Positions 1 through 64,000 of a stretch of DNA of 64,000 nucleotides are shown here, one piece after another. Location of the stretch: NCBI RefSeq assembly GCF_002251795.1, contig NZ_NOXU01000017.1:1-64000 (forward strand), written 5' to 3'. A model generated the notes under the pieces. The model did not search any database, was not told the DNA's origin, and was given only the letters and a program-made list of their open reading frames with translations. Position numbers and translations under genes: made by a program. Position 1 is the stretch's first letter; each line of letters opens with the position of its first letter. Origin of the DNA: Niveispirillum lacus (GTDB lineage Bacteria > Pseudomonadota > Alphaproteobacteria > Azospirillales > Azospirillaceae).

Positions 1-417
1 ACAAATTCATCCCGATGTCCCAGTTGTTTCGACGACGGACATGAAGCCGCACAATGGGCAGCAAACCTCTCTGGGCAAGATTTGATTGCCGCTAAATGGT
101 ACCTTAGCTCAGATGCCGCTCTCATCCGTCAGATTGTCGCAATCGCAACGAAGAGCAAGGATAACTCCCCATTCCCTTGCGTAGGGTGGGGGCCGCAGAG
201 CTGGCAGATCGGTGGGCGAGGCGTGACAACATGTACTGTGATTATCCGTCGACCTGAGCAACGCTGAAGTGCCGGAATTTGTACGTTATCGAATTCAAGC
301 GAGTTTTTGGCTTTCCTTGTCCTTCTTCATCCAAAAGGTCTCCTCCTCAGTTCCTACCTGTTCCTTAGATTCCTAAGGCCAAATTCATTCTATTTTTCAG
401 TAGCTTGAGAGCCATTA
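1..417. other. Left-edge region without a confident gene
   Basis: The frame from base 2 to a TGA at 83-85 reads as ordinary protein and could be the last 27 codons of a gene entering from the left, but it is too short to identify. A 61-codon frame at 82-267 has no recognisable domain and is probably chance. The rest leads into the direct repeats in front of the replication gene at 576. Confidence 0.3.
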
Positions 418-563
418 TCGGACATTATGACGGGAGACTCGGGACAAATCTACGGGCCTTGTCGGACGCCTGTACGGAGATATCGGACATTCTTGCGGGG
501 GAAAGGGGCATTTCGGACATTATGACGGTATCTTTCGGACTTCCAGTAAAATCATGTCCGATA
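418..563 (+). repeat. Iterons and operator of the first replication origin
   Basis: TCGGACATTATGACGG occurs at 418-433 and again at 513-528. Shorter TCGGACATT and TCGGAC copies lie at 483-491 and 535-540. An inverted copy, ATGTCCGATA, is at 554-563, just ahead of the initiator gene. Direct repeats plus a terminal inverted half-copy next to a Rep_3-type gene is the standard layout for Rep monomer binding at the origin and Rep dimer autoregulation at the promoter. A related ATGTCCGAAAT lies inside the gene near 747. The function is inferred from layout. Confidence 0.7.
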
Positions 564-575
564 TAATCTTACAAC

Positions 576-1595
576 ATGTCTATATGCCCCGCCATAACAC
601 CGCCCAGCAACGTACCCAAAGCCACTGGCACAGTGGAGATTGCCGAACCTTCCGGTAAACTCACCCTGGCAGACCGTCAGCTCTTCAACCATTTGCTGGC
701 ACACGCTTATCGACGCCTGATAACGGACGAATGGCACACCGTACAAATGTCCGAAATTCGTCGCTTCGCGGCCGAAGCCCGTGGCGGCACACCGGAGAAC
801 GACAACCGCCGCATGAAGGACAGCGTTAAGCGTCTGCAGGCGACAGTCGTCGAGTTCAACTACCTGCGTTCCGATGGTGGACGGGTATGGGAATCCTCAC
901 CCCTGCTCAGCACCTGCCGGATTGATGAACGGTTGGGCAGCCTGCAATACAGCTTCCCCAGTGGCCTGCGGGAGCGGTTGGTGGAGCCTGCGCTCTACAG
1001 CATGATCAGCCTGCGCGTGCAGTGGGAGTTCGACAGCAAATATGGGCTGGTGCTGTATGAGACCCTAAAACGCTATGCGGACAGGGACGCCGCTCAACCC
1101 TGGTGGTCCGTCAAAACGTCCGAATTGCGGGACCTGCTCGGGTGCCGGGACAAGCTGACGGATTGGAAGGATTTCCGCAGACGCGCCCTGGATCCGGCCC
1201 TGGAGGAAATCGACCGACTGGCCGAGTTCCGTGTCCTTGTCATCGAAACGCGCCAGGGCCGTGGTCGCGGCGGTGGTCAGGTTGTCGCTGTCACCTTCCA
1301 GATTGAACGCAAACCCAAGGAGGATGCCGCAGCTACGGTCAGGGAACTGGACAAGCCTAAGGTCCAGCGGCGGGGGGAGCGCAGGGCAAAGGCCGAGGAC
1401 ATTGTCAGTGCCGTGGCCACCCGCAAGGCGCTACATTTCCTGACAGGGGCAGAGGCAGGAACAAGGCTGAAATGGGTCAAGCGTGCCGAAGCGATGGGCA
1501 TAGAGCTTCCCAAGGCTGCCAGTGCGGTTGAGAATCTGGCTCGCTGGGTACCGCAGATCGCTGTGGCACTTGTCGCAGAAGAGAGAATTCGCTGA
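576..1595 (+). CDS. Replication initiator protein, Rep_3 (RepB/RepE-like) family
   Basis: This 339-residue protein resembles the Rep_3 family of iteron-binding plasmid initiators, which melt the origin and autoregulate through tandem winged helices. The family-like N-terminal region includes KLTLADRQLFNHLLAHAYRR near residue 28. The second winged-helix region carries FPSGLRERLVEPALYSMISL and KYGLVLYETLKRY around residues 125-170. The basic C-terminal tail (about residues 235-339) is longer than in minimal Rep_3 proteins. TCGGACATT iterons directly upstream support an origin. A second, unrelated initiator lies at 7021, so this may be one half of a cointegrate. I did not assign a specific rep name because families within Rep_3 cannot be separated by eye. 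Confidence 0.85.
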   Translation: MSICPAITPPSNVPKATGTVEIAEPSGKLTLADRQLFNHLLAHAYRRLITDEWHTVQMSEIRRFAAEARGGTPENDNRRMKDSVKRLQATVVEFNYLRSDGGRVWESSPLLSTCRIDERLGSLQYSFPSGLRERLVEPALYSMISLRVQWEFDSKYGLVLYETLKRYADRDAAQPWWSVKTSELRDLLGCRDKLTDWKDFRRRALDPALEEIDRLAEFRVLVIETRQGRGRGGGQVVAVTFQIERKPKEDAAATVRELDKPKVQRRGERRAKAEDIVSAVATRKALHFLTGAEAGTRLKWVKRAEAMGIELPKAASAVENLARWVPQIAVALVAEERIR

Positions 1596-1625
1596 GCGCC
1601 GAGGGAACTGATCTCAAGGAATGAC

Positions 1626-1643
1626 TGATATCTCCTTGATATC
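1626..1643. repeat. Paired TGATATC motifs downstream of the first rep gene
   Basis: TGATATC at 1626-1632 and TTGATATC at 1636-1643 lie 30-50 bases after the rep stop codon. The same core occurs in two perfect 28-base inverted repeats at 2755-2782 and 3313-3340 and in the region ahead of parA (20016-20105). The shared core suggests a common plasmid-maintenance protein binds all these places. Binding is inferred. Confidence 0.4.
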
Positions 1644-1771
1644 ATAAAAATCGCCTACCCCAGACCGCCCCCTCCCATTCGATACGCTCTGCCCCCACAA
1701 GCCCCTAGCTTTTCCGGTCCCGTCCGGGTCATGCTCGCGCCCCTGTCGCGATGTTTCAACGGGATTGATCC

Positions 1772-2758
1772 ATGACCCGCCCCACGATCCTGGTCACTGG
1801 CGGTGCCGGCTTCATCGGCAGCCATGCCTGCAAGGCACTGGCCCGCGCCGGGTATCAGCCTGTGGTCTATGATGACCTGTCCAATGGCCTTGTTGAGGCT
1901 GTGCGCTGGGGGCCGCTGGTGGTTGGTGGATTGGCCGATCCCGCCCGGTTGGCCGCTCTCTTTGATCAGTACCGCCCCGTGGCTGTCCTGCATTTTGCGG
2001 CCTTTATCGAAGCCGGCCTGTCGGTGCGTGAACCGGCGCGCTTTTATCAAAACAATGTCGCCGGCACCCTGTCGCTGCTGCAGGCCATGGCACAGGCGGG
2101 CTGCGACCGCATCGTCTTTTCGTCCACCGCCGCCGTCTATGGCGATCCGCTGCAGACGCCGATCCGCGAGGATCATGTCCTGCAGCCGGTCAATCCCTAT
2201 GGGCGCAGCAAGCTGATGGTGGAAAATATCCTGGCCGATCAGGCCGCGGCAAAGGGGCTGCGGGTGGCGGTCTTGCGTTATTTCAACGCCTCGGGCGCGG
2301 ATCCGGAGGGAGAGTTGGGGGAGAACCACCAGCCCGAAACCCATCTGATCCCGCTGGTGCTGCAGGCAGCCCTGGGGCACCGGCCGGAGATCGCGATTTT
2401 CGGCAGCGATTACGACACGCCCGACGGCACCTGTATCCGCGATTATGTGCATGTGGCCGATCTGGCCGATGCCCATGTCCTGGCCCTGCGCCGCCTGCTG
2501 GCCGATGGCGACAATCTGACCGCCAATCTGGGCACCGGCACCGGCTTTTCCGTGGCCCAGGTGGTGGCGGCAGTCGAACAGGTCACCGGCCTGCCGGTCC
2601 CCGTGCGCCGCAGCGACCGCCGGCCCGGTGATCCCGCCATCCTGGTGGCCGACAAGGGCCGGGCCTGGACCGACCTGGGCTGGCAGCCCCGCTTCCCCGA
2701 TATCACCGACCATATACGCCACGCCGCCGCCTGGATGCGCCACCGGCAAGCAGATTGA
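1772..2758 (+). CDS. galE: UDP-glucose 4-epimerase
   Basis: GalE interconverts UDP-glucose and UDP-galactose in the cytoplasm, supplying galactosyl units for polysaccharide synthesis. The 328-residue length fits the extended short-chain dehydrogenase family. The NAD-binding motif TGGAGFIGSH is at residues 9-18, and the catalytic Ser and YxxxK (YGRSK) lie near 126-152. The segment TCIRDYVHVADLADAHV is a GalE hallmark. It starts at ATG 1772. The last 20 codons run into a palindrome (2755-2782), and a mutated copy of the gene's 3' end lies 0.5 kb downstream at 3257. This is the first sugar-nucleotide gene of the large polysaccharide region. Confidence 0.93.
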   Translation: MTRPTILVTGGAGFIGSHACKALARAGYQPVVYDDLSNGLVEAVRWGPLVVGGLADPARLAALFDQYRPVAVLHFAAFIEAGLSVREPARFYQNNVAGTLSLLQAMAQAGCDRIVFSSTAAVYGDPLQTPIREDHVLQPVNPYGRSKLMVENILADQAAAKGLRVAVLRYFNASGADPEGELGENHQPETHLIPLVLQAALGHRPEIAIFGSDYDTPDGTCIRDYVHVADLADAHVLALRRLLADGDNLTANLGTGTGFSVAQVVAAVEQVTGLPVPVRRSDRRPGDPAILVADKGRAWTDLGWQPRFPDITDHIRHAAAWMRHRQAD

Positions 2759-2782
2759 TATCAGAACGCTATCTGATATCAA
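2755..2782. repeat. Perfect inverted repeat, GATATC type, copy 1
   Basis: TTGATATCAGA (2755-2765) and TCTGATATCAA (2772-2782) are perfect 11-base inverted arms around a 6-base spacer. The site overlaps the galE stop codon. An equivalent site with the same arms is at 3313-3340. It could be the operator of the HTH gene at 2898, a partition site, or a recombination site. No T-run follows, so a terminator is unlikely. Confidence 0.7.
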
Positions 2783-2897
2783 TAATCCTTTAGCGGGTGC
2801 AGTCTTATACCCAGCCTTGGTTGACGCCACGCTATCAGCTCTATATTGTCCCCTTTAAGGTACAAAAAAGCCCTTTATGATCCGTAAGGGGTACATG

Positions 2898-3206
2898 ATG
2901 AAACGCCCTGTCCTGCTGAGCGCGCCGGAGACCGAGGCGCTGGACCTGTTGGGCCGCCGCGTCCGGCTGGCGCGGCTGCGGCGGAACCTGTCACAGGCGG
3001 CGCTCGCCGACCGTGCCGGTGTGACCCGCAAGACCTACATCGCCCTGGAACAGGGGCGGGAGACGGTGAATATCGGCCTGCTGGTCAAGGTCATGGCCGC
3101 ACTCGGCTATCTGGACCGGTTGCCCGACCTGCTGGCCGCCGATCCGTTGGGTGAAGAGATGGAGGAAATCCATGGGCGCCAGCGTGGCGGCCGCCTGGCC
3201 GGTTGA
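2898..3206 (+). CDS. XRE-family helix-turn-helix regulator (HipB-like)
   Basis: This small DNA-binding protein of about 102 residues has a Cro/C1-type HTH: RVRLARLRRNLSQAALADRAG followed by VTRKTYIALEQGR, then the usual hydrophobic helices. It resembles antitoxin-type regulators such as HipB, which repress their own operon. ATG 2898 is preferred because AAGGGG lies 6 bases upstream; ATG 2877 is also in frame. A TTGACG/TATATT promoter-like pair lies at 2821-2847, although its spacing is short. No HipA-type toxin gene follows. Instead a broken galE tail and ccdAB in opposite orientation come next, so it may be an orphan or may regulate through the flanking inverted repeats. Confidence 0.75.
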   Translation: MKRPVLLSAPETEALDLLGRRVRLARLRRNLSQAALADRAGVTRKTYIALEQGRETVNIGLLVKVMAALGYLDRLPDLLAADPLGEEMEEIHGRQRGGRLAG

Positions 3207-3256
3207 TGCGGCGGGTGCGGGTGGTGTGAGAAACCACCATAATCGGCATTTACAGT

Positions 3257-3316
3257 GACATCACCGACCCTAGACGCCACACCGCCACCTGGATGCGCCG
3301 CCGGCAAGCAGATTGA
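3257..3316 (+). pseudogene. Duplicated 3' end of galE
   Basis: These 60 bases encode a 19-residue copy of the GalE C-terminus (DITD..RH.A.WMR.RQAD, then stop). Together with the following inverted repeat, 3257-3340 matches 2699-2782 with about seven mismatches over 84 bases by eye. No other galE sequence precedes it. It marks a rearrangement that placed the HTH gene between two galE ends. Confidence 0.75.
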
Positions 3317-3340
3317 TATCAGATCGCTATCTGATATCAA
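3313..3340. repeat. Perfect inverted repeat, GATATC type, copy 2
   Basis: The arms TTGATATCAGA and TCTGATATCAA flank the spacer TCGCTA. This site overlaps the ccdB stop codon at 3337-3339, just as copy 1 overlaps the galE stop. Both copies belong to the 84-base duplication. Confidence 0.7.
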
Positions 3341-3639
3341 AATCCGGTCAGCAGCATATCCAACGCCTTCGTGATCCGCTGATGCTGGTCATCCAGGGAC
3401 TGAATGATCTTGCCCAGATCCCGCCGCCGCAAGGTGGCGATGGACTGGGTCACCATGACATGGCGTTGCCCCTGGATATCGAACACCGGGTTAAGGCCGG
3501 CAATTGGGGGCGGTGCCTCCTTCTCCGGGAACAGCGGAACAACAACCCGCGTCTCCAGCCGGTCCAGCAGGTTGGCCTGCACATCCAGCAGATAGAAGGA
3601 TCGCGGCCCCGGCAGGACATGGACATCGAAACGGGCCAT
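3337..3639 (-). CDS. ccdB: CcdB toxin
   Basis: CcdB poisons DNA gyrase when the CcdA antitoxin is lost, killing plasmid-free daughter cells. The 100-residue length matches the family (101 in F plasmid). Recognisable segments are an early YLLDVQANLLDRLETRVVVPL, the central LNPVFDIQGQRHVM, and a C-terminal helix ending in GF, comparable to the WGI end of F CcdB that contacts gyrase. The gene overlaps the ccdA stop by a few bases, giving coupled translation. Its 3' end sits in the GATATC palindrome, so the cassette boundary coincides with the galE-tail duplication. Confidence 0.87.
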   Translation of the reverse strand: MARFDVHVLPGPRSFYLLDVQANLLDRLETRVVVPLFPEKEAPPPIAGLNPVFDIQGQRHVMVTQSIATLRRRDLGKIIQSLDDQHQRITKALDMLLTGF

Positions 3640-3878
3640 CAGAACTGCCTGTTTTCGGCGAGCGGCAGCCCCTTTTCCTCAACATGGGCGTTCCAGGCTT
3701 CAATCGCGGCCTGATTTTCCTGTTGCCATTGCGCCGCCTTCATTTCCAGAACAGCGGCAGACAAGCCGCGCTCACAGGCCTGCGACAGGTTGATGTTGAG
3801 CTGACGCGCCTCGCGCAGCAGCGCCTCTGGCAGGGTCACATTGGTGCGCTGACGCACACCCGCATTCTCTCGCGCCAT
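3639..3878 (-). CDS. ccdA: CcdA antitoxin
   Basis: This 79-residue protein has the CcdA plan: a short N-terminal ribbon-helix-helix DNA-binding region (RTNVTLPEALLREARQLNINL), then a flexible toxin-binding tail ending WNAHVEEKGLPLAENRQF. The tail closely resembles the conserved ending of CcdA proteins. It neutralises CcdB and represses the operon as a complex. It lies immediately upstream of ccdB with overlapping stop and start. Together with the replication and partition genes it supports a plasmid or chromid setting. Confidence 0.87.
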   Translation of the reverse strand: MARENAGVRQRTNVTLPEALLREARQLNINLSQACERGLSAAVLEMKAAQWQQENQAAIEAWNAHVEEKGLPLAENRQF

Positions 3879-4015
3879 GCTGGCCTTCCGGGTCGATCAT
3901 CATCAACTATGCGCATGAGCCATACACACGTCAATGCGCCCCCATTCAGGACTGGCACCCTACCCCCGCCCTGTTCCATGATCGGGGGCACCATCCACCC
4001 GGAGCCTTTCGCGCG

Positions 4016-4243
4016 ATGATCGACCAGAATGGCAAGCCCGTGACCAAGCAAGCCCTGAAGACCTATATGGCCACCTACAATGCCGGGGTGCGCGGGTCGA
4101 AGGAGTTTGGCGCCCTGCCCCGCGCCCTGATCACCATCTGCGATAATCTGGTGCTGGGCAAAACCACCTATGTGAAATGTGTGGAAGGCCAGGTGCAGCT
4201 TTCGCGGCGCAAAGATGGCAGCGTGGCGGGCAATGGGCTGTGA
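4016..4243 (+). CDS. Hypothetical protein, possibly a gene fragment
   Basis: The 75-residue frame has ordinary amino-acid composition and a polar middle (KTYMATYNAGVRGSKEFGAL). I do not recognise it. It starts with ATG 4016 but has no convincing ribosome site, and it ends 31 bases before the glycosyltransferase at 4275. It lies beside ccdAB and could be the remainder of a larger gene lost during rearrangement. The bases between ccdA and this frame (3879-4015) hold the divergent ccd promoter region and nothing else I can name. Confidence 0.4.
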   Translation: MIDQNGKPVTKQALKTYMATYNAGVRGSKEFGALPRALITICDNLVLGKTTYVKCVEGQVQLSRRKDGSVAGNGL

Positions 4244-4274
4244 GGAACCAGCAAGCGGAGCGGCGGAGAGAACC

Positions 4275-5831
4275 GTGAGCGTCCCTCGTTTTGCCCTGTT
4301 CAATCCTGCCGGCCTGCCGGTTCCCGCCGGCTGGACCGGCCCTGTCTGCGCCCTGTCACGGCATCTGACGGATCTGGCGCCCGATCTGGTGATCGCTGCC
4401 GATGCCGCCTTGGGCAAACGTACCGGCCATCCCTGGCTGGGCTGGCTGCGCGATGATCCCGAGGCGCTGCGCCGCGACCGCCGCCGCCTGGACTGCACCT
4501 TGTCGCATGACGGGTTCATTGTGGAGGATGCGGCCCAGACCCGGTTCCTGACCGACATCCTGGCCGCCACCGACCGCACCCCGCATATCCTGCCCCGCGC
4601 TGACCTGACACCCGACCGGCTGGGCGCCCTGCTGGCAGAGATCCGGGCCACATCGGGTTTCCTGCCCGCCACCGGCCCCGCTGCCGATGCCCCTTCTGTT
4701 GACTATATTGTCCGGGTCGGGGGCCGGGATATCGCCTTCATCCGCCGCTGCCTGGACAGTCTGGCGGCCCAGACGGTGCCCGGCATCGGCGTCATCCTGG
4801 TCCGCTACGCGCCGGTGCCGGGGCTGGAGGCGGAGATGGCGCGTCAGCGCCCCCGCCTGCGCCGCCTGGACCTGATCGACATGCCCCGGCCCACCACACG
4901 CAGCACCTGCCTGTGGGCCGGCCTGCGGCAGGTCGATGCCGACCTGTTCGGCATGCTGGATGATGATGACGCCCTGCATGTCAACCATGTGGCCAGCCTC
5001 GCGCCCCTGGCGCTGTCCGGTGCCGTGGCCATTTCCGGCTCGGTGCAGGTCTGGGACGATGCCGCCGGCCCCTATCCGCCCGCCGATCCCGGTTTTGAAC
5101 ATCGCGCCTTCCATGTGCTGCCAGCACCCGACCGGGCGGCCCTGCTCGACTGGAACCTGGCCATCCATTCCAGCGCCTTCCTGGCCCCGGCCAGCCTGCT
5201 GCCCTGTATCGGGCCCGATCCGGCGCTGGATATCACCGAGGATACCTATCTGTTGCGCCGGCTGGTGCGTATGGCGCCCTTTGCCGCCTCCTGGCGGGTC
5301 ACCACGGATTTCCACTGGCGCCAGGGAGAGGGCGACAATACCGCCTTCCGGGGTGACTTCCGGGCCGAGACGCGGACCCGTATTGATGACCGCGAACGGC
5401 TGGACCCTGTCATTGCCGCCCTGCGCGCCACCGGGGGCGAGGACCTGCCCCTGGCCCCGGCCTGGGGACAGCGGGCCGAACGCCCGGACCTGCCCAGCCT
5501 GACCCGCCCGGCCGATTTTAACGCCCTGCCCGCCAACCGCCCGCTTTATGTCTATGGCAGCGGGCGCGGCGGGCGCATCATCCTCGGCGAACTGTCCAAA
5601 CATGCGCATCTGTCGGTGACGGCCCTGCTGGACAGCCAGGCCACGGGCACGGCTTTTGGCCTGCCCCTGCGGCACCCGGCCGACCTGCCGGCCGACCATC
5701 TGCGCGACGGTTTGTTCATCATCGCCAGTGAGCATCTGGCTGCCATGACAGCCACCCTGCGGACCGCCGGTGCCGTGCATATCCTGGATGCCACCCCCCA
5801 TATCCGCCTCTATACGGCCCTGCCGGCCTGA
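4275..5831 (+). CDS. GT2-like glycosyltransferase with C-terminal Rossmann-like module
   Basis: This is probably a cytoplasmic sugar transferase for the polysaccharide. Residues about 140-260 look like a GT-A domain: VDYIVRVGGRDIAFIRRCLD, then a DxD-type metal site in LFGMLDDDDALHVNHV. The last 120 residues form a nucleotide-binding-like module: PLYVYGSGRGGRIILGEL, ALLDSQATGTAFGLPLRHP and LFIIASEHLAAM. The same module ends the proteins at 8828 and 16079. GTG 4275 is chosen because GGAG lies about 8 bases upstream; the longer frame from 4179 overlaps the previous gene. The next gene begins 13 bases downstream. The donor and acceptor cannot be read from sequence. Confidence 0.72.
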   Translation: MSVPRFALFNPAGLPVPAGWTGPVCALSRHLTDLAPDLVIAADAALGKRTGHPWLGWLRDDPEALRRDRRRLDCTLSHDGFIVEDAAQTRFLTDILAATDRTPHILPRADLTPDRLGALLAEIRATSGFLPATGPAADAPSVDYIVRVGGRDIAFIRRCLDSLAAQTVPGIGVILVRYAPVPGLEAEMARQRPRLRRLDLIDMPRPTTRSTCLWAGLRQVDADLFGMLDDDDALHVNHVASLAPLALSGAVAISGSVQVWDDAAGPYPPADPGFEHRAFHVLPAPDRAALLDWNLAIHSSAFLAPASLLPCIGPDPALDITEDTYLLRRLVRMAPFAASWRVTTDFHWRQGEGDNTAFRGDFRAETRTRIDDRERLDPVIAALRATGGEDLPLAPAWGQRAERPDLPSLTRPADFNALPANRPLYVYGSGRGGRIILGELSKHAHLSVTALLDSQATGTAFGLPLRHPADLPADHLRDGLFIIASEHLAAMTATLRTAGAVHILDATPHIRLYTALPA

Positions 5832-5844
5832 AGGACATTGCCCC

Positions 5845-6990
5845 ATGGACCTGGACAGCCTTCTGTCGCACGCATATGCCGCCCTGGCCGCCGGGGGCCG
5901 GCTGGCGGAAGCCACGGACCTGTTCCACCGCGCCGCCACCCTGGCACCCGACCATCCGCCAGCCCTGTTGGGCCGGGCCATCACCCTGCGTGCCAATGGC
6001 TGCCCCACCCAGGCGGAAACCATCCTGCGCGCCCTGCTGTCCCGCGATCCCGATCATGCCGACGCCTGGGCGCAATTGGGCACCACCTTGCGCCTGCTGA
6101 ACCGGATGCCGGAATCCGGGGCCGCCCTGGAACGCGCCCTGGAACTGGCGCCCGGCCATGCTTATGCCCAGACCAATCTGGATTATCTGGGCCGGTTCTG
6201 GCGGCGCGGCGATGTCATCCAGATCGATTATCCGCCCACCCCCCGTGTGCGTCATGGCCATGGCCAGCCGGCCCATCCCCGTCTGGCCGCCCTGCTGGCG
6301 ACCGGCGATTATACGCAGGCGGCCCAGGCCCTGGCCGCCATCGCGCCTGATCTGGCCACGATCCCCGACAGCGAGGACCCGGCCCATCCGCAACGGCCCT
6401 GGTGGGACAATGCCTGGTTCTTCTCCGGCGATGCCGGCATGCTCTGTGCCCTGCTGGCCCACCGGCGCCCGGCGCGGCTGCTGGAAATCGGCTCTGGCAT
6501 GTCCACCCGCTTTGCCCGCTGGGCCATCAACCGTTTCGCCACCGGCACGCATCTGCACAGTATCGACCCCGAACCCAGGGCAGCGATTGACAGCCTGTGC
6601 GACCAGATCACCCGCACCCCCCTGGAAGCGGCTGATCCTGCCTTGTTCACGGCCCTGCAGGCCGGTGACATCCTGTTCTTTGACGGTTCCCACCGCTCTT
6701 TCCAGAACAGCGATGTCACGGTTTTCTTCACCGAAATCCTGCCGGAACTGGCGTCAGGCGTGATTGTCCATATCCACGATATTTTCCTGCCCTATGATTA
6801 TCCGCCTGACTGGCTGGGCCGGCTGTATAATGAGCAATATCTGCTGGCTTCGATGCTGCTGGCGGGCCAGACGCGCTATCAGATGCTCTGGCCTGGCGCC
6901 TTCGCCCCCAGCCTTCCCGCCATCGTTCCCCTGCTGCCCGCCTGTTTCCGTGATGGGCGTGGCAGTTCCTTCTGGATGCAGGTGCGATAA
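5845..6990 (+). CDS. TPR-containing SAM-dependent methyltransferase-like protein
   Basis: The N-terminal 120 residues contain three tetratricopeptide-like repeats (for example ALLSRDPDHADAWAQLGTTL). After a linker, residues about 200-380 look like a class I methyltransferase of the Methyltransf_24 kind: ARLLEIGSGMSTRFARWAI is the SAM-binding loop, GDILFFDGSHRSFQNSD follows strand 4, and IVHIHDIFLP comes after. It starts at ATG 5845, 13 bases after the preceding glycosyltransferase, so the two are probably cotranscribed. TPRs may dock it to the assembly enzymes. The sugar or peptide target is unknown. Confidence 0.72.
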   Translation: MDLDSLLSHAYAALAAGGRLAEATDLFHRAATLAPDHPPALLGRAITLRANGCPTQAETILRALLSRDPDHADAWAQLGTTLRLLNRMPESGAALERALELAPGHAYAQTNLDYLGRFWRRGDVIQIDYPPTPRVRHGHGQPAHPRLAALLATGDYTQAAQALAAIAPDLATIPDSEDPAHPQRPWWDNAWFFSGDAGMLCALLAHRRPARLLEIGSGMSTRFARWAINRFATGTHLHSIDPEPRAAIDSLCDQITRTPLEAADPALFTALQAGDILFFDGSHRSFQNSDVTVFFTEILPELASGVIVHIHDIFLPYDYPPDWLGRLYNEQYLLASMLLAGQTRYQMLWPGAFAPSLPAIVPLLPACFRDGRGSSFWMQVR

Positions 6991-7002
6991 AAACAGAGGG
7001 GG

Positions 7003-7020
7003 GCGCGAGTAGAGTCCCGA
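7003..7020 (+). repeat. Iteron copy downstream of the second rep gene
   Basis: GCGCGAGTAGAGTCCCGA sits directly against the stop codon of the rep gene at 7021. The same 18-mer recurs upstream of that gene, so the initiator gene is bracketed by its iterons. Confidence 0.75.
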
Positions 7021-7950
7021 CTATCCGCCCAGCTTGCTGATCGGCGGGGCTGAGGGGTAGAGCATCAACCCTTCATCCTCCAGCGTCACATGCGCTTGTG
7101 GATAGGCGGCCAGGGCCAGCTTCAGTTGCGGGATCATGAAGCGTTTGAAATCGCGGATCCGCGCATATTCGGCCCCATGCTGCGCATGCAGCGCTTGCCA
7201 GGAAATCGTTGTCGGTTTGCTCAGGCTACGCAGCCGGTAGGACAGCCAGACATAAAGATCAAGCGCCAGGCTGCTGGCGCCGATGGCCCGGATGGCCTGT
7301 TCCAGCAGCGGGATCGGGTATTTGCGCAGATTGTCGTAAAAATCCTCCGACAGCACGATATGCTCTTCCCAGAGCGCACCCTGGCTGTCATCGGTCATTT
7401 TTACGCCCAGTTGCCCGCCCTTGATGATGGTCTGGCGCATAAAGCCGGGCGCACTGTCGGGCGTTTGTTGCCAGCTAAACATGACAGTCGATGCTGCGAT
7501 CCGGCGCAACTGCTCACTGACGGATGCCCGTGTCTTGCCGCCAGGCGCCACGCCGATCCGTTCCAGAAAGGCATTCATGGTCCGGCCGACCTCAACCTCC
7601 CGGCTCCCCGTCCGGATGGCTTGGGTTTGCAGATACAGCATCACCAGCCGCGCATGGGCCCCGAACGGCACCCCCACTTTCACCACTTCGCTGCGTGTCT
7701 TGCCCGGCAGATGGCCCGGACTGATGGTCAGGGTGACCTGGCCCATTTCGCGCTGCCAAACAGCATCATCATGAATGCGTTTATGCGGTAAGGCGGTGAA
7801 AGCCCAGCCTGTATAGGCCCAGCCCAAATCCTCCCGCTCGCCAGCCATGACTTCGGCCGCGATATCGACGAGGTGTTTCTCGTCCGGATCGGCATACAGC
7901 TTGGCGTTATCCTTGCCGTGCTGCCGGATGAGCTGATGTATTGTTCCCAT
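7021..7950 (-). CDS. Plasmid replication initiator, RepA_C (PF04796-like) family
   Basis: This 309-residue protein is of the plasmid RepA type common in alphaproteobacteria and acetic acid bacteria, unrelated to the Rep_3 protein at 576. Family-like segments are VPFGAHARLVMLYLQTQAIR near residue 110, FLERIGVAPGGKTRASVSEQ, and LSEDFYDNLRKYPIPL with ALDLYVWLSYRLRSL toward the C-terminus. ATG 7950 is preferred over the TTG at 7986, which abuts an iteron. Five iteron copies lie upstream and one follows the stop. A second replicon in one window suggests plasmid fusion or a multi-replicon megaplasmid. Confidence 0.8.
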   Translation of the reverse strand: MGTIHQLIRQHGKDNAKLYADPDEKHLVDIAAEVMAGEREDLGWAYTGWAFTALPHKRIHDDAVWQREMGQVTLTISPGHLPGKTRSEVVKVGVPFGAHARLVMLYLQTQAIRTGSREVEVGRTMNAFLERIGVAPGGKTRASVSEQLRRIAASTVMFSWQQTPDSAPGFMRQTIIKGGQLGVKMTDDSQGALWEEHIVLSEDFYDNLRKYPIPLLEQAIRAIGASSLALDLYVWLSYRLRSLSKPTTISWQALHAQHGAEYARIRDFKRFMIPQLKLALAAYPQAHVTLEDEGLMLYPSAPPISKLGG

Positions 7951-7986
7951 GGCGCCTAAGATTACCGCGCCCTTCCCCGAATGCAA

Positions 7987-8220
7987 TCGGGACTCTACTC
8001 GCGCTAGCTATTAGAAAGGCTTTTAGATTCTAACTTATAGTTATGCGAGTAGAGTCCCGGGGATAAGTCCGAGTCGCGCGAGTAGAGTCCCAACACGGCG
8101 CGAGTAGAGTCCCGAGGATAAAATCGCCGTCTCTTCTTCTCAAGCGGCGCCTCATTTTCTTTTCCCCTGCGAATCGCAAACGCGCCCCCAGCCCTGCCGG
8201 GGGCGCGAGTAGAGTCCCGA
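7987..8220. repeat. Iteron array of the second replication origin
   Basis: The 18-mer GCGCGAGTAGAGTCCCGA or a close shortened form occurs at 8045-8059, 8076-8091, 8098-8115 and 8203-8220 on the plus strand, and inverted at 7987-8004. A further plus copy is at 7003-7020. AT-rich DNA at 8005-8044 between the inverted and first direct copies is a candidate melting region. The inverted copy nearest the rep start is the likely autoregulatory operator. From 8221 to 8356 I see only a promoter-like AT-rich stretch (about 8308-8340). Confidence 0.82.
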
Positions 8221-8356
8221 CTTCTGCCCAGGCTCTGCTTATGGGCTGGCCCAGCCCAGCCGGTATTGTGAACAGGGTGCCACCCGATCCCTGGCCTTTG
8301 GCTTCCATTCATGATAAGAATAAAATCTTATCTTCTGTTGCCGGGGAGCCATTCTC

Positions 8357-8827
8357 ATGCCCGACCTCACACCAGAACCCGTCCAAACCCCTCGTTTTCC
8401 AGGACTGAAATCCCGTACCCTGGATGAGGCGGGGTGGCATGCGGTGGCGTTGGCGCTGGCGGATGGGGTGCCGGTGGGACAGGTGGCGGCTTGGTGCGGC
8501 CTGTCGCGCGGGGCTCTGTGGCGGGCCCGCCAGCGCTGCCCGGCCTTTGACCATCTCTGCCGGCCCGCACCGGTACGGGCGCCGGCCCTGGAGGATGATC
8601 TGGCCCCTCTGCGCCAAGGGTTTCTGCGCGGTCTGGAACAGGCTGTCCGGGTCGGGGATATTGATGCCCTGCTGCGCGCCGCCGACCTGCTGGGGATCGG
8701 GGAGGCGGATTTTGAAACCATCCGCTTCGACCGGTTTCACGATGTTGCGCAGGGCGATGCCGGGCCCTCCCTGTCGCTGTTGGATGAAACAGAACAGCTT
8801 TTCCCGTTGCATCCGGTTGCGCAGACC
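8357..8827 (+). CDS. Possible small HTH-like protein, 3' end unclear
   Basis: The first 155 codons from ATG 8357 read like a real protein with a possible helix-turn-helix (VPVGQVAAWCGLSRGALWRA) and a leucine-rich C-terminal part. The frame has no stop before 9856, but beyond 8828 it is antisense to a clear glycosyltransferase gene and turns into low-complexity sequence. The original 3' end may have been replaced when the polysaccharide genes arrived, or the frame may be chance. Its place just after the second origin would suit a plasmid accessory gene. I do not recognise a family. Confidence 0.3.
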
Positions 8828-10768
8828 TCAGTGTCCCTCTTCGATCCGGGCCGCGATGAAGGGGAAGCCGTTCAGGATATGGGCGGGGCCGGTGGGCAGG
8901 GCGCGCAGGAGGCTCAGCATGTCGCTGACATATTGGGCGGCGATGATGATGGTGGCCGTTGCCATCAGGGCGGGGTCCAGATCGTGCGGCCGCCGCACGG
9001 GCAGCCCCTGCATTACCCCCTGCCGGCTGCTGTCCAGGAAGCCGGCCAGCCGGGCACGGGCCGCCGGTCCCAGGGCCGCATGGACGATGTCTCCGCCATG
9101 CCCTGTGCCATAAAGCCAGAGCGGGCCTGTGCCGGGCAGATGGTCAAAATCCGCCTGCCGGCACAACAGGGGCAGGGTTCCGGCCAGATCGGGGCGCAGA
9201 TCGGCGATGCCGGTCAGGCGCGCTGTCTCCCCCACCCCCTGGACCAGAGCAGGCCAGGGCCGGGACGGCTTTTCGCCGCCGCTCAGCGCCTCCGCGCCCA
9301 GACAGGGTCCAGGCAGGGGCAGCAATTCCACCCCGCCAGGGCCGGTGGCCAGCAACGGGCCCAGGTCCAGGGCCAGCGACAGCCAGTCCGGCCATTGCCC
9401 GTCCAGCCCGTCCAGCCGGGTGGCGTGCAGGGCCAGACCGCCAGCCCGCAGCCGGGCCAGGGCCGCGTCCCGGCCTGCGGGCACGGGCTCGCCGGGGCGG
9501 GGCGCCAGGGCCCGATCCTCATCCGGGTCCAGACGATAGCCGCATTCCAGGTCAGGCCGGGGCCAAAGACCGGGGGCCAGCACCGCCCCGGCCTGACTGT
9601 CCGCCAGGGCCTGGGCCATGTCCGCCGCAGATCCGGGTGGCCAGTCGAGACCGGCTGGACGCAGCATCAACCCGTCCAGCCCGTCCAGGGCCGTGCGCAG
9701 CCCCGCCAGATCGGCCTGGACCGGCAGGGGGCGGCGGTTCCCGTCATCCGCCACGATCGCCCCCGCCTCGGGATACAGCACGCCCAGCCGCAGGCGCGGG
9801 GCCGCGCGCCCCCCCGTGGCCCGCCCAGCTTGCAGCTCGGCCAGCAGGTCGGGTAACGGGGCCAGCAATGCCTCCAGGCAGAGATGGCGGTTGAAGATGT
9901 CCTGCGCCTCGGCCGCCATGGCACGGGCCTGGGCGGGATGGGTCCGGGCCCAGTCCAGTTGGGCCAGGATATTGTCGGCTGCCGCCGCCTCGCCGCCGTC
10001 CGTGTCCACATACAGCACGCGGTCAGCGAACCAGTGTTCGATAAAGGGGTGACGGTCGGCGATGATCAGGGCGCCGGCGGCGGCCAGCTCAAACACCCGC
10101 ATGTTGGGCACGGCCTCGGCCCGGTGCTGTGGCAGGTGCAGGCACAAGCCCATTCCTTGCCGGTGGGCGGCCTGGATGACGGCCTGTCCGTCAAAGGGCA
10201 GCGGCCCCTGCCAGGCATTGGCCAGATGCGACCAGCGCTCCGCCGTGCCATGCAGGGCCAGGACGCCCGCGTCGGCCAGCCGGGTCAGCAGGGCCGGATA
10301 ACGCTGCCCGTCCCAGTTGGACCCGACATAGAACAGGCGGCTGTCGGGGCGCAGGGTGGGGGCAAGGGTGCTGCGCGGCGAGCTGGGATGGAAGGGCCGG
10401 GTCGGGGCATCGGGGCGCAGGGCCGCCAGATGCGCTGTCAGCGGCAGGCCGGAGACCAGATAGCCATCCTGGGCCGGCAGATGGCGGGCGGCCCCGGCAC
10501 GGGCCGCCGGGGACAGCCGGGCCACCAGCCCGACCGGGTTCCAGGCGCAGCCCAGCCAGACATGGCGGGTCAGCTTGGGGGCGGCCTCGGGATAAAGATT
10601 GATGACGGCATCGGGGCCGAAGGCCTCGATTTCGGCCGACCGTGTCTGGATGGCCCCCACCCACCCCACCCGTTCCACCGCCACCGCCATCCGCAGCGCC
10701 AACTCCCGCTCCGCCACCGGATGGCCGGGCGCCTGCGGGTTAAACAGGGAAAGACGGAGGGGGGGCAT
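8828..10768 (-). CDS. CgeB-like glycosyltransferase with C-terminal Rossmann-like module
   Basis: The 646-residue protein starts with a GT-B-like half. Its key segment, VPNMRVFELAAAGALIIAD near residues 225-245 followed by an acidic WFADRVLYVDTD stretch, resembles the Glyco_trans_1_2/CgeB-type nucleotide-sugar half-site. The middle (about 330-540) has no clear relatives. The last 105 residues repeat the module seen at 4275 and 16079 (LWLYGTGHGGDIV, AGFLDSSRQGVMQGLPVRRP, IIIAAQYVSDML). The linker PDL..L.CRQADFDHLP also resembles the one at 4275. Its ATG directly follows the stop of the gene at 10769, so the two form one minus-strand operon. Confidence 0.7.
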   Translation of the reverse strand: MPPLRLSLFNPQAPGHPVAERELALRMAVAVERVGWVGAIQTRSAEIEAFGPDAVINLYPEAAPKLTRHVWLGCAWNPVGLVARLSPAARAGAARHLPAQDGYLVSGLPLTAHLAALRPDAPTRPFHPSSPRSTLAPTLRPDSRLFYVGSNWDGQRYPALLTRLADAGVLALHGTAERWSHLANAWQGPLPFDGQAVIQAAHRQGMGLCLHLPQHRAEAVPNMRVFELAAAGALIIADRHPFIEHWFADRVLYVDTDGGEAAAADNILAQLDWARTHPAQARAMAAEAQDIFNRHLCLEALLAPLPDLLAELQAGRATGGRAAPRLRLGVLYPEAGAIVADDGNRRPLPVQADLAGLRTALDGLDGLMLRPAGLDWPPGSAADMAQALADSQAGAVLAPGLWPRPDLECGYRLDPDEDRALAPRPGEPVPAGRDAALARLRAGGLALHATRLDGLDGQWPDWLSLALDLGPLLATGPGGVELLPLPGPCLGAEALSGGEKPSRPWPALVQGVGETARLTGIADLRPDLAGTLPLLCRQADFDHLPGTGPLWLYGTGHGGDIVHAALGPAARARLAGFLDSSRQGVMQGLPVRRPHDLDPALMATATIIIAAQYVSDMLSLLRALPTGPAHILNGFPFIAARIEEGH

Positions 10769-11545
10769 TCAGTCCAGCCTCAGGAAATCATCCAGGGCCT
10801 GGAAGGGGAAAACCTTTTCCGTATGCAGCCCGCTTTCTGGGCTCAGCACGCGGATATCCAGCCCGAAACCGAAGGCGGCATTATCCTCGGCCACATACTG
10901 GATGCAGTGCAGATGCAGGTTGGGATCGACCTGGGCCGGGTTGGGCACCTGATAGACATCGCCCGGTTGCTGGTAATCGTCGAAGAAATAGTTGGGATTG
11001 TGGGTCACGGGTCGCTCAATCCGCAGCACCTGCCCGCCCGCCGCCGCCGCCTCGGGCAGCATCTCCTGGTACCGGCAGTCGATGCCCAGCACACCGATGC
11101 GGCGATAGCCCAGATAGCCCGCAAAACGCAGGCTGGCGCTACCAGTCGTATACCAGCCGGGATGGCCCGACCGGAAAAACGGATCGGGCCGATGCTCCAG
11201 CCCCAGCGCGGTGCAGCGCCGGGGGTCATCCGGCATATCCATCACTTGGCAGAGGAAGGTGATGCGCGGATCGCGGGCCAGATCGGGGTGATGCTTCAGG
11301 ATATGCCAATGCAGGAAGGCCCGGCGGAAGCGCCCCTCCCCGATCATCCGGGCGATGGCATCGGCATGGCTCACCACTACCTGCGGGTCCAGGCAGGCAT
11401 AATAGGCGGGATACCAGCCGATCCGCTGCCAGAACCGGTAGGCAGCATTCATGCCCAGCGCATTGATCTCCTGGAAGGCCGGGAAATGGTCTTGCCTCAG
11501 TGAGGGGCCGTTGCCCAGGACCAGCAGCTTCGCGTCGTTGCCCAT
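10769..11545 (-). CDS. MptE/DUF115-like glycosyltransferase-type protein
   Basis: The 258-residue protein opens with KLLVLGNGPSLRQDHF, the hallmark loop of the DUF115/MptE-like fold, which resembles sialyltransferase-like GT-A/GT-29/42 enzymes. Later GSASLRFAGYLGYRRIGVLGIDCRYQ matches the second conserved block. Maf flagellin glycosyltransferases, which use CMP-nonulosonic acids, carry the same domain. A NeuA-like CMP-sugar synthetase lies nearby (12658), so a CMP-sugar donor is plausible. A paralogue sits at 15162. The start 11545 faces the plus-strand operon at 11585 across a 39-base divergent promoter gap. Confidence 0.68.
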   Translation of the reverse strand: MGNDAKLLVLGNGPSLRQDHFPAFQEINALGMNAAYRFWQRIGWYPAYYACLDPQVVVSHADAIARMIGEGRFRRAFLHWHILKHHPDLARDPRITFLCQVMDMPDDPRRCTALGLEHRPDPFFRSGHPGWYTTGSASLRFAGYLGYRRIGVLGIDCRYQEMLPEAAAAGGQVLRIERPVTHNPNYFFDDYQQPGDVYQVPNPAQVDPNLHLHCIQYVAEDNAAFGFGLDIRVLSPESGLHTEKVFPFQALDDFLRLD

Positions 11546-11584
11546 TTCCCTCGTCCGGTCGGTCTCACCCGCCGGTGCCCGGCA

Positions 11585-12661
11585 GTGGCATTGATACGGC
11601 TATCTGCTTACTATATACGGAAAATATCGCTGAATGGCAGTCTGCTGCCGGTCGGCGGGGACCGGAGTATCGAAGTGCCGCGCGTCTCCTTAATCATCCG
11701 CTGCTATAACGAGGCCAAACATATTGGCCGGCTGCTGGTTGGGATCGAGAGGCAGACTTTCCGCGATATCGAAATCATCATGGTGGATAGCGGCTCCACC
11801 GATGCCACGCTGGATATCGCGGCGCATTTCCCGGTCAAGATCCTACATATCCCGCCCGAACGCTTCTCCTTCGGCCGCTCCCTCAACCTGGGCTGTGCTG
11901 CCGCCACGGGCGATATCCTGGTGATCGCCAGTGCCCATGTCTATCCGACCCATGCCGACTGGCTGGACCGGCTGGTGGCCCCTTTCGATGACCCTACCGT
12001 GGCCATCGTCTATGGTGGCCAGCGCGGGGATGCGCGTACGCGCTATTCCGAACACCGGCTGTTCGAAAGCTGGTTTCCTGACCGACCCAACCCCGATCAG
12101 CAGCACCCTTTCTGCAATAACGCCAATGCCGCTGTCCGGAGGTCCTTCTGGTTGGAAAGACCCTATGACGAGGCGCTGACAGGGCTGGAGGATCTGGAAT
12201 GGGCCACGCATATGCGCCGCCTGGGTCGGCGCATCGTTTATGACCCCGCTGCCTGTATCATCCATGTGCATGAAGAGACGCCGGGCCGGGTGCTGAAGCG
12301 CTATCAGCGCGAAGCCATTGCCTTGCGCGCCATCATGCCCGACCTGCGCTTCGGTTTTCCGGATTTCCTGCGTCTGCTGACCGCCAATGTGACCAGCGAC
12401 CTCTGGCACGCCCTGCGTGCGGGCCGCCTGCCGGATGTCGCCTGGGAAATTCTCTGGTTCCGCTTCATGCAGTTCCTGGGGACCTGGCGCGGCCATCGCC
12501 AGCAGGGCGAGGTACCGCAGGCCCTGAAGCGGACCTTCTTCTACCCGGCCGGTGCGGCGTCGTCCGTCTGGATCGACGAGGATGTGCGCAGTAAGCTGCG
12601 CATCGATTATGGCAGTTCGCCTATTCCCGGCGTGCCGCGGAAAACAGAGGGACCGGAATGA
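11585..12661 (+). CDS. GT2 family glycosyltransferase (rhamnosyltransferase-like)
   Basis: The 358-residue GT-A enzyme has the N-terminal block VSLIIRCYNEAKHIGRLLVG, then VDSGSTDATLDIA. The PERFSFGRSLNLGCAAATGD region and the following SAHVYP replace the classical DxD line. FCNNANAAVRRSFW and TGLEDLEWATHMRRLG (acidic ED motif) follow, as in polysaccharide GT2 enzymes. The reported start is GTG 11585; the conserved part begins about 30 residues later, so the true start may be internal. The stop overlaps the ATG of the cytidylyltransferase gene (ATGA), indicating an operon running to at least 14303. Confidence 0.83.
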   Translation: MALIRLSAYYIRKISLNGSLLPVGGDRSIEVPRVSLIIRCYNEAKHIGRLLVGIERQTFRDIEIIMVDSGSTDATLDIAAHFPVKILHIPPERFSFGRSLNLGCAAATGDILVIASAHVYPTHADWLDRLVAPFDDPTVAIVYGGQRGDARTRYSEHRLFESWFPDRPNPDQQHPFCNNANAAVRRSFWLERPYDEALTGLEDLEWATHMRRLGRRIVYDPAACIIHVHEETPGRVLKRYQREAIALRAIMPDLRFGFPDFLRLLTANVTSDLWHALRAGRLPDVAWEILWFRFMQFLGTWRGHRQQGEVPQALKRTFFYPAGAASSVWIDEDVRSKLRIDYGSSPIPGVPRKTEGPE

Positions 12662-13338
12662 CCAGGATTGTCGCCATCGTGCCCATGCGGCATGACAGCC
12701 AGCGTGTGAAGGGCAAGAATTACCGCGAATTCGTCGCTAAGCCCCTTTACCATTATATTGTCGGCACCCTGCTGGACTGCCCCTCCATCAGTGAGGTGGT
12801 GATCGATACCGACAGTCCGGTGATCTTAGAGGAGGCGGCGCGCCTGTTCCCCTCCGTCCGCCTGCTGGAGCGGCCGGAAAATCTGCGCGACGGCGCCACC
12901 CCCATGAATGATGTGCTGCTGCATACCACCAGCGTGGTGCCGGCCGATTTCTACCTGCAGACCCACAGTACGAACCCGCTGCTGACCAAGGCGTCGATCG
13001 AACGTGCCATCGCGACCTTCCAGGAAAAGGCGCCGGCCTTCGACAGCCTGTTCTCCGTCACCCGCCTGCAGACGCGGCTCTGGGATCAACTGGCCCGCCC
13101 CATCAACCATAATGCCGCCATCCTGCTGCGCACCCAGGATCTGCCGCCGGTCTATGAGGAAAATTCCTGTATCTACCTGTTCACGCGGGAAATCCTGGCC
13201 CGCCGCCGCAACCGGATCGGCGATCGTCCCCTGATGTTCGAGATTGATGAGATCGAGGCACAGGATATCGACATCGAAACCAATTTCCTGCTGGCCGAGC
13301 AGTTGTTCCGCCTGCACCGTCAGAGTGGAGAGGCATAA
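12658..13338 (+). CDS. Acylneuraminate/KDO-type cytidylyltransferase
   Basis: This 226-residue enzyme belongs to the NeuA/KdsB family, which activates acidic sugars such as nonulosonic acids or KDO as CMP-sugars using CTP. The N-terminal nucleotide loop IVAIVPMRHDSQRVKGKNYR matches the family pattern (IPARxxSxRxxxKN). IDTDSPVILEEA, LQTHSTNPLLT and the acidic FEIDEIEAQDIDIETNFLLA end follow the family order. It overlaps both neighbours by 1-4 bases. No nonulosonate synthase (NeuB) is in the window, so the sugar may be made elsewhere or be unusual. The adjacent DUF115 proteins are candidate users of its product. Confidence 0.8.
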   Translation: MTRIVAIVPMRHDSQRVKGKNYREFVAKPLYHYIVGTLLDCPSISEVVIDTDSPVILEEAARLFPSVRLLERPENLRDGATPMNDVLLHTTSVVPADFYLQTHSTNPLLTKASIERAIATFQEKAPAFDSLFSVTRLQTRLWDQLARPINHNAAILLRTQDLPPVYEENSCIYLFTREILARRRNRIGDRPLMFEIDEIEAQDIDIETNFLLAEQLFRLHRQSGEA

Positions 13339-14303
13339 TGACCGCCCATGTCCTGATCCCCTGCCGCCAGCTGCAATCCTGTATCGACCAGTTCCGCGGC
13401 TGGCTGGCGGACCATGGCATCACCATTGAGCTTCCGCCCACCCTTCAGCATCTGACGGAGGAGGATCTGGTCCCCATCATCGGCCGGTTTGACGCCATCG
13501 TTGCCGGCGACGATCAGGTCTCGCGCAAGGTGATCGAGGCGGGCACGCGCCTCAAGGTCATCTGCAAATGGGGCATCGGCATTGATGCCATCGACACTGC
13601 GGCTGCTGCCGAGCGCAATATTCCCGTCTACAATACGCCCGGCATGTTCGGGGAAGAGGTGGCGGACATGGCGCTTGGCTATGTCATTCTGCTGGCCCGT
13701 CCCCTGCACCTGATCGACCGCGGCGTGCGGGACGGGGTCTGGAGCAAGCTGCGTGGCACTACCCTGTCTGGCCTGCGGGTCGGCGTGGTCGGCCTGGGCA
13801 GCATTGGCCGGGCGGTGGTGCGCCGGCTGGGCGGTTTTGGCCTGCTGGCCTATGGCAGCGATCCCCATGCCACCCCCGATCCGGACTTTGATGCCCGCAC
13901 CGGCCTGACGCGCCTGCCACTGGCGGAGATGCTGCCCCAGGTCGATTACCTGATCGTCACCTGTAATCTGACGCCCGACAGTTTCCACCTGATCGACGCG
14001 GCGGCCTTGGCCCGCCTGAAGAAGGGCGCCAAGGTCATCAATGTCTCGCGCGGGCCCATCATCGACGAAAAGGCGCTGATCGCGGCCCTGGCATCCGGTC
14101 ATGTCGGCGGCGCCGGCCTGGACGTGTTCGAGGAGGAACCCCTGCCCGCCGACAGCCCGCTGCGCAGCTTCGACAATGTGATTCTGGGCGCCCATAATGG
14201 CTCCAACACCCATGAGGGTGTCGACCGGGTCAATGTCGCCGCCTTGCGCAATCTGCTGCGCGGCCTGGGTATTGCGGAGAAATATCCGCCGGCGGGCGGG
14301 TGA
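13338..14303 (+). CDS. D-isomer-specific 2-hydroxyacid dehydrogenase (SerA-like)
   Basis: This 321-residue NAD-dependent enzyme interconverts 2-keto and D-2-hydroxy acids. The Rossmann motif VGVVGLGSIGRAVVRRLGGFG is at about residues 153-173. The signature stretch KKGAKVINVSRGPIIDEKAL and the region with catalytic His (ILGAHNGSNT) are present. Glu in GLDVFEEEPLP completes the Arg-Glu-His set. It begins in the TAATG overlap with the cytidylyltransferase gene and ends in the GTGA start of the next. Its place between a CMP-sugar synthetase and a sulfotransferase suggests it makes or modifies an acid building block, not serine. Confidence 0.85.
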   Translation: MTAHVLIPCRQLQSCIDQFRGWLADHGITIELPPTLQHLTEEDLVPIIGRFDAIVAGDDQVSRKVIEAGTRLKVICKWGIGIDAIDTAAAAERNIPVYNTPGMFGEEVADMALGYVILLARPLHLIDRGVRDGVWSKLRGTTLSGLRVGVVGLGSIGRAVVRRLGGFGLLAYGSDPHATPDPDFDARTGLTRLPLAEMLPQVDYLIVTCNLTPDSFHLIDAAALARLKKGAKVINVSRGPIIDEKALIAALASGHVGGAGLDVFEEEPLPADSPLRSFDNVILGAHNGSNTHEGVDRVNVAALRNLLRGLGIAEKYPPAGG

Positions 14304-15079
14304 GCTCCATGGTATCCCCTTCCCTCCCCGGTACGGCTTCCGGGTCCGGCAGCGGCAGGATACTGATCAATTCGATCCCCAAATCGGGAACCTATCTGCT
14401 AGGTAAGCTTCTGGAATCCCTTGGCTTCCAAGGGGGAGAATTCCATTTTCGCAATAGCCATTACTGGGACTGGACCATCGATCGCACTCTGGAAGAGCAT
14501 ATCGAGAACCAGAAAAAATTTAGGGTCGATGCCTCCTTCGGGGAAGCGATCGAGCGGGTCGGGCCGGGTTATTTCTACGCCCATCTCTATTTCGATGAGG
14601 CCACGGACCTTATCCTGAAAAAGCAGGATGTGCGGACCCATTTTTTCCTGGTGCGCGAACTGCGCGAAGCCCTGGTGTCCATGTACCGGTTCCAGTTTCA
14701 CCAGCGCGGTAAGGAAGAACCGGAGGAGAACCGGCAGGCCCTGTTCGCGGCCTGGATCACGAAACATGCTGCTTCTCATCTGCATGGGATGGGGATGCAG
14801 ATCCCCTGGGTCTCGCGCAGCTCGCTGACAATTCCCTATGCCGATCTCATCGGTGATCGCGGCCCGCAGGCACAAGCGGATCTTCTGGCCTGTATCGCAG
14901 GAGTGTTGGACCTGGACCCTGATCATGTCCAGGCGGTTTTCCATCGTTCGGCCATCGGGTTGAAGACCCGGACCTATATCGGCAGGCCCTCCCGGATTGA
15001 TGATTACTGGTCCGATGCGGCTGAGACGGTTTTCCTCGCTCTCGGGGGCGACCAGATGAACAGGCAGCTCGGGGGCTAG
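14300..15079 (+). CDS. Sulfotransferase-like protein
   Basis: The 259-residue protein contains ILINSIPKSGTYLLGKLLES near residue 22, the 5'-phosphosulfate-binding P-loop of PAPS-dependent sulfotransferases. HFFLVRELREALVSMYRF (residues about 112-130) corresponds to the 3'-phosphate-binding Arg/Ser block. It would sulfate the polysaccharide or its lipid-linked unit. GTG 14300 overlaps the upstream stop; ATG 14309 is an equal alternative. It shares the operon with the CMP-sugar synthetase. Divergence from classical sulfotransferases is high. Confidence 0.72.
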   Translation: MSSMVSPSLPGTASGSGSGRILINSIPKSGTYLLGKLLESLGFQGGEFHFRNSHYWDWTIDRTLEEHIENQKKFRVDASFGEAIERVGPGYFYAHLYFDEATDLILKKQDVRTHFFLVRELREALVSMYRFQFHQRGKEEPEENRQALFAAWITKHAASHLHGMGMQIPWVSRSSLTIPYADLIGDRGPQAQADLLACIAGVLDLDPDHVQAVFHRSAIGLKTRTYIGRPSRIDDYWSDAAETVFLALGGDQMNRQLGG

Positions 15080-15161
15080 CGCGTCCCCTTTAATTCTTCC
15101 GCGCCCCCCTTCGGAAGGCTATGATCCATCAATATAATCCGGGGCCTGGAAGGGGAAGAAC

Positions 15162-16082
15162 GTGCCGGCTGATGAATTCCAGGGATTGGATGAAACCGGG
15201 CTTCAGCAGCTTTATGCGGAAACGGTGGCCGACCTACCCCTGCGCGCGCCCATTTTTCTGCCAACCGAGCGCATGCCCCTGGCTGACCGTGTGCGTGGTG
15301 TGCTGGCGGTGCGCGATCTCTGCCGCAACCGCCTGGAAAGCCTTTACAAGCCCCGGCTGCGCGCGCTGAAGGCCGGTATCGGCAATCACAACCGCTGTTT
15401 TATCATCGGTAACGGGCCCAGCCTGAATCGTACGGACCTCACCCTGCTGAAGGGGGAGACGACATTTGCCGTCAATGGCTTTTTCCTGAAGGCCCGTGAA
15501 CTGGATTGGAAGCCCACTTTCTATGTGGTGGAAGATCATCTGGTAGCAGAGGACCGGGCGGCGGAGATTGAAGGTGTCACGGGTTCGACCCGGCTGTTTC
15601 CCGCCTATCTGCGCTACTGCCTGACGGAACGCGACGATACGGTCTTTTTCGATCACCGGCCCCGGACCCGCTATCCGCATGGCTTTAATTTCTCCACCGA
15701 TGCGGACCATTGCACCTATGCCGGCTGCACGGTCACCTTCACCTGCATGCAGCTGGCCGCCTATATGGGGTTCCGGGAGATTTATCTGATCGGGGTGGAT
15801 GCCAGCTACAAGATCCCCGACGATGCCAGCCAGGGCAGTCAATATGGTGTCGGCATCCTGGACATGGCGTCTGATGACCCCAACCATTTCCATCCCGATT
15901 ATTTCGGCAAGGGGTACCGCTGGCACGATCCCCAGGTGGATAAAATGATCGAAGCCTATGAGGAGGCGCGCCGCACCCTGGAGGGGACAGGCTCGACCAT
16001 CTACAACGCTACCCTGGGCGGCCAGCTGGAAGTGTTTGAACGGCGTGATTATGCGTCCCTGTTCGCCGGGGCCGGACGATGA
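15162..16082 (+). CDS. MptE/DUF115-like glycosyltransferase-type protein, second copy
   Basis: The 306-residue protein has CFIIGNGPSLNRTDLTLLKG around residues 82-101 and YMGFREIYLIGVDASYKIPD near 205-225, the two DUF115/MptE-like blocks. A helical N-terminal 75 residues precede them. It is a paralogue of the protein at 10769 but differs throughout. GTG 15162 has GGGGAAG upstream. The stop overlaps the next ATG (ATGA), so it is cotranslated with the three-domain enzyme at 16079. A role as a CMP-sugar-dependent transferase is inference from family and neighbours. Confidence 0.7.
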   Translation: MPADEFQGLDETGLQQLYAETVADLPLRAPIFLPTERMPLADRVRGVLAVRDLCRNRLESLYKPRLRALKAGIGNHNRCFIIGNGPSLNRTDLTLLKGETTFAVNGFFLKARELDWKPTFYVVEDHLVAEDRAAEIEGVTGSTRLFPAYLRYCLTERDDTVFFDHRPRTRYPHGFNFSTDADHCTYAGCTVTFTCMQLAAYMGFREIYLIGVDASYKIPDDASQGSQYGVGILDMASDDPNHFHPDYFGKGYRWHDPQVDKMIEAYEEARRTLEGTGSTIYNATLGGQLEVFERRDYASLFAGAGR

Positions 16083-18385
16083 ACGCCGCCCTTTTACCCC
16101 CCGTTCCCCGCATCCTGGTCATCGACCTCACCTGCCGGGGGGATGGCACCGCCACGGGGGCCTTGAAGGAGACCCTGTTTGCCGATTGGCCGCGTGACAG
16201 CTACCTGCAGGTCCATGCCGCCGGGTCGGACGGGCTGGGCCTGGCTGGGTCACCGGCCTTTGCGGGCCGCTATGCCGGTCAGGCCGATGACGGACAGGTG
16301 TCAGAGATCATCCGGGCCTTCGCGCCTCAACTGATCCTCTACCGGCCCGTTCCTGAACGGCCCGGCCTGCATCTTTTCGCCATGGGGGTGATCCGCCAGT
16401 TCGCGCAGGTGCCGCTTGCCATCTGGATCATGGATGACTGGCCGACCAGTCTGGCCTTGCAGCAGCCATCCCTGGCGGCCTGCCTGGATCATGACCTGCG
16501 CTGGTTGCTGAACCGGGCCGTGCTGCGTCTGGCCATCTGCACGGCTATGTGTGCAGCCTTCACGGAACGGTATGGTGTTCCCTTCCTGCCCTTCGGCAAT
16601 GGGGTGGAACCCGCCACCCCACCTGTGCGTGCCGCCAGGACAGGCCCCTTCACGCTGCGCTACAGCGGCTCCCTGGCCGCCAACATGACGCTTCATGCTC
16701 TGATCCTGCTGTCCCAGGCCGTGGAGCAGCTCAATGCCGACGGCATTGCCTGCCGTCTGGAAATCAATACCCGGCCCTTCTGGCGTGACACGGCCCAGAT
16801 GCGGTTCACCCCCTTCAGCCATACCATCCTGACCGTGCATGACCGGACAGAGGCCGACTATCTGCGCTGGCTGGCCGAGGGTGATGCCGTTGTGATCGCC
16901 TATAATTTCGATGAGATGTCGGCGATCTATTGCCGCTACTCCATGGCCAACAAGCTGCCGGAAATGCTGGTGAGCGGCGCGCCCCTGCTGGCCTTGGGTC
17001 CGGCTGACAATGCGACCATCAGCTATGTTCGCGAACAGGGGTGCGGGCTTGTGGTGGATCAGCGCGATGTGACGGTCCTGCGTCAGGCGCTGGCCGGTCT
17101 GATCGCTTCCCCCGCTGAACAGTCCCGTCTGGCCGATCAGGCGGTAGCCGTGGCTCAGACCTGTTTCGAGATCGGGGCCATCCGGCGGGATTTCATGCAG
17201 GCGCTGAGCACTGCTGCCGGCCCGGCCTTGCCGCAGCAGCATATCGTTTCCGATACCCATTGGCGTCTGGCTCGGGCGCGTCTGGATGAGACGGAGATGA
17301 TCGCCCGGCTGTTCGACCAGGCACCACCGGCTGAATATCGCCCGGTGATGCTGGATGTCGGAGCGCATTTTGGGTCCAGCAGCCAGTATTTCGTCAATCG
17401 CGGCTGGCGGATCTTCTGCTTCGAACCTGACCCCGCCAATCGGGCCAAGCTGGAAACCCGTTTCAGTGGACAGGAGGGCCTGTCCATCCATGCTGTGGCG
17501 CTGGGAGAGGCGGAAGCGGCTTCTGTCCCCTTCTTCACGTCCACAGAAAGCACCGGCATCAGCAGCCTGCTGGCCTTCCGTGACAGTCATACCTGTGCCG
17601 AGCATGTGCCTGTCACGACCATCGATGCCTTTACCCGGGAGCACGGAATTACCCGTGTCGACTTTCTGAAGATCGATGCTGAAGGTTGGGATTTCAGGGT
17701 GCTGAAGGGCGTGCCCTGGGACCGGTTACGTCCGGACGTGATCGAATGCGAATTTGAGGATGCCAAGACCACCCATCTGGGCTATCGCATGATCGATATG
17801 GCCGATTTACTAGTGGGGCTGGGCTACAGCGTCTATGTCAGCGAATGGCACCCGATCATCCGCTATGGCATCCGTCATGACTGGTGCCGCATGTCTGTCT
17901 ATCCTACCCGCCTGCGTGATCCCGATTGCTGGGGCAATCTGCTGGCCTTCCGCACCGATCCCGGGCCTGTCGCCGTCAATAGGGCCATTGATCAGTGTCT
18001 GAAGGTGGACAGTCCGGCGGCCATCGCCTGGACCCGTCAGGCTGTCGCCCATCCCCATATCATCGCCATGGCGGACGATCTGCGCGCCGTGCCGGCGGAC
18101 CGCCCAGTCTGGATTTATGGGGCTTCGCAGGGGGGGCGCATCGTCCTAGATATCCTCAACGCCCAGGGGGGCCGGCAGGTCGCAGGCTTCATCGATACCT
18201 TCCGCGACGGGGAGATGAACGGCCTTCCCGTTCGGCGTCTGGCCAGCCTCGACCTTTACGGTATGGCGCCGGCCTCTATCGTGGTGGCCAGCCAGTTCTC
18301 GCGGGAGATCATTCGTAGCATGCGCATGCTGCCCCAGGACTGGCTTTACGATGCTGCTCTGTTTCTGGTCCGGCGCAAAGGCTGA
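16079..18385 (+). CDS. Three-domain enzyme: glycosyltransferase, FkbM methyltransferase, Rossmann-like module
   Basis: This large 768-residue fusion has three parts. Residues 1-370 look like a GT4/GT-B enzyme (AIWIMDDWPTS, LPFGNGVEPA, RYSGSLAANMTLHAL, then SMANKLPEMLVSGAPLLALG as the donor-site helix). Residues about 400-620 are an FkbM methyltransferase (MLDVGAHFGSSSQYF, IFCFEPDPAN, and VDFLKIDAEGWDFRVLKGV). Residues about 665-768 are the shared C-terminal module (VWIYGASQGGRIVLDIL, AGFIDTFRDGEMNGLPVRR, IVVASQFSREII). It could add and O-methylate a sugar in one polypeptide. It overlaps the upstream gene by four bases. Confidence 0.78.
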   Translation: MNAALLPPVPRILVIDLTCRGDGTATGALKETLFADWPRDSYLQVHAAGSDGLGLAGSPAFAGRYAGQADDGQVSEIIRAFAPQLILYRPVPERPGLHLFAMGVIRQFAQVPLAIWIMDDWPTSLALQQPSLAACLDHDLRWLLNRAVLRLAICTAMCAAFTERYGVPFLPFGNGVEPATPPVRAARTGPFTLRYSGSLAANMTLHALILLSQAVEQLNADGIACRLEINTRPFWRDTAQMRFTPFSHTILTVHDRTEADYLRWLAEGDAVVIAYNFDEMSAIYCRYSMANKLPEMLVSGAPLLALGPADNATISYVREQGCGLVVDQRDVTVLRQALAGLIASPAEQSRLADQAVAVAQTCFEIGAIRRDFMQALSTAAGPALPQQHIVSDTHWRLARARLDETEMIARLFDQAPPAEYRPVMLDVGAHFGSSSQYFVNRGWRIFCFEPDPANRAKLETRFSGQEGLSIHAVALGEAEAASVPFFTSTESTGISSLLAFRDSHTCAEHVPVTTIDAFTREHGITRVDFLKIDAEGWDFRVLKGVPWDRLRPDVIECEFEDAKTTHLGYRMIDMADLLVGLGYSVYVSEWHPIIRYGIRHDWCRMSVYPTRLRDPDCWGNLLAFRTDPGPVAVNRAIDQCLKVDSPAAIAWTRQAVAHPHIIAMADDLRAVPADRPVWIYGASQGGRIVLDILNAQGGRQVAGFIDTFRDGEMNGLPVRRLASLDLYGMAPASIVVASQFSREIIRSMRMLPQDWLYDAALFLVRRKG

Positions 18386-18395
18386 GGCCGTTCGT

Positions 18396-19901
18396 TCAGG
18401 CAAGTGTCGAAATGCCGGGTACGTGCTGGGCAAGCCTCTCTCCCAGCCCTGCTTCCCTCAGCAGAAGCAGGGCTGCCTCGCGCACGGGGGCTGCCAGATT
18501 GACAAGTCGGCGCAGGGCATTGTCGGAAAGATCGAGGGCCAGTTGCCGGACCTGCTCCCGGGCATCCCCGTCACGGTTCATGGATCGCAGGGCCAGACCA
18601 CGCAGGAGTTTTAACAGGGGCAGGCTGTCCCCGGTCCGTTTGTCGATCAGGGCCAGGGCCTGTCCTGCCGCCCCTTCAACCAGCAGGGCCATGACCTGCT
18701 GGTTGAAGGCCTGACGCTCTCCTAGTGGTAGCGAGCGCAGCTGGTCGCATCGCTGGGTCACTATCTCTCGCTGCTCTGCCAGGATGGCCAGGCTAGCCTG
18801 CAGCGACAGGGCCAGGACCTGCGTGGGCTCTTGGCCTAGGACCCTGGAGGCCAGCATCTCCGCTTGTTGCGGCAGGCCCGCGCACAGGCATGCGCGGGCG
18901 ACGGCTAGCAGCAGACGCGGCTGCTCTGGCAACTCTGCCGCAGCCTGGGCCAGGAAAGCGGCATGCCGGGCAGGTGCCGGGTCACAGACGATGATTTCCG
19001 CCAGCAGCCATATACGGTAGAGATGGGCACCTGCCCCTCCGGCTTCCAGAAAGGCCGCCAGCTGTTCCAGCGGCGGTAGCAGGTCACGGTTCAGCAGGGC
19101 CACCGCCATGGGGCCCGCCGTTCCTAACAGAGCGGTATCCGTCCAATCGCCCTTTTCCAATAGGCGCTGGACAATTTCGGTGACCGTGACCGCATCCAGC
19201 TCTGGGATACCCTGCCGGGCCAGCCGCTGCAGGATACGCTGCTGCTGCGGTAGTGGTGTCGGGATGGTGAGGCCGGGATTGTAAAGCAGGCCCAATGATC
19301 GTGCGTCCAGAGCCGCGACCAACTCGTTCTGTCCATGGCGGGACAGTGTGCCGGCCAGTTCCGGCAGAATGTCGATCATCACGCCAGCCGGTGGCATCGA
19401 ATTGACCGGAAAAGCGCACAGGGCCTTGATATCAGCGATCCCCTCCTCTATTCGGCCCTGGCGCAGGTGCTGACGCGCGCGGATGGCTAGCACCAGCGCC
19501 CGGTCATCTGCGGTCAGGGCGGTGTCGAGCAGCGCGGCTGCCTGTTCCACCAGGCTCTCAGTAAGATCTTCCAAGCCTGCGGACAGGGAGGTGATGCCAA
19601 TCAACTCGACCAGCCCGTCGATCATGCGGCGCGCCGGTCCCTCCTGCAGGGAACGCTCAACGAGGTCGGCCTCCCCGTTCCGCCCCTGCGCGCGCAGCAA
19701 ACGGGCCATCAACAGTTGTCGCGCTGTTTCCTGGTTCGGCATGCCGCCCGCATCGCGCAGTCTGGGCAGCGCAGCGGCGGCACCATCGCTGCGGTAAATC
19801 GCCAACGCCATGCCCAGGGCATAATTGGCTGCAACGTCCCGGCGTATGTTGGCCCGCCATTCAGCAACCCGTGCGCCATCCAGGTTAGCAGTCTGGTTCA
19901 T
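18396..19901 (-). CDS. TPR-like helical repeat protein, function unknown
   Basis: The roughly 501-residue protein is almost entirely alpha-helical, with many Ala/Leu-rich repeats resembling degenerate TPRs (for example ALVLAIRARQHLRQGRIEEG and QPRLLLAVARACLCAGLPQQ). There is no signal peptide or enzymatic motif. ATG 19901 is preferred because AAAGGGCG precedes it; an upstream in-frame start at 19937 lacks such a site. It converges with the three-domain enzyme, leaving only 10 bases between stops. A scaffold role for polysaccharide assembly is possible, but nothing proves it. Confidence 0.65.
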   Translation of the reverse strand: MNQTANLDGARVAEWRANIRRDVAANYALGMALAIYRSDGAAAALPRLRDAGGMPNQETARQLLMARLLRAQGRNGEADLVERSLQEGPARRMIDGLVELIGITSLSAGLEDLTESLVEQAAALLDTALTADDRALVLAIRARQHLRQGRIEEGIADIKALCAFPVNSMPPAGVMIDILPELAGTLSRHGQNELVAALDARSLGLLYNPGLTIPTPLPQQQRILQRLARQGIPELDAVTVTEIVQRLLEKGDWTDTALLGTAGPMAVALLNRDLLPPLEQLAAFLEAGGAGAHLYRIWLLAEIIVCDPAPARHAAFLAQAAAELPEQPRLLLAVARACLCAGLPQQAEMLASRVLGQEPTQVLALSLQASLAILAEQREIVTQRCDQLRSLPLGERQAFNQQVMALLVEGAAGQALALIDKRTGDSLPLLKLLRGLALRSMNRDGDAREQVRQLALDLSDNALRRLVNLAAPVREAALLLLREAGLGERLAQHVPGISTLA

Positions 19902-20015
19902 GTCTTCGCCCTTTAATCCGGGATGGCCGCCGGCCATTTCTATTCCAAATCCGGATCATCTTTCTCACGCCATGTGGCATCAGGGAAGAGGCATGTACCA
20001 TTCCCATGTGTTGAG

Positions 20016-20105
20016 TGATATCATAAAGATATCTGCTATCATTCAAATAGCATTTTGAGATCACGTATCTACATGATATTTAACTGATATCAGCCTGATA
20101 CGTAG
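20016..20105. repeat. Putative partition site (parS-like) upstream of parA
   Basis: This AT-rich stretch holds TGATATC (20016-20022), GATATC (20028-20033) and the perfect palindrome CTGATATCAG (20084-20093), ending ten bases before the parA ATG. In small ParA/partner cassettes, centromere and promoter operator are usually in this position. The same TGATATC core appears at 1626-1643, 2755-2782 and 3313-3340. The role is inferred from position. Confidence 0.55.
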
Positions 20106-20115
20106 AGATCACGCC

Positions 20116-20811
20116 ATGCCCACCATTGTCTTTGCCAGCCCCAAGGGTGGGGCCGGAAAATCCACCTCGGCGGTCCTGCTGGCCACGGCCCTGGCGGGGC
20201 AGGGGGCGTCGGTCACCATCATTGATGCCGATCCCAACAAGCCGGTCTCCCGCTGGGCGCGGCTGCCCGGCAAGCCAGAGAACCTCACTGTCCTGGCCGA
20301 GGTCACGGAAGAGACGGTGACCGATGCCATTGATGAGGCGGCGCTGAAGACGGCCTTTGTCATTGTCGATCTGGAGGGTACGGCCTCGATGATGGTCGGC
20401 TATGCCATGAGCCGGGCCGATCTGGTGGTGATCCCCAGCCAGGGGTCGCAACTGGATGCGGGCGAGGCGGTGAAGGCCATCCGGCTGGTGCGCAGCCAGG
20501 AACGTGCCTTCCGCCGGCAGATCCCGTTTGCCGTTCTGTTCACCCGCACCAGTGCCGCCATCAAGCCCCGGTCACTGCAAAGCATCGCGGCGGAATTTGC
20601 CGACAATGACGTGCCGGTCTTCGATACCCAGCTGCATGAGCGTGACGCCTTCCGCGCCATTTTCGCCTATGGCGGCACCCTGGCCGATCTGGACCCGTCT
20701 CAGGTCACCAATATCAAGGCGGCCTCCTCCAACGCGCTGGCCTTTGCCGCCGAAGTGGTGGCGGTGCTGAAGGGCGGCATCAAGGCACCGGTGAGCAGGG
20801 TATCGGCCTGA
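20116..20811 (+). CDS. parA: ParA-family partition ATPase
   Basis: This 231-residue Walker-type ATPase drives plasmid segregation along the nucleoid. The deviant Walker A motif [20 protein letters not shown] is at residues 7-26. Walker A' is [14 protein letters not shown], and [11 protein letters not shown] is the Walker B region. It lacks an N-terminal HTH, so it is of the short ParA/VirC1 type, whose partner protein, not ParA, usually represses the operon. The start is fixed by ATG 20116 right after the palindromes. The partner gene follows 13 bases later. Confidence 0.88.
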
Positions 20812-20824
20812 AAGGGAACATCAC

Positions 20825-21190
20825 ATGAGCAAGACCCGCGCCAGCATTTTCGGGGATGAGGCTGATCCGCTCGACCTGTCGGGCTTTGCGCCCAAGGCGC
20901 CCCAGGATATCCAGGCCCCGCCGGCCGATGCCATCCGGGCCGTATCAGAAGCCGCCCGCTTCCCCAGCCGGGAACCCAAACCGGTTGCCGCACCCCCTCC
21001 GCCCGCCCCGATGAAGCGTGAACAGCGCCGGCACCGCACGGGCCGCAATGTGCAGTTCAATATCCGCGCCCGGCAGGAAACGATCGACGCCTTCCTGGCC
21101 ATCGCCGACCGTGAGGGCTGGGTGCTGGGCGAGGTGCTGGAACATGCTGTGGCGGCGCTGGAGCGAGAGCTGGCCGTATCGAGCGGGTGA
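20825..21190 (+). CDS. Small ParB-type partner of ParA (probable centromere-binding protein)
   Basis: The 121-residue protein has a Pro/Ala-rich flexible N-terminal half and a basic C-terminal segment (RRHRTGRNVQFNIRARQETI) followed by two helices, as in ribbon-helix-helix proteins. Position just after a short ParA gene and this arrangement fit a centromere-binding partner that recognises upstream repeats and activates ParA ATPase through its N-terminus. It is not a classical ParB with a CTPase domain. The TGATATC repeats are the obvious candidate target. Confidence 0.65.
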   Translation: MSKTRASIFGDEADPLDLSGFAPKAPQDIQAPPADAIRAVSEAARFPSREPKPVAAPPPPAPMKREQRRHRTGRNVQFNIRARQETIDAFLAIADREGWVLGEVLEHAVAALERELAVSSG

Positions 21191-21201
21191 GGCCGGCCTG
21201 A

Positions 21202-22026
21202 CTACACGGGCCGATTATTTTCACCCTGCCCGACCTGTACCAGCCGTCGGTCCTGTCCGGACAAGGCGAGAGCCGTCAACACGCCTGTTGCATAGGCACC
21301 GGTATCGATGCCAATGCGGTTCCCGGTCAGAATGGGAATATCGATAATCGTATGCCCATGGACGATGGCATGGTCGGAACGGAAGGGCCGATCCATGAAA
21401 CCGTCCCGGATCCACAGCAAGTCATCGGGCTGTTGCGCCGCCAATGGCACGCCGGGCCGGATACCGGCATGGACAAAGACATAATCCCCGACAATGCTCA
21501 TCAGTCTGGTCTGGCGAAGGAAAGCCAGATGGCTTTCGGGCAGCCGCTCGGCCATTTCTTGCGCCAGCCCCATCAGCCGCGCAGGATCCGATAAGCCGGG
21601 CGAGGCCCGGACACCATAGCTGGATAAGGTTTCAGTCCCCCCGAAACGCAGCCAAGCCTGGGCTTCAACCGGCGTGACCAGGAAGTCCAGTAAGGCCTGT
21701 TCGTGATTGCCGCGCAGGAATTGGAGACGAGCGCCTGGGAAGGGGTTATCCGTCAGAATATCCAGAACCTGCCGACTATCCGGGCCTCGATCCAGATAGT
21801 CGCCTAGAAAAATCAGCGTTATGGCCGCCCCTTGGGCATGACGGTCAGCATCCGCCCGCAGTGTGGCCAGCAATTGACGCAGCAGGCCGGCCTCACCGTG
21901 AATATCGCCGATGGCATAGACGAGTTGCCCGTCTGGTATCTGAAATGTCCTTTCCGCCGCATCGGTCAGGGGGGGATAGCGGCGGAACTGTGCCATCAGG
22001 GCGTTCCAGATCTTTTTTGCCGCCAT
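21202..22026 (-). CDS. Metallophosphoesterase, PrpA/ApaH-like
   Basis: This 274-residue calcineurin-type phosphatase has the complete metal-binding signature: GDIHG (about residue 40), GDYLDRGPDS (about 73), GNHE (about 103), a later HAG and HGHT near 230. Relatives are serine/threonine protein phosphatases and diadenosine tetraphosphatases. AAGGAG lies 8 bases before ATG 22026. It lies divergently beside the Wza-like gene, so it may oppose the BY-kinase at 41763 or act on nucleotides; such phosphatases differ from the low-molecular-weight Tyr phosphatases usually paired with Wzc. The substrate is unknown. Confidence 0.85.
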   Translation of the reverse strand: MAAKKIWNALMAQFRRYPPLTDAAERTFQIPDGQLVYAIGDIHGEAGLLRQLLATLRADADRHAQGAAITLIFLGDYLDRGPDSRQVLDILTDNPFPGARLQFLRGNHEQALLDFLVTPVEAQAWLRFGGTETLSSYGVRASPGLSDPARLMGLAQEMAERLPESHLAFLRQTRLMSIVGDYVFVHAGIRPGVPLAAQQPDDLLWIRDGFMDRPFRSDHAIVHGHTIIDIPILTGNRIGIDTGAYATGVLTALALSGQDRRLVQVGQGENNRPV

Positions 22027-22161
22027 CGATTGTCTCCTTCCGATACCGGATGCCGGTTGGCACCTTGCAATACGCTATCTTACCGGGCTAGTAGCAGAGC
22101 CTGCGGAGGCCATCTGTTATATATGGCTTTACCTGCTGATCGCGGTCGGGAGAAAATACGG

Positions 22162-22764
22162 ATGTTCTGGAATTGCACGATGCAGAAATTCCTGAAGCTC
22201 GTTGCGGCATTTGGAGTGTGCCTGACCGTCGCTGCCTGTGGCAGCAGCGCCAACCGGGCGGCACCAACGGAGTTTGCACCGAAGACCATCGTCAATCCCG
22301 CCGAGGGCTATCGGCTTGAGGCTGGTAATACCGTGCGTGTGCAGGTCTTCAGCCAGGAGAATCTTTCCGGTGACGTCACTGTCGATCCGACCGGCAATCT
22401 GACGCTTCCCTTGATCGGCAATGTTCGCGCTGCTGGCTTGACCGCCAACGAGTTGGCACAGCGCATTGAAAAGAGCCTGATTGAGAAAAACCTTCTTCAA
22501 TCACCCAGCGTGTCGGTCGAAGTGCAGACCTTCCGGCCCTTCTATGTATTGGGTGAGGTTCGCCAGCCCGGAGAGTTCCCTTATACGATTGGACTGACCG
22601 TGCTGAGCGCGATCGCTCGCGCTGGGGGATATGATTACCGGGCTCTTGAAAATGACGTTATCCTGGTGCGTGTGATCAATGGTCAGCAACAAGAACTGCG
22701 TGCCGATGAACTGACCCCCATCCTGCCCGGCGACATTGTTCGTGTTCGTGAACGCCGGTTCTGA
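22162..22764 (+). CDS. Polysaccharide export lipoprotein, Wza/GumB family
   Basis: The 200-residue outer-membrane export protein has a lipoprotein signal (LVAAFGVCLTVAAC, lipobox Cys near residue 25). Next comes a Poly_export domain (YRLEAGNTVRVQVFSQENLS, then GNLTLPLIGNVRAAGLT). One SLBB-like domain follows (PFYVLGEVRQPGEFPYTIGL). Its size is like GumB/ExoF, smaller than E. coli Wza. It starts at ATG 22162 with GGGAG about 9 bases upstream; ATG 22180 is a shorter option. It should form the export channel with the Wzc-like protein at 41763. A strong terminator follows. Confidence 0.88.
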   Translation: MFWNCTMQKFLKLVAAFGVCLTVAACGSSANRAAPTEFAPKTIVNPAEGYRLEAGNTVRVQVFSQENLSGDVTVDPTGNLTLPLIGNVRAAGLTANELAQRIEKSLIEKNLLQSPSVSVEVQTFRPFYVLGEVRQPGEFPYTIGLTVLSAIARAGGYDYRALENDVILVRVINGQQQELRADELTPILPGDIVRVRERRF

Positions 22765-22810
22765 GCAGGTTGCGGTCCGAAGCCGCTGTGTCTGAACTCC
22801 TGTGACGAAC

Positions 22811-22846
22811 AAAAAGCCCCGGGACCATTGGTCCCGGGGCTTTTTT
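22811..22846. terminator. Strong bidirectional rho-independent terminator
   Basis: The perfect stem GCCCCGGGACC / GGTCCCGGGGC around the loop ATT is flanked by A5 on the left and T6 on the right. It ends the Wza-like gene and, read from the other strand, could block transcription arriving from the gene at 22965. Confidence 0.9.
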
Positions 22847-22964
22847 GTCCGATCAGATCAGCCCAAATGGTTTCATTTGCACTGTGAGTGAGGCGAAAAC
22901 AAAGAGCTTGGCATAGCAATAGCCGCAGCAAGCATCTGACAAACTCTCACCAGACGCGCCAATA

Positions 22965-24068
22965 TCAGATCGGGCTGCCCGTCAGGATAGGTGTCTCTTC
23001 AACCGGTGGGTTGGTATTGGTATTCGTGTTGGTATTGGTTTGCTGCGTTTGCGTGGTGGTCGCCTGGGGCTGCTGTGCCGTCTGTGTTGTCGTTGTTGTT
23101 GTTGTGGTGGTGGTGGGGCGCGCCAGAATCTGGTTGATCTGAGCGGGATTGGTGGCATTGGTCTGATTGAGTGCCACATTTGTGCTGGCAGCCGTCAGCG
23201 TTGAAACCACGGTGGCACTCGCCTCAGGGGAAGCAGCCTGCACCGTGGGTTGTGAGACCGCCGTATAAGCCGACGCCATGACTTGGATCGCCGCTGCTGG
23301 TGCTGCTTGATAGACCGCGGGGTTACTGACGATCTGAGTCACGCTTATGGCGACAGTGGCAACGGCCTGGGGGGCAACCCGGGCGGCTTCCGGCGTCACA
23401 ATGATACGGGCAGCTGTTGTGGCAACCTGGGAAACCTGCGTCGGCGCTGCCTGAGCGGTGCTCGTGGCCGACACGGACTGGACGGCCTGCGCCGCCAGCT
23501 GTACGGCCGCTGCCGGGTTGGTCTGGACGATACGCTCCGCCGTGTTGACGGCGGCATTGGCGACGCTTGCCAGAACGGCCGGCCCCTGGGAAGCTTGGGC
23601 GACGCTCAGGGTCGCTGTCGCCAAGGCACTGGTGGCATTGGGATTGGTAGCGACAGCCGACGGGCTGACGAAAATGCGGGCCGCTGTCGTGACGACACTT
23701 TCCGTCTGTTGCGGCGCCGAGGTCTGCACGCCGGTATTACGCACAATCTCTACGGCGGCAGCCGCAGCGGCGATTGCGGCTTGTGGATTTGTGGCCAGCA
23801 ACTGTTCTGCAACGCGGATGACCGCATTGGACAGCGCGCCGGCCTGCTGGGGATTTCCCCCGGAAAGGGTCTGGATGGTCTGCTGGATGACAGGCGCATT
23901 TCCCGACTGCACGGCGGCGCGCAGGGCGGGGGGCAGGCTGGCAATCGTTGCCCCTGTCTGGGCCGTCTGCTGGGCCATTGCCTGCTGAACCGGCGCGAAG
24001 CCCATGCCGAAGGTCATGGCAGCTCCGGCCAGCAGAACGGCACGAACGGACCGATTGATCGGATACAT
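22965..24068 (-). CDS. Secreted Ala/Thr/Gln-rich repeat protein
   Basis: This roughly 367-residue exported protein of unknown function has a Sec signal peptide (RSVRAVLLAGAAMTFGMGF... cleavage near AMAQ). Two degenerate repeats of about 60 residues begin VVTTAARIFVSPSA and VATTAARIIVTPEA, each followed by Ala/Val-rich helices. The C-terminal tail is low complexity: a run of ten Thr, Gln/Thr stretches and alternating Thr-Asn. In DNA this is a GTT/GGT and TTGGTA microsatellite at about 23010-23120. No membrane anchor is seen. It lies between the Wza-like gene and an FkbM gene, so it may be a matrix or surface protein. Confidence 0.72.
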   Translation of the reverse strand: MYPINRSVRAVLLAGAAMTFGMGFAPVQQAMAQQTAQTGATIASLPPALRAAVQSGNAPVIQQTIQTLSGGNPQQAGALSNAVIRVAEQLLATNPQAAIAAAAAAVEIVRNTGVQTSAPQQTESVVTTAARIFVSPSAVATNPNATSALATATLSVAQASQGPAVLASVANAAVNTAERIVQTNPAAAVQLAAQAVQSVSATSTAQAAPTQVSQVATTAARIIVTPEAARVAPQAVATVAISVTQIVSNPAVYQAAPAAAIQVMASAYTAVSQPTVQAASPEASATVVSTLTAASTNVALNQTNATNPAQINQILARPTTTTTTTTTTQTAQQPQATTTQTQQTNTNTNTNTNPPVEETPILTGSPI

Positions 24069-24232
24069 GGGGACCCTCGCCTGATACAACTCGGCGGCGC
24101 ACAGGCCGGCGAAGTGATGAAAGAGTTGCTATTTTTCTACCTTAGTTATAATCGCCACCCCATGCAACAATTGGCGCCAACGAATAACCGTTGCTGCCAT
24201 TCTTCTGACCATGCGGGCATGGGCTTATAGCG

Positions 24233-24973
24233 ATGGGTCTAATCATGGCTTTCTGCCGGCGGGCCCTGAAATTAGTCAGATTGCTGTTCCACAGCACCTT
24301 TCGCACCGGCTTGCGCTACGGGGTGGCCGCCTCTCTGGAAAACAGACCGGTGATGCGTTCGCTTCAGGTGCGCTCTGTCATTGATGCGGGTGCAAACGTT
24401 GGCCAGTTTGCTCTTTTAATGCGGCATTTCCATCGTGATGCCGTCATTCATGCCTTCGAACCATTCCCTTCCTCCGCTGCCATTTTTGCCCGTCTGTTCG
24501 CCCAGGACAGATGCGTCCATCTTCACCGCCATGCCCTGGGGATGGCTGCCGTAGAGGCGGACCTGCATGTGTCGCGCCGTGCCGACAGTTCCTCGCTTCT
24601 GCCCATTTCCAGCAGCCAGACAGTCTTTGCGCCTGGCACGGAAGAGGTGGGCGTGTTGACGGTGCCGGTGCGGCGACTGGACGATGTCTTATCCAGCGCG
24701 GACCTGCCCCGCCCATCTTTGCTGAAGATCGATGTGCAGGGGGGGGAGCTGGATGTCCTGAAGGGGGCAGAAGGTCTGTTGCCCCATCTCGACTATATCT
24801 ATGTCGAGGTGTCGTTCGCCCAATTCTACCAAGGACAACCCCTGGCCAACGAGGTCATCGATCATTTGCAGGCGCGGGGCTATTGCCTGACCGGAATCGG
24901 CGGCACGGCACAGGACAGGCAAGGCCTGATCGTTCAGGCTGACCTGCTGTTCAGCCGGTTGCAAAACCAATGA
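24233..24973 (+). CDS. FkbM-family methyltransferase
   Basis: The 246-residue SAM-dependent O-methyltransferase has VIDAGANVGQFALLMRHFH (SAM loop, about residue 47), IHAFEPFPSSAAIF, and LLKIDVQGGELDVLKGAEGL, the FkbM signature. It probably methylates a sugar hydroxyl of the polysaccharide. A TATAAT-like -10 box is at 24148-24153 in the divergent gap shared with the secreted repeat protein gene. Its stop overlaps the flippase start, so it opens the operon 24233-30287. Confidence 0.83.
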   Translation: MGLIMAFCRRALKLVRLLFHSTFRTGLRYGVAASLENRPVMRSLQVRSVIDAGANVGQFALLMRHFHRDAVIHAFEPFPSSAAIFARLFAQDRCVHLHRHALGMAAVEADLHVSRRADSSSLLPISSSQTVFAPGTEEVGVLTVPVRRLDDVLSSADLPRPSLLKIDVQGGELDVLKGAEGLLPHLDYIYVEVSFAQFYQGQPLANEVIDHLQARGYCLTGIGGTAQDRQGLIVQADLLFSRLQNQ

Positions 24974-26214
24974 AAGCCACTGGAACGATCATGAGAGCGG
25001 TCCCGGCCCTGTTTGCCATCCAGGGGCTGCACTATCTGATCCCGCTGCTCACCATCCCCTTCCTGATGCGTGTGCTGGGTCTGGATCGCTGGGGACAGGT
25101 GGCCCTGCTGATCACCTTTGGACAGTTGGCCCTGATCCTGCTGGATTATGGTCTGCACATCTCGGCAACCCAGGCGGCCGCACGGCGCCTTGGCGATGCC
25201 CGCGGTCTGGCGGCGCTGGTTGGCGCCGTCACCCTGGCCAAACTGCTTGTCGCCGCCGCCGGGCTGCCCTTGATCCTGATGGCGGCTGGTCTGATCGACC
25301 ATGTCGGCGAGGATCGGTCGCTGCTGGTCTGGGCTCTGGCGGCTACGCTGGTCCAGGCGCATGATCCGCTCTGGTATTTCCTGGCCACAAATCAAGCGAA
25401 CAAGATTGCAGGGTTGACCGTGGCGGCCCGGCTGGCCGCCGTGGGTGTCATGCTGATCACCATCCGCGGCCCCGACGATGCCTGGATCTATTTTGCCAGC
25501 CAGTTGGCAGCCTGGCTGATGGTGTCTGTGATCAGCTTTGGCTTCATCCAGCGGCAGACAGGCTTGTCCTGGCGGGATTTGCGGGGAGGGCGCGCCCTCC
25601 TGTATGAGGGGCGCAGTATCTTTCAGCTTTATGCCGGCAGCAGTTCCTTTGACTATCTTGTCCCTCTGGTTCTGGGCGTCGTCGCCGGACCGACCAGCGT
25701 CGGCCTGTTCGTCGGGGCTGAAAAACTGGCGCGGGCCGCCGCGAGCCTTCTGACACCTTTTCGCAATGCGTTGTTCCCCCAGATGAGCCGGCTCCTCACC
25801 GACGCGCATGACGAGGCGGCCTCGCTGCTGCGGTGGGCGTTGCTGCGCGTCGGCGGATTGGCAGCGGCGGGCAGCCTTGTCCTGCTGCTGGCGGCCGCCC
25901 CGCTGGTCAGCCTGCTGTTGGGAGAGGCCGCGCGTCCCGCCACCCAGATTCTCCAGATCCTCAGCCTGCTCCCATTACTGGTCACCCTGAACGGATTGAT
26001 CGGGGTGCAGTGGATGATCCCGGCCGGTCGGGCTGTTGCTCTGCGAAATATCTATATCGCCGCAGGCTTTCTGCGGCTGCTGCTCTGCATCCTGTTGGCC
26101 GGCACGTTCGACGCGACCGGTGCCGCCCTGGCGACAATTCTCGGTGAATTGTCGGTTCTGGTGGCCTGTCTGCTATACTTGCGACGTTGGCCGGTCCAGG
26201 CAAGGGCTGGCTAG
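24970..26214 (+). CDS. Oligosaccharide flippase, Wzx/RfbX type
   Basis: This 414-residue inner-membrane protein has about 12 hydrophobic segments in the MATE/MOP plan. The opening (LFAIQGLHYLIPLLTIPFLM.RVLGLDRWGQVAL) and the later Polysacc_synt features (GVVAGPTSVGLFVGAEKLAR, TPFRNALFPQMSRLL) are typical Wzx. It flips undecaprenyl-linked repeat units to the periplasm for polymerisation. It overlaps the fkbM stop by four bases (ATGA). The polymerase candidate follows. Confidence 0.87.
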   Translation: MKATGTIMRAVPALFAIQGLHYLIPLLTIPFLMRVLGLDRWGQVALLITFGQLALILLDYGLHISATQAAARRLGDARGLAALVGAVTLAKLLVAAAGLPLILMAAGLIDHVGEDRSLLVWALAATLVQAHDPLWYFLATNQANKIAGLTVAARLAAVGVMLITIRGPDDAWIYFASQLAAWLMVSVISFGFIQRQTGLSWRDLRGGRALLYEGRSIFQLYAGSSSFDYLVPLVLGVVAGPTSVGLFVGAEKLARAAASLLTPFRNALFPQMSRLLTDAHDEAASLLRWALLRVGGLAAAGSLVLLLAAAPLVSLLLGEAARPATQILQILSLLPLLVTLNGLIGVQWMIPAGRAVALRNIYIAAGFLRLLLCILLAGTFDATGAALATILGELSVLVACLLYLRRWPVQARAG

Positions 26215-26274
26215 AACCAGTATACATCCCTTATCTGAAGTCTTGATCATCACATTAAACGGAGTATTAACCAA

Positions 26275-27456
26275 GTGCTGAACGCTCTTGCCTGGCTGCT
26301 GGTTGGATACTCCGATGGATTCGCATATCTGCTTATGGAGAAGACCGGTATATCTGGTTATATGATCTATATTTTACCGGTCTTCTTGGCTTATATAATA
26401 TTCCTTTTTACAAATTACAAACTCTCTGTCAGTCAGAACCTTCTGAAAAGGCAGTTATTTATTATTGCATTGTTTATCCTTACTGCGCTTCTCCATTATC
26501 TGACAGTTGGCAGTTTTTATATGCTGGGTTATGCGCAGATCATGATCATGATGGCCATGACCTTCCTGATCCGCGATCTGTTCACGACGAACGAGACAAC
26601 CCTGCGGCCGGGGTTTGCCAAGGGTTTGCGGGCGATCCATTATATCCTGTGCGGGTACGCCATGCTTGCCTGGCTCGTCCTGCATGGTGCCGACATTGAT
26701 ATCAGCCTGTTCGTCAGCGAACAGGAAAGCCTGTATGTGTTCTCGGTGGTACGCACCAGCGGCCTGCAGAGGGAACCAGCCTGGGCTGGCTATGCCCTGG
26801 CCAGCAGCTATCTGGCGGTACTGGCCACGCGGCCGCAACGCATGCTGCTTGTGCAGTTGGCTTTCCTCGGCGGCATTGCGGCGACCGGTTCGGGGGTCGG
26901 TGTCATTCTGGCCTCACTGTTCATCACCCATCAGATGCTGACGATGGGCAAGGGTGGTCTTGCCGTGCGCCTGACTTTCCTGGCCGGCATGGCGGTCGTG
27001 ATGGCAACGATCTTCAGCGACCGGATCGGCAACGTGCTGAACCAGAATGATCCATCGACCCAGATGCGGCTCGAATCCTCCTTTGTCGCCTTGGATGTGA
27101 TTGCCGAGACCTTCCCTGTCGGGACGGGCTTCGGCAATTATCAGGAGCATGCCGATTTCGATCCGGTCATCTGGAGCGGGTTCCTGAACCTGGATGAGGC
27201 CGCCTATTACAAGTCCGATACGCTGATCTTGAATCTCATCGCGGAACTGGGCGTTTTCGGTTGTGTCCTGCTCATCGCCTTCATGGGGAATTTCATCTGC
27301 CGGACCGCGCCCCTGGTCGGCGCCACGGCGCTGATCATGATGCTGTCATCGGGCACGATGATCATCCCCTTCTATCTTGTCCTCGCCGCCATCTGCGGCC
27401 TGGAGCGGGGAAGGATGGCGCGGCTGGCCGCCGGTCAGAAGGAAACGCGGACATGA
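26275..27456 (+). CDS. Wzy-type polysaccharide polymerase candidate
   Basis: The 393-residue protein has about ten membrane segments and a longer hydrophilic loop near residues 240-310 (including GTGFGNYQEHADFDP), typical of Wzy/O-antigen polymerases. Such proteins are poorly conserved, so the call rests on topology and position between flippase and glycosyltransferase. It starts at GTG 26275. The first 300 bases are clearly richer in A/T than neighbours, a common sign of separate acquisition of Wzy genes. It overlaps the next gene by ATGA. Confidence 0.7.
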   Translation: MLNALAWLLVGYSDGFAYLLMEKTGISGYMIYILPVFLAYIIFLFTNYKLSVSQNLLKRQLFIIALFILTALLHYLTVGSFYMLGYAQIMIMMAMTFLIRDLFTTNETTLRPGFAKGLRAIHYILCGYAMLAWLVLHGADIDISLFVSEQESLYVFSVVRTSGLQREPAWAGYALASSYLAVLATRPQRMLLVQLAFLGGIAATGSGVGVILASLFITHQMLTMGKGGLAVRLTFLAGMAVVMATIFSDRIGNVLNQNDPSTQMRLESSFVALDVIAETFPVGTGFGNYQEHADFDPVIWSGFLNLDEAAYYKSDTLILNLIAELGVFGCVLLIAFMGNFICRTAPLVGATALIMMLSSGTMIIPFYLVLAAICGLERGRMARLAAGQKETRT

Positions 27457-28706
27457 GCACGCAACCGCAGGGCAGGGTTCCCCGCTATCTGTGGCTGACC
27501 CGCTATTTCCCCTATCCGGCGCATGCCGGTGACAAGATTTATTCCGCCAAGCTCATCGAAGGTTTGGCCGAGCAGAATTGTGACGTCACCGTCTTCTGTA
27601 CGGGCCCACATCCAGCGCAAGGTCAGGATCTTTTGACGGAAGGTGCGGCCCGGCGGGTAGAATGGGTCATCTGCCCGCCAAGCGGTCGCCGCCACATGCT
27701 GCTGTATCCCTTCTCCAGATTGCCACACCAGCCCCTTGCTCTGGCGGCATCCGAAGCGCGGCGCCAGGTGCAGATGCTGCTCACAAGACAGGATTGGGAC
27801 GCGGTACTGCTGGACTATGTGGGCATGGGCTGGACGCTTCCCCTGATCGCGCCATGGCGGCGGGCAGCGGGAAGGTCATCGATATTGGCCTATGTTGCCC
27901 ATAATCATGAGGCCAGCCTGCGTCGGCTCTCCTGGCGTCAGTCCACCGCCCGGCTGCCGGTCCGGCTGGCACAATGGATTGACGGGAGGCGTGTGATCGC
28001 CCTTGAGCGGGCCTTGCTTGACAATGTGGATCTCGTGACGGTGAACACACGGGCCGATCTGGCGCTGTTCCAGGCCGATGCCCCCCGATTGCGCTATCAA
28101 GTCCTGGTTCCCGGCTATGATGGCCCCCGGCTGAGCCAGCGCCGGATCACGGCACAAACACCGCGCCGGGTGGTGGTGGTCGGTAATTTCGACTGGATCG
28201 TCAAGCAGCAGAACCTGTTGGGCTTCTTGGAGGCCGCCGCCATTCCCTTTGCCCGCCATGGGATCGGCATCGACATCGTCGGTAGCGGACCTGCTTCTGT
28301 CCTGGACGTCTGGCGCCGACGGTTTCCCGGCGTGACCATTCATGGCCGGGTCGAGGCGGTGGAGCCCTATATCCAAGCGGCGCGCATCAGCGTCATCCCC
28401 GAACGAACCGGCGGCGGCTTCAAGCACAAGGTGCTCAATAGTGTGTTCCAGCGCTCGCCCCTCTTCGCCATCGCCGGATCCGTCACGGAGATGCCGCTGG
28501 AAGAAGGGCGGTCACTACGGCAGTTCTCTGACTTTCCCGCCCTCGTGCAGGGCGTGATTGACGGGATCGATGATGTAGAGGCGCTGGACCGCCAGCAGGA
28601 AGCGGCCTACCTTGCCTGCCAGGACCAGTTCCATTGGCAAGATCGTGCCCGTACCCTGCGGCAAGTGCTGGCCTCTTGTGCAAGCAAGGAGGCGCAACCA
28701 TGCTGA
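27453..28706 (+). CDS. GT4-like glycosyltransferase
   Basis: The 417-residue GT-B enzyme has an N-terminal acceptor half beginning RYLWLTRYFPYPAHAGDKIY, with the Gly-rich loop typical of GT4 family members. The C-terminal half has VVVVGNFDWIVKQQN and IGIDIVGSGPASVLD. The donor site is the EX7E-like ERTGGGFKHKVLNSVFQRSP. ATG 27453 overlaps the polymerase stop; an upstream in-frame extension would run through the polymerase gene. It contributes one sugar of the repeat unit. Confidence 0.8.
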   Translation: MSTQPQGRVPRYLWLTRYFPYPAHAGDKIYSAKLIEGLAEQNCDVTVFCTGPHPAQGQDLLTEGAARRVEWVICPPSGRRHMLLYPFSRLPHQPLALAASEARRQVQMLLTRQDWDAVLLDYVGMGWTLPLIAPWRRAAGRSSILAYVAHNHEASLRRLSWRQSTARLPVRLAQWIDGRRVIALERALLDNVDLVTVNTRADLALFQADAPRLRYQVLVPGYDGPRLSQRRITAQTPRRVVVVGNFDWIVKQQNLLGFLEAAAIPFARHGIGIDIVGSGPASVLDVWRRRFPGVTIHGRVEAVEPYIQAARISVIPERTGGGFKHKVLNSVFQRSPLFAIAGSVTEMPLEEGRSLRQFSDFPALVQGVIDGIDDVEALDRQQEAAYLACQDQFHWQDRARTLRQVLASCASKEAQPC

Positions 28707-29344
28707 CGGGGCTGAAACGTCTGTTGAATCCCCGATATAACTGGCTGCCGCCGGCGGCAAGGGCATCCATCCATACCGTCCTGGATATCGGGGGGACCGG
28801 CATCGACAGCCATCTGGCAGCCCGCTACCTGCCAAGGTGCCGTTTTACCGCCTTGAACATCATCGAACCGGACAGTATGGCCCCCGGTGCGGAGTTTCTG
28901 CGGACCGATCTGGATCGCGAAGGGTTATCCACCGTCCAGGGGCGACGGTTCGACTATGTCATCTGCTCCCATACGATAGAGCATCTGGTGAAAGGTACGG
29001 ATCTGCTGACCGAGATGGCGGCGTTGGTGGCAGATGGGGGCTATCTCTATCTCGAATGGCCATCCGAGCGGTCGCAGCGGTTTCCGCTGCGGGGACGCGG
29101 ATTGAACTTCCACGACGACCCTACCCATGTGACCCTTATCTCCTTGGAGAAAGCGGTGGCGTCGCTGGAAATGGCGGGCCTGTTCATTCTTTCGGCGGGA
29201 CCGCGGCGTAACCGATGGCGGCAAGTGCTTGCGCCTTTGCTGCTGCCGCGAAGCTGGGTGAAACATGGCCGCTTTGTCCTGTACGATTTCTGGGACTGGA
29301 CCGGATATGCTGACCATATCTGCGCAAGACGGCCACACACCTGA
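28700..29344 (+). CDS. Class I SAM-dependent methyltransferase
   Basis: The 214-residue protein has the SAM loop TVLDIGGTGIDSHLAARYLP, an acidic residue after strand 2 and RFDYVICSHTIEHLVKGTDL, the Methyltransf_11-like strand 4 region with EH. The start at ATG 28700 is set by AAGGAGG at 28686-28692, and it overlaps the end of the glycosyltransferase gene by seven bases. It is a sugar methyltransferase by context. There is no membrane segment. Confidence 0.8.
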   Translation: MLTGLKRLLNPRYNWLPPAARASIHTVLDIGGTGIDSHLAARYLPRCRFTALNIIEPDSMAPGAEFLRTDLDREGLSTVQGRRFDYVICSHTIEHLVKGTDLLTEMAALVADGGYLYLEWPSERSQRFPLRGRGLNFHDDPTHVTLISLEKAVASLEMAGLFILSAGPRRNRWRQVLAPLLLPRSWVKHGRFVLYDFWDWTGYADHICARRPHT

Positions 29345-29378
29345 CTGACGGGTAGGGGTCATAGGTGCGGGACAAAAC

Positions 29379-30287
29379 GTGAGACAAGACGCGGATAATG
29401 GGTCAGCGGAATTGACACAGGCTTTTGTGAAGACCTGCCGGCAGTTCATCCGCCATATCACCAGCCTGTTGCTCGGACCCGAGAACACGTACCGGGCTCA
29501 CGCCCTCTACCATGCCCTGCTGCGGCAGATGGGCGGGTTTGGAGTGGTTGAGACAGAAGCCACAAAGGCGGTGTTGCGCGGGCTGGCGGCACGGGCCAGC
29601 ACAATCCTGGACGGGGGCGCCAATGTCGGGCGCTACAGTTGGTTCATGGCACGCCATCGCCGCGATCACGCGCCCCTATATGTGTTCGAACCCAACCCGT
29701 ACGCCTGCCGGCTGGCCCTGCATAATCTGGCGGGTCTCGCAAACATCACCCTTCTGCCTGTCGCACTAGCCGAAAAGCGGCACACAGGACTGCTGATAGT
29801 GCCGAAGGATGCTTTTGGTAGCCCTATCAGTGGCTTGGGATTTGTTGTGCCGGGCGGATCGGGGGAGATGGCAGGTGACGGGCAGCCCATTTCCCTGTGT
29901 CCGCTGGATGATCTCATCGCAGACGGAACGGTACGGCTGCGGGGGCCGGTCCTGCTGAAGCTGGATATCGAAGGGTACGAGCCGGCAGCATTGGCCGGCA
30001 TGAGCATGATGCTAGACGGTTACCGTCCTTGGATTTTCCTGGAATGCCAGATAGAGCATCTGCGGCGGGCCGGCTATGACTGGAATGCCCTGCATCTGCC
30101 TTTGCACCGCCGCGGCTATGTGATGCTGGCCGAAAAGGCAGGGCGGTTCCAGGCCGTTCATGAACCGTCACCGGACATCGTCAATTATTTCGCCTTGCCC
30201 TTGCCGCCGGGAGCCCGGCCGCCGGCGGCCGGCTGGACGGTCGCCGAGTTGTTAGACCAGCTTGCCAGCCCGGAAATCACGGGGTGA
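29379..30287 (+). CDS. FkbM-family methyltransferase, second free-standing copy
   Basis: The 302-residue protein carries ILDGGANVGRYSWFMARHRR, LYVFEPNPYACRLALHNL and LLKLDIEGYEPAALAGMSMM, the FkbM set. An N-terminal 60-residue helical extension may bind the acceptor. It is the last gene of the operon that starts at 24233. Its 3' end overlaps the convergent GT2 gene at 30277 by 11 bases. With the copies at 24233 and inside 16079, the polysaccharide may carry several methyl ethers. Confidence 0.82.
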   Translation: MRQDADNGSAELTQAFVKTCRQFIRHITSLLLGPENTYRAHALYHALLRQMGGFGVVETEATKAVLRGLAARASTILDGGANVGRYSWFMARHRRDHAPLYVFEPNPYACRLALHNLAGLANITLLPVALAEKRHTGLLIVPKDAFGSPISGLGFVVPGGSGEMAGDGQPISLCPLDDLIADGTVRLRGPVLLKLDIEGYEPAALAGMSMMLDGYRPWIFLECQIEHLRRAGYDWNALHLPLHRRGYVMLAEKAGRFQAVHEPSPDIVNYFALPLPPGARPPAAGWTVAELLDQLASPEITG

Positions 30288-31137
30288 CGGCCTTACGCAG
30301 GCGTCGGACCCAGGCATAAAAGGCTGGAGAGGAATGGTTGCGGATCAGGTCATCAACCGTATGGAAGGCAATCTTCAGGCCGGCATAGGCCCAGACCCGC
30401 ACGGGATTGGCACCCAATTCACACAGGGCCCGTGCCACCTCTACCGTCGCCCTGGTAATATGCTGGGTAGAGTTGCCGCCAAGGGCAAAATGATAGCGCA
30501 CAGCAGGGTCGTAACCGCCCTGGAACCCGGCTTTATGGACCCGGAACAGCCACTCATAGTCCGGGGCCACCCGATAGGCCGGATCAAACAATCCTGCCCC
30601 CTCAAAGACCCGGCGATGGGCGGTCAGGGTCGGGTAGTTCATGGTCGGGGCGCGATAGGTGATGCGGCGGCGGTAATCACCATCCCCTCGGATGGTGAAA
30701 ACAAACTCCCCTCCGACATAATAATCCATGTCGCCAAAGACAAAATCGAACCGACCATCGACCAGGGCGGCGACCGATTTCTCCACAAAATCATCCGGTA
30801 GCCAGTCATCAGCGTAGACGAAGCCGATAAACTGTCCCGTGGCAATGGCCACCCCCTTGTTCTGCCCGTCGGCATGGCCTTTGTCTGGCTCGGAACACCA
30901 ATGGCTGATCAGATATTCGTACCGGCGCAAAATATCGACGGTGCCATCCGTGGATGCTGCATCCACCACAATATACTCGATGGCAGGATATGTCTGGCGC
31001 TCAACGCTGCGCAGCGTCTTCTCGATGGTCTCCGCCGCATTACGAACAATGGTGATGAGCGTATAGAGCGGGCGATCCGCCGACGGTGCGTGTCTGCCGC
31101 CAGGCCTGAAGCCGAACTGGTTCACATTTCCACCCAT
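30277..31137 (-). CDS. GT2 family glycosyltransferase
   Basis: This 286-residue GT-A enzyme has LYTLITIVRNAAETIEKTL and VVDAASTDGTVDILRRY at the start. The metal site is in IGFVYADDWLPDDFVEKSV (DD), and the acceptor side has RVAPDYEWLFRVHKAGFQGG (DYEW). It resembles colanic acid and amylovoran-type transferases of about 250-290 residues. It is the most downstream gene of the minus-strand run 36908-30277, 160 bases after the ColD-like gene. Bases 31138-31297 contain no gene I can support. Confidence 0.85.
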   Translation of the reverse strand: MGGNVNQFGFRPGGRHAPSADRPLYTLITIVRNAAETIEKTLRSVERQTYPAIEYIVVDAASTDGTVDILRRYEYLISHWCSEPDKGHADGQNKGVAIATGQFIGFVYADDWLPDDFVEKSVAALVDGRFDFVFGDMDYYVGGEFVFTIRGDGDYRRRITYRAPTMNYPTLTAHRRVFEGAGLFDPAYRVAPDYEWLFRVHKAGFQGGYDPAVRYHFALGGNSTQHITRATVEVARALCELGANPVRVWAYAGLKIAFHTVDDLIRNHSSPAFYAWVRRLRKAVTP

Positions 31138-31297
31138 ACCTATCTCACTGAAAACGGTCTATAACTCGCCACCGGTCATCATACTTTCGTGACTGGTCAC
31201 ATAATATGCGCCCCTGCGCCCCACCATGGCAGGGCCCGGATAGCAGAGCCCGCCGGTGGTCACGATGGCGTGGTTCTCTATCACCAGAGAGACCCGT

Positions 31298-32467
31298 TCA
31301 GCGGCAGACGCGGTCCAGGACTTCACGCAATCGTTCGATCTGAGGGGTGAGATCGAACGGGTGATTGCCGACAAAGAAGCCGCAATCATGGGCCAGATTG
31401 GCGTTATCCGTGCCACCGACAATGTCGTAATCGTAATATTTGATGACGTCATGGCGCAGGAAACAGCCGCCCGTAATGATGCGATAACCGATATCTGCCT
31501 CGGCAAGCGCTGCAAACACCTTCCGCCGGTCCAGACCCGCCGCCGGATTGAGGATGATGGTGAAGCTGAAGCTGGAGCTTTTACCATTCTCGCGCTGAAT
31601 GATGAAACGGTCGTCGCCGGCAAACAGCGACTGGAACAAGGCCATATTGCGGCGGCGGGCGGCCGTCATGGCAGGTAGCTTCTGCAACTGCGCCAGCCCG
31701 ATAGCGCCCTCCATCTCCAGCGGCCGCACATTGTATCCAGGCAGGATGAAACGATAAGCCTCGAAATGGTCATGCGACCGGCGCTGATAGACGGGGCTGT
31801 CATGTGGCAGGTCGCGCGTCCAGCCATGGGCACGCAGCGAGCGGCTAAGATGTGCCAGCTCGATATCGTCGGTCAGGATCATGCCTCCCTCCATCGTGGA
31901 GATATGGTGGGAGAAGAAAAAACTGAACGTATTCAGATGACCAAAGGTGCCGGTCTTACGACCGTTCAGTTCGGCATCCATAGACTCGCAATTATCCTCG
32001 AACATATAAAGCCCGTGGGCATCCGCAAAGGCGCGGATCACGTCAAGCGCCGCAGGATTGCCCAGGATGGACACGGGCAGGATGGCGCGGGTCCGGGGGG
32101 TCAATGCCTGTTCCAGCTTCGAAATATCGAGATTGAGCGTATCCAGCTCGACATCGACGAAGCGCAGCCTGAGCCCATATTGCTGCAGCGGGTGATATGT
32201 GGTGGCCCAGGAAATGGCCGGAACGATCACCTCGTCCCCACGCTGCAAGGGGCGATCCTGCTTGTGGCAGAGAGCCGCGATGCCCACCAGGTTGGCAGAG
32301 GACCCGGAATTGACCATGATGGCATGACGGGTGCCGAAATAGTCGGCGAAGGCCCGCTCAAAGGCAGCCACCTGTTCACCCATGGTGAAACGGCCCGACG
32401 CGACAACACGCTGAATGGCGTCAATTTCTTCCTGGCCCCAGCTTGGGGCGGCAAGTTCGTAAAACAT
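31298..32467 (-). CDS. DegT-family PLP/PMP enzyme, ColD-like sugar 3-dehydratase
   Basis: The 389-residue protein has the fold of sugar aminotransferases, but the usual cofactor lysine is His: FSFFFSHHISTMEGGM instead of SxxxxK. Histidine here, plus the RAHGWTRDLP segment, is characteristic of ColD, the PMP-dependent GDP-4-keto-6-deoxymannose 3-dehydratase, and related E1-type dehydrases that remove the C3 hydroxyl. The length equals ColD. The expected product is a 3,6-dideoxy-4-keto sugar nucleotide. No reductase such as ColC or a 4,6-dehydratase is in the window. The adjacent E1 alpha/beta pair may act on its product. Confidence 0.82.
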   Translation of the reverse strand: MFYELAAPSWGQEEIDAIQRVVASGRFTMGEQVAAFERAFADYFGTRHAIMVNSGSSANLVGIAALCHKQDRPLQRGDEVIVPAISWATTYHPLQQYGLRLRFVDVELDTLNLDISKLEQALTPRTRAILPVSILGNPAALDVIRAFADAHGLYMFEDNCESMDAELNGRKTGTFGHLNTFSFFFSHHISTMEGGMILTDDIELAHLSRSLRAHGWTRDLPHDSPVYQRRSHDHFEAYRFILPGYNVRPLEMEGAIGLAQLQKLPAMTAARRRNMALFQSLFAGDDRFIIQRENGKSSSFSFTIILNPAAGLDRRKVFAALAEADIGYRIITGGCFLRHDVIKYYDYDIVGGTDNANLAHDCGFFVGNHPFDLTPQIERLREVLDRVCR

Positions 32468-32501
32468 GGTCTTTTTTCATCCAGGGTAGCCGGCGGCCGG
32501 T

Positions 32502-33581
32502 TCAGAACGGTCCCTTGAAGGCCTGTTGATAGGCAAGCCGTGCCCGCTCGGGATCGGGCTCCCACCCTGCGGAACCGCCTGCCAGCGCATGGGCTGTTTT
32601 GGCGATGGTCAGGGGATTGGGATAGAAATGGGCTTCCAGCGCCGGTGTGGTAGGGCAGGTGGTCGGTGCGAAGCCCATACGGCGGATGGAAAGCGGTCCG
32701 CTGCCCCCCAGTTGCTCGGCGACCTGGGCTGCGATCTCCGCGCCGGCGCCGGCCGACACCCAGGCATTGTCGACCACCAGCAGGCGACGGGTACGGGCTA
32801 CCGAGGCGATAATTGTCTCCATGTCCAGCGGTACCAGACTGACCGGATCGATGAGGTCAACCGACAGACCAACCTCCTCCAGCAGGCTGGCGGCCCGCAG
32901 ACATTCCACCGCCATGTTGGAAATGCCAACGATGGTGATATCGCTGCCGCGGCGCATATGCCGGGCCCGCCCGAACGCCACCGTGAAGGGCTCCTCCGGT
33001 ACCGGCGCCTCGATCGGATAAAGCAGCCGATGTTCCATGAAGATGACGGGATTGTCGTCACGGATGGCGGCGATCATGCAGCCTTTGGCATCATAGGCGT
33101 TGGACGGCGCCACCACTTTCAGGCCGGGAACATGCATGAACATGGCATGCAGGCCCTGGGAATGCTGGGCACCTTGGCCCCAGGACTTGCCGATCATCGA
33201 CCGGACCACCATCGGCACCTTGACCGACCCGCCATACATATAATGGGCCTTGGCCGCCATGTTGACCAATTGGTTCATGCACAACATCAGGAAATCCATG
33301 CGGATATGCACATGGATGGGCCGCATGCCGGCCATGGCGGCGCCGATGGCCACGCCCGTCATCGCATCTTCCGACAGCGGGGTGGTGAAACAGCGCTCGG
33401 GCCCGAAGGCCTCCAGCAATCCCTGGGTCGATCCCTGAATGGCCTTGTGATCATCGACATCCAGACCGAAGCAGAAGACATCGTCGTCGCGTTGCATCTC
33501 CTGGGCCACAGCCTCGCGCAGGGCGTCCACATAGCGCAGGCTGCGCGTAGCGGTGGAAACAACAGTATCAGGCGAAGACAT
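32502..33581 (-). CDS. TPP-dependent 2-oxoacid dehydrogenase E1 beta-like subunit
   Basis: The 359-residue protein matches the beta subunit of E1 components (pyruvate, acetoin and branched-chain types): RYVDALREAVAQEMQRDDDV, TTPLSEDAMTGVAIGAAMAG, then the transketolase C-terminal domain with ITIVGISNMAVECLRAASLL. ATG 33581 is chosen since it overlaps the alpha stop by 14 bases; the longer frame is antisense-like Arg-rich sequence. There is no E2 or E3 gene nearby, so a complete dehydrogenase complex is unlikely. In a sugar operon such pairs may transfer a two-carbon unit onto a keto sugar. Confidence 0.83.
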   Translation of the reverse strand: MSSPDTVVSTATRSLRYVDALREAVAQEMQRDDDVFCFGLDVDDHKAIQGSTQGLLEAFGPERCFTTPLSEDAMTGVAIGAAMAGMRPIHVHIRMDFLMLCMNQLVNMAAKAHYMYGGSVKVPMVVRSMIGKSWGQGAQHSQGLHAMFMHVPGLKVVAPSNAYDAKGCMIAAIRDDNPVIFMEHRLLYPIEAPVPEEPFTVAFGRARHMRRGSDITIVGISNMAVECLRAASLLEEVGLSVDLIDPVSLVPLDMETIIASVARTRRLLVVDNAWVSAGAGAEIAAQVAEQLGGSGPLSIRRMGFAPTTCPTTPALEAHFYPNPLTIAKTAHALAGGSAGWEPDPERARLAYQQAFKGPF

Positions 33582-34530
33582 GGGCGTGCAGCTCCTCTGC
33601 CGCGGGGAAGGGGCTTGCTTCGGCATAGGCGACAGCCGCCTCGATCTCCGCCTCGATCTCCGCGTCGATCTGCTGCCGCTCGGCATCGGGCAACAGGGCC
33701 GCCAGACGTGCGACCTGATCGCGGCGTTCCCAATCCTCCATGTCGGCGCGTGACCGATAGCCGGCGGCGTAATCCTCGGCCGGTCCGACATGTTCGCGCC
33801 AGCGATAGGTGTGACATTCCAGAAAGGCCGGGCCGCCGCCCTCGCGCATGGCGGCGATCAGGCCGGATGCAGCGTCGCGGATCTCGAAAATATCACCGGA
33901 GGTAATGCGCTTGGCCGGCATGCCAAAAGTTGCCACCCGTTCGGTCAGTTGATCGGCTGCCCAGCGGCGATGCAGGGGTTCATGAATGGCGAAAAAGTTA
34001 TTCTCGCAAACGAACAGGATGGGCAGCTTGTGCAAGGCGGCGAAGTTCAGTGTCTCATAAACACACCCCTCCTCGCTGGCCCCGTCGCCATAAAAGACAG
34101 CCACAACCTGCCCGCGGCGCCGTCGCTTCAGGGCCAGGGCATAGCCGGCTGCCACCGGCACATTGGTGCCAACCACTGCCGAACAGCCCAGAATACCCTG
34201 ATCCAGCCCAACCAGATGCATGGAACCGCCCTTGCCACGGGCACAGCCGCCAACCTTGCCAAACATCTCTGCCAGCATGGCCTTGGGGTCGCCGCCTTTG
34301 GCCAGATAGGTAGCATGTCCGCGATAGGTACCGGATACGATGTCATCGGCACGCAGCAGATCGCAGATCCCCACAGCCACCGCCTCCTGCCCGATAGACA
34401 GATGGACAGGGCTTTTGATCCGGTCGGTCGGGTAGATCGCCGCGACACGCTCCTCGATCCGGCGCACCCGATAAAGGGAACGATAAAGCCGGGCAATGGT
34501 CTCAGGAAGGATCGGGTCGGGGTTGTCCAT
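33568..34530 (-). CDS. TPP-dependent 2-oxoacid dehydrogenase E1 alpha-like subunit
   Basis: The roughly 320-residue protein has the E1 alpha pattern: YRVRRIEERVAAIYPTDRIK, HLSIGQEAVAVGICDLL, GGCARGKGGSMHLVG and the ThDP/Mg site VAVFYGDGASEEGCVYETLN ending in N, then NNFFAIH. ATG 34530 fits family length; an in-frame extension to 34674 overlaps the NUDIX gene and has no family similarity. It forms the alpha2beta2 enzyme with the gene at 32502. There is no lipoyl partner gene, which points to a stand-alone carboligase or decarboxylase. Confidence 0.84.
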   Translation of the reverse strand: MDNPDPILPETIARLYRSLYRVRRIEERVAAIYPTDRIKSPVHLSIGQEAVAVGICDLLRADDIVSGTYRGHATYLAKGGDPKAMLAEMFGKVGGCARGKGGSMHLVGLDQGILGCSAVVGTNVPVAAGYALALKRRRRGQVVAVFYGDGASEEGCVYETLNFAALHKLPILFVCENNFFAIHEPLHRRWAADQLTERVATFGMPAKRITSGDIFEIRDAASGLIAAMREGGGPAFLECHTYRWREHVGPAEDYAAGYRSRADMEDWERRDQVARLAALLPDAERQQIDAEIEAEIEAAVAYAEASPFPAAEELHAHVFA

Positions 34531-34646
34531 GCGCGGCTGCTCATTATTGGGCGGAAATGGCGGTGCGGAAAGCCTGCCTGTTTCCAGAAGGGTTTGATAC
34601 ACCAGCGGGCGTCCCGGATACCAGCGCCGTGGAGCAGGCCGCACGT

Positions 34647-35234
34647 CTAGGTAGCATCCTGAGACCTCAACCATGGCAGGGCCCGGAACAGGCCAATCAG
34701 GGAGCAGGCATCCTCGATCACGGAGGCATGGATCATCTCGACGATTTGCGCCGGGGTGAACAGGCTCAGTTGGCCCAGGCCCATTTCATGGCTATCCAGA
34801 GCCGTGGTCACGGGCCGGCAATCCCGCGCCAGGAACAAGGCGCCGCGCACGGCCATGGCGGCGGCTTCGGGCAAGAAGGTACCAAGCGCAACCAGGTCAG
34901 CAGCGGTGCATTCATGGCCTGTTTCTTCCCGCAATTCACGCCTTGCGGCTTCTTCCGGGGTTTCCCCCGCATCAATGAAGCCCTTGACGATTTCCCAGCA
35001 GGCGCCGCCAACGGGATGACGCTCATTACGCAATAGCCCGATATGCCCGCCGATGACGGGAACGATGGCGGCCCCCGTGAGCAGGTCCGGCCGCTCAACG
35101 GCCGGCGCCAGGACCAGGAAATCCTCGACCCGTCGCCCGGCGGCATCCGTGACATCGTCCAGATAGACGGTCCAGCGGCTGTTGCGCACACCGACGCGGC
35201 GCTGGTTGCGGTACAGTCCCATGAGAAGCGTCAA
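34647..35234 (-). CDS. NUDIX hydrolase (ADP-sugar pyrophosphatase-like)
   Basis: This 195-residue enzyme hydrolyses nucleoside diphosphates linked to another group. The NUDIX box reads GFIDAGE-TPEEAAR-RELREETGHE (residues about 87-110), with all catalytic Glu residues. Flanking strands (GHIGLLRNERHPVGGACWEI) resemble ADP-ribose/ADP-sugar pyrophosphatases. It is upstream of E1 alpha/beta and the ColD-like gene in the same run and may tidy unwanted NDP-sugars. The 210 bases before it (35235-35444) hold nothing I can identify. Confidence 0.85.
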   Translation of the reverse strand: MTLLMGLYRNQRRVGVRNSRWTVYLDDVTDAAGRRVEDFLVLAPAVERPDLLTGAAIVPVIGGHIGLLRNERHPVGGACWEIVKGFIDAGETPEEAARRELREETGHECTAADLVALGTFLPEAAAMAVRGALFLARDCRPVTTALDSHEMGLGQLSLFTPAQIVEMIHASVIEDACSLIGLFRALPWLRSQDAT

Positions 35235-35444
35235 CCCATGTCCTGCAGCATGGTGCTGCCGGTATCGTCGGGTCTCCCCCCGAACAACGAAATTCGTAAA
35301 GGTGTCCTGCTCGTCACCATCCTGCCATACCTTCCCTTGTCTCCCTACCCGTCAGCGACCAGCGCCCCGTACCCGCAGCGACTTGATCACATCGTGCCTG
35401 CCAAGGGAGGAAACACACGGGAGCAGAGATCGGATTATTGGCGC

Positions 35445-36908
35445 TCATACGGCACCATTGCGACCACAGACAACAAGAACCGTCTTGGCGAGGATGGCGA
35501 TGTCCTGCCACAGGCTCCAGTTCTTCACATACCAGATGTCGAACATAACGCGCTGTGCATAGGACGTGTCGCTGCGACCGCTGACCTGCCACAGGCCGGT
35601 AATGCCGGGCCGGGTCTCCAGATAGAACATCACGTCCCGTCCGTAATATGTAAGCTCCTGCTGCGTGACCGGACGGGGGCCAACAAGGCTCATCTCGCCA
35701 CGCAACACGTTCAGAAGCTGAGGCACCTCGTCCAGGCTGGTGGAACGCAGAAAGCGACCGATGGGGGTGACGCGGGGATCGTCGCGCAGCTTGAAATTCT
35801 GCTCCCATTCCGCCGCGGCGGCCGGGCTCTCGGCCAGGTGACGTTCCAGGATCTGCTGGGCATCGGGGACCATGGTCCGGAATTTCAGGCAGTTGAACAG
35901 GCGCCCATTGCGCCCTACGCGCTGGTGCCGGAACAGGACCGGTCCCCCATCACGGGACACGAGCAGGGCGAACACCAGGAACAAGGGCAGGCAGATCAGG
36001 ATAAGCAGGCTGGCAACCATCAGATCAAAAACCAGCTTCACCAAACGGCGCAGCGGCTGACCCAGATTGTTGCGGGCCACCAGCAGCATGAAATCGCGGC
36101 CGATGAAACTCAACTGATCAAAGCCCAGAATAGGCAGGCCTCCCAGGGTCGGGATCACGGCAAAAGGCAGGCGCTCGCGGACCAGATCGGAGAGCAGATC
36201 ACCATAGGTGATTATCTCCTGGGCAGAGAGCGCCAGGATGACAAATCGCGCGCCCCGCTTTTCACACAGATCCGCCCAGACCCGCCCCGTCTGCGGCGAC
36301 TGCATGAGGACTGGATCAACGGTATCGATCACCGCATACCCCATGGCTGGATCTGCGGTGAAGGCCTGACGGACATGACAGGCCAGATCACCAGTGCCGA
36401 CCAGCAGCGCGGGGATCCGCCAAAGACCGAAACCATCGAGAACCCGGCGGGCGGCTGCGCGCCCCAGGGGAATGGTCAGGGCTGTCAACAGCCAGGTATT
36501 GACCAGCCAGAGCCGCGACAGGTGATACTTAGCAGCATAGACCAGAAACCCTTCCGCCAGCAGCATGATCAGACAGACCACAACAACATGGCGGTAGGCC
36601 GTCCAGGCCGGCAGGGGCAACCGGTAATGACCGAGGGCAAAAAAGATAAAAAGGGCAAAGCCAGCCAATACGGCGAACTGTGCGGCTCTATGCTGGAACG
36701 TATCCGCAATACCAACAAAATAGTCATGATCAAAAAAGAAATAATTTACCAGAACGCCAATTAAAAGTGCAACAAAAAAAGAAAATACCAGTGACAAGAA
36801 GTCGAATGAAATGAATAAGGATAGTCGCGATATGCCTGCCATCAATGCTTTGGCATTCACCGTTTTTCTAGATTTTGATGTTTCGAAATGCAATCTAATG
36901 TCTTCCAT
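35445..36908 (-). CDS. Undecaprenyl-phosphate glucose phosphotransferase, WcaJ/GumD-like
   Basis: The 487-residue membrane enzyme starts repeat-unit assembly by moving a hexose-1-phosphate to undecaprenyl phosphate. There are four N-terminal membrane segments (about residues 25-145), a soluble CoA_binding_3-like region (LLVGTGDLACHVRQAF), and a further hydrophobic segment (LMVASLLILICLPLFLVFAL). The C-terminal catalytic domain has the hallmarks GRLFNCLKFRTM, TPIGRFLRSTSLDEVPQLLN, MSLVGPRPV and ETRPGITGLWQVSGRS. It starts at ATG 36908. The first 200 bases are A/T-rich, suggesting a recombined 5' end. It heads the minus-strand run. Confidence 0.92.
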   Translation of the reverse strand: MEDIRLHFETSKSRKTVNAKALMAGISRLSLFISFDFLSLVFSFFVALLIGVLVNYFFFDHDYFVGIADTFQHRAAQFAVLAGFALFIFFALGHYRLPLPAWTAYRHVVVVCLIMLLAEGFLVYAAKYHLSRLWLVNTWLLTALTIPLGRAAARRVLDGFGLWRIPALLVGTGDLACHVRQAFTADPAMGYAVIDTVDPVLMQSPQTGRVWADLCEKRGARFVILALSAQEIITYGDLLSDLVRERLPFAVIPTLGGLPILGFDQLSFIGRDFMLLVARNNLGQPLRRLVKLVFDLMVASLLILICLPLFLVFALLVSRDGGPVLFRHQRVGRNGRLFNCLKFRTMVPDAQQILERHLAESPAAAAEWEQNFKLRDDPRVTPIGRFLRSTSLDEVPQLLNVLRGEMSLVGPRPVTQQELTYYGRDVMFYLETRPGITGLWQVSGRSDTSYAQRVMFDIWYVKNWSLWQDIAILAKTVLVVCGRNGAV

Positions 36909-37140
36909 ATCACAAATTCCACATCCACACCCTCAAGGGAATAGGGTAGAACTTCATGATCAGGTCTAAGCCTGGGTGAGACCACCATTCATAGTATGGA
37001 TGGATATGTTTTAAAATGCCTCGTTGCGCAGATCCTCTATGGCGTGGATTGATAGCTGTTAAGGATGAGTTTGATATATCTACACCCCCCTGGCGCCTCA
37101 TCATATCGCCTCCCGCCCTTGTGGCTTCACAGGCTCCCTG
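36909..37140. promoter_or_regulatory. Divergent promoter region between WcaJ-like and GT4 genes
   Basis: This 232-base, A/T-rich gap separates two operons transcribed away from each other and must hold both promoters. Several TATA-like stretches occur (for example around 36990-37015 and 37065-37080), but none has a convincing spaced -35/-10 pair, so individual promoters are not assigned. Confidence 0.45.
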
Positions 37141-38388
37141 ATGCGTATTTTGCTGCATGATTTTGGATGCTACGCCTTCATCATCCCCCTGGCCCGCTGG
37201 CTGGCGGCACAAGGGTTCGAGGTTCTGCATCTCAGCGCCGGTGAGCTGACGGGGCCACGCGGGATGCCGGTATCGCAGGCGGATGACCCGTCGGGGCTGC
37301 ACTTTTCAGCGGTGATGACCGGCCGTCCCTTCACGCGCTACGCCCTTCACCGGCGCCTTGGCGACGAATGGCGGTATGGGCGGGCCTTGCAGCGCGCCAT
37401 CGACAGCTTCCGTCCCGACCTTGTCCTGTCAGCGAACACGCCGCCGGTGGCACAGGCTCTGGCCCTGGCACACAGCCGCAAACAGGGCATTCCCTTTGTC
37501 AACTGGGTTCAGGATATTTTCAGCCTCGGGGCGGCGCCTGTGCTGGGTCGGCTGCCATGGCCATTGGGACATGTTGCGCTGGCGCTGCTGCGGCGGCTGG
37601 AATTCGGCACCATGGCGCGATCGGCGGGTCTGGTGGTGATCGCCCCGGCGTTCCTGGACAGTCTCGCAGCAAACGGGGTCCGCCATCCGCTGACCCTGGT
37701 GCGTGAAAACTGGGCCCTGCCTCCCCCCACCCAGCACGCACAGACCCTCCAGGCCGGGCACTGGGCCCAGTCGCACGGGCTGGGCGGGTGCCAGATCCTG
37801 CTGGCCGCGGGTACATTGGGCAAAAAACATGATCCCGACATCCTGGCCCGGCTGGCCAAGGGTCTGGCCGCGCAGGCAAATGCGCGGCTGGTGGTCGTCA
37901 GCCAGGGTCCGGGACGGGACCATCTGGAAAAAGTGCAGGCGGCTGAAGCACAGACGACGATGTGTCTGTTCGATTATCAGCCGGCCGCCGATGTCCCGGC
38001 AATGCTGGCCAGCGCCGATATCGGCCTTGTGCAACTCAACGCCGATGCCAATGGCATGTCCATCCCATCAAAGGTCTATAGCTACGCTGCGGCTGGACTG
38101 CCCATTCTTGCCGCCATTCCGCCGGAAAACCACGCGGCGCAGCTGATCCGCGAGCACGGATTGGGCCTGACCGTGGCACCCGATGATCATGAGGGCCTGC
38201 TGGCCGCCGCGCTGCGTCTGCTGAATGATGGCGCCTTGCGGGAGGCCTGTCGGGCTGCGGGCCTGGCCTTTACGGCGCGGCACGGCAATATGGATCTGAT
38301 TGGCCGGCAGTTCCTGGACTTTCTGGCGCAGGTCCACCGGATGGCACAGGCGGGCCCGGACGGGTCGCGCCAGCGCGTCCAGGAGTGA
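37141..38388 (+). CDS. GT4 family glycosyltransferase (WbuB-like)
   Basis: The 415-residue GT-B enzyme has the N-terminal MRILLHDFGCYAFIIPLARWLA, a membrane-associated middle helix, LLAAGTLGKKHDPDILARLA at the start of the donor half, and MSIPSKVYSYAAAGLPILAA, which corresponds to the PSK.. loop of WbuB-type sugar transferases. It adds a sugar to the growing lipid-linked unit. It overlaps the next start by four bases (GTGA). It is the first gene of the plus-strand run 37141-41091. Confidence 0.84.
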   Translation: MRILLHDFGCYAFIIPLARWLAAQGFEVLHLSAGELTGPRGMPVSQADDPSGLHFSAVMTGRPFTRYALHRRLGDEWRYGRALQRAIDSFRPDLVLSANTPPVAQALALAHSRKQGIPFVNWVQDIFSLGAAPVLGRLPWPLGHVALALLRRLEFGTMARSAGLVVIAPAFLDSLAANGVRHPLTLVRENWALPPPTQHAQTLQAGHWAQSHGLGGCQILLAAGTLGKKHDPDILARLAKGLAAQANARLVVVSQGPGRDHLEKVQAAEAQTTMCLFDYQPAADVPAMLASADIGLVQLNADANGMSIPSKVYSYAAAGLPILAAIPPENHAAQLIREHGLGLTVAPDDHEGLLAAALRLLNDGALREACRAAGLAFTARHGNMDLIGRQFLDFLAQVHRMAQAGPDGSRQRVQE

Positions 38389-39581
38389 GGATGATGAGCG
38401 GACGCGATCTCAGGGCGCGGATTCCGTTGCTTCCGCCGGGACCGGAAGCGGCACTGATCCGCCAGGCTGCCTTGTGGCCAACCGTGCCGACGGCACCCCA
38501 GGCGGATCTGCTGGCCGCAGCAGAGGATAAACGGCTGGTGGACATGGCCGTCGAACACCGGTTGCTGCCACCCTTGGGTAAGATCCTGCGGGCATCCGGC
38601 TGCGCACCGGGGTCGGCAATGCGGGCCGCTGAGCAGCAAACCATCTTCCGCAGTCTGCGTCAGATGGCCACGACGCTGACATTGCTGGGACAGTTGGAAA
38701 AGGCGGGATGCCGCGCCCTGGTCCTCAAGGGGCAGGCGCTCAGTGCGCAGCTTTACGGTCAACCAGACATACGGATGTCACACGATATCGACTTGTTGAT
38801 CGACCCGCAAACGGCCATCGCCGCCCACCATGTGATGATCAATAACGGCTATCATCCGTACTATCCTGTATCCGTAGACCGGCTCTCACTGACCACCAAG
38901 GATCAGATCTATACCGGGCCTGCCGGCCCGGTTGAGCTGCATTGGCGACTTTTCGACAACGCACTCCTCGTCCCTTGGGATTTCGAAACCCTCTGGGCCG
39001 ACAAGGCTCTGATCGCCTTATCGGGAAACAGCACGGTCCCGACCCTGAGCCGGGACCGTCATGTGCTGTACCAGGCCGTCCATGGGCTGCTCCATGGCTG
39101 GGCCCGGCTGCGCTGGCTGGCCGATATGGTGGTGCCGCTGCAACGGATTGATGACCTGGAATGCGTGCTTGATCTGGCCGAACGCTATCAGCTGTTGCCG
39201 GTCATGGTACATACGATGCGGCTGGCACGCGACGTTCTGGGGGTGGAACTGGCGATGCCGGTTCCGGGCACGGAACGCCAGCAGGCCATCGCCGATTCCA
39301 TTGACCGCCGCGTCGACAGCCTGGCCCGGACCCGCGTCACCGTCGGATATGAGCGTGTCGGCGGCTGGGCCCGGCGGCGGTTGGCGGAAAAACATCTGGC
39401 CCTGCTGATCTGCCCCAATGCAAAGGCGGCCAGGGCAGAGCTGTTCTCCCATCTGGTGGGGGTGGGCGACCTGATTGACGTGCGGCTGCCCCGGCGGCTG
39501 ACATGGCTCTATTTCCTGCTGCGACCGCTGTTGCTGCTGCGTCGCACGGTCGCCCGCGCCATCCGGAAACGGCCTGGATGA
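38385..39581 (+). CDS. Nucleotidyltransferase-family protein (NTP_transf_5-like)
   Basis: The 398-residue protein belongs to the uncharacterised PF14907-like family: GCRALVLKGQALSAQLYGQP, then DIRMSHDIDLLID with the DxD of the nucleotidyltransferase fold (about residue 128), and ELHWRLFD. Members are often found in exopolysaccharide and RiPP (lasso peptide) clusters, but their substrate is not settled. GTG 38385 overlaps the previous stop; ATG 38391 and 38394 are close alternatives. It might act on the polysaccharide here or, at a distance, on the peptide system at 46-60 kb. Confidence 0.75.
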   Translation: MRMMSGRDLRARIPLLPPGPEAALIRQAALWPTVPTAPQADLLAAAEDKRLVDMAVEHRLLPPLGKILRASGCAPGSAMRAAEQQTIFRSLRQMATTLTLLGQLEKAGCRALVLKGQALSAQLYGQPDIRMSHDIDLLIDPQTAIAAHHVMINNGYHPYYPVSVDRLSLTTKDQIYTGPAGPVELHWRLFDNALLVPWDFETLWADKALIALSGNSTVPTLSRDRHVLYQAVHGLLHGWARLRWLADMVVPLQRIDDLECVLDLAERYQLLPVMVHTMRLARDVLGVELAMPVPGTERQQAIADSIDRRVDSLARTRVTVGYERVGGWARRRLAEKHLALLICPNAKAARAELFSHLVGVGDLIDVRLPRRLTWLYFLLRPLLLLRRTVARAIRKRPG

Positions 39582-39702
39582 TGGCGGACTGTACTCCACC
39601 AGATGACATCGCCAACCCTACGTGATGGCGTGAGTATAAGGTGGACCCGGTTCGGCTGTCATAGCAATCTGTCCGGCATCCTCTCCCCACAGGACCATAC
39701 TG

Positions 39703-41091
39703 TTGTCAGCCAACACTCTGCTTTACCGGTTGCTGCTGCTCATCATCATCCTGGCGCCCCTGCCCCTGGGGTCAGCCCGGCCACTGGCCTGGACAATCCT
39801 GGCGACCGCCATCGCCCTGCTGCTGACAGGGTGGTCGCTGCTGCTGGCAATGGGAAAGGCACAGGCGCCCCTGCCAATGCAGCGGTTCCGGATTCCGGCC
39901 ATCCTGTTCCTGTTGGCGCTGGTCTGGCCGGTGGTCCAGATCCTGCCTTTTGTGCCCATCACACGGGCGGAACCGGTCTGGAACGAGATGGCGGCAGCCC
40001 TGGGCAGCGGTGCGGCCAGTCTATCACTGGACCCGGGACGGGGCGCTACCGCGCTGATGCAATGGCTGACCTATGCCGGCATTTTTTTGCTGGCGGTGCA
40101 GTTGGGGCGCCATCGCCCCCATGAGGGATTGCTGGTGCTGGCCTGGGGCGGGTGCGCTTATGCGCTTTATGGTCTGTCCCTGCATATGCTGGGGATCGAA
40201 AAGATCCTGTGGATGGATAAATGGGCCTATCAGGGCACCGTGACCTCGACCTTCGTCAACAGGAACGCCTACGCTGCCTATGCCGGAATCGGGGTCATCT
40301 GCTGTATGGCGCTGCTGGTCGACAGGCTGCGCCGACGGCGGCAGGGGTGGCGCCTGCGGGACAAGGCGGAACATATTCTGGTTCATGCGTCTCCCTATGC
40401 TATCGCCTGCCTGATTCTGGGCATGGCCCTGGCCCTGACCCAGTCACGGGCGGCATTGGCAGCAACCGGGGTCGGCCTGCTGGTGCTGTGGGCGGCGCTC
40501 TGGGGCGGCGGCATCATGCAACGGCGCAGCGCCCTGCTGTCGGCAGGGGGCCTGGTCCTGCTGGCGCTGCTGGTCCTGTCGCTGGGAGGGGAGGGAACGC
40601 TGAACCGGCTGGCAGAGGCGGGGATCCGGGATGAGACACGCAGCATCCTCAACCAGATCGGCTGGAATGCCTTCCTAAACGCCCCATTGACCGGCTATGG
40701 CCTCGGGACCTATCCGGCCATTTTGTCCATCTACCGCGATGTCAGCCTGTCACAGCCGGAAACCTTCGTGCATGCTCATAATCTGCATCTGGAGATGCTG
40801 CTGGAGATCGGCATCATCGCCGCTCTGCTGCTCTATGCTGCCGTAGGGTCGATATTGCTGACCTGTCTGATCGGTTTGCGGCGGCGGCAACGTGACCAGA
40901 TTTATCCGGCCGTGGCCCTGGCCGTTGCGACCCTGCTGATTTTGCATGGGCTGGTGGATTTCAGCCTGCAGATGCCGGCCATCGCCGCAACCTTTGCCTT
41001 TGTGCTGGGCCTGGGTCTGGCCCAATCCTTTCCGAGCGACAGCCGAAAAGGGGAAGGCACCGGCATTACTCCTGAAGCGTCGCTTCAATGA
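39703..41091 (+). CDS. O-antigen ligase/polymerase family membrane protein (Wzy_C)
   Basis: The 462-residue protein has about 11 membrane segments and the Wzy_C region: MALALTQSRAALAATGVGLL and, in the large periplasmic loop, LTGYGLGTYPAILSIY...ETFVHAHNLHLEMLLEIG, whose H.HN...E motif is typical of ligases/polymerases. It probably polymerises or ligates repeat units. The start appears to be TTG 39703 with AGGA upstream. A second polymerase-like gene lies at 26275, so the two may serve different polymers or steps. The 3' end overlaps a convergent gene by 26 bases. Confidence 0.82.
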   Translation: MSANTLLYRLLLLIIILAPLPLGSARPLAWTILATAIALLLTGWSLLLAMGKAQAPLPMQRFRIPAILFLLALVWPVVQILPFVPITRAEPVWNEMAAALGSGAASLSLDPGRGATALMQWLTYAGIFLLAVQLGRHRPHEGLLVLAWGGCAYALYGLSLHMLGIEKILWMDKWAYQGTVTSTFVNRNAYAAYAGIGVICCMALLVDRLRRRRQGWRLRDKAEHILVHASPYAIACLILGMALALTQSRAALAATGVGLLVLWAALWGGGIMQRRSALLSAGGLVLLALLVLSLGGEGTLNRLAEAGIRDETRSILNQIGWNAFLNAPLTGYGLGTYPAILSIYRDVSLSQPETFVHAHNLHLEMLLEIGIIAALLLYAAVGSILLTCLIGLRRRQRDQIYPAVALAVATLLILHGLVDFSLQMPAIAATFAFVLGLGLAQSFPSDSRKGEGTGITPEASLQ

Positions 41092-41752
41092 AGGCCTGCG
41101 CGAAAGCAGAGCGCACGGCAAGACCCGGCAGACTGTCAGGCTGAATATCCTTGATCAGACGGATTTGACGCTGCAGCAGCGCCACGCCTTCCGGGTCGAG
41201 ATAAGGCAGAAGATCCAGGCCAAGCCCCAAACGGTCCACCATGACCTGCGGCATGACAGCGCCGGTCAGCAGCGACATCCGCAGGGCGGCGGCCGCCGCC
41301 ATTGGCTCTCCCAATTCCCGGCGGATAAAGGCCAGCCTTGTCCAGGCGGCTGGATAGGCCGGGGTCTGGCGCAAGCCGGCTTCACTGGCCGCCGCCGCGC
41401 GGCGCAGGAGCTGCTGTCGTTGGGCCGCATCGGTTTGCAACAAGGCCGCCCGCAGCAGCAGCAGGCCGCCATCCGCCACCAGCCGGCCATCGCTGGTCAG
41501 TGGTCCAGCCTGATCAATGACCGCCGCGGAAGAAAGCAACGCCGTCATGCCGCCGGTGGCCGCGGGATCGGTCCGCAGCGCCAGGATATGCTGACGCGCT
41601 TCCACCACAAGACCCTCACCCGCCAGGCGGGGCAGCGCCAGGCACAGCAGAACCAGGCCGGTGCCGCCGGCTAGCAGGGCAATCCATCGGCTCTGGCGAC
41701 GGCGCCGCATGTCGCGGACCCAGTCGGTGGTGGAAGGGGCAGGCTGCGTCAT
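41066..41752 (-). CDS. Membrane-anchored helical-repeat protein of the export cluster
   Basis: The 228-residue protein has a short cytoplasmic Arg-rich segment (DMRRRRQSRW), one membrane anchor (IALLAGGTGLVLLCLALP) and then Ala/Leu-rich TPR-like helices facing the periplasm. I do not recognise an enzyme. ATG 41752 is preferred; the upstream in-frame extension overlaps the Wzc-like gene. It lies just downstream of the Wzc-like gene and is probably cotranscribed with it, so an accessory role in polymer assembly is likely. Confidence 0.62.
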   Translation of the reverse strand: MTQPAPSTTDWVRDMRRRRQSRWIALLAGGTGLVLLCLALPRLAGEGLVVEARQHILALRTDPAATGGMTALLSSAAVIDQAGPLTSDGRLVADGGLLLLRAALLQTDAAQRQQLLRRAAAASEAGLRQTPAYPAAWTRLAFIRRELGEPMAAAAALRMSLLTGAVMPQVMVDRLGLGLDLLPYLDPEGVALLQRQIRLIKDIQPDSLPGLAVRSAFAQAFIEATLQE

Positions 41753-41762
41753 GCCAATCCCG

Positions 41763-44018
41763 TCACTTGGTATAATATTCCCCATATTGGGCATAATAGG
41801 TACCGTAGTCACCATAGGCCATCTGGCGGTGACGGGCCTGATTGATCTGGGAGATGATGACGCCCTTCAGATTGACATCCATATCCCGCAACAACCGGAC
41901 CCCGATACGGACCGCATCGCGCGGCGTGGAGTTCCAGCGGATCAGATAAATCACCTGATCGGCCAGGGACGAGAGTACACGCGCATCCGAAACAGCCAGA
42001 ACCGGGGGAAGATCAATGACGATGCGGTCATACTGGCCGCGCAATGTCTGCAAGATGGCTTCTGCCTCTTCCTTGCGGACCTCTTCTGCGATGGCTTTCA
42101 GCTTACCGGCCGGCAGAAAATCAAGACCGGGGGCAATATCGCGGATCACCGCATCCTCGAGACTGGCGGAACCATCCAGCACATGCACCAGCCCCAGCTC
42201 ATTGGTACGCCCCAGCATGACATGCATACGGGGGCGGTGGATGTCGCTGTCGATCAGCAAGGTCCGCTGTCCGGAACGCGCCACCATGGTTGCAAGGCAC
42301 AAGGAGGCAAAGGTCTTGCCTTCGCGCGGGACAGAGGAGGTCATGGCAATGACGCGCCCCCCTGTCTGTTCATCGTCGGCATAGGCTTCCAGCGACACGC
42401 GCAGGCTGCGGAAAGCATCGGCGATGGCCGAACGCGGCTTGTCCGCCAGTTCGGCCACCATATTGTCGACCTTGCCACGATAAAGCGGCACCACCGACAG
42501 GGTCGGCAGCCCCGTCAGATCCTCTGCCTCATCGGAGGAGCGGATGGCATTATCCAGACGATCCAGCACAAGAATCAGCAGCAGCCCGAACCCGAGCGCA
42601 AAAACAGAGACAAGGCTGAGGGTCCAGGCCGTACGCGGGGCCGAGGGGCTGCGCGGCATCTGGGCTTCGGAAATAACGCGGGCATTGGCCCGCTGTCCGC
42701 CGCTGCCGGCCTCTGCTTCCTTCTTGAACCGCTGCAGGAACCCTTCGTAAAGGCTGCGGGTTGCCTCCGCCTGACGCTCCAATTCACGCAGCTGAATCTC
42801 CGCGCCGCCGGCATTGTCAACCGTCGACCGCAGTGCGGCCAGTTCGCGCTCCAGGGTGCGGACACCGGCACTGGCCACCTCCAGCTCATTCCCGATGGAA
42901 TCTGAGATGCGCTGCGTCTCGGCCCGGAGTTTGGATTGCAGTTCCGCCAGATCCGCCCGATAGCCGACCATGCGGGGATGCCGCTCGCCAAAAGTCTTGA
43001 TCGCCTCAGAGATCTCACGCTGCAAGATCGCCTCCTGCTCGCGCAGGCGCTGGATCAGGGGGGATTGCAGCACCTCATAAGCAGACTCGATATTGCCACT
43101 GGACAGCAGCAGCGAGCGCACCTGATTGAGCCGGGCCTGCTTCTGCGCCAGGTCGGTACGGGCGATGATCAGGCGCGTATTCAGCTCCGACAATTGCTGT
43201 CCGGTCAGGGTCTTCTGTCCCTCTCCGGAGCGCTGGAGATTGTTACGGACCCGAAACTGCTCAACAGCCGTCTCCGCCATCTGCACATCTTGGCGCAGAT
43301 TCTGGAGACGATCCTCCAGCCAGCTGCTGACCCGGCGGGCATCCTCAAAACTGGCCTCCAGACGGTCCAGCAGATATTCCTCGGTCAGGGTATTGAGGAT
43401 GAGGGCGGCCTTCTCACGGTTCTCCGAGGTGAAGGAAATATCGATCAGAAAGGTGCGGCGCTGCCATTTGGCTTCTAGTTTCCGGCTGACCTGGGCCACC
43501 ACCGCGGCCTTCTCCAGGGCTTCCACCGTCGTTGCGGCCACCTGCCCCTCGCCGGGCACCTTGGGAGAAGCGATGGCCGACAGCCAGCGCATCGGATTGA
43601 GATAGCCGATCAGGACGGCGAAACCGCTGGGTTCGCGGAGCTTGGGGTTGAACTCCGGGTCCTGGTCCAGTTTCAGGCGTTTGACAACCCGCTCGACCAG
43701 CACGCGTGATGTCAGAACACCGACCTCTGTCTGCACGGCGCTGTCCGACAGGCGCATCCGCATGTCGGTACGGGTTGAAAGCGCGTCCGTGGCTTCCGGT
43801 GCCTCGATCATGATGACGGCACTGGATGTGTAAAGAACAGTGGCTTGTTTGAGATAGAAGATGGTTGGCGCCAGGATCAGCAGCCAGCAGGCCAGCAGCA
43901 TATATTTGCCGCTCCAGATCACGCGCCACGCCCAGCGCAGCAACTGGCGGATATCAACCACAGGCTCCGAGGCGTTCTTCACCTGGAAGGTCTCTGGCTG
44001 GCCTGAACTGGTGGTCAT
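41763..44018 (-). CDS. Wzc/GumC-type polysaccharide co-polymerase with BY-kinase domain
   Basis: The 751-residue inner-membrane protein controls chain length and export. It has a Wzz domain with a first membrane segment near residue 45, a long periplasmic coiled coil (about 180-430), a GNVR-like region and a second membrane segment near 480. The cytoplasmic tyrosine autokinase has Walker A SSVPREGKT, Walker A' LLIDSDIHRP and Walker B IVIDLPPV. The tail is Tyr-rich (YGDYGTYYAQYGEYY), the autophosphorylation cluster. ATG 44018 is used; the in-frame upstream extension is not family-like. It pairs with the Wza-like protein at 22162. Confidence 0.92.
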   Translation of the reverse strand: MTTSSGQPETFQVKNASEPVVDIRQLLRWAWRVIWSGKYMLLACWLLILAPTIFYLKQATVLYTSSAVIMIEAPEATDALSTRTDMRMRLSDSAVQTEVGVLTSRVLVERVVKRLKLDQDPEFNPKLREPSGFAVLIGYLNPMRWLSAIASPKVPGEGQVAATTVEALEKAAVVAQVSRKLEAKWQRRTFLIDISFTSENREKAALILNTLTEEYLLDRLEASFEDARRVSSWLEDRLQNLRQDVQMAETAVEQFRVRNNLQRSGEGQKTLTGQQLSELNTRLIIARTDLAQKQARLNQVRSLLLSSGNIESAYEVLQSPLIQRLREQEAILQREISEAIKTFGERHPRMVGYRADLAELQSKLRAETQRISDSIGNELEVASAGVRTLERELAALRSTVDNAGGAEIQLRELERQAEATRSLYEGFLQRFKKEAEAGSGGQRANARVISEAQMPRSPSAPRTAWTLSLVSVFALGFGLLLILVLDRLDNAIRSSDEAEDLTGLPTLSVVPLYRGKVDNMVAELADKPRSAIADAFRSLRVSLEAYADDEQTGGRVIAMTSSVPREGKTFASLCLATMVARSGQRTLLIDSDIHRPRMHVMLGRTNELGLVHVLDGSASLEDAVIRDIAPGLDFLPAGKLKAIAEEVRKEEAEAILQTLRGQYDRIVIDLPPVLAVSDARVLSSLADQVIYLIRWNSTPRDAVRIGVRLLRDMDVNLKGVIISQINQARHRQMAYGDYGTYYAQYGEYYTK

Positions 44019-44138
44019 GCTATCAAATCCTGGGAAACAGACTGATGGCGAGGATACGCCTTCGGTTGAACGCGCAAAGGCGGCTTTCCTCTGCCAAGGA
44101 AAGGCCGCCACTCATCATCCGTGAAAAGAGCCATGGGC

Positions 44139-45491
44139 TCAGTATTGCAGGCGCAGGCGCCACATCATTGTCCACTGGTCATATTGGCCAGAGCCCCCAT
44201 CGGCGTCGCGTTCACGATAGCGGATTTCCGCACCGGCATGTACCTCCGGCGTGAAGGCATAAAGCCCGCGCAACCGGGCCTCATAGAACCAGGGGTCTTC
44301 GTTGCTCTTGTCATAATCTTCGTAGGCGACATTACCGGAGAAGGTGCCGACGAAATTGCGGGCGAACTCATGGCGCACCGTCAGGCCGGCGCCGGTACGG
44401 ACCATGGCGGACACACCCGACCGGATCGTTTCCTGGACGCTGCGTTCCAGGGAGGGCACGACAACCGTCATACGGGTCGGTGTCCAGTTGAAACGGGCCC
44501 GGAAGCTGAAGCCACTGGGATCGCCGAAAGTGGTGGCATCATATTCCTGATCGAAATAACCAACCAAGAAATCACCACGGATCACGTCGGTGATATCAAT
44601 ACCAACACCGCTTTCCAGGCGATAACCATCACTACTACGGTCAAAGCTGGTACCGGGGACCACATTGTCATAGTCGCGGGAATTATAGCTTCCCTCTACA
44701 ACGGCGAAATAGTTGGGGATCGTCTCATAGGCGACGCGCGCCGTCACTTCATACTCGTTCCGGTCACGGCCACTGTTATTGACGACCTGACCACCCGACC
44801 GGCGGCCATTGCCGATATCGTAGGAATTGAAGCTGAAAGTTCCCTGATAGATCATGCGCCCTTCCTGCAGGCGCGATCCCAACTGCGCGGAAATCTGCGT
44901 GGTATCAACCGGCTTCAGGCTCAGCGCCGCATCGGGGCTGCCACGATCCTCGGCCCGGTCGCTGAAGCTGATATTGGACGTCACTTCCCAGCCCTTTCGG
45001 ACATCCAGACGTCCATCAGCCCCGACATTCACGTTGAGACGATCATCCTCGGTATATTCCTCGAACATGACCTTTTCGAGTTCGCCCGTAAAATTCAGCT
45101 CATGGCGCAGGAAACGGGACCGCAGGCGGAAACCGGGAACGATCCGATAGAAACGGTCGCTGCGCGCATCACTGGCCGTGGCAAAGACATTGTCGGTCCA
45201 GGATGCCTCTGTTTCCAGGCTGGGCAGAAACAGAAACGCGCCGGCCTCAATGCCCTTCGCTTGAAAGGAGTCAGCCACGCGCTTGTCATCCTGATTACCT
45301 TCAGGGTCCGAACCGGGGTCTTTTTCCTGCGTTATGGGGGCACTGTTATTGCCCTTGGTGGCATTGACAGCCTGTCTGTCTGTTGTGACCTGCGCGAAAG
45401 CAGGCGCCCCTAATACCAGGGACATGCCTGCCGCCAGCAGACATGTGCGGACCTGGAAGAGACGGGAAGAATGCCCTTCACGAACAGGCAT
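44139..45491 (-). CDS. Outer-membrane beta-barrel protein of the exopolysaccharide cluster
   Basis: The roughly 450-residue protein has a Sec signal peptide (LFQVRTCLLAAGMSLVLGAPAFA) and then many alternating amphipathic strands rich in aromatic and charged residues. The C-terminal strand ends MMWRLRLQY, with a terminal aromatic as in barrel proteins. It resembles the beta-barrel porin 2 family (PF10082) common in alphaproteobacterial polysaccharide clusters. It probably helps the polymer cross or dock at the outer membrane. It is first in the minus-strand unit 45491-41066. Confidence 0.8.
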   Translation of the reverse strand: MPVREGHSSRLFQVRTCLLAAGMSLVLGAPAFAQVTTDRQAVNATKGNNSAPITQEKDPGSDPEGNQDDKRVADSFQAKGIEAGAFLFLPSLETEASWTDNVFATASDARSDRFYRIVPGFRLRSRFLRHELNFTGELEKVMFEEYTEDDRLNVNVGADGRLDVRKGWEVTSNISFSDRAEDRGSPDAALSLKPVDTTQISAQLGSRLQEGRMIYQGTFSFNSYDIGNGRRSGGQVVNNSGRDRNEYEVTARVAYETIPNYFAVVEGSYNSRDYDNVVPGTSFDRSSDGYRLESGVGIDITDVIRGDFLVGYFDQEYDATTFGDPSGFSFRARFNWTPTRMTVVVPSLERSVQETIRSGVSAMVRTGAGLTVRHEFARNFVGTFSGNVAYEDYDKSNEDPWFYEARLRGLYAFTPEVHAGAEIRYRERDADGGSGQYDQWTMMWRLRLQY

Positions 45492-45717
45492 GACAAATGT
45501 CCCGGCCATCAAATTTCCCCCACTTTATACAGATCCGCTCATATGTATGGATGAGCCGAATATGGCTTAGCCCTAATCTTTTATCTACCTTCTGGTACCA
45601 GGGAATAACAGACAAAAGTTGTCCCAGATGGCCTGTGTGGCAATCATACAACCATAAAAGCGCTAGAGGGGCCGCAAAAGCCTCCGATTAGCGTATACCT
45701 ATACAAGACGGGCTTCC

Positions 45718-45779
45718 GAGACGATGATAGCCGTCTCAAAAGGGTATCTTTGCTAATTTCGAGACGCTATCCTGTCTCG
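45718..45779. repeat. Two dyads, possible res site of the broken recombinase
   Basis: GAGACG/CGTCTC arms at 45718-45737 and CGAGAC/GTCTCG arms at 45760-45779 form two related inverted repeats just upstream of the truncated serine recombinase at 45801. Paired dyads in front of a resolvase gene are typical of res subsites. Confidence 0.5.
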
Positions 45780-45800
45780 ATATAGACCCTAACGGGACAA

Positions 45801-45932
45801 ATGCCCGCCATGGCCCTCTACGGATATGCCCGCGCCTCCACCCCGGACCAGGATGTGACCCTCCAGGTGGAAACCCTAACCCGGGCCGGCTGTGCCGTGG
45901 TGCGGGCCGAAAAGGCCAGCGGGGCGGGAAGG
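45801..45932 (+). pseudogene. Truncated serine recombinase (resolvase) N-terminus
   Basis: The first 40 codons match the start of resolvases: LYGYARASTPDQDVTLQVET, with catalytic Ser after YAR, then LTRAGCAVVRAEKASGA. The intact recombinase at 61141 reads almost the same up to DKASGA. Similarity stops abruptly near 45930 and runs into unrelated sequence, so only about a fifth of the gene remains. The breakpoint is followed within about 25 bases by the sugar-transferase remnant. Confidence 0.78.
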
Positions 45933-45952
45933 GGTGCAGGCGCGGTTGCAGA

Positions 45953-46171
45953 CGGGCGGTCGCCAACAAGCTCTGCGTCGTACAGCGCTTCGACCTGAAT
46001 TCGTGGTATGGGAATAATGGGCCCCTCTGGCTGGACATCACGATCCTGCTGCGGACCATTCCGACCGTGATCAGTCGCGACGGGGCCTACCGACGGGACG
46101 ATGGCCGGCACGACGCCTCGGCAAGCCAGATCGCGGCCGGATCGATGCTGTTCCAGGCGTATCTTTGGTGA
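45953..46171 (+). pseudogene. 3' remnant of a sugar transferase (WcaJ/bacterial sugar transferase family)
   Basis: In this frame the DNA encodes VANKLCVVQRFDLNSWYGNN followed by GPLWLDITILLRTIPTVI and SRDGAY, then a short tail to the TGA at 46169-46171. This is the C-terminal pattern of initiating sugar transferases (compare the KNWSLWQDIAILAKTVLVV end of the protein at 35445). The start and catalytic region are missing. The ATP-grasp gene that starts 4 bases later belongs to a family named for association with these transferases, so this was probably its partner gene. Confidence 0.68.
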
Positions 46172-46174
46172 ACA

Positions 46175-47347
46175 ATGGTGGTCAGAAGCCTGCGTACCTT
46201 TCCCCTACCCGCCGATGGCTGGGGGCTGCTGCCGCCCCGTGACCCGGTGATCACCGCCTTGCATCGGGCCGCGGGCCGGTCGTTCTGGAAGCGACGCCGC
46301 CCCCTGCCGCCCTGGGCAGGCGGGTTGGCCGCAAAGGCTGCCCTTGCCCTGTTGCTCCCGTCCAGGATCAGGAGACTGCGCCGGCCTTGGGGCCTGACCC
46401 TAGCCGAATCGGCCCGGATCTGGGCGGATTGTTTCCTGTATGGCCTTACCCCCTATGAAGCTTGCCTGTATCGGCGGGAATGCGGCCGCATTCCCCGGGA
46501 CTTCGTCTCCGACCGGGTTGCCATCATGCTTCAAGGGGCGCTCGGCAACATGGCGCAGAAGGATCTGCTGGCCGACAAGGTCCGCTTCGCCGACCGTCTG
46601 GCACAGGCGGGTCTGGCCGTTGTTCCCACCCTTCTTGTTCTGGCAGGCCCGGATGACATCCCATCCCTGACCGCCCTTCCACCGGGGCGCTACTTCCTGA
46701 AGCCGGTGGCCGGCTTCGCGGGATCGGGGGCGAGACCGTTGATCATCCCGGATGCGGGCGGGCTGCTGATACAGGGGGGGATCCCGATCACCCGGGCGGA
46801 CCTGTTGACGGGGTTGACCGCGGAACTGAAGCACCACAGCCTCATGGTCCAGCCGATGCTGGAGGCGGCACCCGATCTGCCGGTGGATCGGCATGCGGCC
46901 GGCATTCCGCCGGTCCTCCGCGTCACCACAAGCCGCCGGCCCGGTGGCCCGGCCGAAATCCACGGCATCCATGCAGCGACCGCGCCGGACGGGATGAGTT
47001 TCCGCTGGCCGCGATGGCGGCGGTACCCGATTGATCCGGCAACAGCTTCCCTCGGGCCGCCGGTGATCGTGACGGAGACGACGAGGATACCGTGCGTGTG
47101 GCCTTGGGCCGGTCCAGCCTGGCCCGGACTGGACCGGGTCATCCAGCTGGCCCTTGACGCCGCCGATCACGTTCCGGACATTCCCCTGGTGGGCTGGGAT
47201 ATCGTTCCGACACCGGCAGGACCGGTGATCCTTGAGGGCAATGTGCATATCGGGGCCTGTTGGGCGGATCTGTCCTACTGGCTGGTCGGACGCCCGTCGC
47301 CGATGGCCGGGGTTCTGCATGCCTGGCTGGAGAGGTATCCTCTGTGA
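46175..47347 (+). CDS. Sugar-transferase-associated ATP-grasp protein
   Basis: The 390-residue protein resembles the ATPgrasp_ST family (PF14397-like). It has MAQKDLLADKVRFADRLAQA, a lysine in YFLKPVAGFAGSGARPLI for ATP binding, and PLVGWDIVPTPAGPVILEGN near residue 350, the metal-binding Glu-x-Asn motif of ATP-grasp ligases. It would join a carboxylate to an amine or thiol. It lies directly after the remnant of a sugar transferase and overlaps the ABC exporter gene by GTGA, tying it to the peptide-export unit. The substrate is unknown. Confidence 0.8.
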   Translation: MVVRSLRTFPLPADGWGLLPPRDPVITALHRAAGRSFWKRRRPLPPWAGGLAAKAALALLLPSRIRRLRRPWGLTLAESARIWADCFLYGLTPYEACLYRRECGRIPRDFVSDRVAIMLQGALGNMAQKDLLADKVRFADRLAQAGLAVVPTLLVLAGPDDIPSLTALPPGRYFLKPVAGFAGSGARPLIIPDAGGLLIQGGIPITRADLLTGLTAELKHHSLMVQPMLEAAPDLPVDRHAAGIPPVLRVTTSRRPGGPAEIHGIHAATAPDGMSFRWPRWRRYPIDPATASLGPPVIVTETTRIPCVWPWAGPAWPGLDRVIQLALDAADHVPDIPLVGWDIVPTPAGPVILEGNVHIGACWADLSYWLVGRPSPMAGVLHAWLERYPL

Positions 47348-49095
47348 CACCGGGACGGCAGGCTCGCGGCTTCATCGCCGATCTGGCGGCGACCGGCCGT
47401 GCCAGGCTGGCCCTGCTGGTGCTGCTGGGTGTGGCGGCGGCGGTTGCGGAAGGGGCCGGGCTTCTGCTGCTGGTCCCCTTGCTGGAGATGCTGGGGCTGA
47501 CCGGGGCCGAGACGGGGCCGCTGGCGGTCCTGGGCGGGCGGCTGGGGCTGCCCGGCGTGCTGGCCATGTTCGTGGGTCTGCTCGCCGTGTCCGCAGCGAT
47601 TGTCTGGGCCCGAACGGTGGCGGCCCAATCCTATCAGCTTGCCTATGCCGATCGCCTGAAACAGCGGCTGCACGGGGCGTTGATCGGGATCGCCTGGCCG
47701 GGCGTGGCGGCGCGCCGCCAGTCCGATTTCATGATCACCATCTCCGGCGAGGCCTCGCGCTGCGCCTATGCGGCGGACCAGTTCCTGCAGATGACGGCGG
47801 CCCTGCTGCAGATGCCGGCCTTGCTGCTGGCGGGGCTGATCCTGTCGCCGGTGTTCACCCTGGTCACGCTGGCACTGTGCGGGCTTGTGGCCCTGCTCCT
47901 CCGCCCGCTCAGCCGGCAGGCGCACAGCCTGGGTGCGGCCCTGGCGGAGGCGCACCGGACCTTCCATGCGGAACTGACCGACCAGGTGTCCGGCCTGCGG
48001 ATCATCAAGATGACCGGGGCGGAAGGCGCCAAGACCGCGCGGTTCCGGGATCTGTCACAGCAGGTCCGCTCGCAACACCTTGCCATGGTCCAGGCGGACG
48101 CGACGGCCCGGGCGGTACAGCGGATTGCCGCCGCGGCGGTGGCGGCCCTGTGTGTCCTGGTGGGCATCGGCCCCTTGGGCCTGTCCCTGGCAGAGATGCT
48201 GGTGCTTCTGGCTGTCTTTGCGCGGATCGTTTCGGCCACGCTGCGGATCCAGGGCCATTGGCGCATGATCCTGCAGCTGTTGCCGGCCCATGCCCAGGTG
48301 ATGGCATCGCTTGAGCAATGGCGGGCGGAGGCTGAACCCCGGCCGGCCGGGGAAGCGCCCACCCTGCGGCATCGGATCGACCTGCGCGGTGTCGGCTATC
48401 GCCACGGGCGGGATGGGACCGCGCGAGCGGCCCTTGTCGCGGTCGATGCCGTCATTCCCGCCCTGGCGACCACGGCCGTCATCGGGCCGTCCGGGGCGGG
48501 CAAATCAACCCTGGCCGATATCGTCATGGGTCTGGTCCCCCCGGATACCGGCATGGTGATGGTGGACACGATACCCCTGACCGACGGGGCGATGGTCGCC
48601 TGGCGGCGGCGGGTGGGATATGTGCCGCAGGATCCGTTCCTGTTCCACACCGGCATCCGGGAGAACCTGCTGATGGCAGCCCCGACGGCGACCGAGGCGG
48701 AGCTGTGGGACGCGCTGGAGGCTGCGGCCGTCGCCGGCCGGGTGCGGTCCCTGCCGGACGGGTTGGATACGGTGGTTGGCGATCGGGGGGCGCGGCTGTC
48801 GGGGGGGGAGCGTCAGCGGATCGCCCTGGCCAGGGCGCTTTTGGGACGGCCGGACCTGCTGGTGCTGGATGAGGCCACATCTGCCCTGGACGCGGAGACG
48901 GAGCGCGCGGTGGCGGAGGCCCTGGACCGGTTGAAGGGCCGGACCACCCTGCTGGTGGTGGCGCACCGGCCCAGCACGGTGCAGGGTGCCGACCATGTGC
49001 TGGTGCTGGATGAGGGCCGCCTTGTCGCCCAGGGAAGCTGGGAGATCCTGCGGCGGAATGCGGCCCCCTGGCTTGCGCGCCTGGACATGGGATGA
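47344..49095 (+). CDS. ABC exporter, fused permease and ATPase (lasso peptide D-type candidate)
   Basis: This 583-residue half-transporter has six membrane segments (about residues 20-310), then an ATPase: Walker A VIGPSGAGKSTLADIVMG, Q-loop GYVPQDPFLFH, signature RLSGGERQRIALARALL, Walker B LLVLDEATSALDAETE and the H-loop VVAHRPSTV. There is no N-terminal C39 peptidase, as expected when leader removal is done by a separate enzyme. GTG 47344 overlaps the ATP-grasp stop. With the B2 protein at 49189 it suggests maturation and export of a peptide. Confidence 0.9.
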   Translation: MTPGRQARGFIADLAATGRARLALLVLLGVAAAVAEGAGLLLLVPLLEMLGLTGAETGPLAVLGGRLGLPGVLAMFVGLLAVSAAIVWARTVAAQSYQLAYADRLKQRLHGALIGIAWPGVAARRQSDFMITISGEASRCAYAADQFLQMTAALLQMPALLLAGLILSPVFTLVTLALCGLVALLLRPLSRQAHSLGAALAEAHRTFHAELTDQVSGLRIIKMTGAEGAKTARFRDLSQQVRSQHLAMVQADATARAVQRIAAAAVAALCVLVGIGPLGLSLAEMLVLLAVFARIVSATLRIQGHWRMILQLLPAHAQVMASLEQWRAEAEPRPAGEAPTLRHRIDLRGVGYRHGRDGTARAALVAVDAVIPALATTAVIGPSGAGKSTLADIVMGLVPPDTGMVMVDTIPLTDGAMVAWRRRVGYVPQDPFLFHTGIRENLLMAAPTATEAELWDALEAAAVAGRVRSLPDGLDTVVGDRGARLSGGERQRIALARALLGRPDLLVLDEATSALDAETERAVAEALDRLKGRTTLLVVAHRPSTVQGADHVLVLDEGRLVAQGSWEILRRNAAPWLARLDMG

Positions 49096-49188
49096 CCGGC
49101 CTCGCCCGCCTTTGCCGTCACAAGCCTTTTCCCGGTCATCGCCCGCACTGATATACAGAAGCACCCTTCTCCCGTTGGTTTCCCAGCC

Positions 49189-49608
49189 ATGCCGACCTTC
49201 CGCTTGCCCCGGCCGATCATGATCGAATCCGCTGCGGCCCTGCTTCTGGCGCGGCTTGCGCTGCTGCTTGTGCCTGCCCGACGGCTGCTGCGGGGGGCCA
49301 GGTCGGGGGCCTGGGCGGGGCAGGCGGGCCTGCCGCAGGATCAGGACATCGCCGATGTGGCCCGGGCGTTGGAGCGGGCGGCGCGGCGCGTGCCGTTCAC
49401 CTGCACCTGCCTGGTCAGGGCCATGGCGGGGCGGGCCATGCTGCGCCGGCGCGGCATTCCCTGCACCCTGCATCTGGGGGTGGCCCGGCAGAACGGGGCG
49501 CTGGCGGCCCATGCCTGGCTGGAGGCGGGCGGCGGTGTCGTGACCGGGGGGGATGAGGCGCCGAACTTCGTCCCCCTGGTCCGGCTTGGCGATGGCGGAT
49601 GTCTCTAG
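49189..49608 (+). CDS. Lasso peptide biosynthesis B2 (transglutaminase-like leader protease)
   Basis: The 139-residue protein matches the B2 half of split lasso-peptide proteases: the Cys-His-Asp set appears as FTCTCLVRAMAGRAMLRRRG (Cys near residue 70), GALAAHAWLEAGG (His near 107) and a following acidic position. B2 cleaves the leader peptide, usually with a separate PqqD-like B1/RRE protein; one is present at 60200. It starts at ATG 49189 (ATG 49219 possible). It converges with the cyclase gene 30 bases away. Confidence 0.85.
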   Translation: MPTFRLPRPIMIESAAALLLARLALLLVPARRLLRGARSGAWAGQAGLPQDQDIADVARALERAARRVPFTCTCLVRAMAGRAMLRRRGIPCTLHLGVARQNGALAAHAWLEAGGGVVTGGDEAPNFVPLVRLGDGGCL

Positions 49609-49638
49609 CCAAACCTGGGGGGCCCGGTTCGGCTGGGG

Positions 49639-51543
49639 TCAGCGGTTGGCGCCTTCGGCCCAGCGGATGAACATGCCGGTGGTCACGCCCCGACCCAGGA
49701 CATGATACAGCTCCGTGTATCGCCGCTCCGCCGCGTCGGCATCCGCGGGCCAGTCATCCAGGATGGCGCGCAGGCGCGGAATGTCGATCATCTCCCGTGC
49801 CAGGGGGGAATCCTCCATCCCGTCGATGGTCGCGGCGATCCAATCGCGGCTTCGGCTCAGCCAGTCGAAGAATTCCGCATTCTGCCGGCCGCGCCGGGTT
49901 TCCTTGACAATCGCCGGCGGCAGCCGGTCGGCCAGGACCCGGCGGCCCAGGAACCGGTCTTGCCGACCGCGCGTGAACTGGTCGGGCGGCAGGGCGAAGC
50001 AGAATTCGGCCATCCGCACATCCCCCAGCGGGTCCCGCCCCTCCACGCCCCGGCGGAAGCGCAAGGCACTTTCCACCGATCTCCGTGTCCAGGTAAGTTC
50101 CAGAAGGTGCAGACGCTCCCGCACCGGCCAGGGAACATCCGTGTCGCCGGCGCGGTTCGCGGCCGCCCAATCATCCAGCCCGAGCTGACGCCGCGCCGTC
50201 GCCAGAAGGGGTGACGGCGCCGCCCAGGCGGGAAGGCGTCCGGTCATCGCCCGATACCGGTCCAGCAGCCATTCCGGGGCCTGGGACCGCGCCACGGCCT
50301 TGAACCGGCCCAGCCCCCACCCGACGCGGTAGAATTGCCAGGCCTCGCGAAGGGCGGCAGGCAGATCGGTCGGCCGCGGCTGGAAAACCCAATCGCCCAC
50401 AGCACTGGCGGTCAGGGTCAGGTTGCCGGACAGCCCCTTCAACACCGTGGTGGCGCCCAGTTGCCGTGTTGTCGGCCAAGCCGCCTGGAACCACACGGCA
50501 GCCAGCAGGTGGAACGGTGGTCGGCCGATCAGCGCCATGTTGCCGCGCAGCATATCCTCCAGCCCATCCAGCCGGGCCAGGAGGGCCTGCGGCTGGACCA
50601 TGGGGTACAGGGCTGCCACCGCCTGGGCCTGGGGCCATTCGTCCTGGAACACATTGGGGCTGGGCCGCGGCAGGGACGCGGTCGGGTCGGGGCGGATGGT
50701 CAGGGTATGGATCGGCCTGTTACCCGAAACGCGGGCCGCCGTGGCCACCACGGCCCCGGAATCCAGACCACCGGACAGATCGGCGACGATCTGCCCATCG
50801 CGCGGGAGGGCATCTTGCACGACCCGGTCCAGAAGGTCCCGGGCGGCATCCACATAATCCTGGTCACGGCGGAAGCGGATGCGCCGTGTCGTGTCCAGCC
50901 GCCAGTACCGGCGCAGATCAACGCCGTCGGGGGACCAGGTCAGGCAGTATCCAGGTAGAAGCCGATAGATCCCCTTGAAACACGTCTCATCGGCGGTTTG
51001 GGATACCGACAGGGTGCACAGGGCGACCTGTTCGGGATCCACCTGGCGCGGCAGGTCGGGATCGGCAAAAAGGACGGGTAACAGGCTGCTGAAGCGCAGC
51101 CATCCGCCTGTCCGGTGGTAGAAGAGTGTGCGCCCGCCGGTCCGATCGCTTACCAGCCGCAGCCGGCGGGTGGAGCTATCCCACCAGGCGAAAATGAACT
51201 GTCCGTGCAGCCGGGCAAGGGCATCCTCCCCCCACCGTTCCAAAGCCGCCAGGATCAATCGGGCGTCGGGTGTGCCGATCTCCGGCATGCCCAGCATGGC
51301 GGCAAGATCGCGGCGGTCCGCCAGCCAGCCATCCAGGGCCAGGAGATGGGGGCCGGAAACGGCATAGCCCCCCATCCAGTCACCCTGGGGGGCAATGCAT
51401 GACAGGTACAGGATGCCGTCTGCCAGCGGCTCAACCGTCCCGCCCGGCACATACTGGGCCGCCAGAAGACTACATCGATGCAGGACGTCCGAAAAACCGG
51501 GGCCCGGCGCACCCCCGGCGTGACCGAACAAGGCCGCCATCAT
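49639..51543 (-). CDS. Asparagine-synthase-like lasso cyclase (C protein)
   Basis: The 634-residue protein has an N-terminal glutaminase-like domain (about 1-200) whose start lacks the catalytic Cys2 of true AsnB. The synthetase domain has the ATP PP-loop VADLSGGLDSGAVVATAARV near residue 255. In lasso clusters this enzyme adenylates an Asp or Glu side chain and closes the ring on the core N-terminus. ATG 51543 or 51540 is likely; TTG 51546 is less so. It lies 42 bases after a short precursor-like gene on the same strand, and the two are probably cotranscribed. Confidence 0.86.
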   Translation of the reverse strand: MMAALFGHAGGAPGPGFSDVLHRCSLLAAQYVPGGTVEPLADGILYLSCIAPQGDWMGGYAVSGPHLLALDGWLADRRDLAAMLGMPEIGTPDARLILAALERWGEDALARLHGQFIFAWWDSSTRRLRLVSDRTGGRTLFYHRTGGWLRFSSLLPVLFADPDLPRQVDPEQVALCTLSVSQTADETCFKGIYRLLPGYCLTWSPDGVDLRRYWRLDTTRRIRFRRDQDYVDAARDLLDRVVQDALPRDGQIVADLSGGLDSGAVVATAARVSGNRPIHTLTIRPDPTASLPRPSPNVFQDEWPQAQAVAALYPMVQPQALLARLDGLEDMLRGNMALIGRPPFHLLAAVWFQAAWPTTRQLGATTVLKGLSGNLTLTASAVGDWVFQPRPTDLPAALREAWQFYRVGWGLGRFKAVARSQAPEWLLDRYRAMTGRLPAWAAPSPLLATARRQLGLDDWAAANRAGDTDVPWPVRERLHLLELTWTRRSVESALRFRRGVEGRDPLGDVRMAEFCFALPPDQFTRGRQDRFLGRRVLADRLPPAIVKETRRGRQNAEFFDWLSRSRDWIAATIDGMEDSPLAREMIDIPRLRAILDDWPADADAAERRYTELYHVLGRGVTTGMFIRWAEGANR

Positions 51544-51585
51544 CAATCCGCGCAGATCGGATGTGCCGGTGACGCAAGCACCCGA

Positions 51586-51744
51586 TCAGCTTCCAGCCTT
51601 AAAAGCTGGGTGTTCGTCCTGAGGACCGCTGCCACCATTCATGGTTGCGGACAGCGGGAGCACCGTCAGCCGGGGGGCCTGCCAGACGTCGCGCGTCCCT
51701 GCACCATCCCGCATCGACGTCTCAAGATCATCCCGATCATGCAT
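51586..51744 (-). CDS. Putative lasso peptide precursor (A gene)
   Basis: A 52-residue frame starts at ATG 51744 with GGAG 9 bases upstream and ends at TGA 51588-51586. The leader contains WQAPRLTVLPLSATM, matching the Y/W-xx-P-x-L motif that binds the RRE and the Thr two residues before the cleavage site in lasso precursors. The predicted core is NGGSGPQDEHPAFKAGS, with Asp8 or Glu9 as ring acceptor and a C-terminal Ser. If cleavage is one residue later, Gly1 pairs with Asp7 or Glu8. It sits just upstream of the cyclase. Asn at position 1 would be unusual. Confidence 0.72.
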   Translation of the reverse strand: MHDRDDLETSMRDGAGTRDVWQAPRLTVLPLSATMNGGSGPQDEHPAFKAGS

Positions 51745-52217
51745 GGCATATAACTCCGCGCCATTTTAAACTTGGCCCTAACTTAAGGGACCAGAGCCCG
51801 CGGTTCAAGGACAACACAGCCCTACGCCGCCTGACACTTCCGGCCCGCACCCAGGCGCTTGCCATCCGACAGATCCCAGCGCGATCCAACCATGAACCGC
51901 ATCGCGCTTCCGTCAGCGGATGACCATGCTTGCGGTCCATCGCCCGACTGCCCACGGCGAAGCGCTGCGACCGCGAAAGCGCCTAAGCGGCTAGACGCAA
52001 GGATGCACACCGCGCAGGCACAATCTCTACTACTTTTGCCTGATTATTCTGAGGCTGCGATCTAAAAAAGCCTTAGATCGCATAGATTTCTGTCAACCAT
52101 AAAAAGTGTCTGATAAAAAATAAAGCAACTTTACGGCTATCAACGGATGCCGTCATATGCCCTATGCCCGGACGAGGGGTGGGATGGCCCTGTCGTGGAT
52201 CGCGAACGGAGGAGCTT
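51745..52217. other. Intergenic region before the tail-collar genes
   Basis: This region separates the minus-strand precursor/cyclase unit from the plus-strand collar genes and should hold both promoters. Short frames on either strand here have no ribosome sites or recognisable content. It turns A/T-rich at 52030-52135. The dyad at 52057-52081 is the only clear structure. Confidence 0.5.
52057..52081. promoter_or_regulatory. Perfect 9-base dyad upstream of the collar operon
   Basis: GCGATCTAA and TTAGATCGC flank the 7-base loop AAAAGCC. No T-run follows, so an operator or an RNA element in the leader of the operon at 52218 is more likely than a terminator. It lies 137 bases before the first start codon. 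Confidence 0.5.
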
Positions 52218-52793
52218 ATGACGGATTCCTTTATCGGAGAGATCGCGCTCTTCGCCTTCAACAACACACCAACTGGATGGTTGCCCTGTGAGGGGCAGCC
52301 GCTACAGGTCCAGCAGAACACCGCGCTTTACGCCCTGCTGGGATCTATTTATGGTGGTAATGGATCTACAATCTTCAACCTACCAGATCTTCGCGGGCGT
52401 ACGGCTGTCAATTTCGGGCTGATGACGGACACGACCCGCATTCTGCCCCAAGGTCAAACGCTGACCCAGGGCAGCAGGGGCGGGACGGAGACGGTCACGC
52501 TGTCGCTGACCCAGGTGCCGGGCCACACTCATGGCTTCGTGTTTTCCCCCACCAACGCGAATCTCTCGCAGGCCATCGTGAATGCGGTTCCCGGGCCCAT
52601 CCAGCGGGCCTCCGCGACACCAACGACAGCCCCCAACCCGTCCCCGGCCTATGCGCCACCTGGTGCCTTGACGCCGCTCAACAACGACTCCATGACGTCG
52701 GTCGGCGGCAATCAGGCCCATGAGAACCGTCAGCCCTTTCTGGCCCTACAGTACTGCATCTGCACCGTAGGCATATTCCCGATGCGGAACTGA
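52218..52793 (+). CDS. Tail-collar domain protein 1 (MdpB-like)
   Basis: The 191-residue protein begins FIGEIALFAFNNTPTGWLPC, then LQVQQNTALYALLGSIYGGN and FNLPDLRGRTAVN, the exact order of the phage tail collar domain (PF07484). The variable middle is Gly/Thr/Pro-rich, and it ends NRQPFLALQYCICTVGIFP, the conserved C-terminal block. GGAGGAG precedes ATG 52218. Such free-standing collar proteins (microcystin-dependent protein type) occur outside phages. There is no signal peptide. It is the first of three tandem paralogues. Confidence 0.85.
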   Translation: MTDSFIGEIALFAFNNTPTGWLPCEGQPLQVQQNTALYALLGSIYGGNGSTIFNLPDLRGRTAVNFGLMTDTTRILPQGQTLTQGSRGGTETVTLSLTQVPGHTHGFVFSPTNANLSQAIVNAVPGPIQRASATPTTAPNPSPAYAPPGALTPLNNDSMTSVGGNQAHENRQPFLALQYCICTVGIFPMRN

Positions 52794-52840
52794 ACAGACA
52801 GTAACGGATACAGACACTGTCAAAGCCAGGAGGATGAGAC

Positions 52841-53392
52841 ATGGCAAATTCTTATGTGGGTCAAATCACCCTGTTCGGGGGGACCTTCGCTCCCCACAAT
52901 TGGAAGTTCTGCGACGGCAGCCTGCTTCAAATCAACCAGTATCAGCCGCTGTTTGCCCTGATCGGCACCACCTATGGGGGTGATGGCAGCTCCACGTTCG
53001 CCTTGCCCAATCTTCGTGGGCGTATTCCGGTCGGCCGGTCCAACACCCCCCCGCCGGGTATGACGAACAACTATGTCATGGGTGCCCCGGGTGGTGTGAC
53101 CGACGTGGCGATCACCCTGGCCCAGTATCCCAACCATCGCCATACGGTGAATGTGACGACGGCGCTCGGCACGTCGCTGACGCCCGGACCCTCGATGCTT
53201 CCAGCCTCGGTTCCGTCCAACTTCCAGTTCTATGTGACGCCGAATGCCGGTGCCAATCTGACGGAAGTCAGCCTGAACCCAAGTGCGATCACCGCATCTG
53301 CGGGCGGCGGCGGTAGCCACACCAACCTGATGCCGACGATCAATCTGAACTACATCATCTGCGTCGAAGGCATCTTTCCAAGCTTCAACTGA
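52841..53392 (+). CDS. Tail-collar domain protein 2
   Basis: This 183-residue paralogue has YVGQITLFGGTFAPHNWKFC, LFALIGTTYGGDGSSTFALP with NLRGRIPVG, and the ending LNYIICVEGIFPSFN. A very strong ribosome site, AGGAGG, lies before the ATG. Its central region, between the two conserved blocks, differs fully from collar 1 and 3, suggesting different binding specificities or partners. It is separated by 47 and 24 bases from its neighbours, one operon. Confidence 0.85.
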   Translation: MANSYVGQITLFGGTFAPHNWKFCDGSLLQINQYQPLFALIGTTYGGDGSSTFALPNLRGRIPVGRSNTPPPGMTNNYVMGAPGGVTDVAITLAQYPNHRHTVNVTTALGTSLTPGPSMLPASVPSNFQFYVTPNAGANLTEVSLNPSAITASAGGGGSHTNLMPTINLNYIICVEGIFPSFN

Positions 53393-53416
53393 TGCTGACG
53401 CAAAAGGAGACAAGCG

Positions 53417-53992
53417 ATGGCTGATCCATTCATCGGGGAAATTCGCGCTTTTGCGTTCCAGTACACGCCGCAGGGATGGCTTGCCTGCGACGGTCATTCC
53501 TATTTCGTCTCCCAGTACCAGGCGCTGGCTGTCGTTCTTCAGAACCGGTTCGGCGGTGATGGGACGCGCTTCAATGTTCCCGACCTGCGCGGGCGCGCCA
53601 CGACCAATGCGCTCGGAACCGGCCCCTGGCAGGCCGGGGGCGCGGCGACCCAGCAGTTTGCCAGCACCTGGGGCGTCAGCGAGGTCACCCTGAACAACAG
53701 CCAGGTCCCGTCCCATACCCATCAGGCGTTCGGCGTGGGCGCCCTGACCAATGCGACCGCCGTTTCCACGGCATCGGCGACATCGTACCTGTCCGTTCTC
53801 CGGTCGGGGAACTCTGTTTACGACGCCTGGTCGATTGATTCCGTCAGTACCGCCAACCACTTCGCCGCTTCGATGATCAGTGTGCAGGGCGGGGGGCCGA
53901 ATGGTGTTGTGGGTGCCCATGCCAACATTTCTCCCTTCCTTGCCCTCCGTTTCTGTATCGCTGCCGATGGCGTCTTCCCCCCCCAGAACTGA
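53417..53992 (+). CDS. Tail-collar domain protein 3
   Basis: The 191-residue third paralogue has FIGEIRAFAFQYTPQGWLAC, YQALAVVLQNRFGGDGTRFN and VPDLRGRATTN, and ends SPFLALRFCIAADGVFPPQN. AAAGGAG precedes ATG 53417. Its last 26 bases overlap the GNAT start at 53967. No other phage structural, lysis or packaging genes are nearby, so this is not a prophage fragment in any obvious sense. Confidence 0.85.
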   Translation: MADPFIGEIRAFAFQYTPQGWLACDGHSYFVSQYQALAVVLQNRFGGDGTRFNVPDLRGRATTNALGTGPWQAGGAATQQFASTWGVSEVTLNNSQVPSHTHQAFGVGALTNATAVSTASATSYLSVLRSGNSVYDAWSIDSVSTANHFAASMISVQGGGPNGVVGAHANISPFLALRFCIAADGVFPPQN

Positions 53993-54530
53993 TGGACCGG
54001 TGGATGGAAGCGGCGGCCCCGGCACGCCGCTTCCCCCCGTGCCGCCCGATCTGGCTGCCCGGGGAATAGGCCTGCGTCCGGAATGCGACGACGATGCCGC
54101 ATTCCAGCGCGACCTTTACATCCTGGGCCGCTGGCAGGAGATGGCGGCGACCGGCTGGCCGGAACAGATGATCATCGCCTTCCTGGCCCAGCAATCCGAC
54201 TTCCAGCAGCGGCATTACCGTGCCTGCTACGGCCACGCCGCCTGGGGGGTGATCACCAAGGATGGGTTGCCGGGCGGCCGGCTTTACCTGAACCACGGCG
54301 ACCAGGAAATCCGGATCATCGACATCCTTCTGCACCCGGGGCTGCAGGGTCAGGGGGTGGGCAGCGGCATCATCCGCGCCGTGTTCGATCAGGCACGCGC
54401 CCTTGGCCTGCCTGTGTCCCTGGCTGTGGAAGACCACAACCACGGGGCCCGCCGCCTGTACGATCGGCTGGGTTTCATCTCCACGGCCCTGCACGGCATC
54501 CACCACACGCTGGTCTGGACACCGGACTGA
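53967..54530 (+). CDS. GNAT-family acetyltransferase
   Basis: The 187-residue enzyme transfers an acetyl group from acetyl-CoA. The acetyl-CoA loop is in IIDILLHPGLQGQGVGSGII (QxxGxG), and the domain ends with VEDHNHGARRLYDRLGFI, the usual motif B. The first 30 residues are Pro/Gly-rich and disordered-looking. ATG 53967 overlaps collar 3 by 26 bases; frames starting after its stop are not in phase. It is translationally coupled to the collar genes, so collar proteins or the peptide may be the acetylation target. Confidence 0.8.
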   Translation: MASSPPRTDGPVDGSGGPGTPLPPVPPDLAARGIGLRPECDDDAAFQRDLYILGRWQEMAATGWPEQMIIAFLAQQSDFQQRHYRACYGHAAWGVITKDGLPGGRLYLNHGDQEIRIIDILLHPGLQGQGVGSGIIRAVFDQARALGLPVSLAVEDHNHGARRLYDRLGFISTALHGIHHTLVWTPD

Positions 54531-54561
54531 CGGCCGCGATCCCTGCGCGTCATGCACAACT

Positions 54562-54590
54562 CCCGATCTGGCCGATCGGGGGTTTGTGTT
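54562..54590 (+). terminator. Rho-independent terminator after the collar/GNAT operon
   Basis: The perfect stem CCCGATC/GATCGGG around TGGCC is followed by GGTTTGTGTTTG. It lies 32 bases after the GNAT stop and just before the convergent gene at 54602. Confidence 0.65.
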
Positions 54591-54601
54591 TGTGCGGACG
54601 G

Positions 54602-54898
54602 TCAACCGATTCCCAGCGAATAGATGTATGTATCCGTCACCACGTCATGCTCGATCGGACCCACGCCAAGGTCCAGCGCACCGAAGGACGCATGCTCCAC
54701 CCGATAGCACGACTGCGGAAACACGACGCCCGGCGGTCCGCGCATGATGATGTAGAAGACCGGTTTGAACGGCGGCGGCATCGGGACCTGCCGCTCCCGC
54801 ACATACACCCGCTCCACCGTCAACGGAAACGGCCCGGCCGGTGTGACCACGGTCAGAACCTCCCCCTCCAGGGGTTTCGCCTGTTCAAATGTCAGCAT
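54602..54898 (-). CDS. DUF6916-like small protein
   Basis: The 98-residue, mostly beta-rich protein has MLTFEQAKPLEGEVLTVVTP at its start, then PVFYIIMRGPPGVVFPQSCY and RVEHASFGALDLGVGPI. Its pattern resembles the small DUF6916 family often encoded beside collar-domain proteins. GGGAG precedes ATG 54898. It is the last gene of a minus-strand operon after the sulfotransferase and HPr-kinase-like genes. A structural partner of the collar proteins is possible; the function is unknown. Confidence 0.65.
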   Translation of the reverse strand: MLTFEQAKPLEGEVLTVVTPAGPFPLTVERVYVRERQVPMPPPFKPVFYIIMRGPPGVVFPQSCYRVEHASFGALDLGVGPIEHDVVTDTYIYSLGIG

Positions 54899-54933
54899 CG
54901 TCGCCTTCTCCCTTCCTGACGAACGGGCCGCGA

Positions 54934-55788
54934 TCACAGATAGCCCATCCGTGACATCACAGCGCCATGGTCACGCTCGATCCGTGCCACCTGGTCCCTG
55001 GTCAGCTCATCCCGCCAGGCGCCGGCCACGCCGCGGCGGAAGAACGCCTGGCCGGCAACCTGGCCATTGAAGAATCCACGCTCCGCCTCCCCCTGCCGCA
55101 GGACATCGAACCGGGTAGCTGCGACCGTGGCGGTGATCACCGCGTCCGATGCCGCGATACGCAGGTGCGCGGCCACCTGGGCCAGGCAGCCGGCGGGGTC
55201 GTCCCGCATATCCTCATAGCGCAGTACCAGGGGTGTCGGCGTGGCGGCCAGCCAGCTTTCCACATGCCCGCTCCAGGTCGACAGATGCTGGGGGAACGCC
55301 GCCCCGATGCCGCCCGGCCGGATCGCCCAGGTGTTTGCCGGATCGCCCAATGCCAGGATGGCCGCATCCACCGGGATGCCGGTGTGATGGGCGTAGGAGA
55401 CGGCCACATCGCGCGGATCACGCACCATGTACAAACTGGCCAGGGTCGCCTCGGGCGGGAACAGCGCCCGGCCGGAGGGCGTGTACTCCCACGCTTCATG
55501 CACCCGGCGATACAGGGTTGCCTCTGCCTCCCGGGCCAGTTCGACCGCGGCGAGGGCACGCAAATCGGCGCATTCCGCCATCGTGAAGTCGCTGGATTCA
55601 AGATCCAGGGCGCGTTCCACCTCCGCCCTGTCCGCGGCGAAGGGCGCGAAGGCAAGGGGGCGGGCGAAGTCATGCCGGGCGCCACCGGCCAGCAGACCGG
55701 CCAAGGCCAGCCGCATCCAGGTGTTCCCCGATTTGGGGTAGGAGGCGATCCAGCAGAATCCGCCGCCCCTGAGCCGCATGGTGGTCAC
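54934..55788 (-). CDS. Sulfotransferase (Sulfotransfer_1)
   Basis: The 284-residue PAPS-dependent enzyme has the 5'-phosphosulfate loop WIASYPKSGNTWMRLALAGL (about residues 13-32) and the 3'-phosphate block LYMVRDPRDVAVSYAHH (about 118-134), both complete. The C-terminal GQVAGQAFFRRGVAGAWRDEL matches the RKG-type motif in degenerate form. It overlaps the HPr-kinase-like gene by four bases. In this setting it could sulfate the peptide, the collar proteins or a glycan. Confidence 0.87.
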   Translation of the reverse strand: MTTMRLRGGGFCWIASYPKSGNTWMRLALAGLLAGGARHDFARPLAFAPFAADRAEVERALDLESSDFTMAECADLRALAAVELAREAEATLYRRVHEAWEYTPSGRALFPPEATLASLYMVRDPRDVAVSYAHHTGIPVDAAILALGDPANTWAIRPGGIGAAFPQHLSTWSGHVESWLAATPTPLVLRYEDMRDDPAGCLAQVAAHLRIAASDAVITATVAATRFDVLRQGEAERGFFNGQVAGQAFFRRGVAGAWRDELTRDQVARIERDHGAVMSRMGYL

Positions 55789-56750
55789 GCCCCCGCATCC
55801 GCCAGGGCAGCCAGCAGGGCGTCCAACTCCGCCTCATCCCCCAGTCGGCAATGGGCATAGGCCCCACCCAAAGCCGACATCAACCGGGGGATCGCCGCCA
55901 TCCGCTCCGCCTTCAGGCCAAGGCGAACCATCATCTGGGGGCGGTACAGCATATCCCCGCTCCGCTCCAGTGTTTCCATCAGCGTCAAGCGCCGCAGACC
56001 GGGCCGGGTCGCCCCGCGACCTTCCAGAAAGACCATGGCCTTCAGACGCGCAGGCTGCCCTTGGAATGCCTCGCCCACGGGAAGGTGGAACTTGTCCAGC
56101 GTCGGCCGCGCCCGCTCCAGCCCCTCCGCCGGCAGGCCCAGCCGATCCATCGCGTCCTGCCACAGCTTCAGCCGCGGGAAGGCCGGCAGCACCAAGGGGC
56201 CGCCGGGTGCTGAAAGATCCAGCATGGTCACATCGTCCGCCAGCAGCGGATAACCGCGCAGCACCAGCCGCGCCGCCAGCGTGGACTTGCCGATCCCCGA
56301 CGGACCGGCGAAAGCCACCGCCCCGCCCGCGAACCGAAGGCAGGCGGCATGGACCGGCAGCAGCCCACGCCGCAATCCGACAATGGCGAAGACACTGCCG
56401 TACAGGAAGGTGCGCTGGCTGGCGCCGGCCGGATCCTCGACCGGATCGACCGTGATCCGGCTCCCATCGGGTGCGACACGCCACGCGGCCACGCCCGGCA
56501 CCTGGAACCGGCTGGTACCATCGGCGGCGACCTGAAGGAAGGGGCGGTCCACGACCGGATCGGCCAGGGGCGGCACGGGCCCCACATCCACCCAGACATC
56601 CACAGTCCGGCCATCCCCCGTCCAGGGCGGCAGATCCGCCAAGGGGAACGTGGACGCGATCCGCAGCCCATAGATGCACCGGTCGCCCGGGTGGCCGGAC
56701 GGGGCGACGGATCCGGGATCGGGGGAAGCCATGGGAATAAGCGCACTCAT
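55785..56750 (-). CDS. HPr serine kinase-like protein (RiPP tailoring kinase candidate)
   Basis: The 321-residue protein has an N-terminal beta-rich domain and a C-terminal kinase with P-loop VAFAGPSGIGKSTLAARLVL (about residues 160-180), then PLLADDVTMLDLS, where the acidic pair follows the HprK pattern. HprK-like kinases in lasso clusters such as paeninodin phosphorylate the C-terminal Ser of the peptide. The precursor-like peptide at 51586 ends in Ser. ATG 56750 is used. It starts the minus-strand operon with the sulfotransferase and DUF6916-like genes. Confidence 0.82.
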   Translation of the reverse strand: MSALIPMASPDPGSVAPSGHPGDRCIYGLRIASTFPLADLPPWTGDGRTVDVWVDVGPVPPLADPVVDRPFLQVAADGTSRFQVPGVAAWRVAPDGSRITVDPVEDPAGASQRTFLYGSVFAIVGLRRGLLPVHAACLRFAGGAVAFAGPSGIGKSTLAARLVLRGYPLLADDVTMLDLSAPGGPLVLPAFPRLKLWQDAMDRLGLPAEGLERARPTLDKFHLPVGEAFQGQPARLKAMVFLEGRGATRPGLRRLTLMETLERSGDMLYRPQMMVRLGLKAERMAAIPRLMSALGGAYAHCRLGDEAELDALLAALADAGA

Positions 56751-56891
56751 CCAACAGATACCATCGGGCGGGGGACGCCGGGATACTCGCGCGACACCGA
56801 CCCCTTTGCAAGGAAACATGGCCACTCTGTCCAATGCAGCGGATTAAGGGTATAGGAACTATGACCATCGACCCGCAGCACAGGGCCACGC

Positions 56892-58697
56892 ATGCTCCCT
56901 ACCCTCCAAACCGCCCGATCCCTGCTCATGGACGGCCAAGACGAGGCCGCCTTGGACATGCTGGAGAGCTTGGCCCGAAGCGGGGCGGCCACGCCGGACG
57001 CGCTTTTCCTGCTGGGGGCGCAATTGCGACAGGCCGGCCGCACGGCGGAGGCCATTCCGTTTCTGGAGCAGGTCTTCCGGGAACGCCCGGACATGACGAA
57101 CAGCCTGGCGGAACTGGGCTATTGCCTGGCCGAGGTCGGCCGCAAGGAGGAAGCCCTGGAGGTCCTGCGGGAGGTGGTGCGCCGGGTCCCCGGGCATTCC
57201 TGCAGTCAGCGCCTGGGCCAGCTTCTCGCGGGCAAAGGCATATACCTGGTCGACAAGGGCGATGACCTGCAGGGTGTCCCGCTTCTGCAGGAAGCGATGG
57301 CGGCCCTCGGCCCCTCTCCCGATCTCGCCGCCGCGCTGGCCATGGGGCGGCATCGCCTGGGCGACAATCACGGCGCGTTGTCGCTGTTGCAGGACGCGTT
57401 GAGCCTTTGGCCAGATCACCCGGCCTGCCTGGTCAACCTCTCATCGGTGCTCGATTCGTTGAGCCGGCATGTGGAGGCGGAGGCCGCGTGCCGGCGGGTG
57501 CTGGATCATCTCGTTCCCGACCTGCCTCAGGCGCACTGCAATCTGGGTGCCGCCCTGCGCGGCCAGGGGCGCCTGGAGGAAGCGGAGGCGGCGTTCCGTC
57601 GGGCCCACGAACTGGACCCGACCCTGGTTCCGGTTCTCGCCAATCTGGGGACGGTGATGTCTTCCCTCGGCCGGCTAGAGGACAGTGCGGTCTGGTACCG
57701 GAAAGCCATCGACCTTGCGCCTGACGACATGGTGCTGACGTTCCTGATCGCCTGCGACCGGTTGAAGGCCGGGGATTGGGCGGAAGGCTGGGCCCGGTAT
57801 GAGCTGAGGAACAGGCACCCCGCCAACAAGGTGAACTGGACGCTCAGCAAGGACCTGCCCCGGTGGGAGGGGGGTGATCCGGCGGGCCTTCGTATCCTTC
57901 TGGAGGAGGAGCAGGGCTATGGTGACCGGCTCCAGTTCTTCCGCTTTGCCCGCCTCCTGGCCGACCGGGGCGCCACGGTGGGCATCGCGACCCTGCCCGG
58001 GCTGCACCGTCTGTTCCGCCAAAGCGATCCCCGTATCCTGCTGGTCGACCGCGACACCGCACCATCGGCGGCGGACTGGGATTTCGGCATGCCGCTGATG
58101 TCCCTGCCCCACCGGTTCGGCACACGGGTCGACACGGTCCCGGGGGCACCGTATCTGACCGCCGAACCCGGCCAGGCCGCCGCCTGGGCGGAGCGGCTTG
58201 CGGGGTTGACCGGATTGCGGGTGGGGCTGGTATGGGCCGGGGATTCCCGCCCCCACGACCCGAGCGCGAACGGTATCGACCGCCGCCGCAGCATGTCGCT
58301 GGCCCAGTTCGCCCCGCTCGCGGCGATCCCGGGCGTTCACCTGATCAGCCTCCAGAAGGGGGAGCCCGCGGCGCAGGTCGCCGACGCGCCCTTCCCGCTC
58401 CTGGACTGGACCGGCGAGCTGGACGATTTCGCGGATACCGCCGCCCTGGCCGTGAACCTGGACATGGTCGTCTCGGTCGACACGGCACCCGCCCATCTGG
58501 CGGCGGCCCTCGGCGTGCCGGTCCTGCTGCTGTCCCGCTTCGATGGCTGCTGGCGGTGGCTGCACGGTCGGGATGACACCCCCTGGTACCCGACGATGCG
58601 CCTTTTCCGACAGCAGAGCTGGGGCGACTGGTCGGCCCCGCTGGCTGGCGTGACCGCGGCCGTGGCCGCGGCTGCCGACGCCAAGTCCCGGGCGTGA
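56892..58697 (+). CDS. TPR protein with GT9-like glycosyltransferase domain
   Basis: The 601-residue protein has about eight TPR units in residues 1-290 (for example DLPQAHCNLGAALRGQGRLE and PVLANLGTVMSSLGRLEDSA). The C-terminal half looks like heptosyltransferase-type GT-B enzymes: ILLEEEQGYGDRLQFFRFAR, GLVWAGDSRPHDPSANGIDR, and VVSVDTAPAHLAAALGVPVL. This TPR-GT9 architecture is frequent in alphaproteobacteria and may glycosylate proteins. It starts at ATG 56892, divergent from the kinase gene, and overlaps the oxygenase gene by GTGA. Confidence 0.84.
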   Translation: MLPTLQTARSLLMDGQDEAALDMLESLARSGAATPDALFLLGAQLRQAGRTAEAIPFLEQVFRERPDMTNSLAELGYCLAEVGRKEEALEVLREVVRRVPGHSCSQRLGQLLAGKGIYLVDKGDDLQGVPLLQEAMAALGPSPDLAAALAMGRHRLGDNHGALSLLQDALSLWPDHPACLVNLSSVLDSLSRHVEAEAACRRVLDHLVPDLPQAHCNLGAALRGQGRLEEAEAAFRRAHELDPTLVPVLANLGTVMSSLGRLEDSAVWYRKAIDLAPDDMVLTFLIACDRLKAGDWAEGWARYELRNRHPANKVNWTLSKDLPRWEGGDPAGLRILLEEEQGYGDRLQFFRFARLLADRGATVGIATLPGLHRLFRQSDPRILLVDRDTAPSAADWDFGMPLMSLPHRFGTRVDTVPGAPYLTAEPGQAAAWAERLAGLTGLRVGLVWAGDSRPHDPSANGIDRRRSMSLAQFAPLAAIPGVHLISLQKGEPAAQVADAPFPLLDWTGELDDFADTAALAVNLDMVVSVDTAPAHLAAALGVPVLLLSRFDGCWRWLHGRDDTPWYPTMRLFRQQSWGDWSAPLAGVTAAVAAAADAKSRA

Positions 58698-59515
58698 CCC
58701 CTTCCCCCGGATCCGGTATCCAGCCCATGCGATCCCTGTTGACGGGTGTCCGTCCGGACATGATCCGGACCGACCCCTTCCCCCACATCGTCATCCACGA
58801 TGCCCTGGATGCGGAAGACTATGCGGCCCTGTGCGCCGGGTACCCCTCGCTCGGGGCGATCATCGGCACCGACCACGCCCGGTTCCGGAGCAACCGCCGC
58901 TATGCGATGATGGCGACATGGGTCCTGGCATCGCCCGATCTGCCCGCGTGCTGGCATCGCTTCGTCCGGACCCACACCACCCCGGCCTTCCTGGCCGAGG
59001 TGGAGGCGCTGTTCGACGGATACTGGCCGCCGGCCCTGCTGTCGACGCTCGGGGGCCGGCTGTCGGGACACATGACGGAACTGTTGCAACTCGGCGATGG
59101 GAGTAAGGCACGGATCCAGATGGATGCCCGGCTGGAGGTGAACACACCGGTGCTGGACGTACCGTCCAGGTCCCGCGGGCCCCATCTGGATACACCGAAC
59201 CGGCTTTACTCCGGCCTGTTCTATCTGCGCCACCCGGACGATGATTCGGTCGGGGGCGACTTGGAACTGTTCCGCTGGCGCGAAGGGGCGACCCGACGGA
59301 CCGATGTCGTCGCCCTGCCCGACGACGCGGTGGAGAGGGTGGCCACAATCCCGTACCGCCCCAACACCCTGGTCATGTTCCCCCAGGGTATCGACGCCCT
59401 GCACGGGGTCGGTATCCGCCAGCCGACCCCCCATGTCCGCCGTTATGTCTTCATCACGGCGGAGATCACCGAGAACTGGCTGGTTCCCCCCGATCGTCGG
59501 AGTGAGGTTCCGTGA
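58694..59515 (+). CDS. 2-oxoglutarate/Fe(II)-dependent oxygenase
   Basis: The 273-residue enzyme has a jelly-roll iron site: HLDTP in RGPHLDTPNRLYSGLFYLRH (HxD, about residue 160) and the distal His in FPQGIDALHGVGIRQ, followed by an Arg in VRRYVF for 2-oxoglutarate. Relatives hydroxylate protein or small-molecule side chains. It overlaps both neighbours by four bases (GTGA), so it is translated with the TPR-glycosyltransferase and the next gene. It may hydroxylate a residue that is then glycosylated or sulfated. Confidence 0.78.
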   Translation: MTPSPGSGIQPMRSLLTGVRPDMIRTDPFPHIVIHDALDAEDYAALCAGYPSLGAIIGTDHARFRSNRRYAMMATWVLASPDLPACWHRFVRTHTTPAFLAEVEALFDGYWPPALLSTLGGRLSGHMTELLQLGDGSKARIQMDARLEVNTPVLDVPSRSRGPHLDTPNRLYSGLFYLRHPDDDSVGGDLELFRWREGATRRTDVVALPDDAVERVATIPYRPNTLVMFPQGIDALHGVGIRQPTPHVRRYVFITAEITENWLVPPDRRSEVP

Positions 59516-60216
59516 GACTTCTGGTCCATGGCATGCAGAGCAGCGGCGCCACCGCCTTCACCCAGATGCTGGCCCAACGTCCGGGATGCGTGGCGCTGGT
59601 GGACATTCCGAACAATTTCGCCGCACCCAGGGTGACCACGCGCCTGGACTTCGTCGCCAAGGCGGTGGTGACCACCGCCTATCCGTTGGCCACCCATGTC
59701 GAACGGTTCCGGCCCGATGCGGTGATCCTGTTCCTGCGGGATCCGCGTGTGAACCATGTCAGCCTGCGCACCAAGGATTATCGGCACCGCTCCGGGCTGA
59801 TGGAGGAGAAGTTCCTGATCCTCGATCAGCTTTTCGCCGAGCGGCATCGTTTTGACGCTGTGGTCCATTACGAGGATTTCGTTCTGGGCGATCCATCGGT
59901 CGGCAAGGCCCTGGCCGATCTCGGCTGGCCGGTGGAGGATGGCTACCGGGAGTTCCGGCGTTCCTATGACGAGCTTCTGGCCTCCCTGTGGGCGGCGGAA
60001 CCCGATCTGCGCGATCGGATGGATGTCGTCTTCGGCAACGCCAAGGGGCGGGCTGTATCACAGGCCCCGATCAAAAAGGATTGGGACAGGGCGGTGGAGG
60101 CGGCGGTGGCGCATCTGTGCCCCCGGCTTCTTGCCCATTATCAACAGCGGGACGCAGCCGCGGCTGAACCTGCCCCCAAGGCGCCCGCGGCAGGAGCGGT
60201 CACCGCTCCACCGTGA
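59512..60216 (+). CDS. Sulfotransferase-like P-loop protein
   Basis: The 234-residue protein begins RLLVHGMQSSGATAFTQMLA, a PAPS-type P-loop. AVILFLRDPRVNHVSLRTKD (about residues 68-87) is the 3'-phosphate region. It is shorter and more divergent than the sulfotransferase at 54934. It ends with an Ala/Pro-rich tail that overlaps the convergent PqqD-like gene by 17 bases. It is the last gene of the three-gene plus-strand operon. Sulfation of a hydroxylated or glycosylated target is possible but unproven. Confidence 0.7.
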   Translation: MRLLVHGMQSSGATAFTQMLAQRPGCVALVDIPNNFAAPRVTTRLDFVAKAVVTTAYPLATHVERFRPDAVILFLRDPRVNHVSLRTKDYRHRSGLMEEKFLILDQLFAERHRFDAVVHYEDFVLGDPSVGKALADLGWPVEDGYREFRRSYDELLASLWAAEPDLRDRMDVVFGNAKGRAVSQAPIKKDWDRAVEAAVAHLCPRLLAHYQQRDAAAAEPAPKAPAAGAVTAPP

Positions 60217-60478
60217 TCAGATTGCGTGCCTGAAGATCGGCCAGCAGGGCCAGCACGTCACGTTCGATCATGGCCAGGGGAGCGTCAAACTCTGTCTCCA
60301 GGGTCCGGCACAGGGCGGCAACCTCCACCGGATCGGCCAGCGCCTTCCATATGCGGGTACCGATGACATCCAGAGTAAAATACTGCCCGCTCTCCACATC
60401 CATCATCACAGTTTCCCCATCGATCTCTGTCGACAGAAGGTCAGACCGGGCACGGATATGGGAGGACAAAGTGGGCAT
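60200..60478 (-). CDS. PqqD-family RRE protein (lasso B1 candidate)
   Basis: The 92-residue protein has the PqqD fold pattern: LLSTEIDGETVMMDVESGQY, FTLDVIGTRIWKAL, then helices ending LLADLQARNLI. These winged-helix RiPP recognition elements bind the leader peptide and present it to B2 and cyclase. It is 10.6 kb from the B2 gene, a rather scattered arrangement, yet no other RRE is visible. ATG 60478 is used; TTG 60529 is an upstream option. Its substrate would be the leader motif at 51586-51744. Confidence 0.82.
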   Translation of the reverse strand: MPTLSSHIRARSDLLSTEIDGETVMMDVESGQYFTLDVIGTRIWKALADPVEVAALCRTLETEFDAPLAMIERDVLALLADLQARNLITVER

Positions 60479-61061
60479 GGAACGGCAACCAATCTTTGTA
60501 AAAAGGCAATTTGAACCATACCTAATCAAGACGTATCTGTCTGTCCATGTACGACTGCTATGATTGCCGCCTTCGCCTCCTCATTGACAGCTACTCGCCG
60601 CCTGCTGTCATTGTGGCCAACCGGGTCCTGGAGCTGGCGGGCGGACAGGTGGATGATGTCATAACAGCGGCATGGTCCGCCGTCGCGCAAGTTGACGCGG
60701 AGACTCATGGTCAAGAATTTTGCCCTTGAGTATCAATCCAGGTCAGCCAGGGGGTCCACCCCGGCGACGCTGGCCATGAAGCGGAACCAGCCGGCGTCCT
60801 TTTCAAGGGCGGCCACGGGATCGGCATAGGAACATTTCCATGTTCAAGTTAAAGCCGGCGATGATGCCTAGAACGTCAGGGGGGCTTCTGTACCATGGCC
60901 ATGGTGAGAGCACTCGACAGGACGACAACCCGCCCAGCCATAACCCATAACTGCATCGCAGAATGGCATCACCCTCGATGTGTATGACTGGATACATCGG
61001 CAGGTGCGTCAATCTCAGCTCAGTGGCCGTTAAACGATCCTTTGGCGGTCACCTCTCGAAC
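60479..61061. other. Gene-poor stretch with a short C-terminal gene remnant
   Basis: There is no complete gene here. On the minus strand, 60733-60828 encodes YADPVAALEKDAGWFRFMAS then VAGVDPLADLD and a stop. This reads like the end of a real protein but has no start and is preceded by stops. Other short frames (for example 60547-60729) lack ribosome sites. It marks the worn boundary between the peptide island and the mobile elements. Confidence 0.45.
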
Positions 61062-61136
61062 TGTCCGCTTACCAGCCTTTACAATGACTTTCCGGACAAA
61101 TAGATTACCGGACAAGTTTACGGACAAAAGGCGGAC
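61062..61136. repeat. res-like repeat cluster upstream of the recombinase
   Basis: CCGGACAA at 61092-61099 and 61108-61115, CGGACAA at 61121-61127, CGGAC near 61132 and an inverted TGTCCG at 61062-61067 crowd the 80 bases before the recombinase ATG. This fits a resolution site and self-repression region. The CCGGACA core also resembles the ends of the nearby IS1595-like element. Confidence 0.5.
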
Positions 61137-61140
61137 GGCA

Positions 61141-61713
61141 ATGGCCGAAATCGGGTATGCGCGGGTCTCCACCAGCGAACAAGACCTTGCTCTACAACTC
61201 GACGCCCTGACCAGGGCCGGATGTACCCGCGTCTTTGAAGACAAGGCCTCTGGTGCCAGGGCCGACCGGCCAGGTCTGGCAACCGCGTTGGCGTTCCTGC
61301 GGGAAGGGGATGTATTGGTTGTCTGGAAGCTGGACCGGCTCGGGCGGTCACTCCCCCACCTGGTCGAAACAATCACAATGCTTGAGGCACGGGGCATCGG
61401 CTTTCGGTCGCTGACAGAAGCCATCGACACCACCACGCCGGGCGGCCGGCTAATCTTCCATATCTTCGGCGCGCTTGGTCAATTCGAACGAGACCTGATC
61501 CGGGAGCGAACCCGCGCTGGCCTGGATGCCGCCATCGCCCGTGGGCGCCGGGGTGGCCGCAAGCCCGTCGTCACCGACGACAAGCTGAGGCGCGCACGCG
61601 CTCTGATCGCACAAGGCCTGACGGTTCGAGAGGCGGCAGCCAGGGTCAAGGTCGGAAAAACAGCGCTGTATGCGGCGATGGATAAGGTTTCCGACACCGA
61701 AACAGGCGGCTGA
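61141..61713 (+). CDS. Serine recombinase, resolvase/invertase family
   Basis: The 190-residue enzyme is full length for Tn3-type resolvases and Pin-like invertases. The N-terminal IGYARVSTSEQDLALQLDAL holds the catalytic Ser. Arg residues are in VVWKLDRLGRSLPHLVETI, and FGALGQFERDLIRERTRAGL is the E-helix. The C-terminal HTH is LTVREAAARVKVGKTALYAA. It starts at ATG 61141, after CGGACA repeats. The truncated relative at 45801 has a nearly parallel N-terminus, so site-specific recombination between such elements may have shaped the island. Confidence 0.9.
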   Translation: MAEIGYARVSTSEQDLALQLDALTRAGCTRVFEDKASGARADRPGLATALAFLREGDVLVVWKLDRLGRSLPHLVETITMLEARGIGFRSLTEAIDTTTPGGRLIFHIFGALGQFERDLIRERTRAGLDAAIARGRRGGRKPVVTDDKLRRARALIAQGLTVREAAARVKVGKTALYAAMDKVSDTETGG

Positions 61714-61743
61714 TAATCGCCGTTCGCCCTATGTTCGCGCGAA

Positions 61744-62760
61744 CCGGACAACGCCATTATCAACCAAAGACAGCCACGGTTGATCTGACGTCGATGCCGC
61801 CGGCCTTTGTTCGTCGGATCTGGCGCCCGGCGGCCATGATGAACACGGCTGGCAACTGGCGTGCGGGCGGCACCCGGTCCCAGAGGGTTTGCAGGATCGT
61901 CCGTCCTTTCCTGGCTTTGCGGATTTTCTGACCCGCAGCGATGCGCTGTGACCAGCGAAAACCGATCTCATGGAAATAGAGATCAGCATGCTGGGAGCTG
62001 ATGTGATGGAAGACGCCGGCGATGGTCTGACGGACCCGGTTGTTGAAGCCTTCGGCGGCATTGGCATGGACGGTGCCACGGGCATATTCCTTGCGGGCAT
62101 GGCACACGGTGTCGTGATTGGCGAAACCGGTGCCGGCCGCCACGAAGGCCTTCCATTCATCGCTCATTAGATGGGCCTGCGGCGTCAAGATCGCCTCCAG
62201 CACCCGTTCGGTCTCGTTCAGGGACAGGTCGGCTACAACGCAGGCTCTGGCTTCACCAGCCGGTGTCCCTGGTTCCGATCCGGCGGGACGCTGGACAACG
62301 ACCATGGCCGGGGTCTTGGTCGTGCGCGGCTGGCCCTTGCGGCCGCGACCGGCACGGGGCTTGTCGGGATCGGACCGGGGAGCGCCGCCGAAATACATCT
62401 CGTCGATTTCAATGACGCCACCCAGCGTGTGGTCGCGGGCCACCAGCAGGCGCAGCACATGCCCCATCCGCCATGCCGTCGGCTGGCTCACCCCGATAAC
62501 CTCGGCCAGCCGGATTGAGGAGACGCCCTTGTCGGATTGCAGGATGAACCACAGGGCCAGCAGCCAAGTGCGCAGCGGCAGCTTGGTCGCATGCAGCGGG
62601 GTCCGCGTCGTCACCGTGAATTGCTGCCGGCAATCCTGGTCAGAGCATTTGGCAGCCGCACGCCGGGCAAAGCCGTCCCCGCGGCCAGACCATCGCTTCC
62701 AGCAGCCAGCGGCAGCGATCATCATCCGAAAACGCAGCCACTGCATCGGCAAGTGTCCGG
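61744..62760 (-). mobile_element. IS1595-like insertion element, damaged
   Basis: CCGGACA at 61744-61750 and its inverse TGTCCGG at 62754-62760 mark probable ends about 1.0 kb apart, which contain the ISXO2-type transposase. I could not find a clear 8-base target duplication. It is inserted in the IS5-type transposase remnant to its right. Confidence 0.55.
61760..62755 (-). pseudogene. IS1595-family (ISXO2-like) transposase with frame change
   Basis: The main frame encodes the DDE core: FTVTTRTPLHATKLPLRTWL, LQSDKGVSSIRLAEVIGVSQ, GVIEIDEMYFGG (first Asp), MSDEWKAFVAAG and HANAAEGFNNRVRQTIAGVF. The expected N-terminus (TLADAVAAFSDDDRCRWLLE, then PRGRLCPACGC) is in another frame of the same strand, ending near 62640. 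The zinc-ribbon spacing between CPACG and CSDQDCRQQF is too short. So the gene has lost bases in the ribbon and shifted frame, and is probably inactive. Confidence 0.72.
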
Positions 62761-62779
62761 ACCCCGATATGCGCCTTGT

Positions 62780-63452
62780 AGCCAAAGACCGGGATGGCAA
62801 TGTCGGGCGGCTGCGGCGCCCCCTCGGGGGCCGGCTTGGCCTTGCTGAATTTCACCGTCCAGCGGGCATCCACATCCTTCTGGGCCGCCTTGGCCGGCTG
62901 ATCGGGCCAAATCTCCCTGGCCGACCGGCCCTCCTTGATCGCCGCCTTCTCCTCCTCCTTGTTACGCTGGCGGGGCGCCGCCACCAGCGTGGCATCCACG
63001 ATCTGACCCGACATCGGCAGATAACCCGCCGCAACGATCGCACGGGGCCAGACGCGTGAACAGCCCGTCCAGCGCACGGGCGGCGATCAACACTTCGCGG
63101 AAATCCTACAGCGTGTTGGCATCGGGTACCCCGTTCTCTGGACCCAGGCCACAAAACCGCATCCAGCTCAGCCGGCGCGCACCAGATACGAGGTCTGTTG
63201 CAACGACAGCCCGTGCAGCGCCTGCAACACCAGCATCTTGAATTTCAAAACCGCGTCAAACGGCGGGCGACCGCCCCTGCGCGGGTCGCCGCGGCGCAGG
63301 GCCCTGGCCAGAACCGGCCGGAACTGCTCAAAATCAACCGTCGCCAAAAGCCGCTCTAGCGGATCACCCTCCGTCGACAACTCGCGTAGACGATCCTCAA
63401 AATCCCAGAAACCGCCCTGTCTGGACATTACCAACCTCGCTACAGGCTGCAT
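62780..63452 (-). pseudogene. IS5-family transposase remnant
   Basis: The N-terminal part (63452 to 63168) encodes FDAVLKFKMLVLQALHGLSL and QQTSYLVR. A base loss then shifts the frame before LSWMRFCGLGPENGVPDANT, a TAG replaces an expected Trp codon, and another shift precedes AIVAAGYLPMSGQIVDATLV (about 63030). The segment ends at IPVFGYKAHIG where the IS1595-like element begins. It is clearly inactive. Bases 63453-63647 hold its outer end and no gene I can support. Confidence 0.75.
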
Positions 63453-63647
63453 GCCCTATCATAGCAGAAATCGGCAGTTTCCGGAGGTGTCCAGGTTTTT
63501 TATACCGTTCGTAAAAAAAGACGGTGAGCGGTAGGGACCTGTGCAGTCAACCCACAACAGGGTGACCGATCTTTTCCGCGCCTTATGGTACTGATCCCAC
63601 TTTCTGACCATGGATGAAGCCACTTTGATCCAGGGGCTGGATGCTCT

Positions 63648-63968
63648 TCACATCGGTGATATGATCGCGCTGGTCATGCTGGGCGCTGTACCTTCCGCCC
63701 CTGCACTGATCTCGACTTTCAACCCCGCCCTGACACACAGCGCAATCAGGTCGGCCAGTTGAAAGAGATTGATATTCCCTCCCCGCAGATGCTTCAGCCT
63801 AGTTGCATTGATGCCGAGTTGGCGGGCCAGCTTGAAGCGATCCAGCTTTGTGTTATCAAGATAATGATGCATTGCGATTAACAGGTCGGCACGAAGCCTG
63901 AGGTCCGTCCGCTTAACCGGATCCGGCTCAACAGCATCCCAGACGCAGGCGAAGGCTCTGTATTCCAT
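63648..63968 (-). CDS. XRE/HigA-like HTH protein (HTH_37 type)
   Basis: The roughly 106-residue protein has LRADLLIAMHHYLDNTKLDR, then FKLARQLGINATRLKHLRGG and INLFQLADLIALCVRAGLKV, the pattern of HTH_37 antitoxins that follow RelE/HigB-type toxins. GAGAGGGGG precedes ATG 63968. Its toxin gene would lie upstream on the minus strand, beyond the window's right edge. It is probably a two-gene stability module, adding to ccdAB. Confidence 0.72.
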   Translation of the reverse strand: MEYRAFACVWDAVEPDPVKRTDLRLRADLLIAMHHYLDNTKLDRFKLARQLGINATRLKHLRGGNINLFQLADLIALCVRAGLKVEISAGAEGTAPSMTSAIISPM

Positions 63969-64000
63969 CACTTACCCCCTCTCGCTCAAAAGCCGATATC

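Follow-up and report, generated by a model that had tools for sequence, protein, structure and literature searches.

Lasso peptide clusters in which a homologue of HPr kinase and a precursor with a C-terminal Ser accompany the core lasso genes have been described for paeninodin (PadeK), ThcoK, SyanK of Sphingobium and pseudomycoidin (PsmK), according to the portions of the sources consulted (PMC9266682, PMC8498205). In the same portions, the paeninodin kinase acts on the linear precursor, and what phosphorylation does for lasso peptides is said to be unresolved (PMC9266682). Sulfotransferase genes are recorded there in some Firmicutes lasso clusters (PMC8498205), and in the consulted part of another report in some clusters of anaerobes (PMC4289311), without an assigned role. 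Metanodin was the one lasso peptide with Asn as residue 1 found in the literature searched; the excerpt consulted reports that its Asn1 was shown by mass spectrometry and that the amounts were too low for isolation (PMC12670498).

We analyzed a 64,000-nucleotide stretch of Niveispirillum lacus (contig NZ_NOXU01000017.1, positions 1 to 64,000; hereafter the window), for which an earlier note had proposed a 52-residue lasso precursor on the minus strand, ahead of an asparagine-synthase-like cyclase. The frame was found as proposed (Table 1) and reads MHDRDDLETSMRDGAGTRDVWQAPRLTVLPLSATMNGGSGPQDEHPAFKAGS before a TGA stop, with predicted cleavage after Met35, a predicted core NGGSGPQDEHPAFKAGS and a predicted Asn1-Asp8 ring. 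Its leader carries W-xx-P-x-L with Thr at -2 of the core, and the core has Asp8, Glu9 and a C-terminal Ser, all as claimed from the sequence, and contains no cysteine. The claimed gap of 42 bases to the cyclase was also correct when counted from ATG 51543, and becomes 39 or 45 bases with the neighbouring TTG or ATG; the ATG at 51543 or 51540 is the more likely cyclase start. The ribosome site of the earlier note is present as GGAG but lends weak support, because the pattern was no commoner than chance in the window (10 observed versus 14 expected).

A chance open reading frame, with the true precursor elsewhere, would agree with the shortness of the frame and with a ribosome site no better than chance. 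However, the position and motif of the frame recur in relatives at 47–51% cyclase identity, and no rival W-motif frame was found between kb 44 and kb 64 of the window: the one other frame with the W motif and Thr in register between 44,001 and 64,000 lacked both a terminal Ser and any acid within core residues 1–10. Conservation of the frame in related clusters and a competing short gene with a better motif were the two points on which the earlier note had staked its reading; the frame was conserved, and no such gene was present in 44,001–64,000. We therefore regard a chance frame as extremely improbable. The 52-codon frame is genuine and very likely a lasso precursor. Matching frames in relatives, together with an island that contains B1, B2 and C, make a lasso precursor next to its cyclase the preferred interpretation. 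A hairpin in the RNA at the end of the precursor was considered separately and rejected (z -0.61 in the window and -1.15 to 1.16 in five relatives).

Table 1. Positions of the lasso genes and their neighbours in the window, with the matches or features by which each was recognized.
Feature	Position	Strand	Evidence or remark
ATP-grasp protein (PF14397)	46175..47347	+	directly before exporter; possible extra tailoring enzyme
ABC exporter (D)	about 47344..49095	+	PF00005, PF00664 over cut-off; GTG start 47344 chosen
Leader peptidase (B2), transglutaminase-like	49189..49608	+	NF033537 E 6.1e-27, over cut-off
Lasso cyclase (C), asparagine-synthase-like	49639..51546	-	PF00733 and PF13537 over cut-off
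Lasso precursor gene (A)	51586..51744	-	52 codons, ATG to TGA; predicted
Possible ribosome site GGAG	51754..51757	-	9 bases before precursor ATG; weak
Tail-collar protein M1	52218..52793	+	PF07484 E 1.7e-24
Tail-collar protein M2, T4 gp12-head-like	52841..53392	+	PF07484 E 7.2e-27
Tail-collar protein M3	53417..53992	+	PF07484 E 1.9e-20
GNAT acetyltransferase	53991..54530	+	last gene of M1-M2-M3-GNAT block
DUF6916 protein	54602..54937	-	beta-rich model, mean pLDDT 83.5
Sulfotransferase (PF00685)	54934..55788	-	start overlaps kinase end; homologues in 15/31 loci including window
HPr-kinase-like protein, predicted C-terminal Ser kinase	55785..56834	-	His, GxxGxGKS, Asp-Asp present
TPR protein, C-terminal glycosyltransferase-9 match	56892..58697	+	PF01075 24.8 bits, cut-off 22; accessory
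2OG-Fe(II) oxygenase-like protein	58694..59515	+	below cut-off; accessory
Second sulfotransferase-like protein	59512..60216	+	below cut-off; accessory
PqqD-type RRE (B1)	60200..60529	-	PF05402 E 8.7e-18, over cut-off

Profile matches placed the B2 protease, the ABC exporter and the PqqD-type RRE in the same island, as the earlier note had stated. With the dedicated lasso models, the cyclase scored 154.7 bits against NF033535 (cut-off 525) and the PqqD protein 62.6 bits against NF033536 (cut-off 80), both below the cut-off. One B2 match and one PF05402 match were found in the genome, both in the window, which therefore appears to hold the genome's B1-B2-C set, with the PqqD gene about 8.5 kb from the precursor. 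Set against the criteria for class II lasso clusters, the locus has a precursor adjoining the cyclase, B2 and an RRE in the cluster, the leader motif, an acid at core 7–9 and a Cys-free core. Among the 31 cyclase loci of the family, the window's included and some on cut contigs, 28 contained a kinase homologue, 26 PqqD, 20 B2 and 15 a sulfotransferase.

In a NCBIfam search at E <= 1, the sole match of the precursor was the paeninodin family NF033524 (E 6.6e-4, 19.4 bits versus a cut-off of 27), so that by its curated cut-off the precursor is not a member of that family. At E <= 0.01, 44 of 45 collected precursor-like frames matched no NCBIfam family; this set had been chosen for an acid at core 7–10 and was kept out of the acid-position statistic given below. 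Precursors of the kinase type may thus often go unannotated.

A peptide-only search of the genome contigs confirmed no relative, and relatives came via the cyclase. Cyclase relatives at E <= 1e-40 occurred in 23 of the 82 genomes of the family, from which stretches of up to 20 kb were taken around 30 cyclase places besides that of the window (L035 and L041, both among the 30, look like halves of one cluster). Further stretches comprised 18 chosen by tail-collar matches, among the matches listed, and at least 39 loci from a genome-wide cyclase scan, in which the nearest, among the matches listed, were those of Azospirillum sp. B4, Nitrospirillum iridis, Azospirillum sp. B506 and an alphaproteobacterial MAG. 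A plasmid search for the cyclase at E <= 1e-30 gave 2 records.

Candidate precursors were collected by a rule blind to the core (a short frame in which W-xx-P-x-[LIVMFAY] is accompanied by Thr at P+10 to P+12). In the 369 kb of fetched loci that lie near cyclases, duplicates included, this rule yielded 53 distinct frames, with several obvious non-precursors left in. A terminal Ser was present in 43 of them, and Asp or Glu at core 8 or 9 in 39, versus 10.5 (sd 2.8) when each core was shuffled. Far from cyclases (1,172 kb), 52 frames were found, of which 8 had a terminal Ser and 9 had Asp or Glu at core 8 or 9; the six with both look like extra precursors. A looser scan found no same-strand upstream candidate for 37 of the 79 cyclase frames, a total that includes duplicates and cut frames; for some of these a candidate lay at a greater distance, downstream or on the opposite strand, some contigs were cut, and the others are unexplained. 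Precursor-like frames with a terminal Ser and an acid at core 8 were also observed, separated from the cyclase by more than 1.5 kb, in L050, L054, L059, L062, L084 and L107, and two such frames preceded one cyclase in L095.

The first core residue had been left as Asn or Gly, depending on cleavage. In the five closest relatives with a visible precursor, among the matches listed, the closest frames read WSRPAFETLQLERTL-NTSTVVSDSTSDSHS (L032), WSRPAFETLQLERTL-NNSSIVSDSTSDSHS (L033), WSRPCFQILPLEQTL-NNSTRVNDSTSDQHS (L034), WSRPGFETLELERTL-NNGEVTADSTADQDPYS (L035) and WAKPEFTVLPLTQTL-NTASRTTDTSPASRS (L082), compared with WQAPRLTVLPLSATM-NGGSGPQDEHPAFKAGS in the window. These five share the pattern T-L-N[N/T]...D8...S-stop, in which the pair Asn-Asn or Asn-Thr starts two positions past Thr and seven ahead of Asp, so that with the window Asn1 occurs in 6/6, among the matches listed. 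L083 is also close (44% cyclase identity), and its contig is cut before the precursor. Among relatives with about 37% cyclase identity the first residue differed (Asn for L084, Gly for L036 and Ile for L038), and over the 53 near-cyclase frames it was Asn in 10, Gly in 10, Ala in 8, Ser in 5 and others in the rest; all 10 Asn1 frames had an acid at 8 or 9. Since the Asn is in no case followed by Gly, and both Thr-x-Asn and an Asp seven positions beyond the Asn are shared by all, an Asn1-Asp8 ring is the most economical assignment.

Cleavage after the Asn would instead give Gly as residue 1, a core GGSGPQDEHPAFKAGS and a Gly1-Asp7 or Gly1-Glu8 ring. Gly is a usual first residue and both ring sizes fall within the allowed 7–9, according to the consulted part of PMC10368454, and Gly1 stood in register in 10 of the 53 related frames. 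On the other hand, this cleavage would move Thr to -3, the position after the Asn holds Asn or Thr and never Gly in the five closest relatives, among the matches listed, and metanodin, as far as its excerpted report goes, demonstrates that Asn1 is usable. We consider Gly1 very improbable, and residue 1 is, judging from the aligned frames, very likely Asn, not Gly. The Asn candidate of the earlier note therefore holds, and the comparison with relatives settles its ambiguity. The note had added that such a residue makes the product hard to assign to a class, and here metanodin speaks against it: with an experimentally determined Asn1 in the part of the report consulted (PMC12670498), Asn1 is rare rather than new.

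Given Asn1, ring closure could fall on Glu9 instead of Asp8, since Glu9 is present and several frames of the wider set (e.g. L036, L038 and L046) have their sole acid at 9. In L032, L033, L034, L035 and L082, however, Asp8 occurs with no acid at 9, and we judge closure on Glu9 unlikely; the more distant L084 has Asp at both 9 and 10. Asp8 is thus the likely ring acceptor.

Absent from the earlier note were the HPr-like kinase and the sulfotransferase, as well as the three tail-collar genes situated among the lasso genes. The kinase-like protein scored below the cut-offs of PF07475 (28.0 bits versus 33.3) and TIGR04352 (37.8 bits versus 200), and its alignment with HPrK 1jb1 was weak (E 0.0063) and spanned the catalytic His, the P-loop and the Asp-Asp pair. 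Compared by eye, the spacing of its H-G-G-G-K-S-D-D residues equals that of BsfK of Bradymonas, given in the consulted part of the source as H148-G163-G166-G168-K169-S170-D186-D187 (PMC10368454). As for the other neighbours, a fold search with the DUF6916 model gave no PDB match at E <= 0.001. The ATP-grasp gene, whose product could be a further tailoring ligase, had no homologue in the 30 other family cyclase loci and a weaker one in L063. The 2OG protein and the second sulfotransferase-like protein occurred together in L041, L049, L062, L063, L064 and L071, which include lasso and lasso-free tail-collar loci. To the left of the lasso island lies a weak resolvase fragment (45801–45998; 20.9 bits, below cut-off), and to its right a full serine resolvase (61135–61713) followed by an IS1595-type transposase (61760–62800); this bracket suggests a mobile origin of the island.

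The A2 profile, built from M1-M3 and their relatives, matched the receptor-binding part of the T4 short tail fibre gp12 (1ocy) with E 7.7e-8. The M2 model also resembled 1ocy in Foldseek, though weakly (prob 1.00 but TM 0.34); because the model was of modest quality (mean pLDDT 71.8, pTM 0.49), the profile match is the better evidence for gp12 likeness. M1-M3 thus share the collar domain and profile similarity with gp12, and a PxHxH motif was invariant in 30 tail-collar sequences. Unlike gp12, they are three separate short bacterial proteins, and a Pfam scan of 21 window proteins turned up no other phage structural gene.

The genes ran M1-M2-M3-GNAT on a single strand in 33/33 loci with three tail-collar matches and a GNAT gene, L043 and L105 being left out because they had three tail-collar matches and no good GNAT. 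A cyclase was present in 24 of these loci, and none in the fetched stretch of the other 9; since the loci were fetched via cyclase or tail-collar matches (the latter among the matches listed), 24 versus 9 is no frequency. Two of the nine, L063 and L077, come from contigs that end close to the block, and kinase, sulfotransferase and PqqD are all seen in L077. For five of the nine, giant frames bearing the motif LEPRMMFDA are found no more than 2 kb away. We therefore rejected a block dedicated to lasso clusters; its role may extend to exported or surface products at large.

A surface module with no tie to the lasso genes beyond a shared island would account for these nine loci, five of them near the giant frames. 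It would also account for the 13 of 31 family cyclase loci with fewer than three tail-collar matches (some contigs cut), the other 18 having three or more. In the genome-wide scan, 11 of the 39 named loci listed had tail-collar matches, or 6 of 32 without seven duplicates, among the matches listed (L082, L087, L100 and L101, the last two with two matches each, L105 of Porphyrobacter and L110 of Sphingomonas). The other 26 of the 32 had none within the available flank, among the matches listed, including kinase-and-sulfotransferase loci of Sphingomonas and Pseudomonas. The divergence of cyclase and tail-collar proteins was correlated over 24 loci (Mantel r 0.71), which shared descent also predicts.

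Three observations speak against this module reading. The GNAT marker occurred in 24 of 27 family genomes with B2 versus 6 of 55 without (Fisher p 3.9e-12, a value that ignores kinship and overstates independence because the genomes are related), and these genome-wide counts are less biased than the 24:9 tally of block loci. Eighteen of 31 GNAT places lay within 10 kb of B2, and the block stays whole, whereas lasso gene order varies among loci. We put the unrelated module at slightly under an even chance. That the tail-collar proteins and the GNAT share the ecological role of the lasso genes is, in our estimate, evenly poised. A functional link between block and cluster is no more than plausible, because some blocks lie where lasso genes are missing and many lasso loci have no block; no report of such a link was found in the literature searched.

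A bolder proposal, which we think rather unlikely, is that M1-M3 assemble into a heterotrimeric particle resembling a tail-fibre head, located at the surface or secreted, which would bind, display or target the phosphorylated lasso peptide or else recognize the same partner cell. The heads of gp12 are trimers, and three paralogues in a fixed order would therefore fit a heterotrimer. If true, this would be a two-part system of a knotted peptide and receptor-binding heads.

The giant LEPRMMFDA frames were observed close to tail-collar genes in the lasso-free loci L065, L066, L067, L068, L069 and L071 (1048 to 2717 aa, some cut; DUF4347 in the one scanned), L066 not being counted as a full tail-collar/GNAT block. 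Very long frames, possibly surface proteins, were also seen in the stretches of two lasso loci, L105 (3–6686; 2228 aa) and L053 (10887–19799; 2971 aa).

Taken together, the product would be a lasso peptide of class II, free of Cys. The leader of its precursor would be bound by the PqqD protein (B1) through W21-xx-P-x-L, and the HPr-like kinase would phosphorylate the C-terminal Ser before cleavage and cyclization. B2 would cut after Met35, leaving Thr34 as residue -2, and the cyclase would join the alpha-amine of Asn1 to the Asp8 side chain, so that the tail EHPAFKAGS would thread a ring of eight residues. A further group may come from the sulfotransferase, and the ABC protein would export the product. 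We infer all of these chemical steps, and their order by analogy with paeninodin. As a whole, the reading of a class II lasso peptide with an Asn1-Asp8 ring and a phosphorylated C-terminal Ser is highly probable. Phosphorylation of the C-terminal Ser, taken by itself, is probable, and the kinase homologues in 28/31 loci together with the terminal Ser in 43/53 frames fit phosphorylation of the paeninodin type; sulfation of this peptide is doubtful.

The locus adds a recurring Asn1 lasso group, found in named Azospirillum and Nitrospirillum strains, and the tail-collar/GNAT block beside many such clusters offers a testable handle on the role of lasso phosphorylation. Metanodin resembles the window precursor in having Asn as the ring-forming residue 1 and Thr at -2; unlike the window, it is gammaproteobacterial (Steroidobacterales-like), has an isopeptidase gene and forms a nine-residue ring, deduced from nine ring-opened forms, and the consulted part of its report mentions no kinase (PMC12670498), whereas the window has the HPr-kinase-like gene. 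Among 16 island proteins, a general Pfam and NCBIfam scan gave no isopeptidase-like match. BsfA/BsfK of Bradymonas, in the portion of the source consulted, is like the window in having a kinase with the H-G-G-G-K-S-D-D residues, there helped by B1. Unlike the predicted window kinase, BsfK phosphorylates core Ser3, and BsfA has Ile at -2; the leader spacing of the window (W-15/P-12/L-10) is two residues shorter than the Tyr-17/Pro-14/Leu-12 given in the same portion (PMC10368454). The modified Ser therefore need not be C-terminal, which calls for caution. The window cluster works like the kinase-tailored, paeninodin-type lasso clusters, and what it has of its own in comparison with them is Asn1, where paeninodin has Ala1, a precursor below the paeninodin cut-off, genes on both strands and a tail-collar/GNAT block among them.
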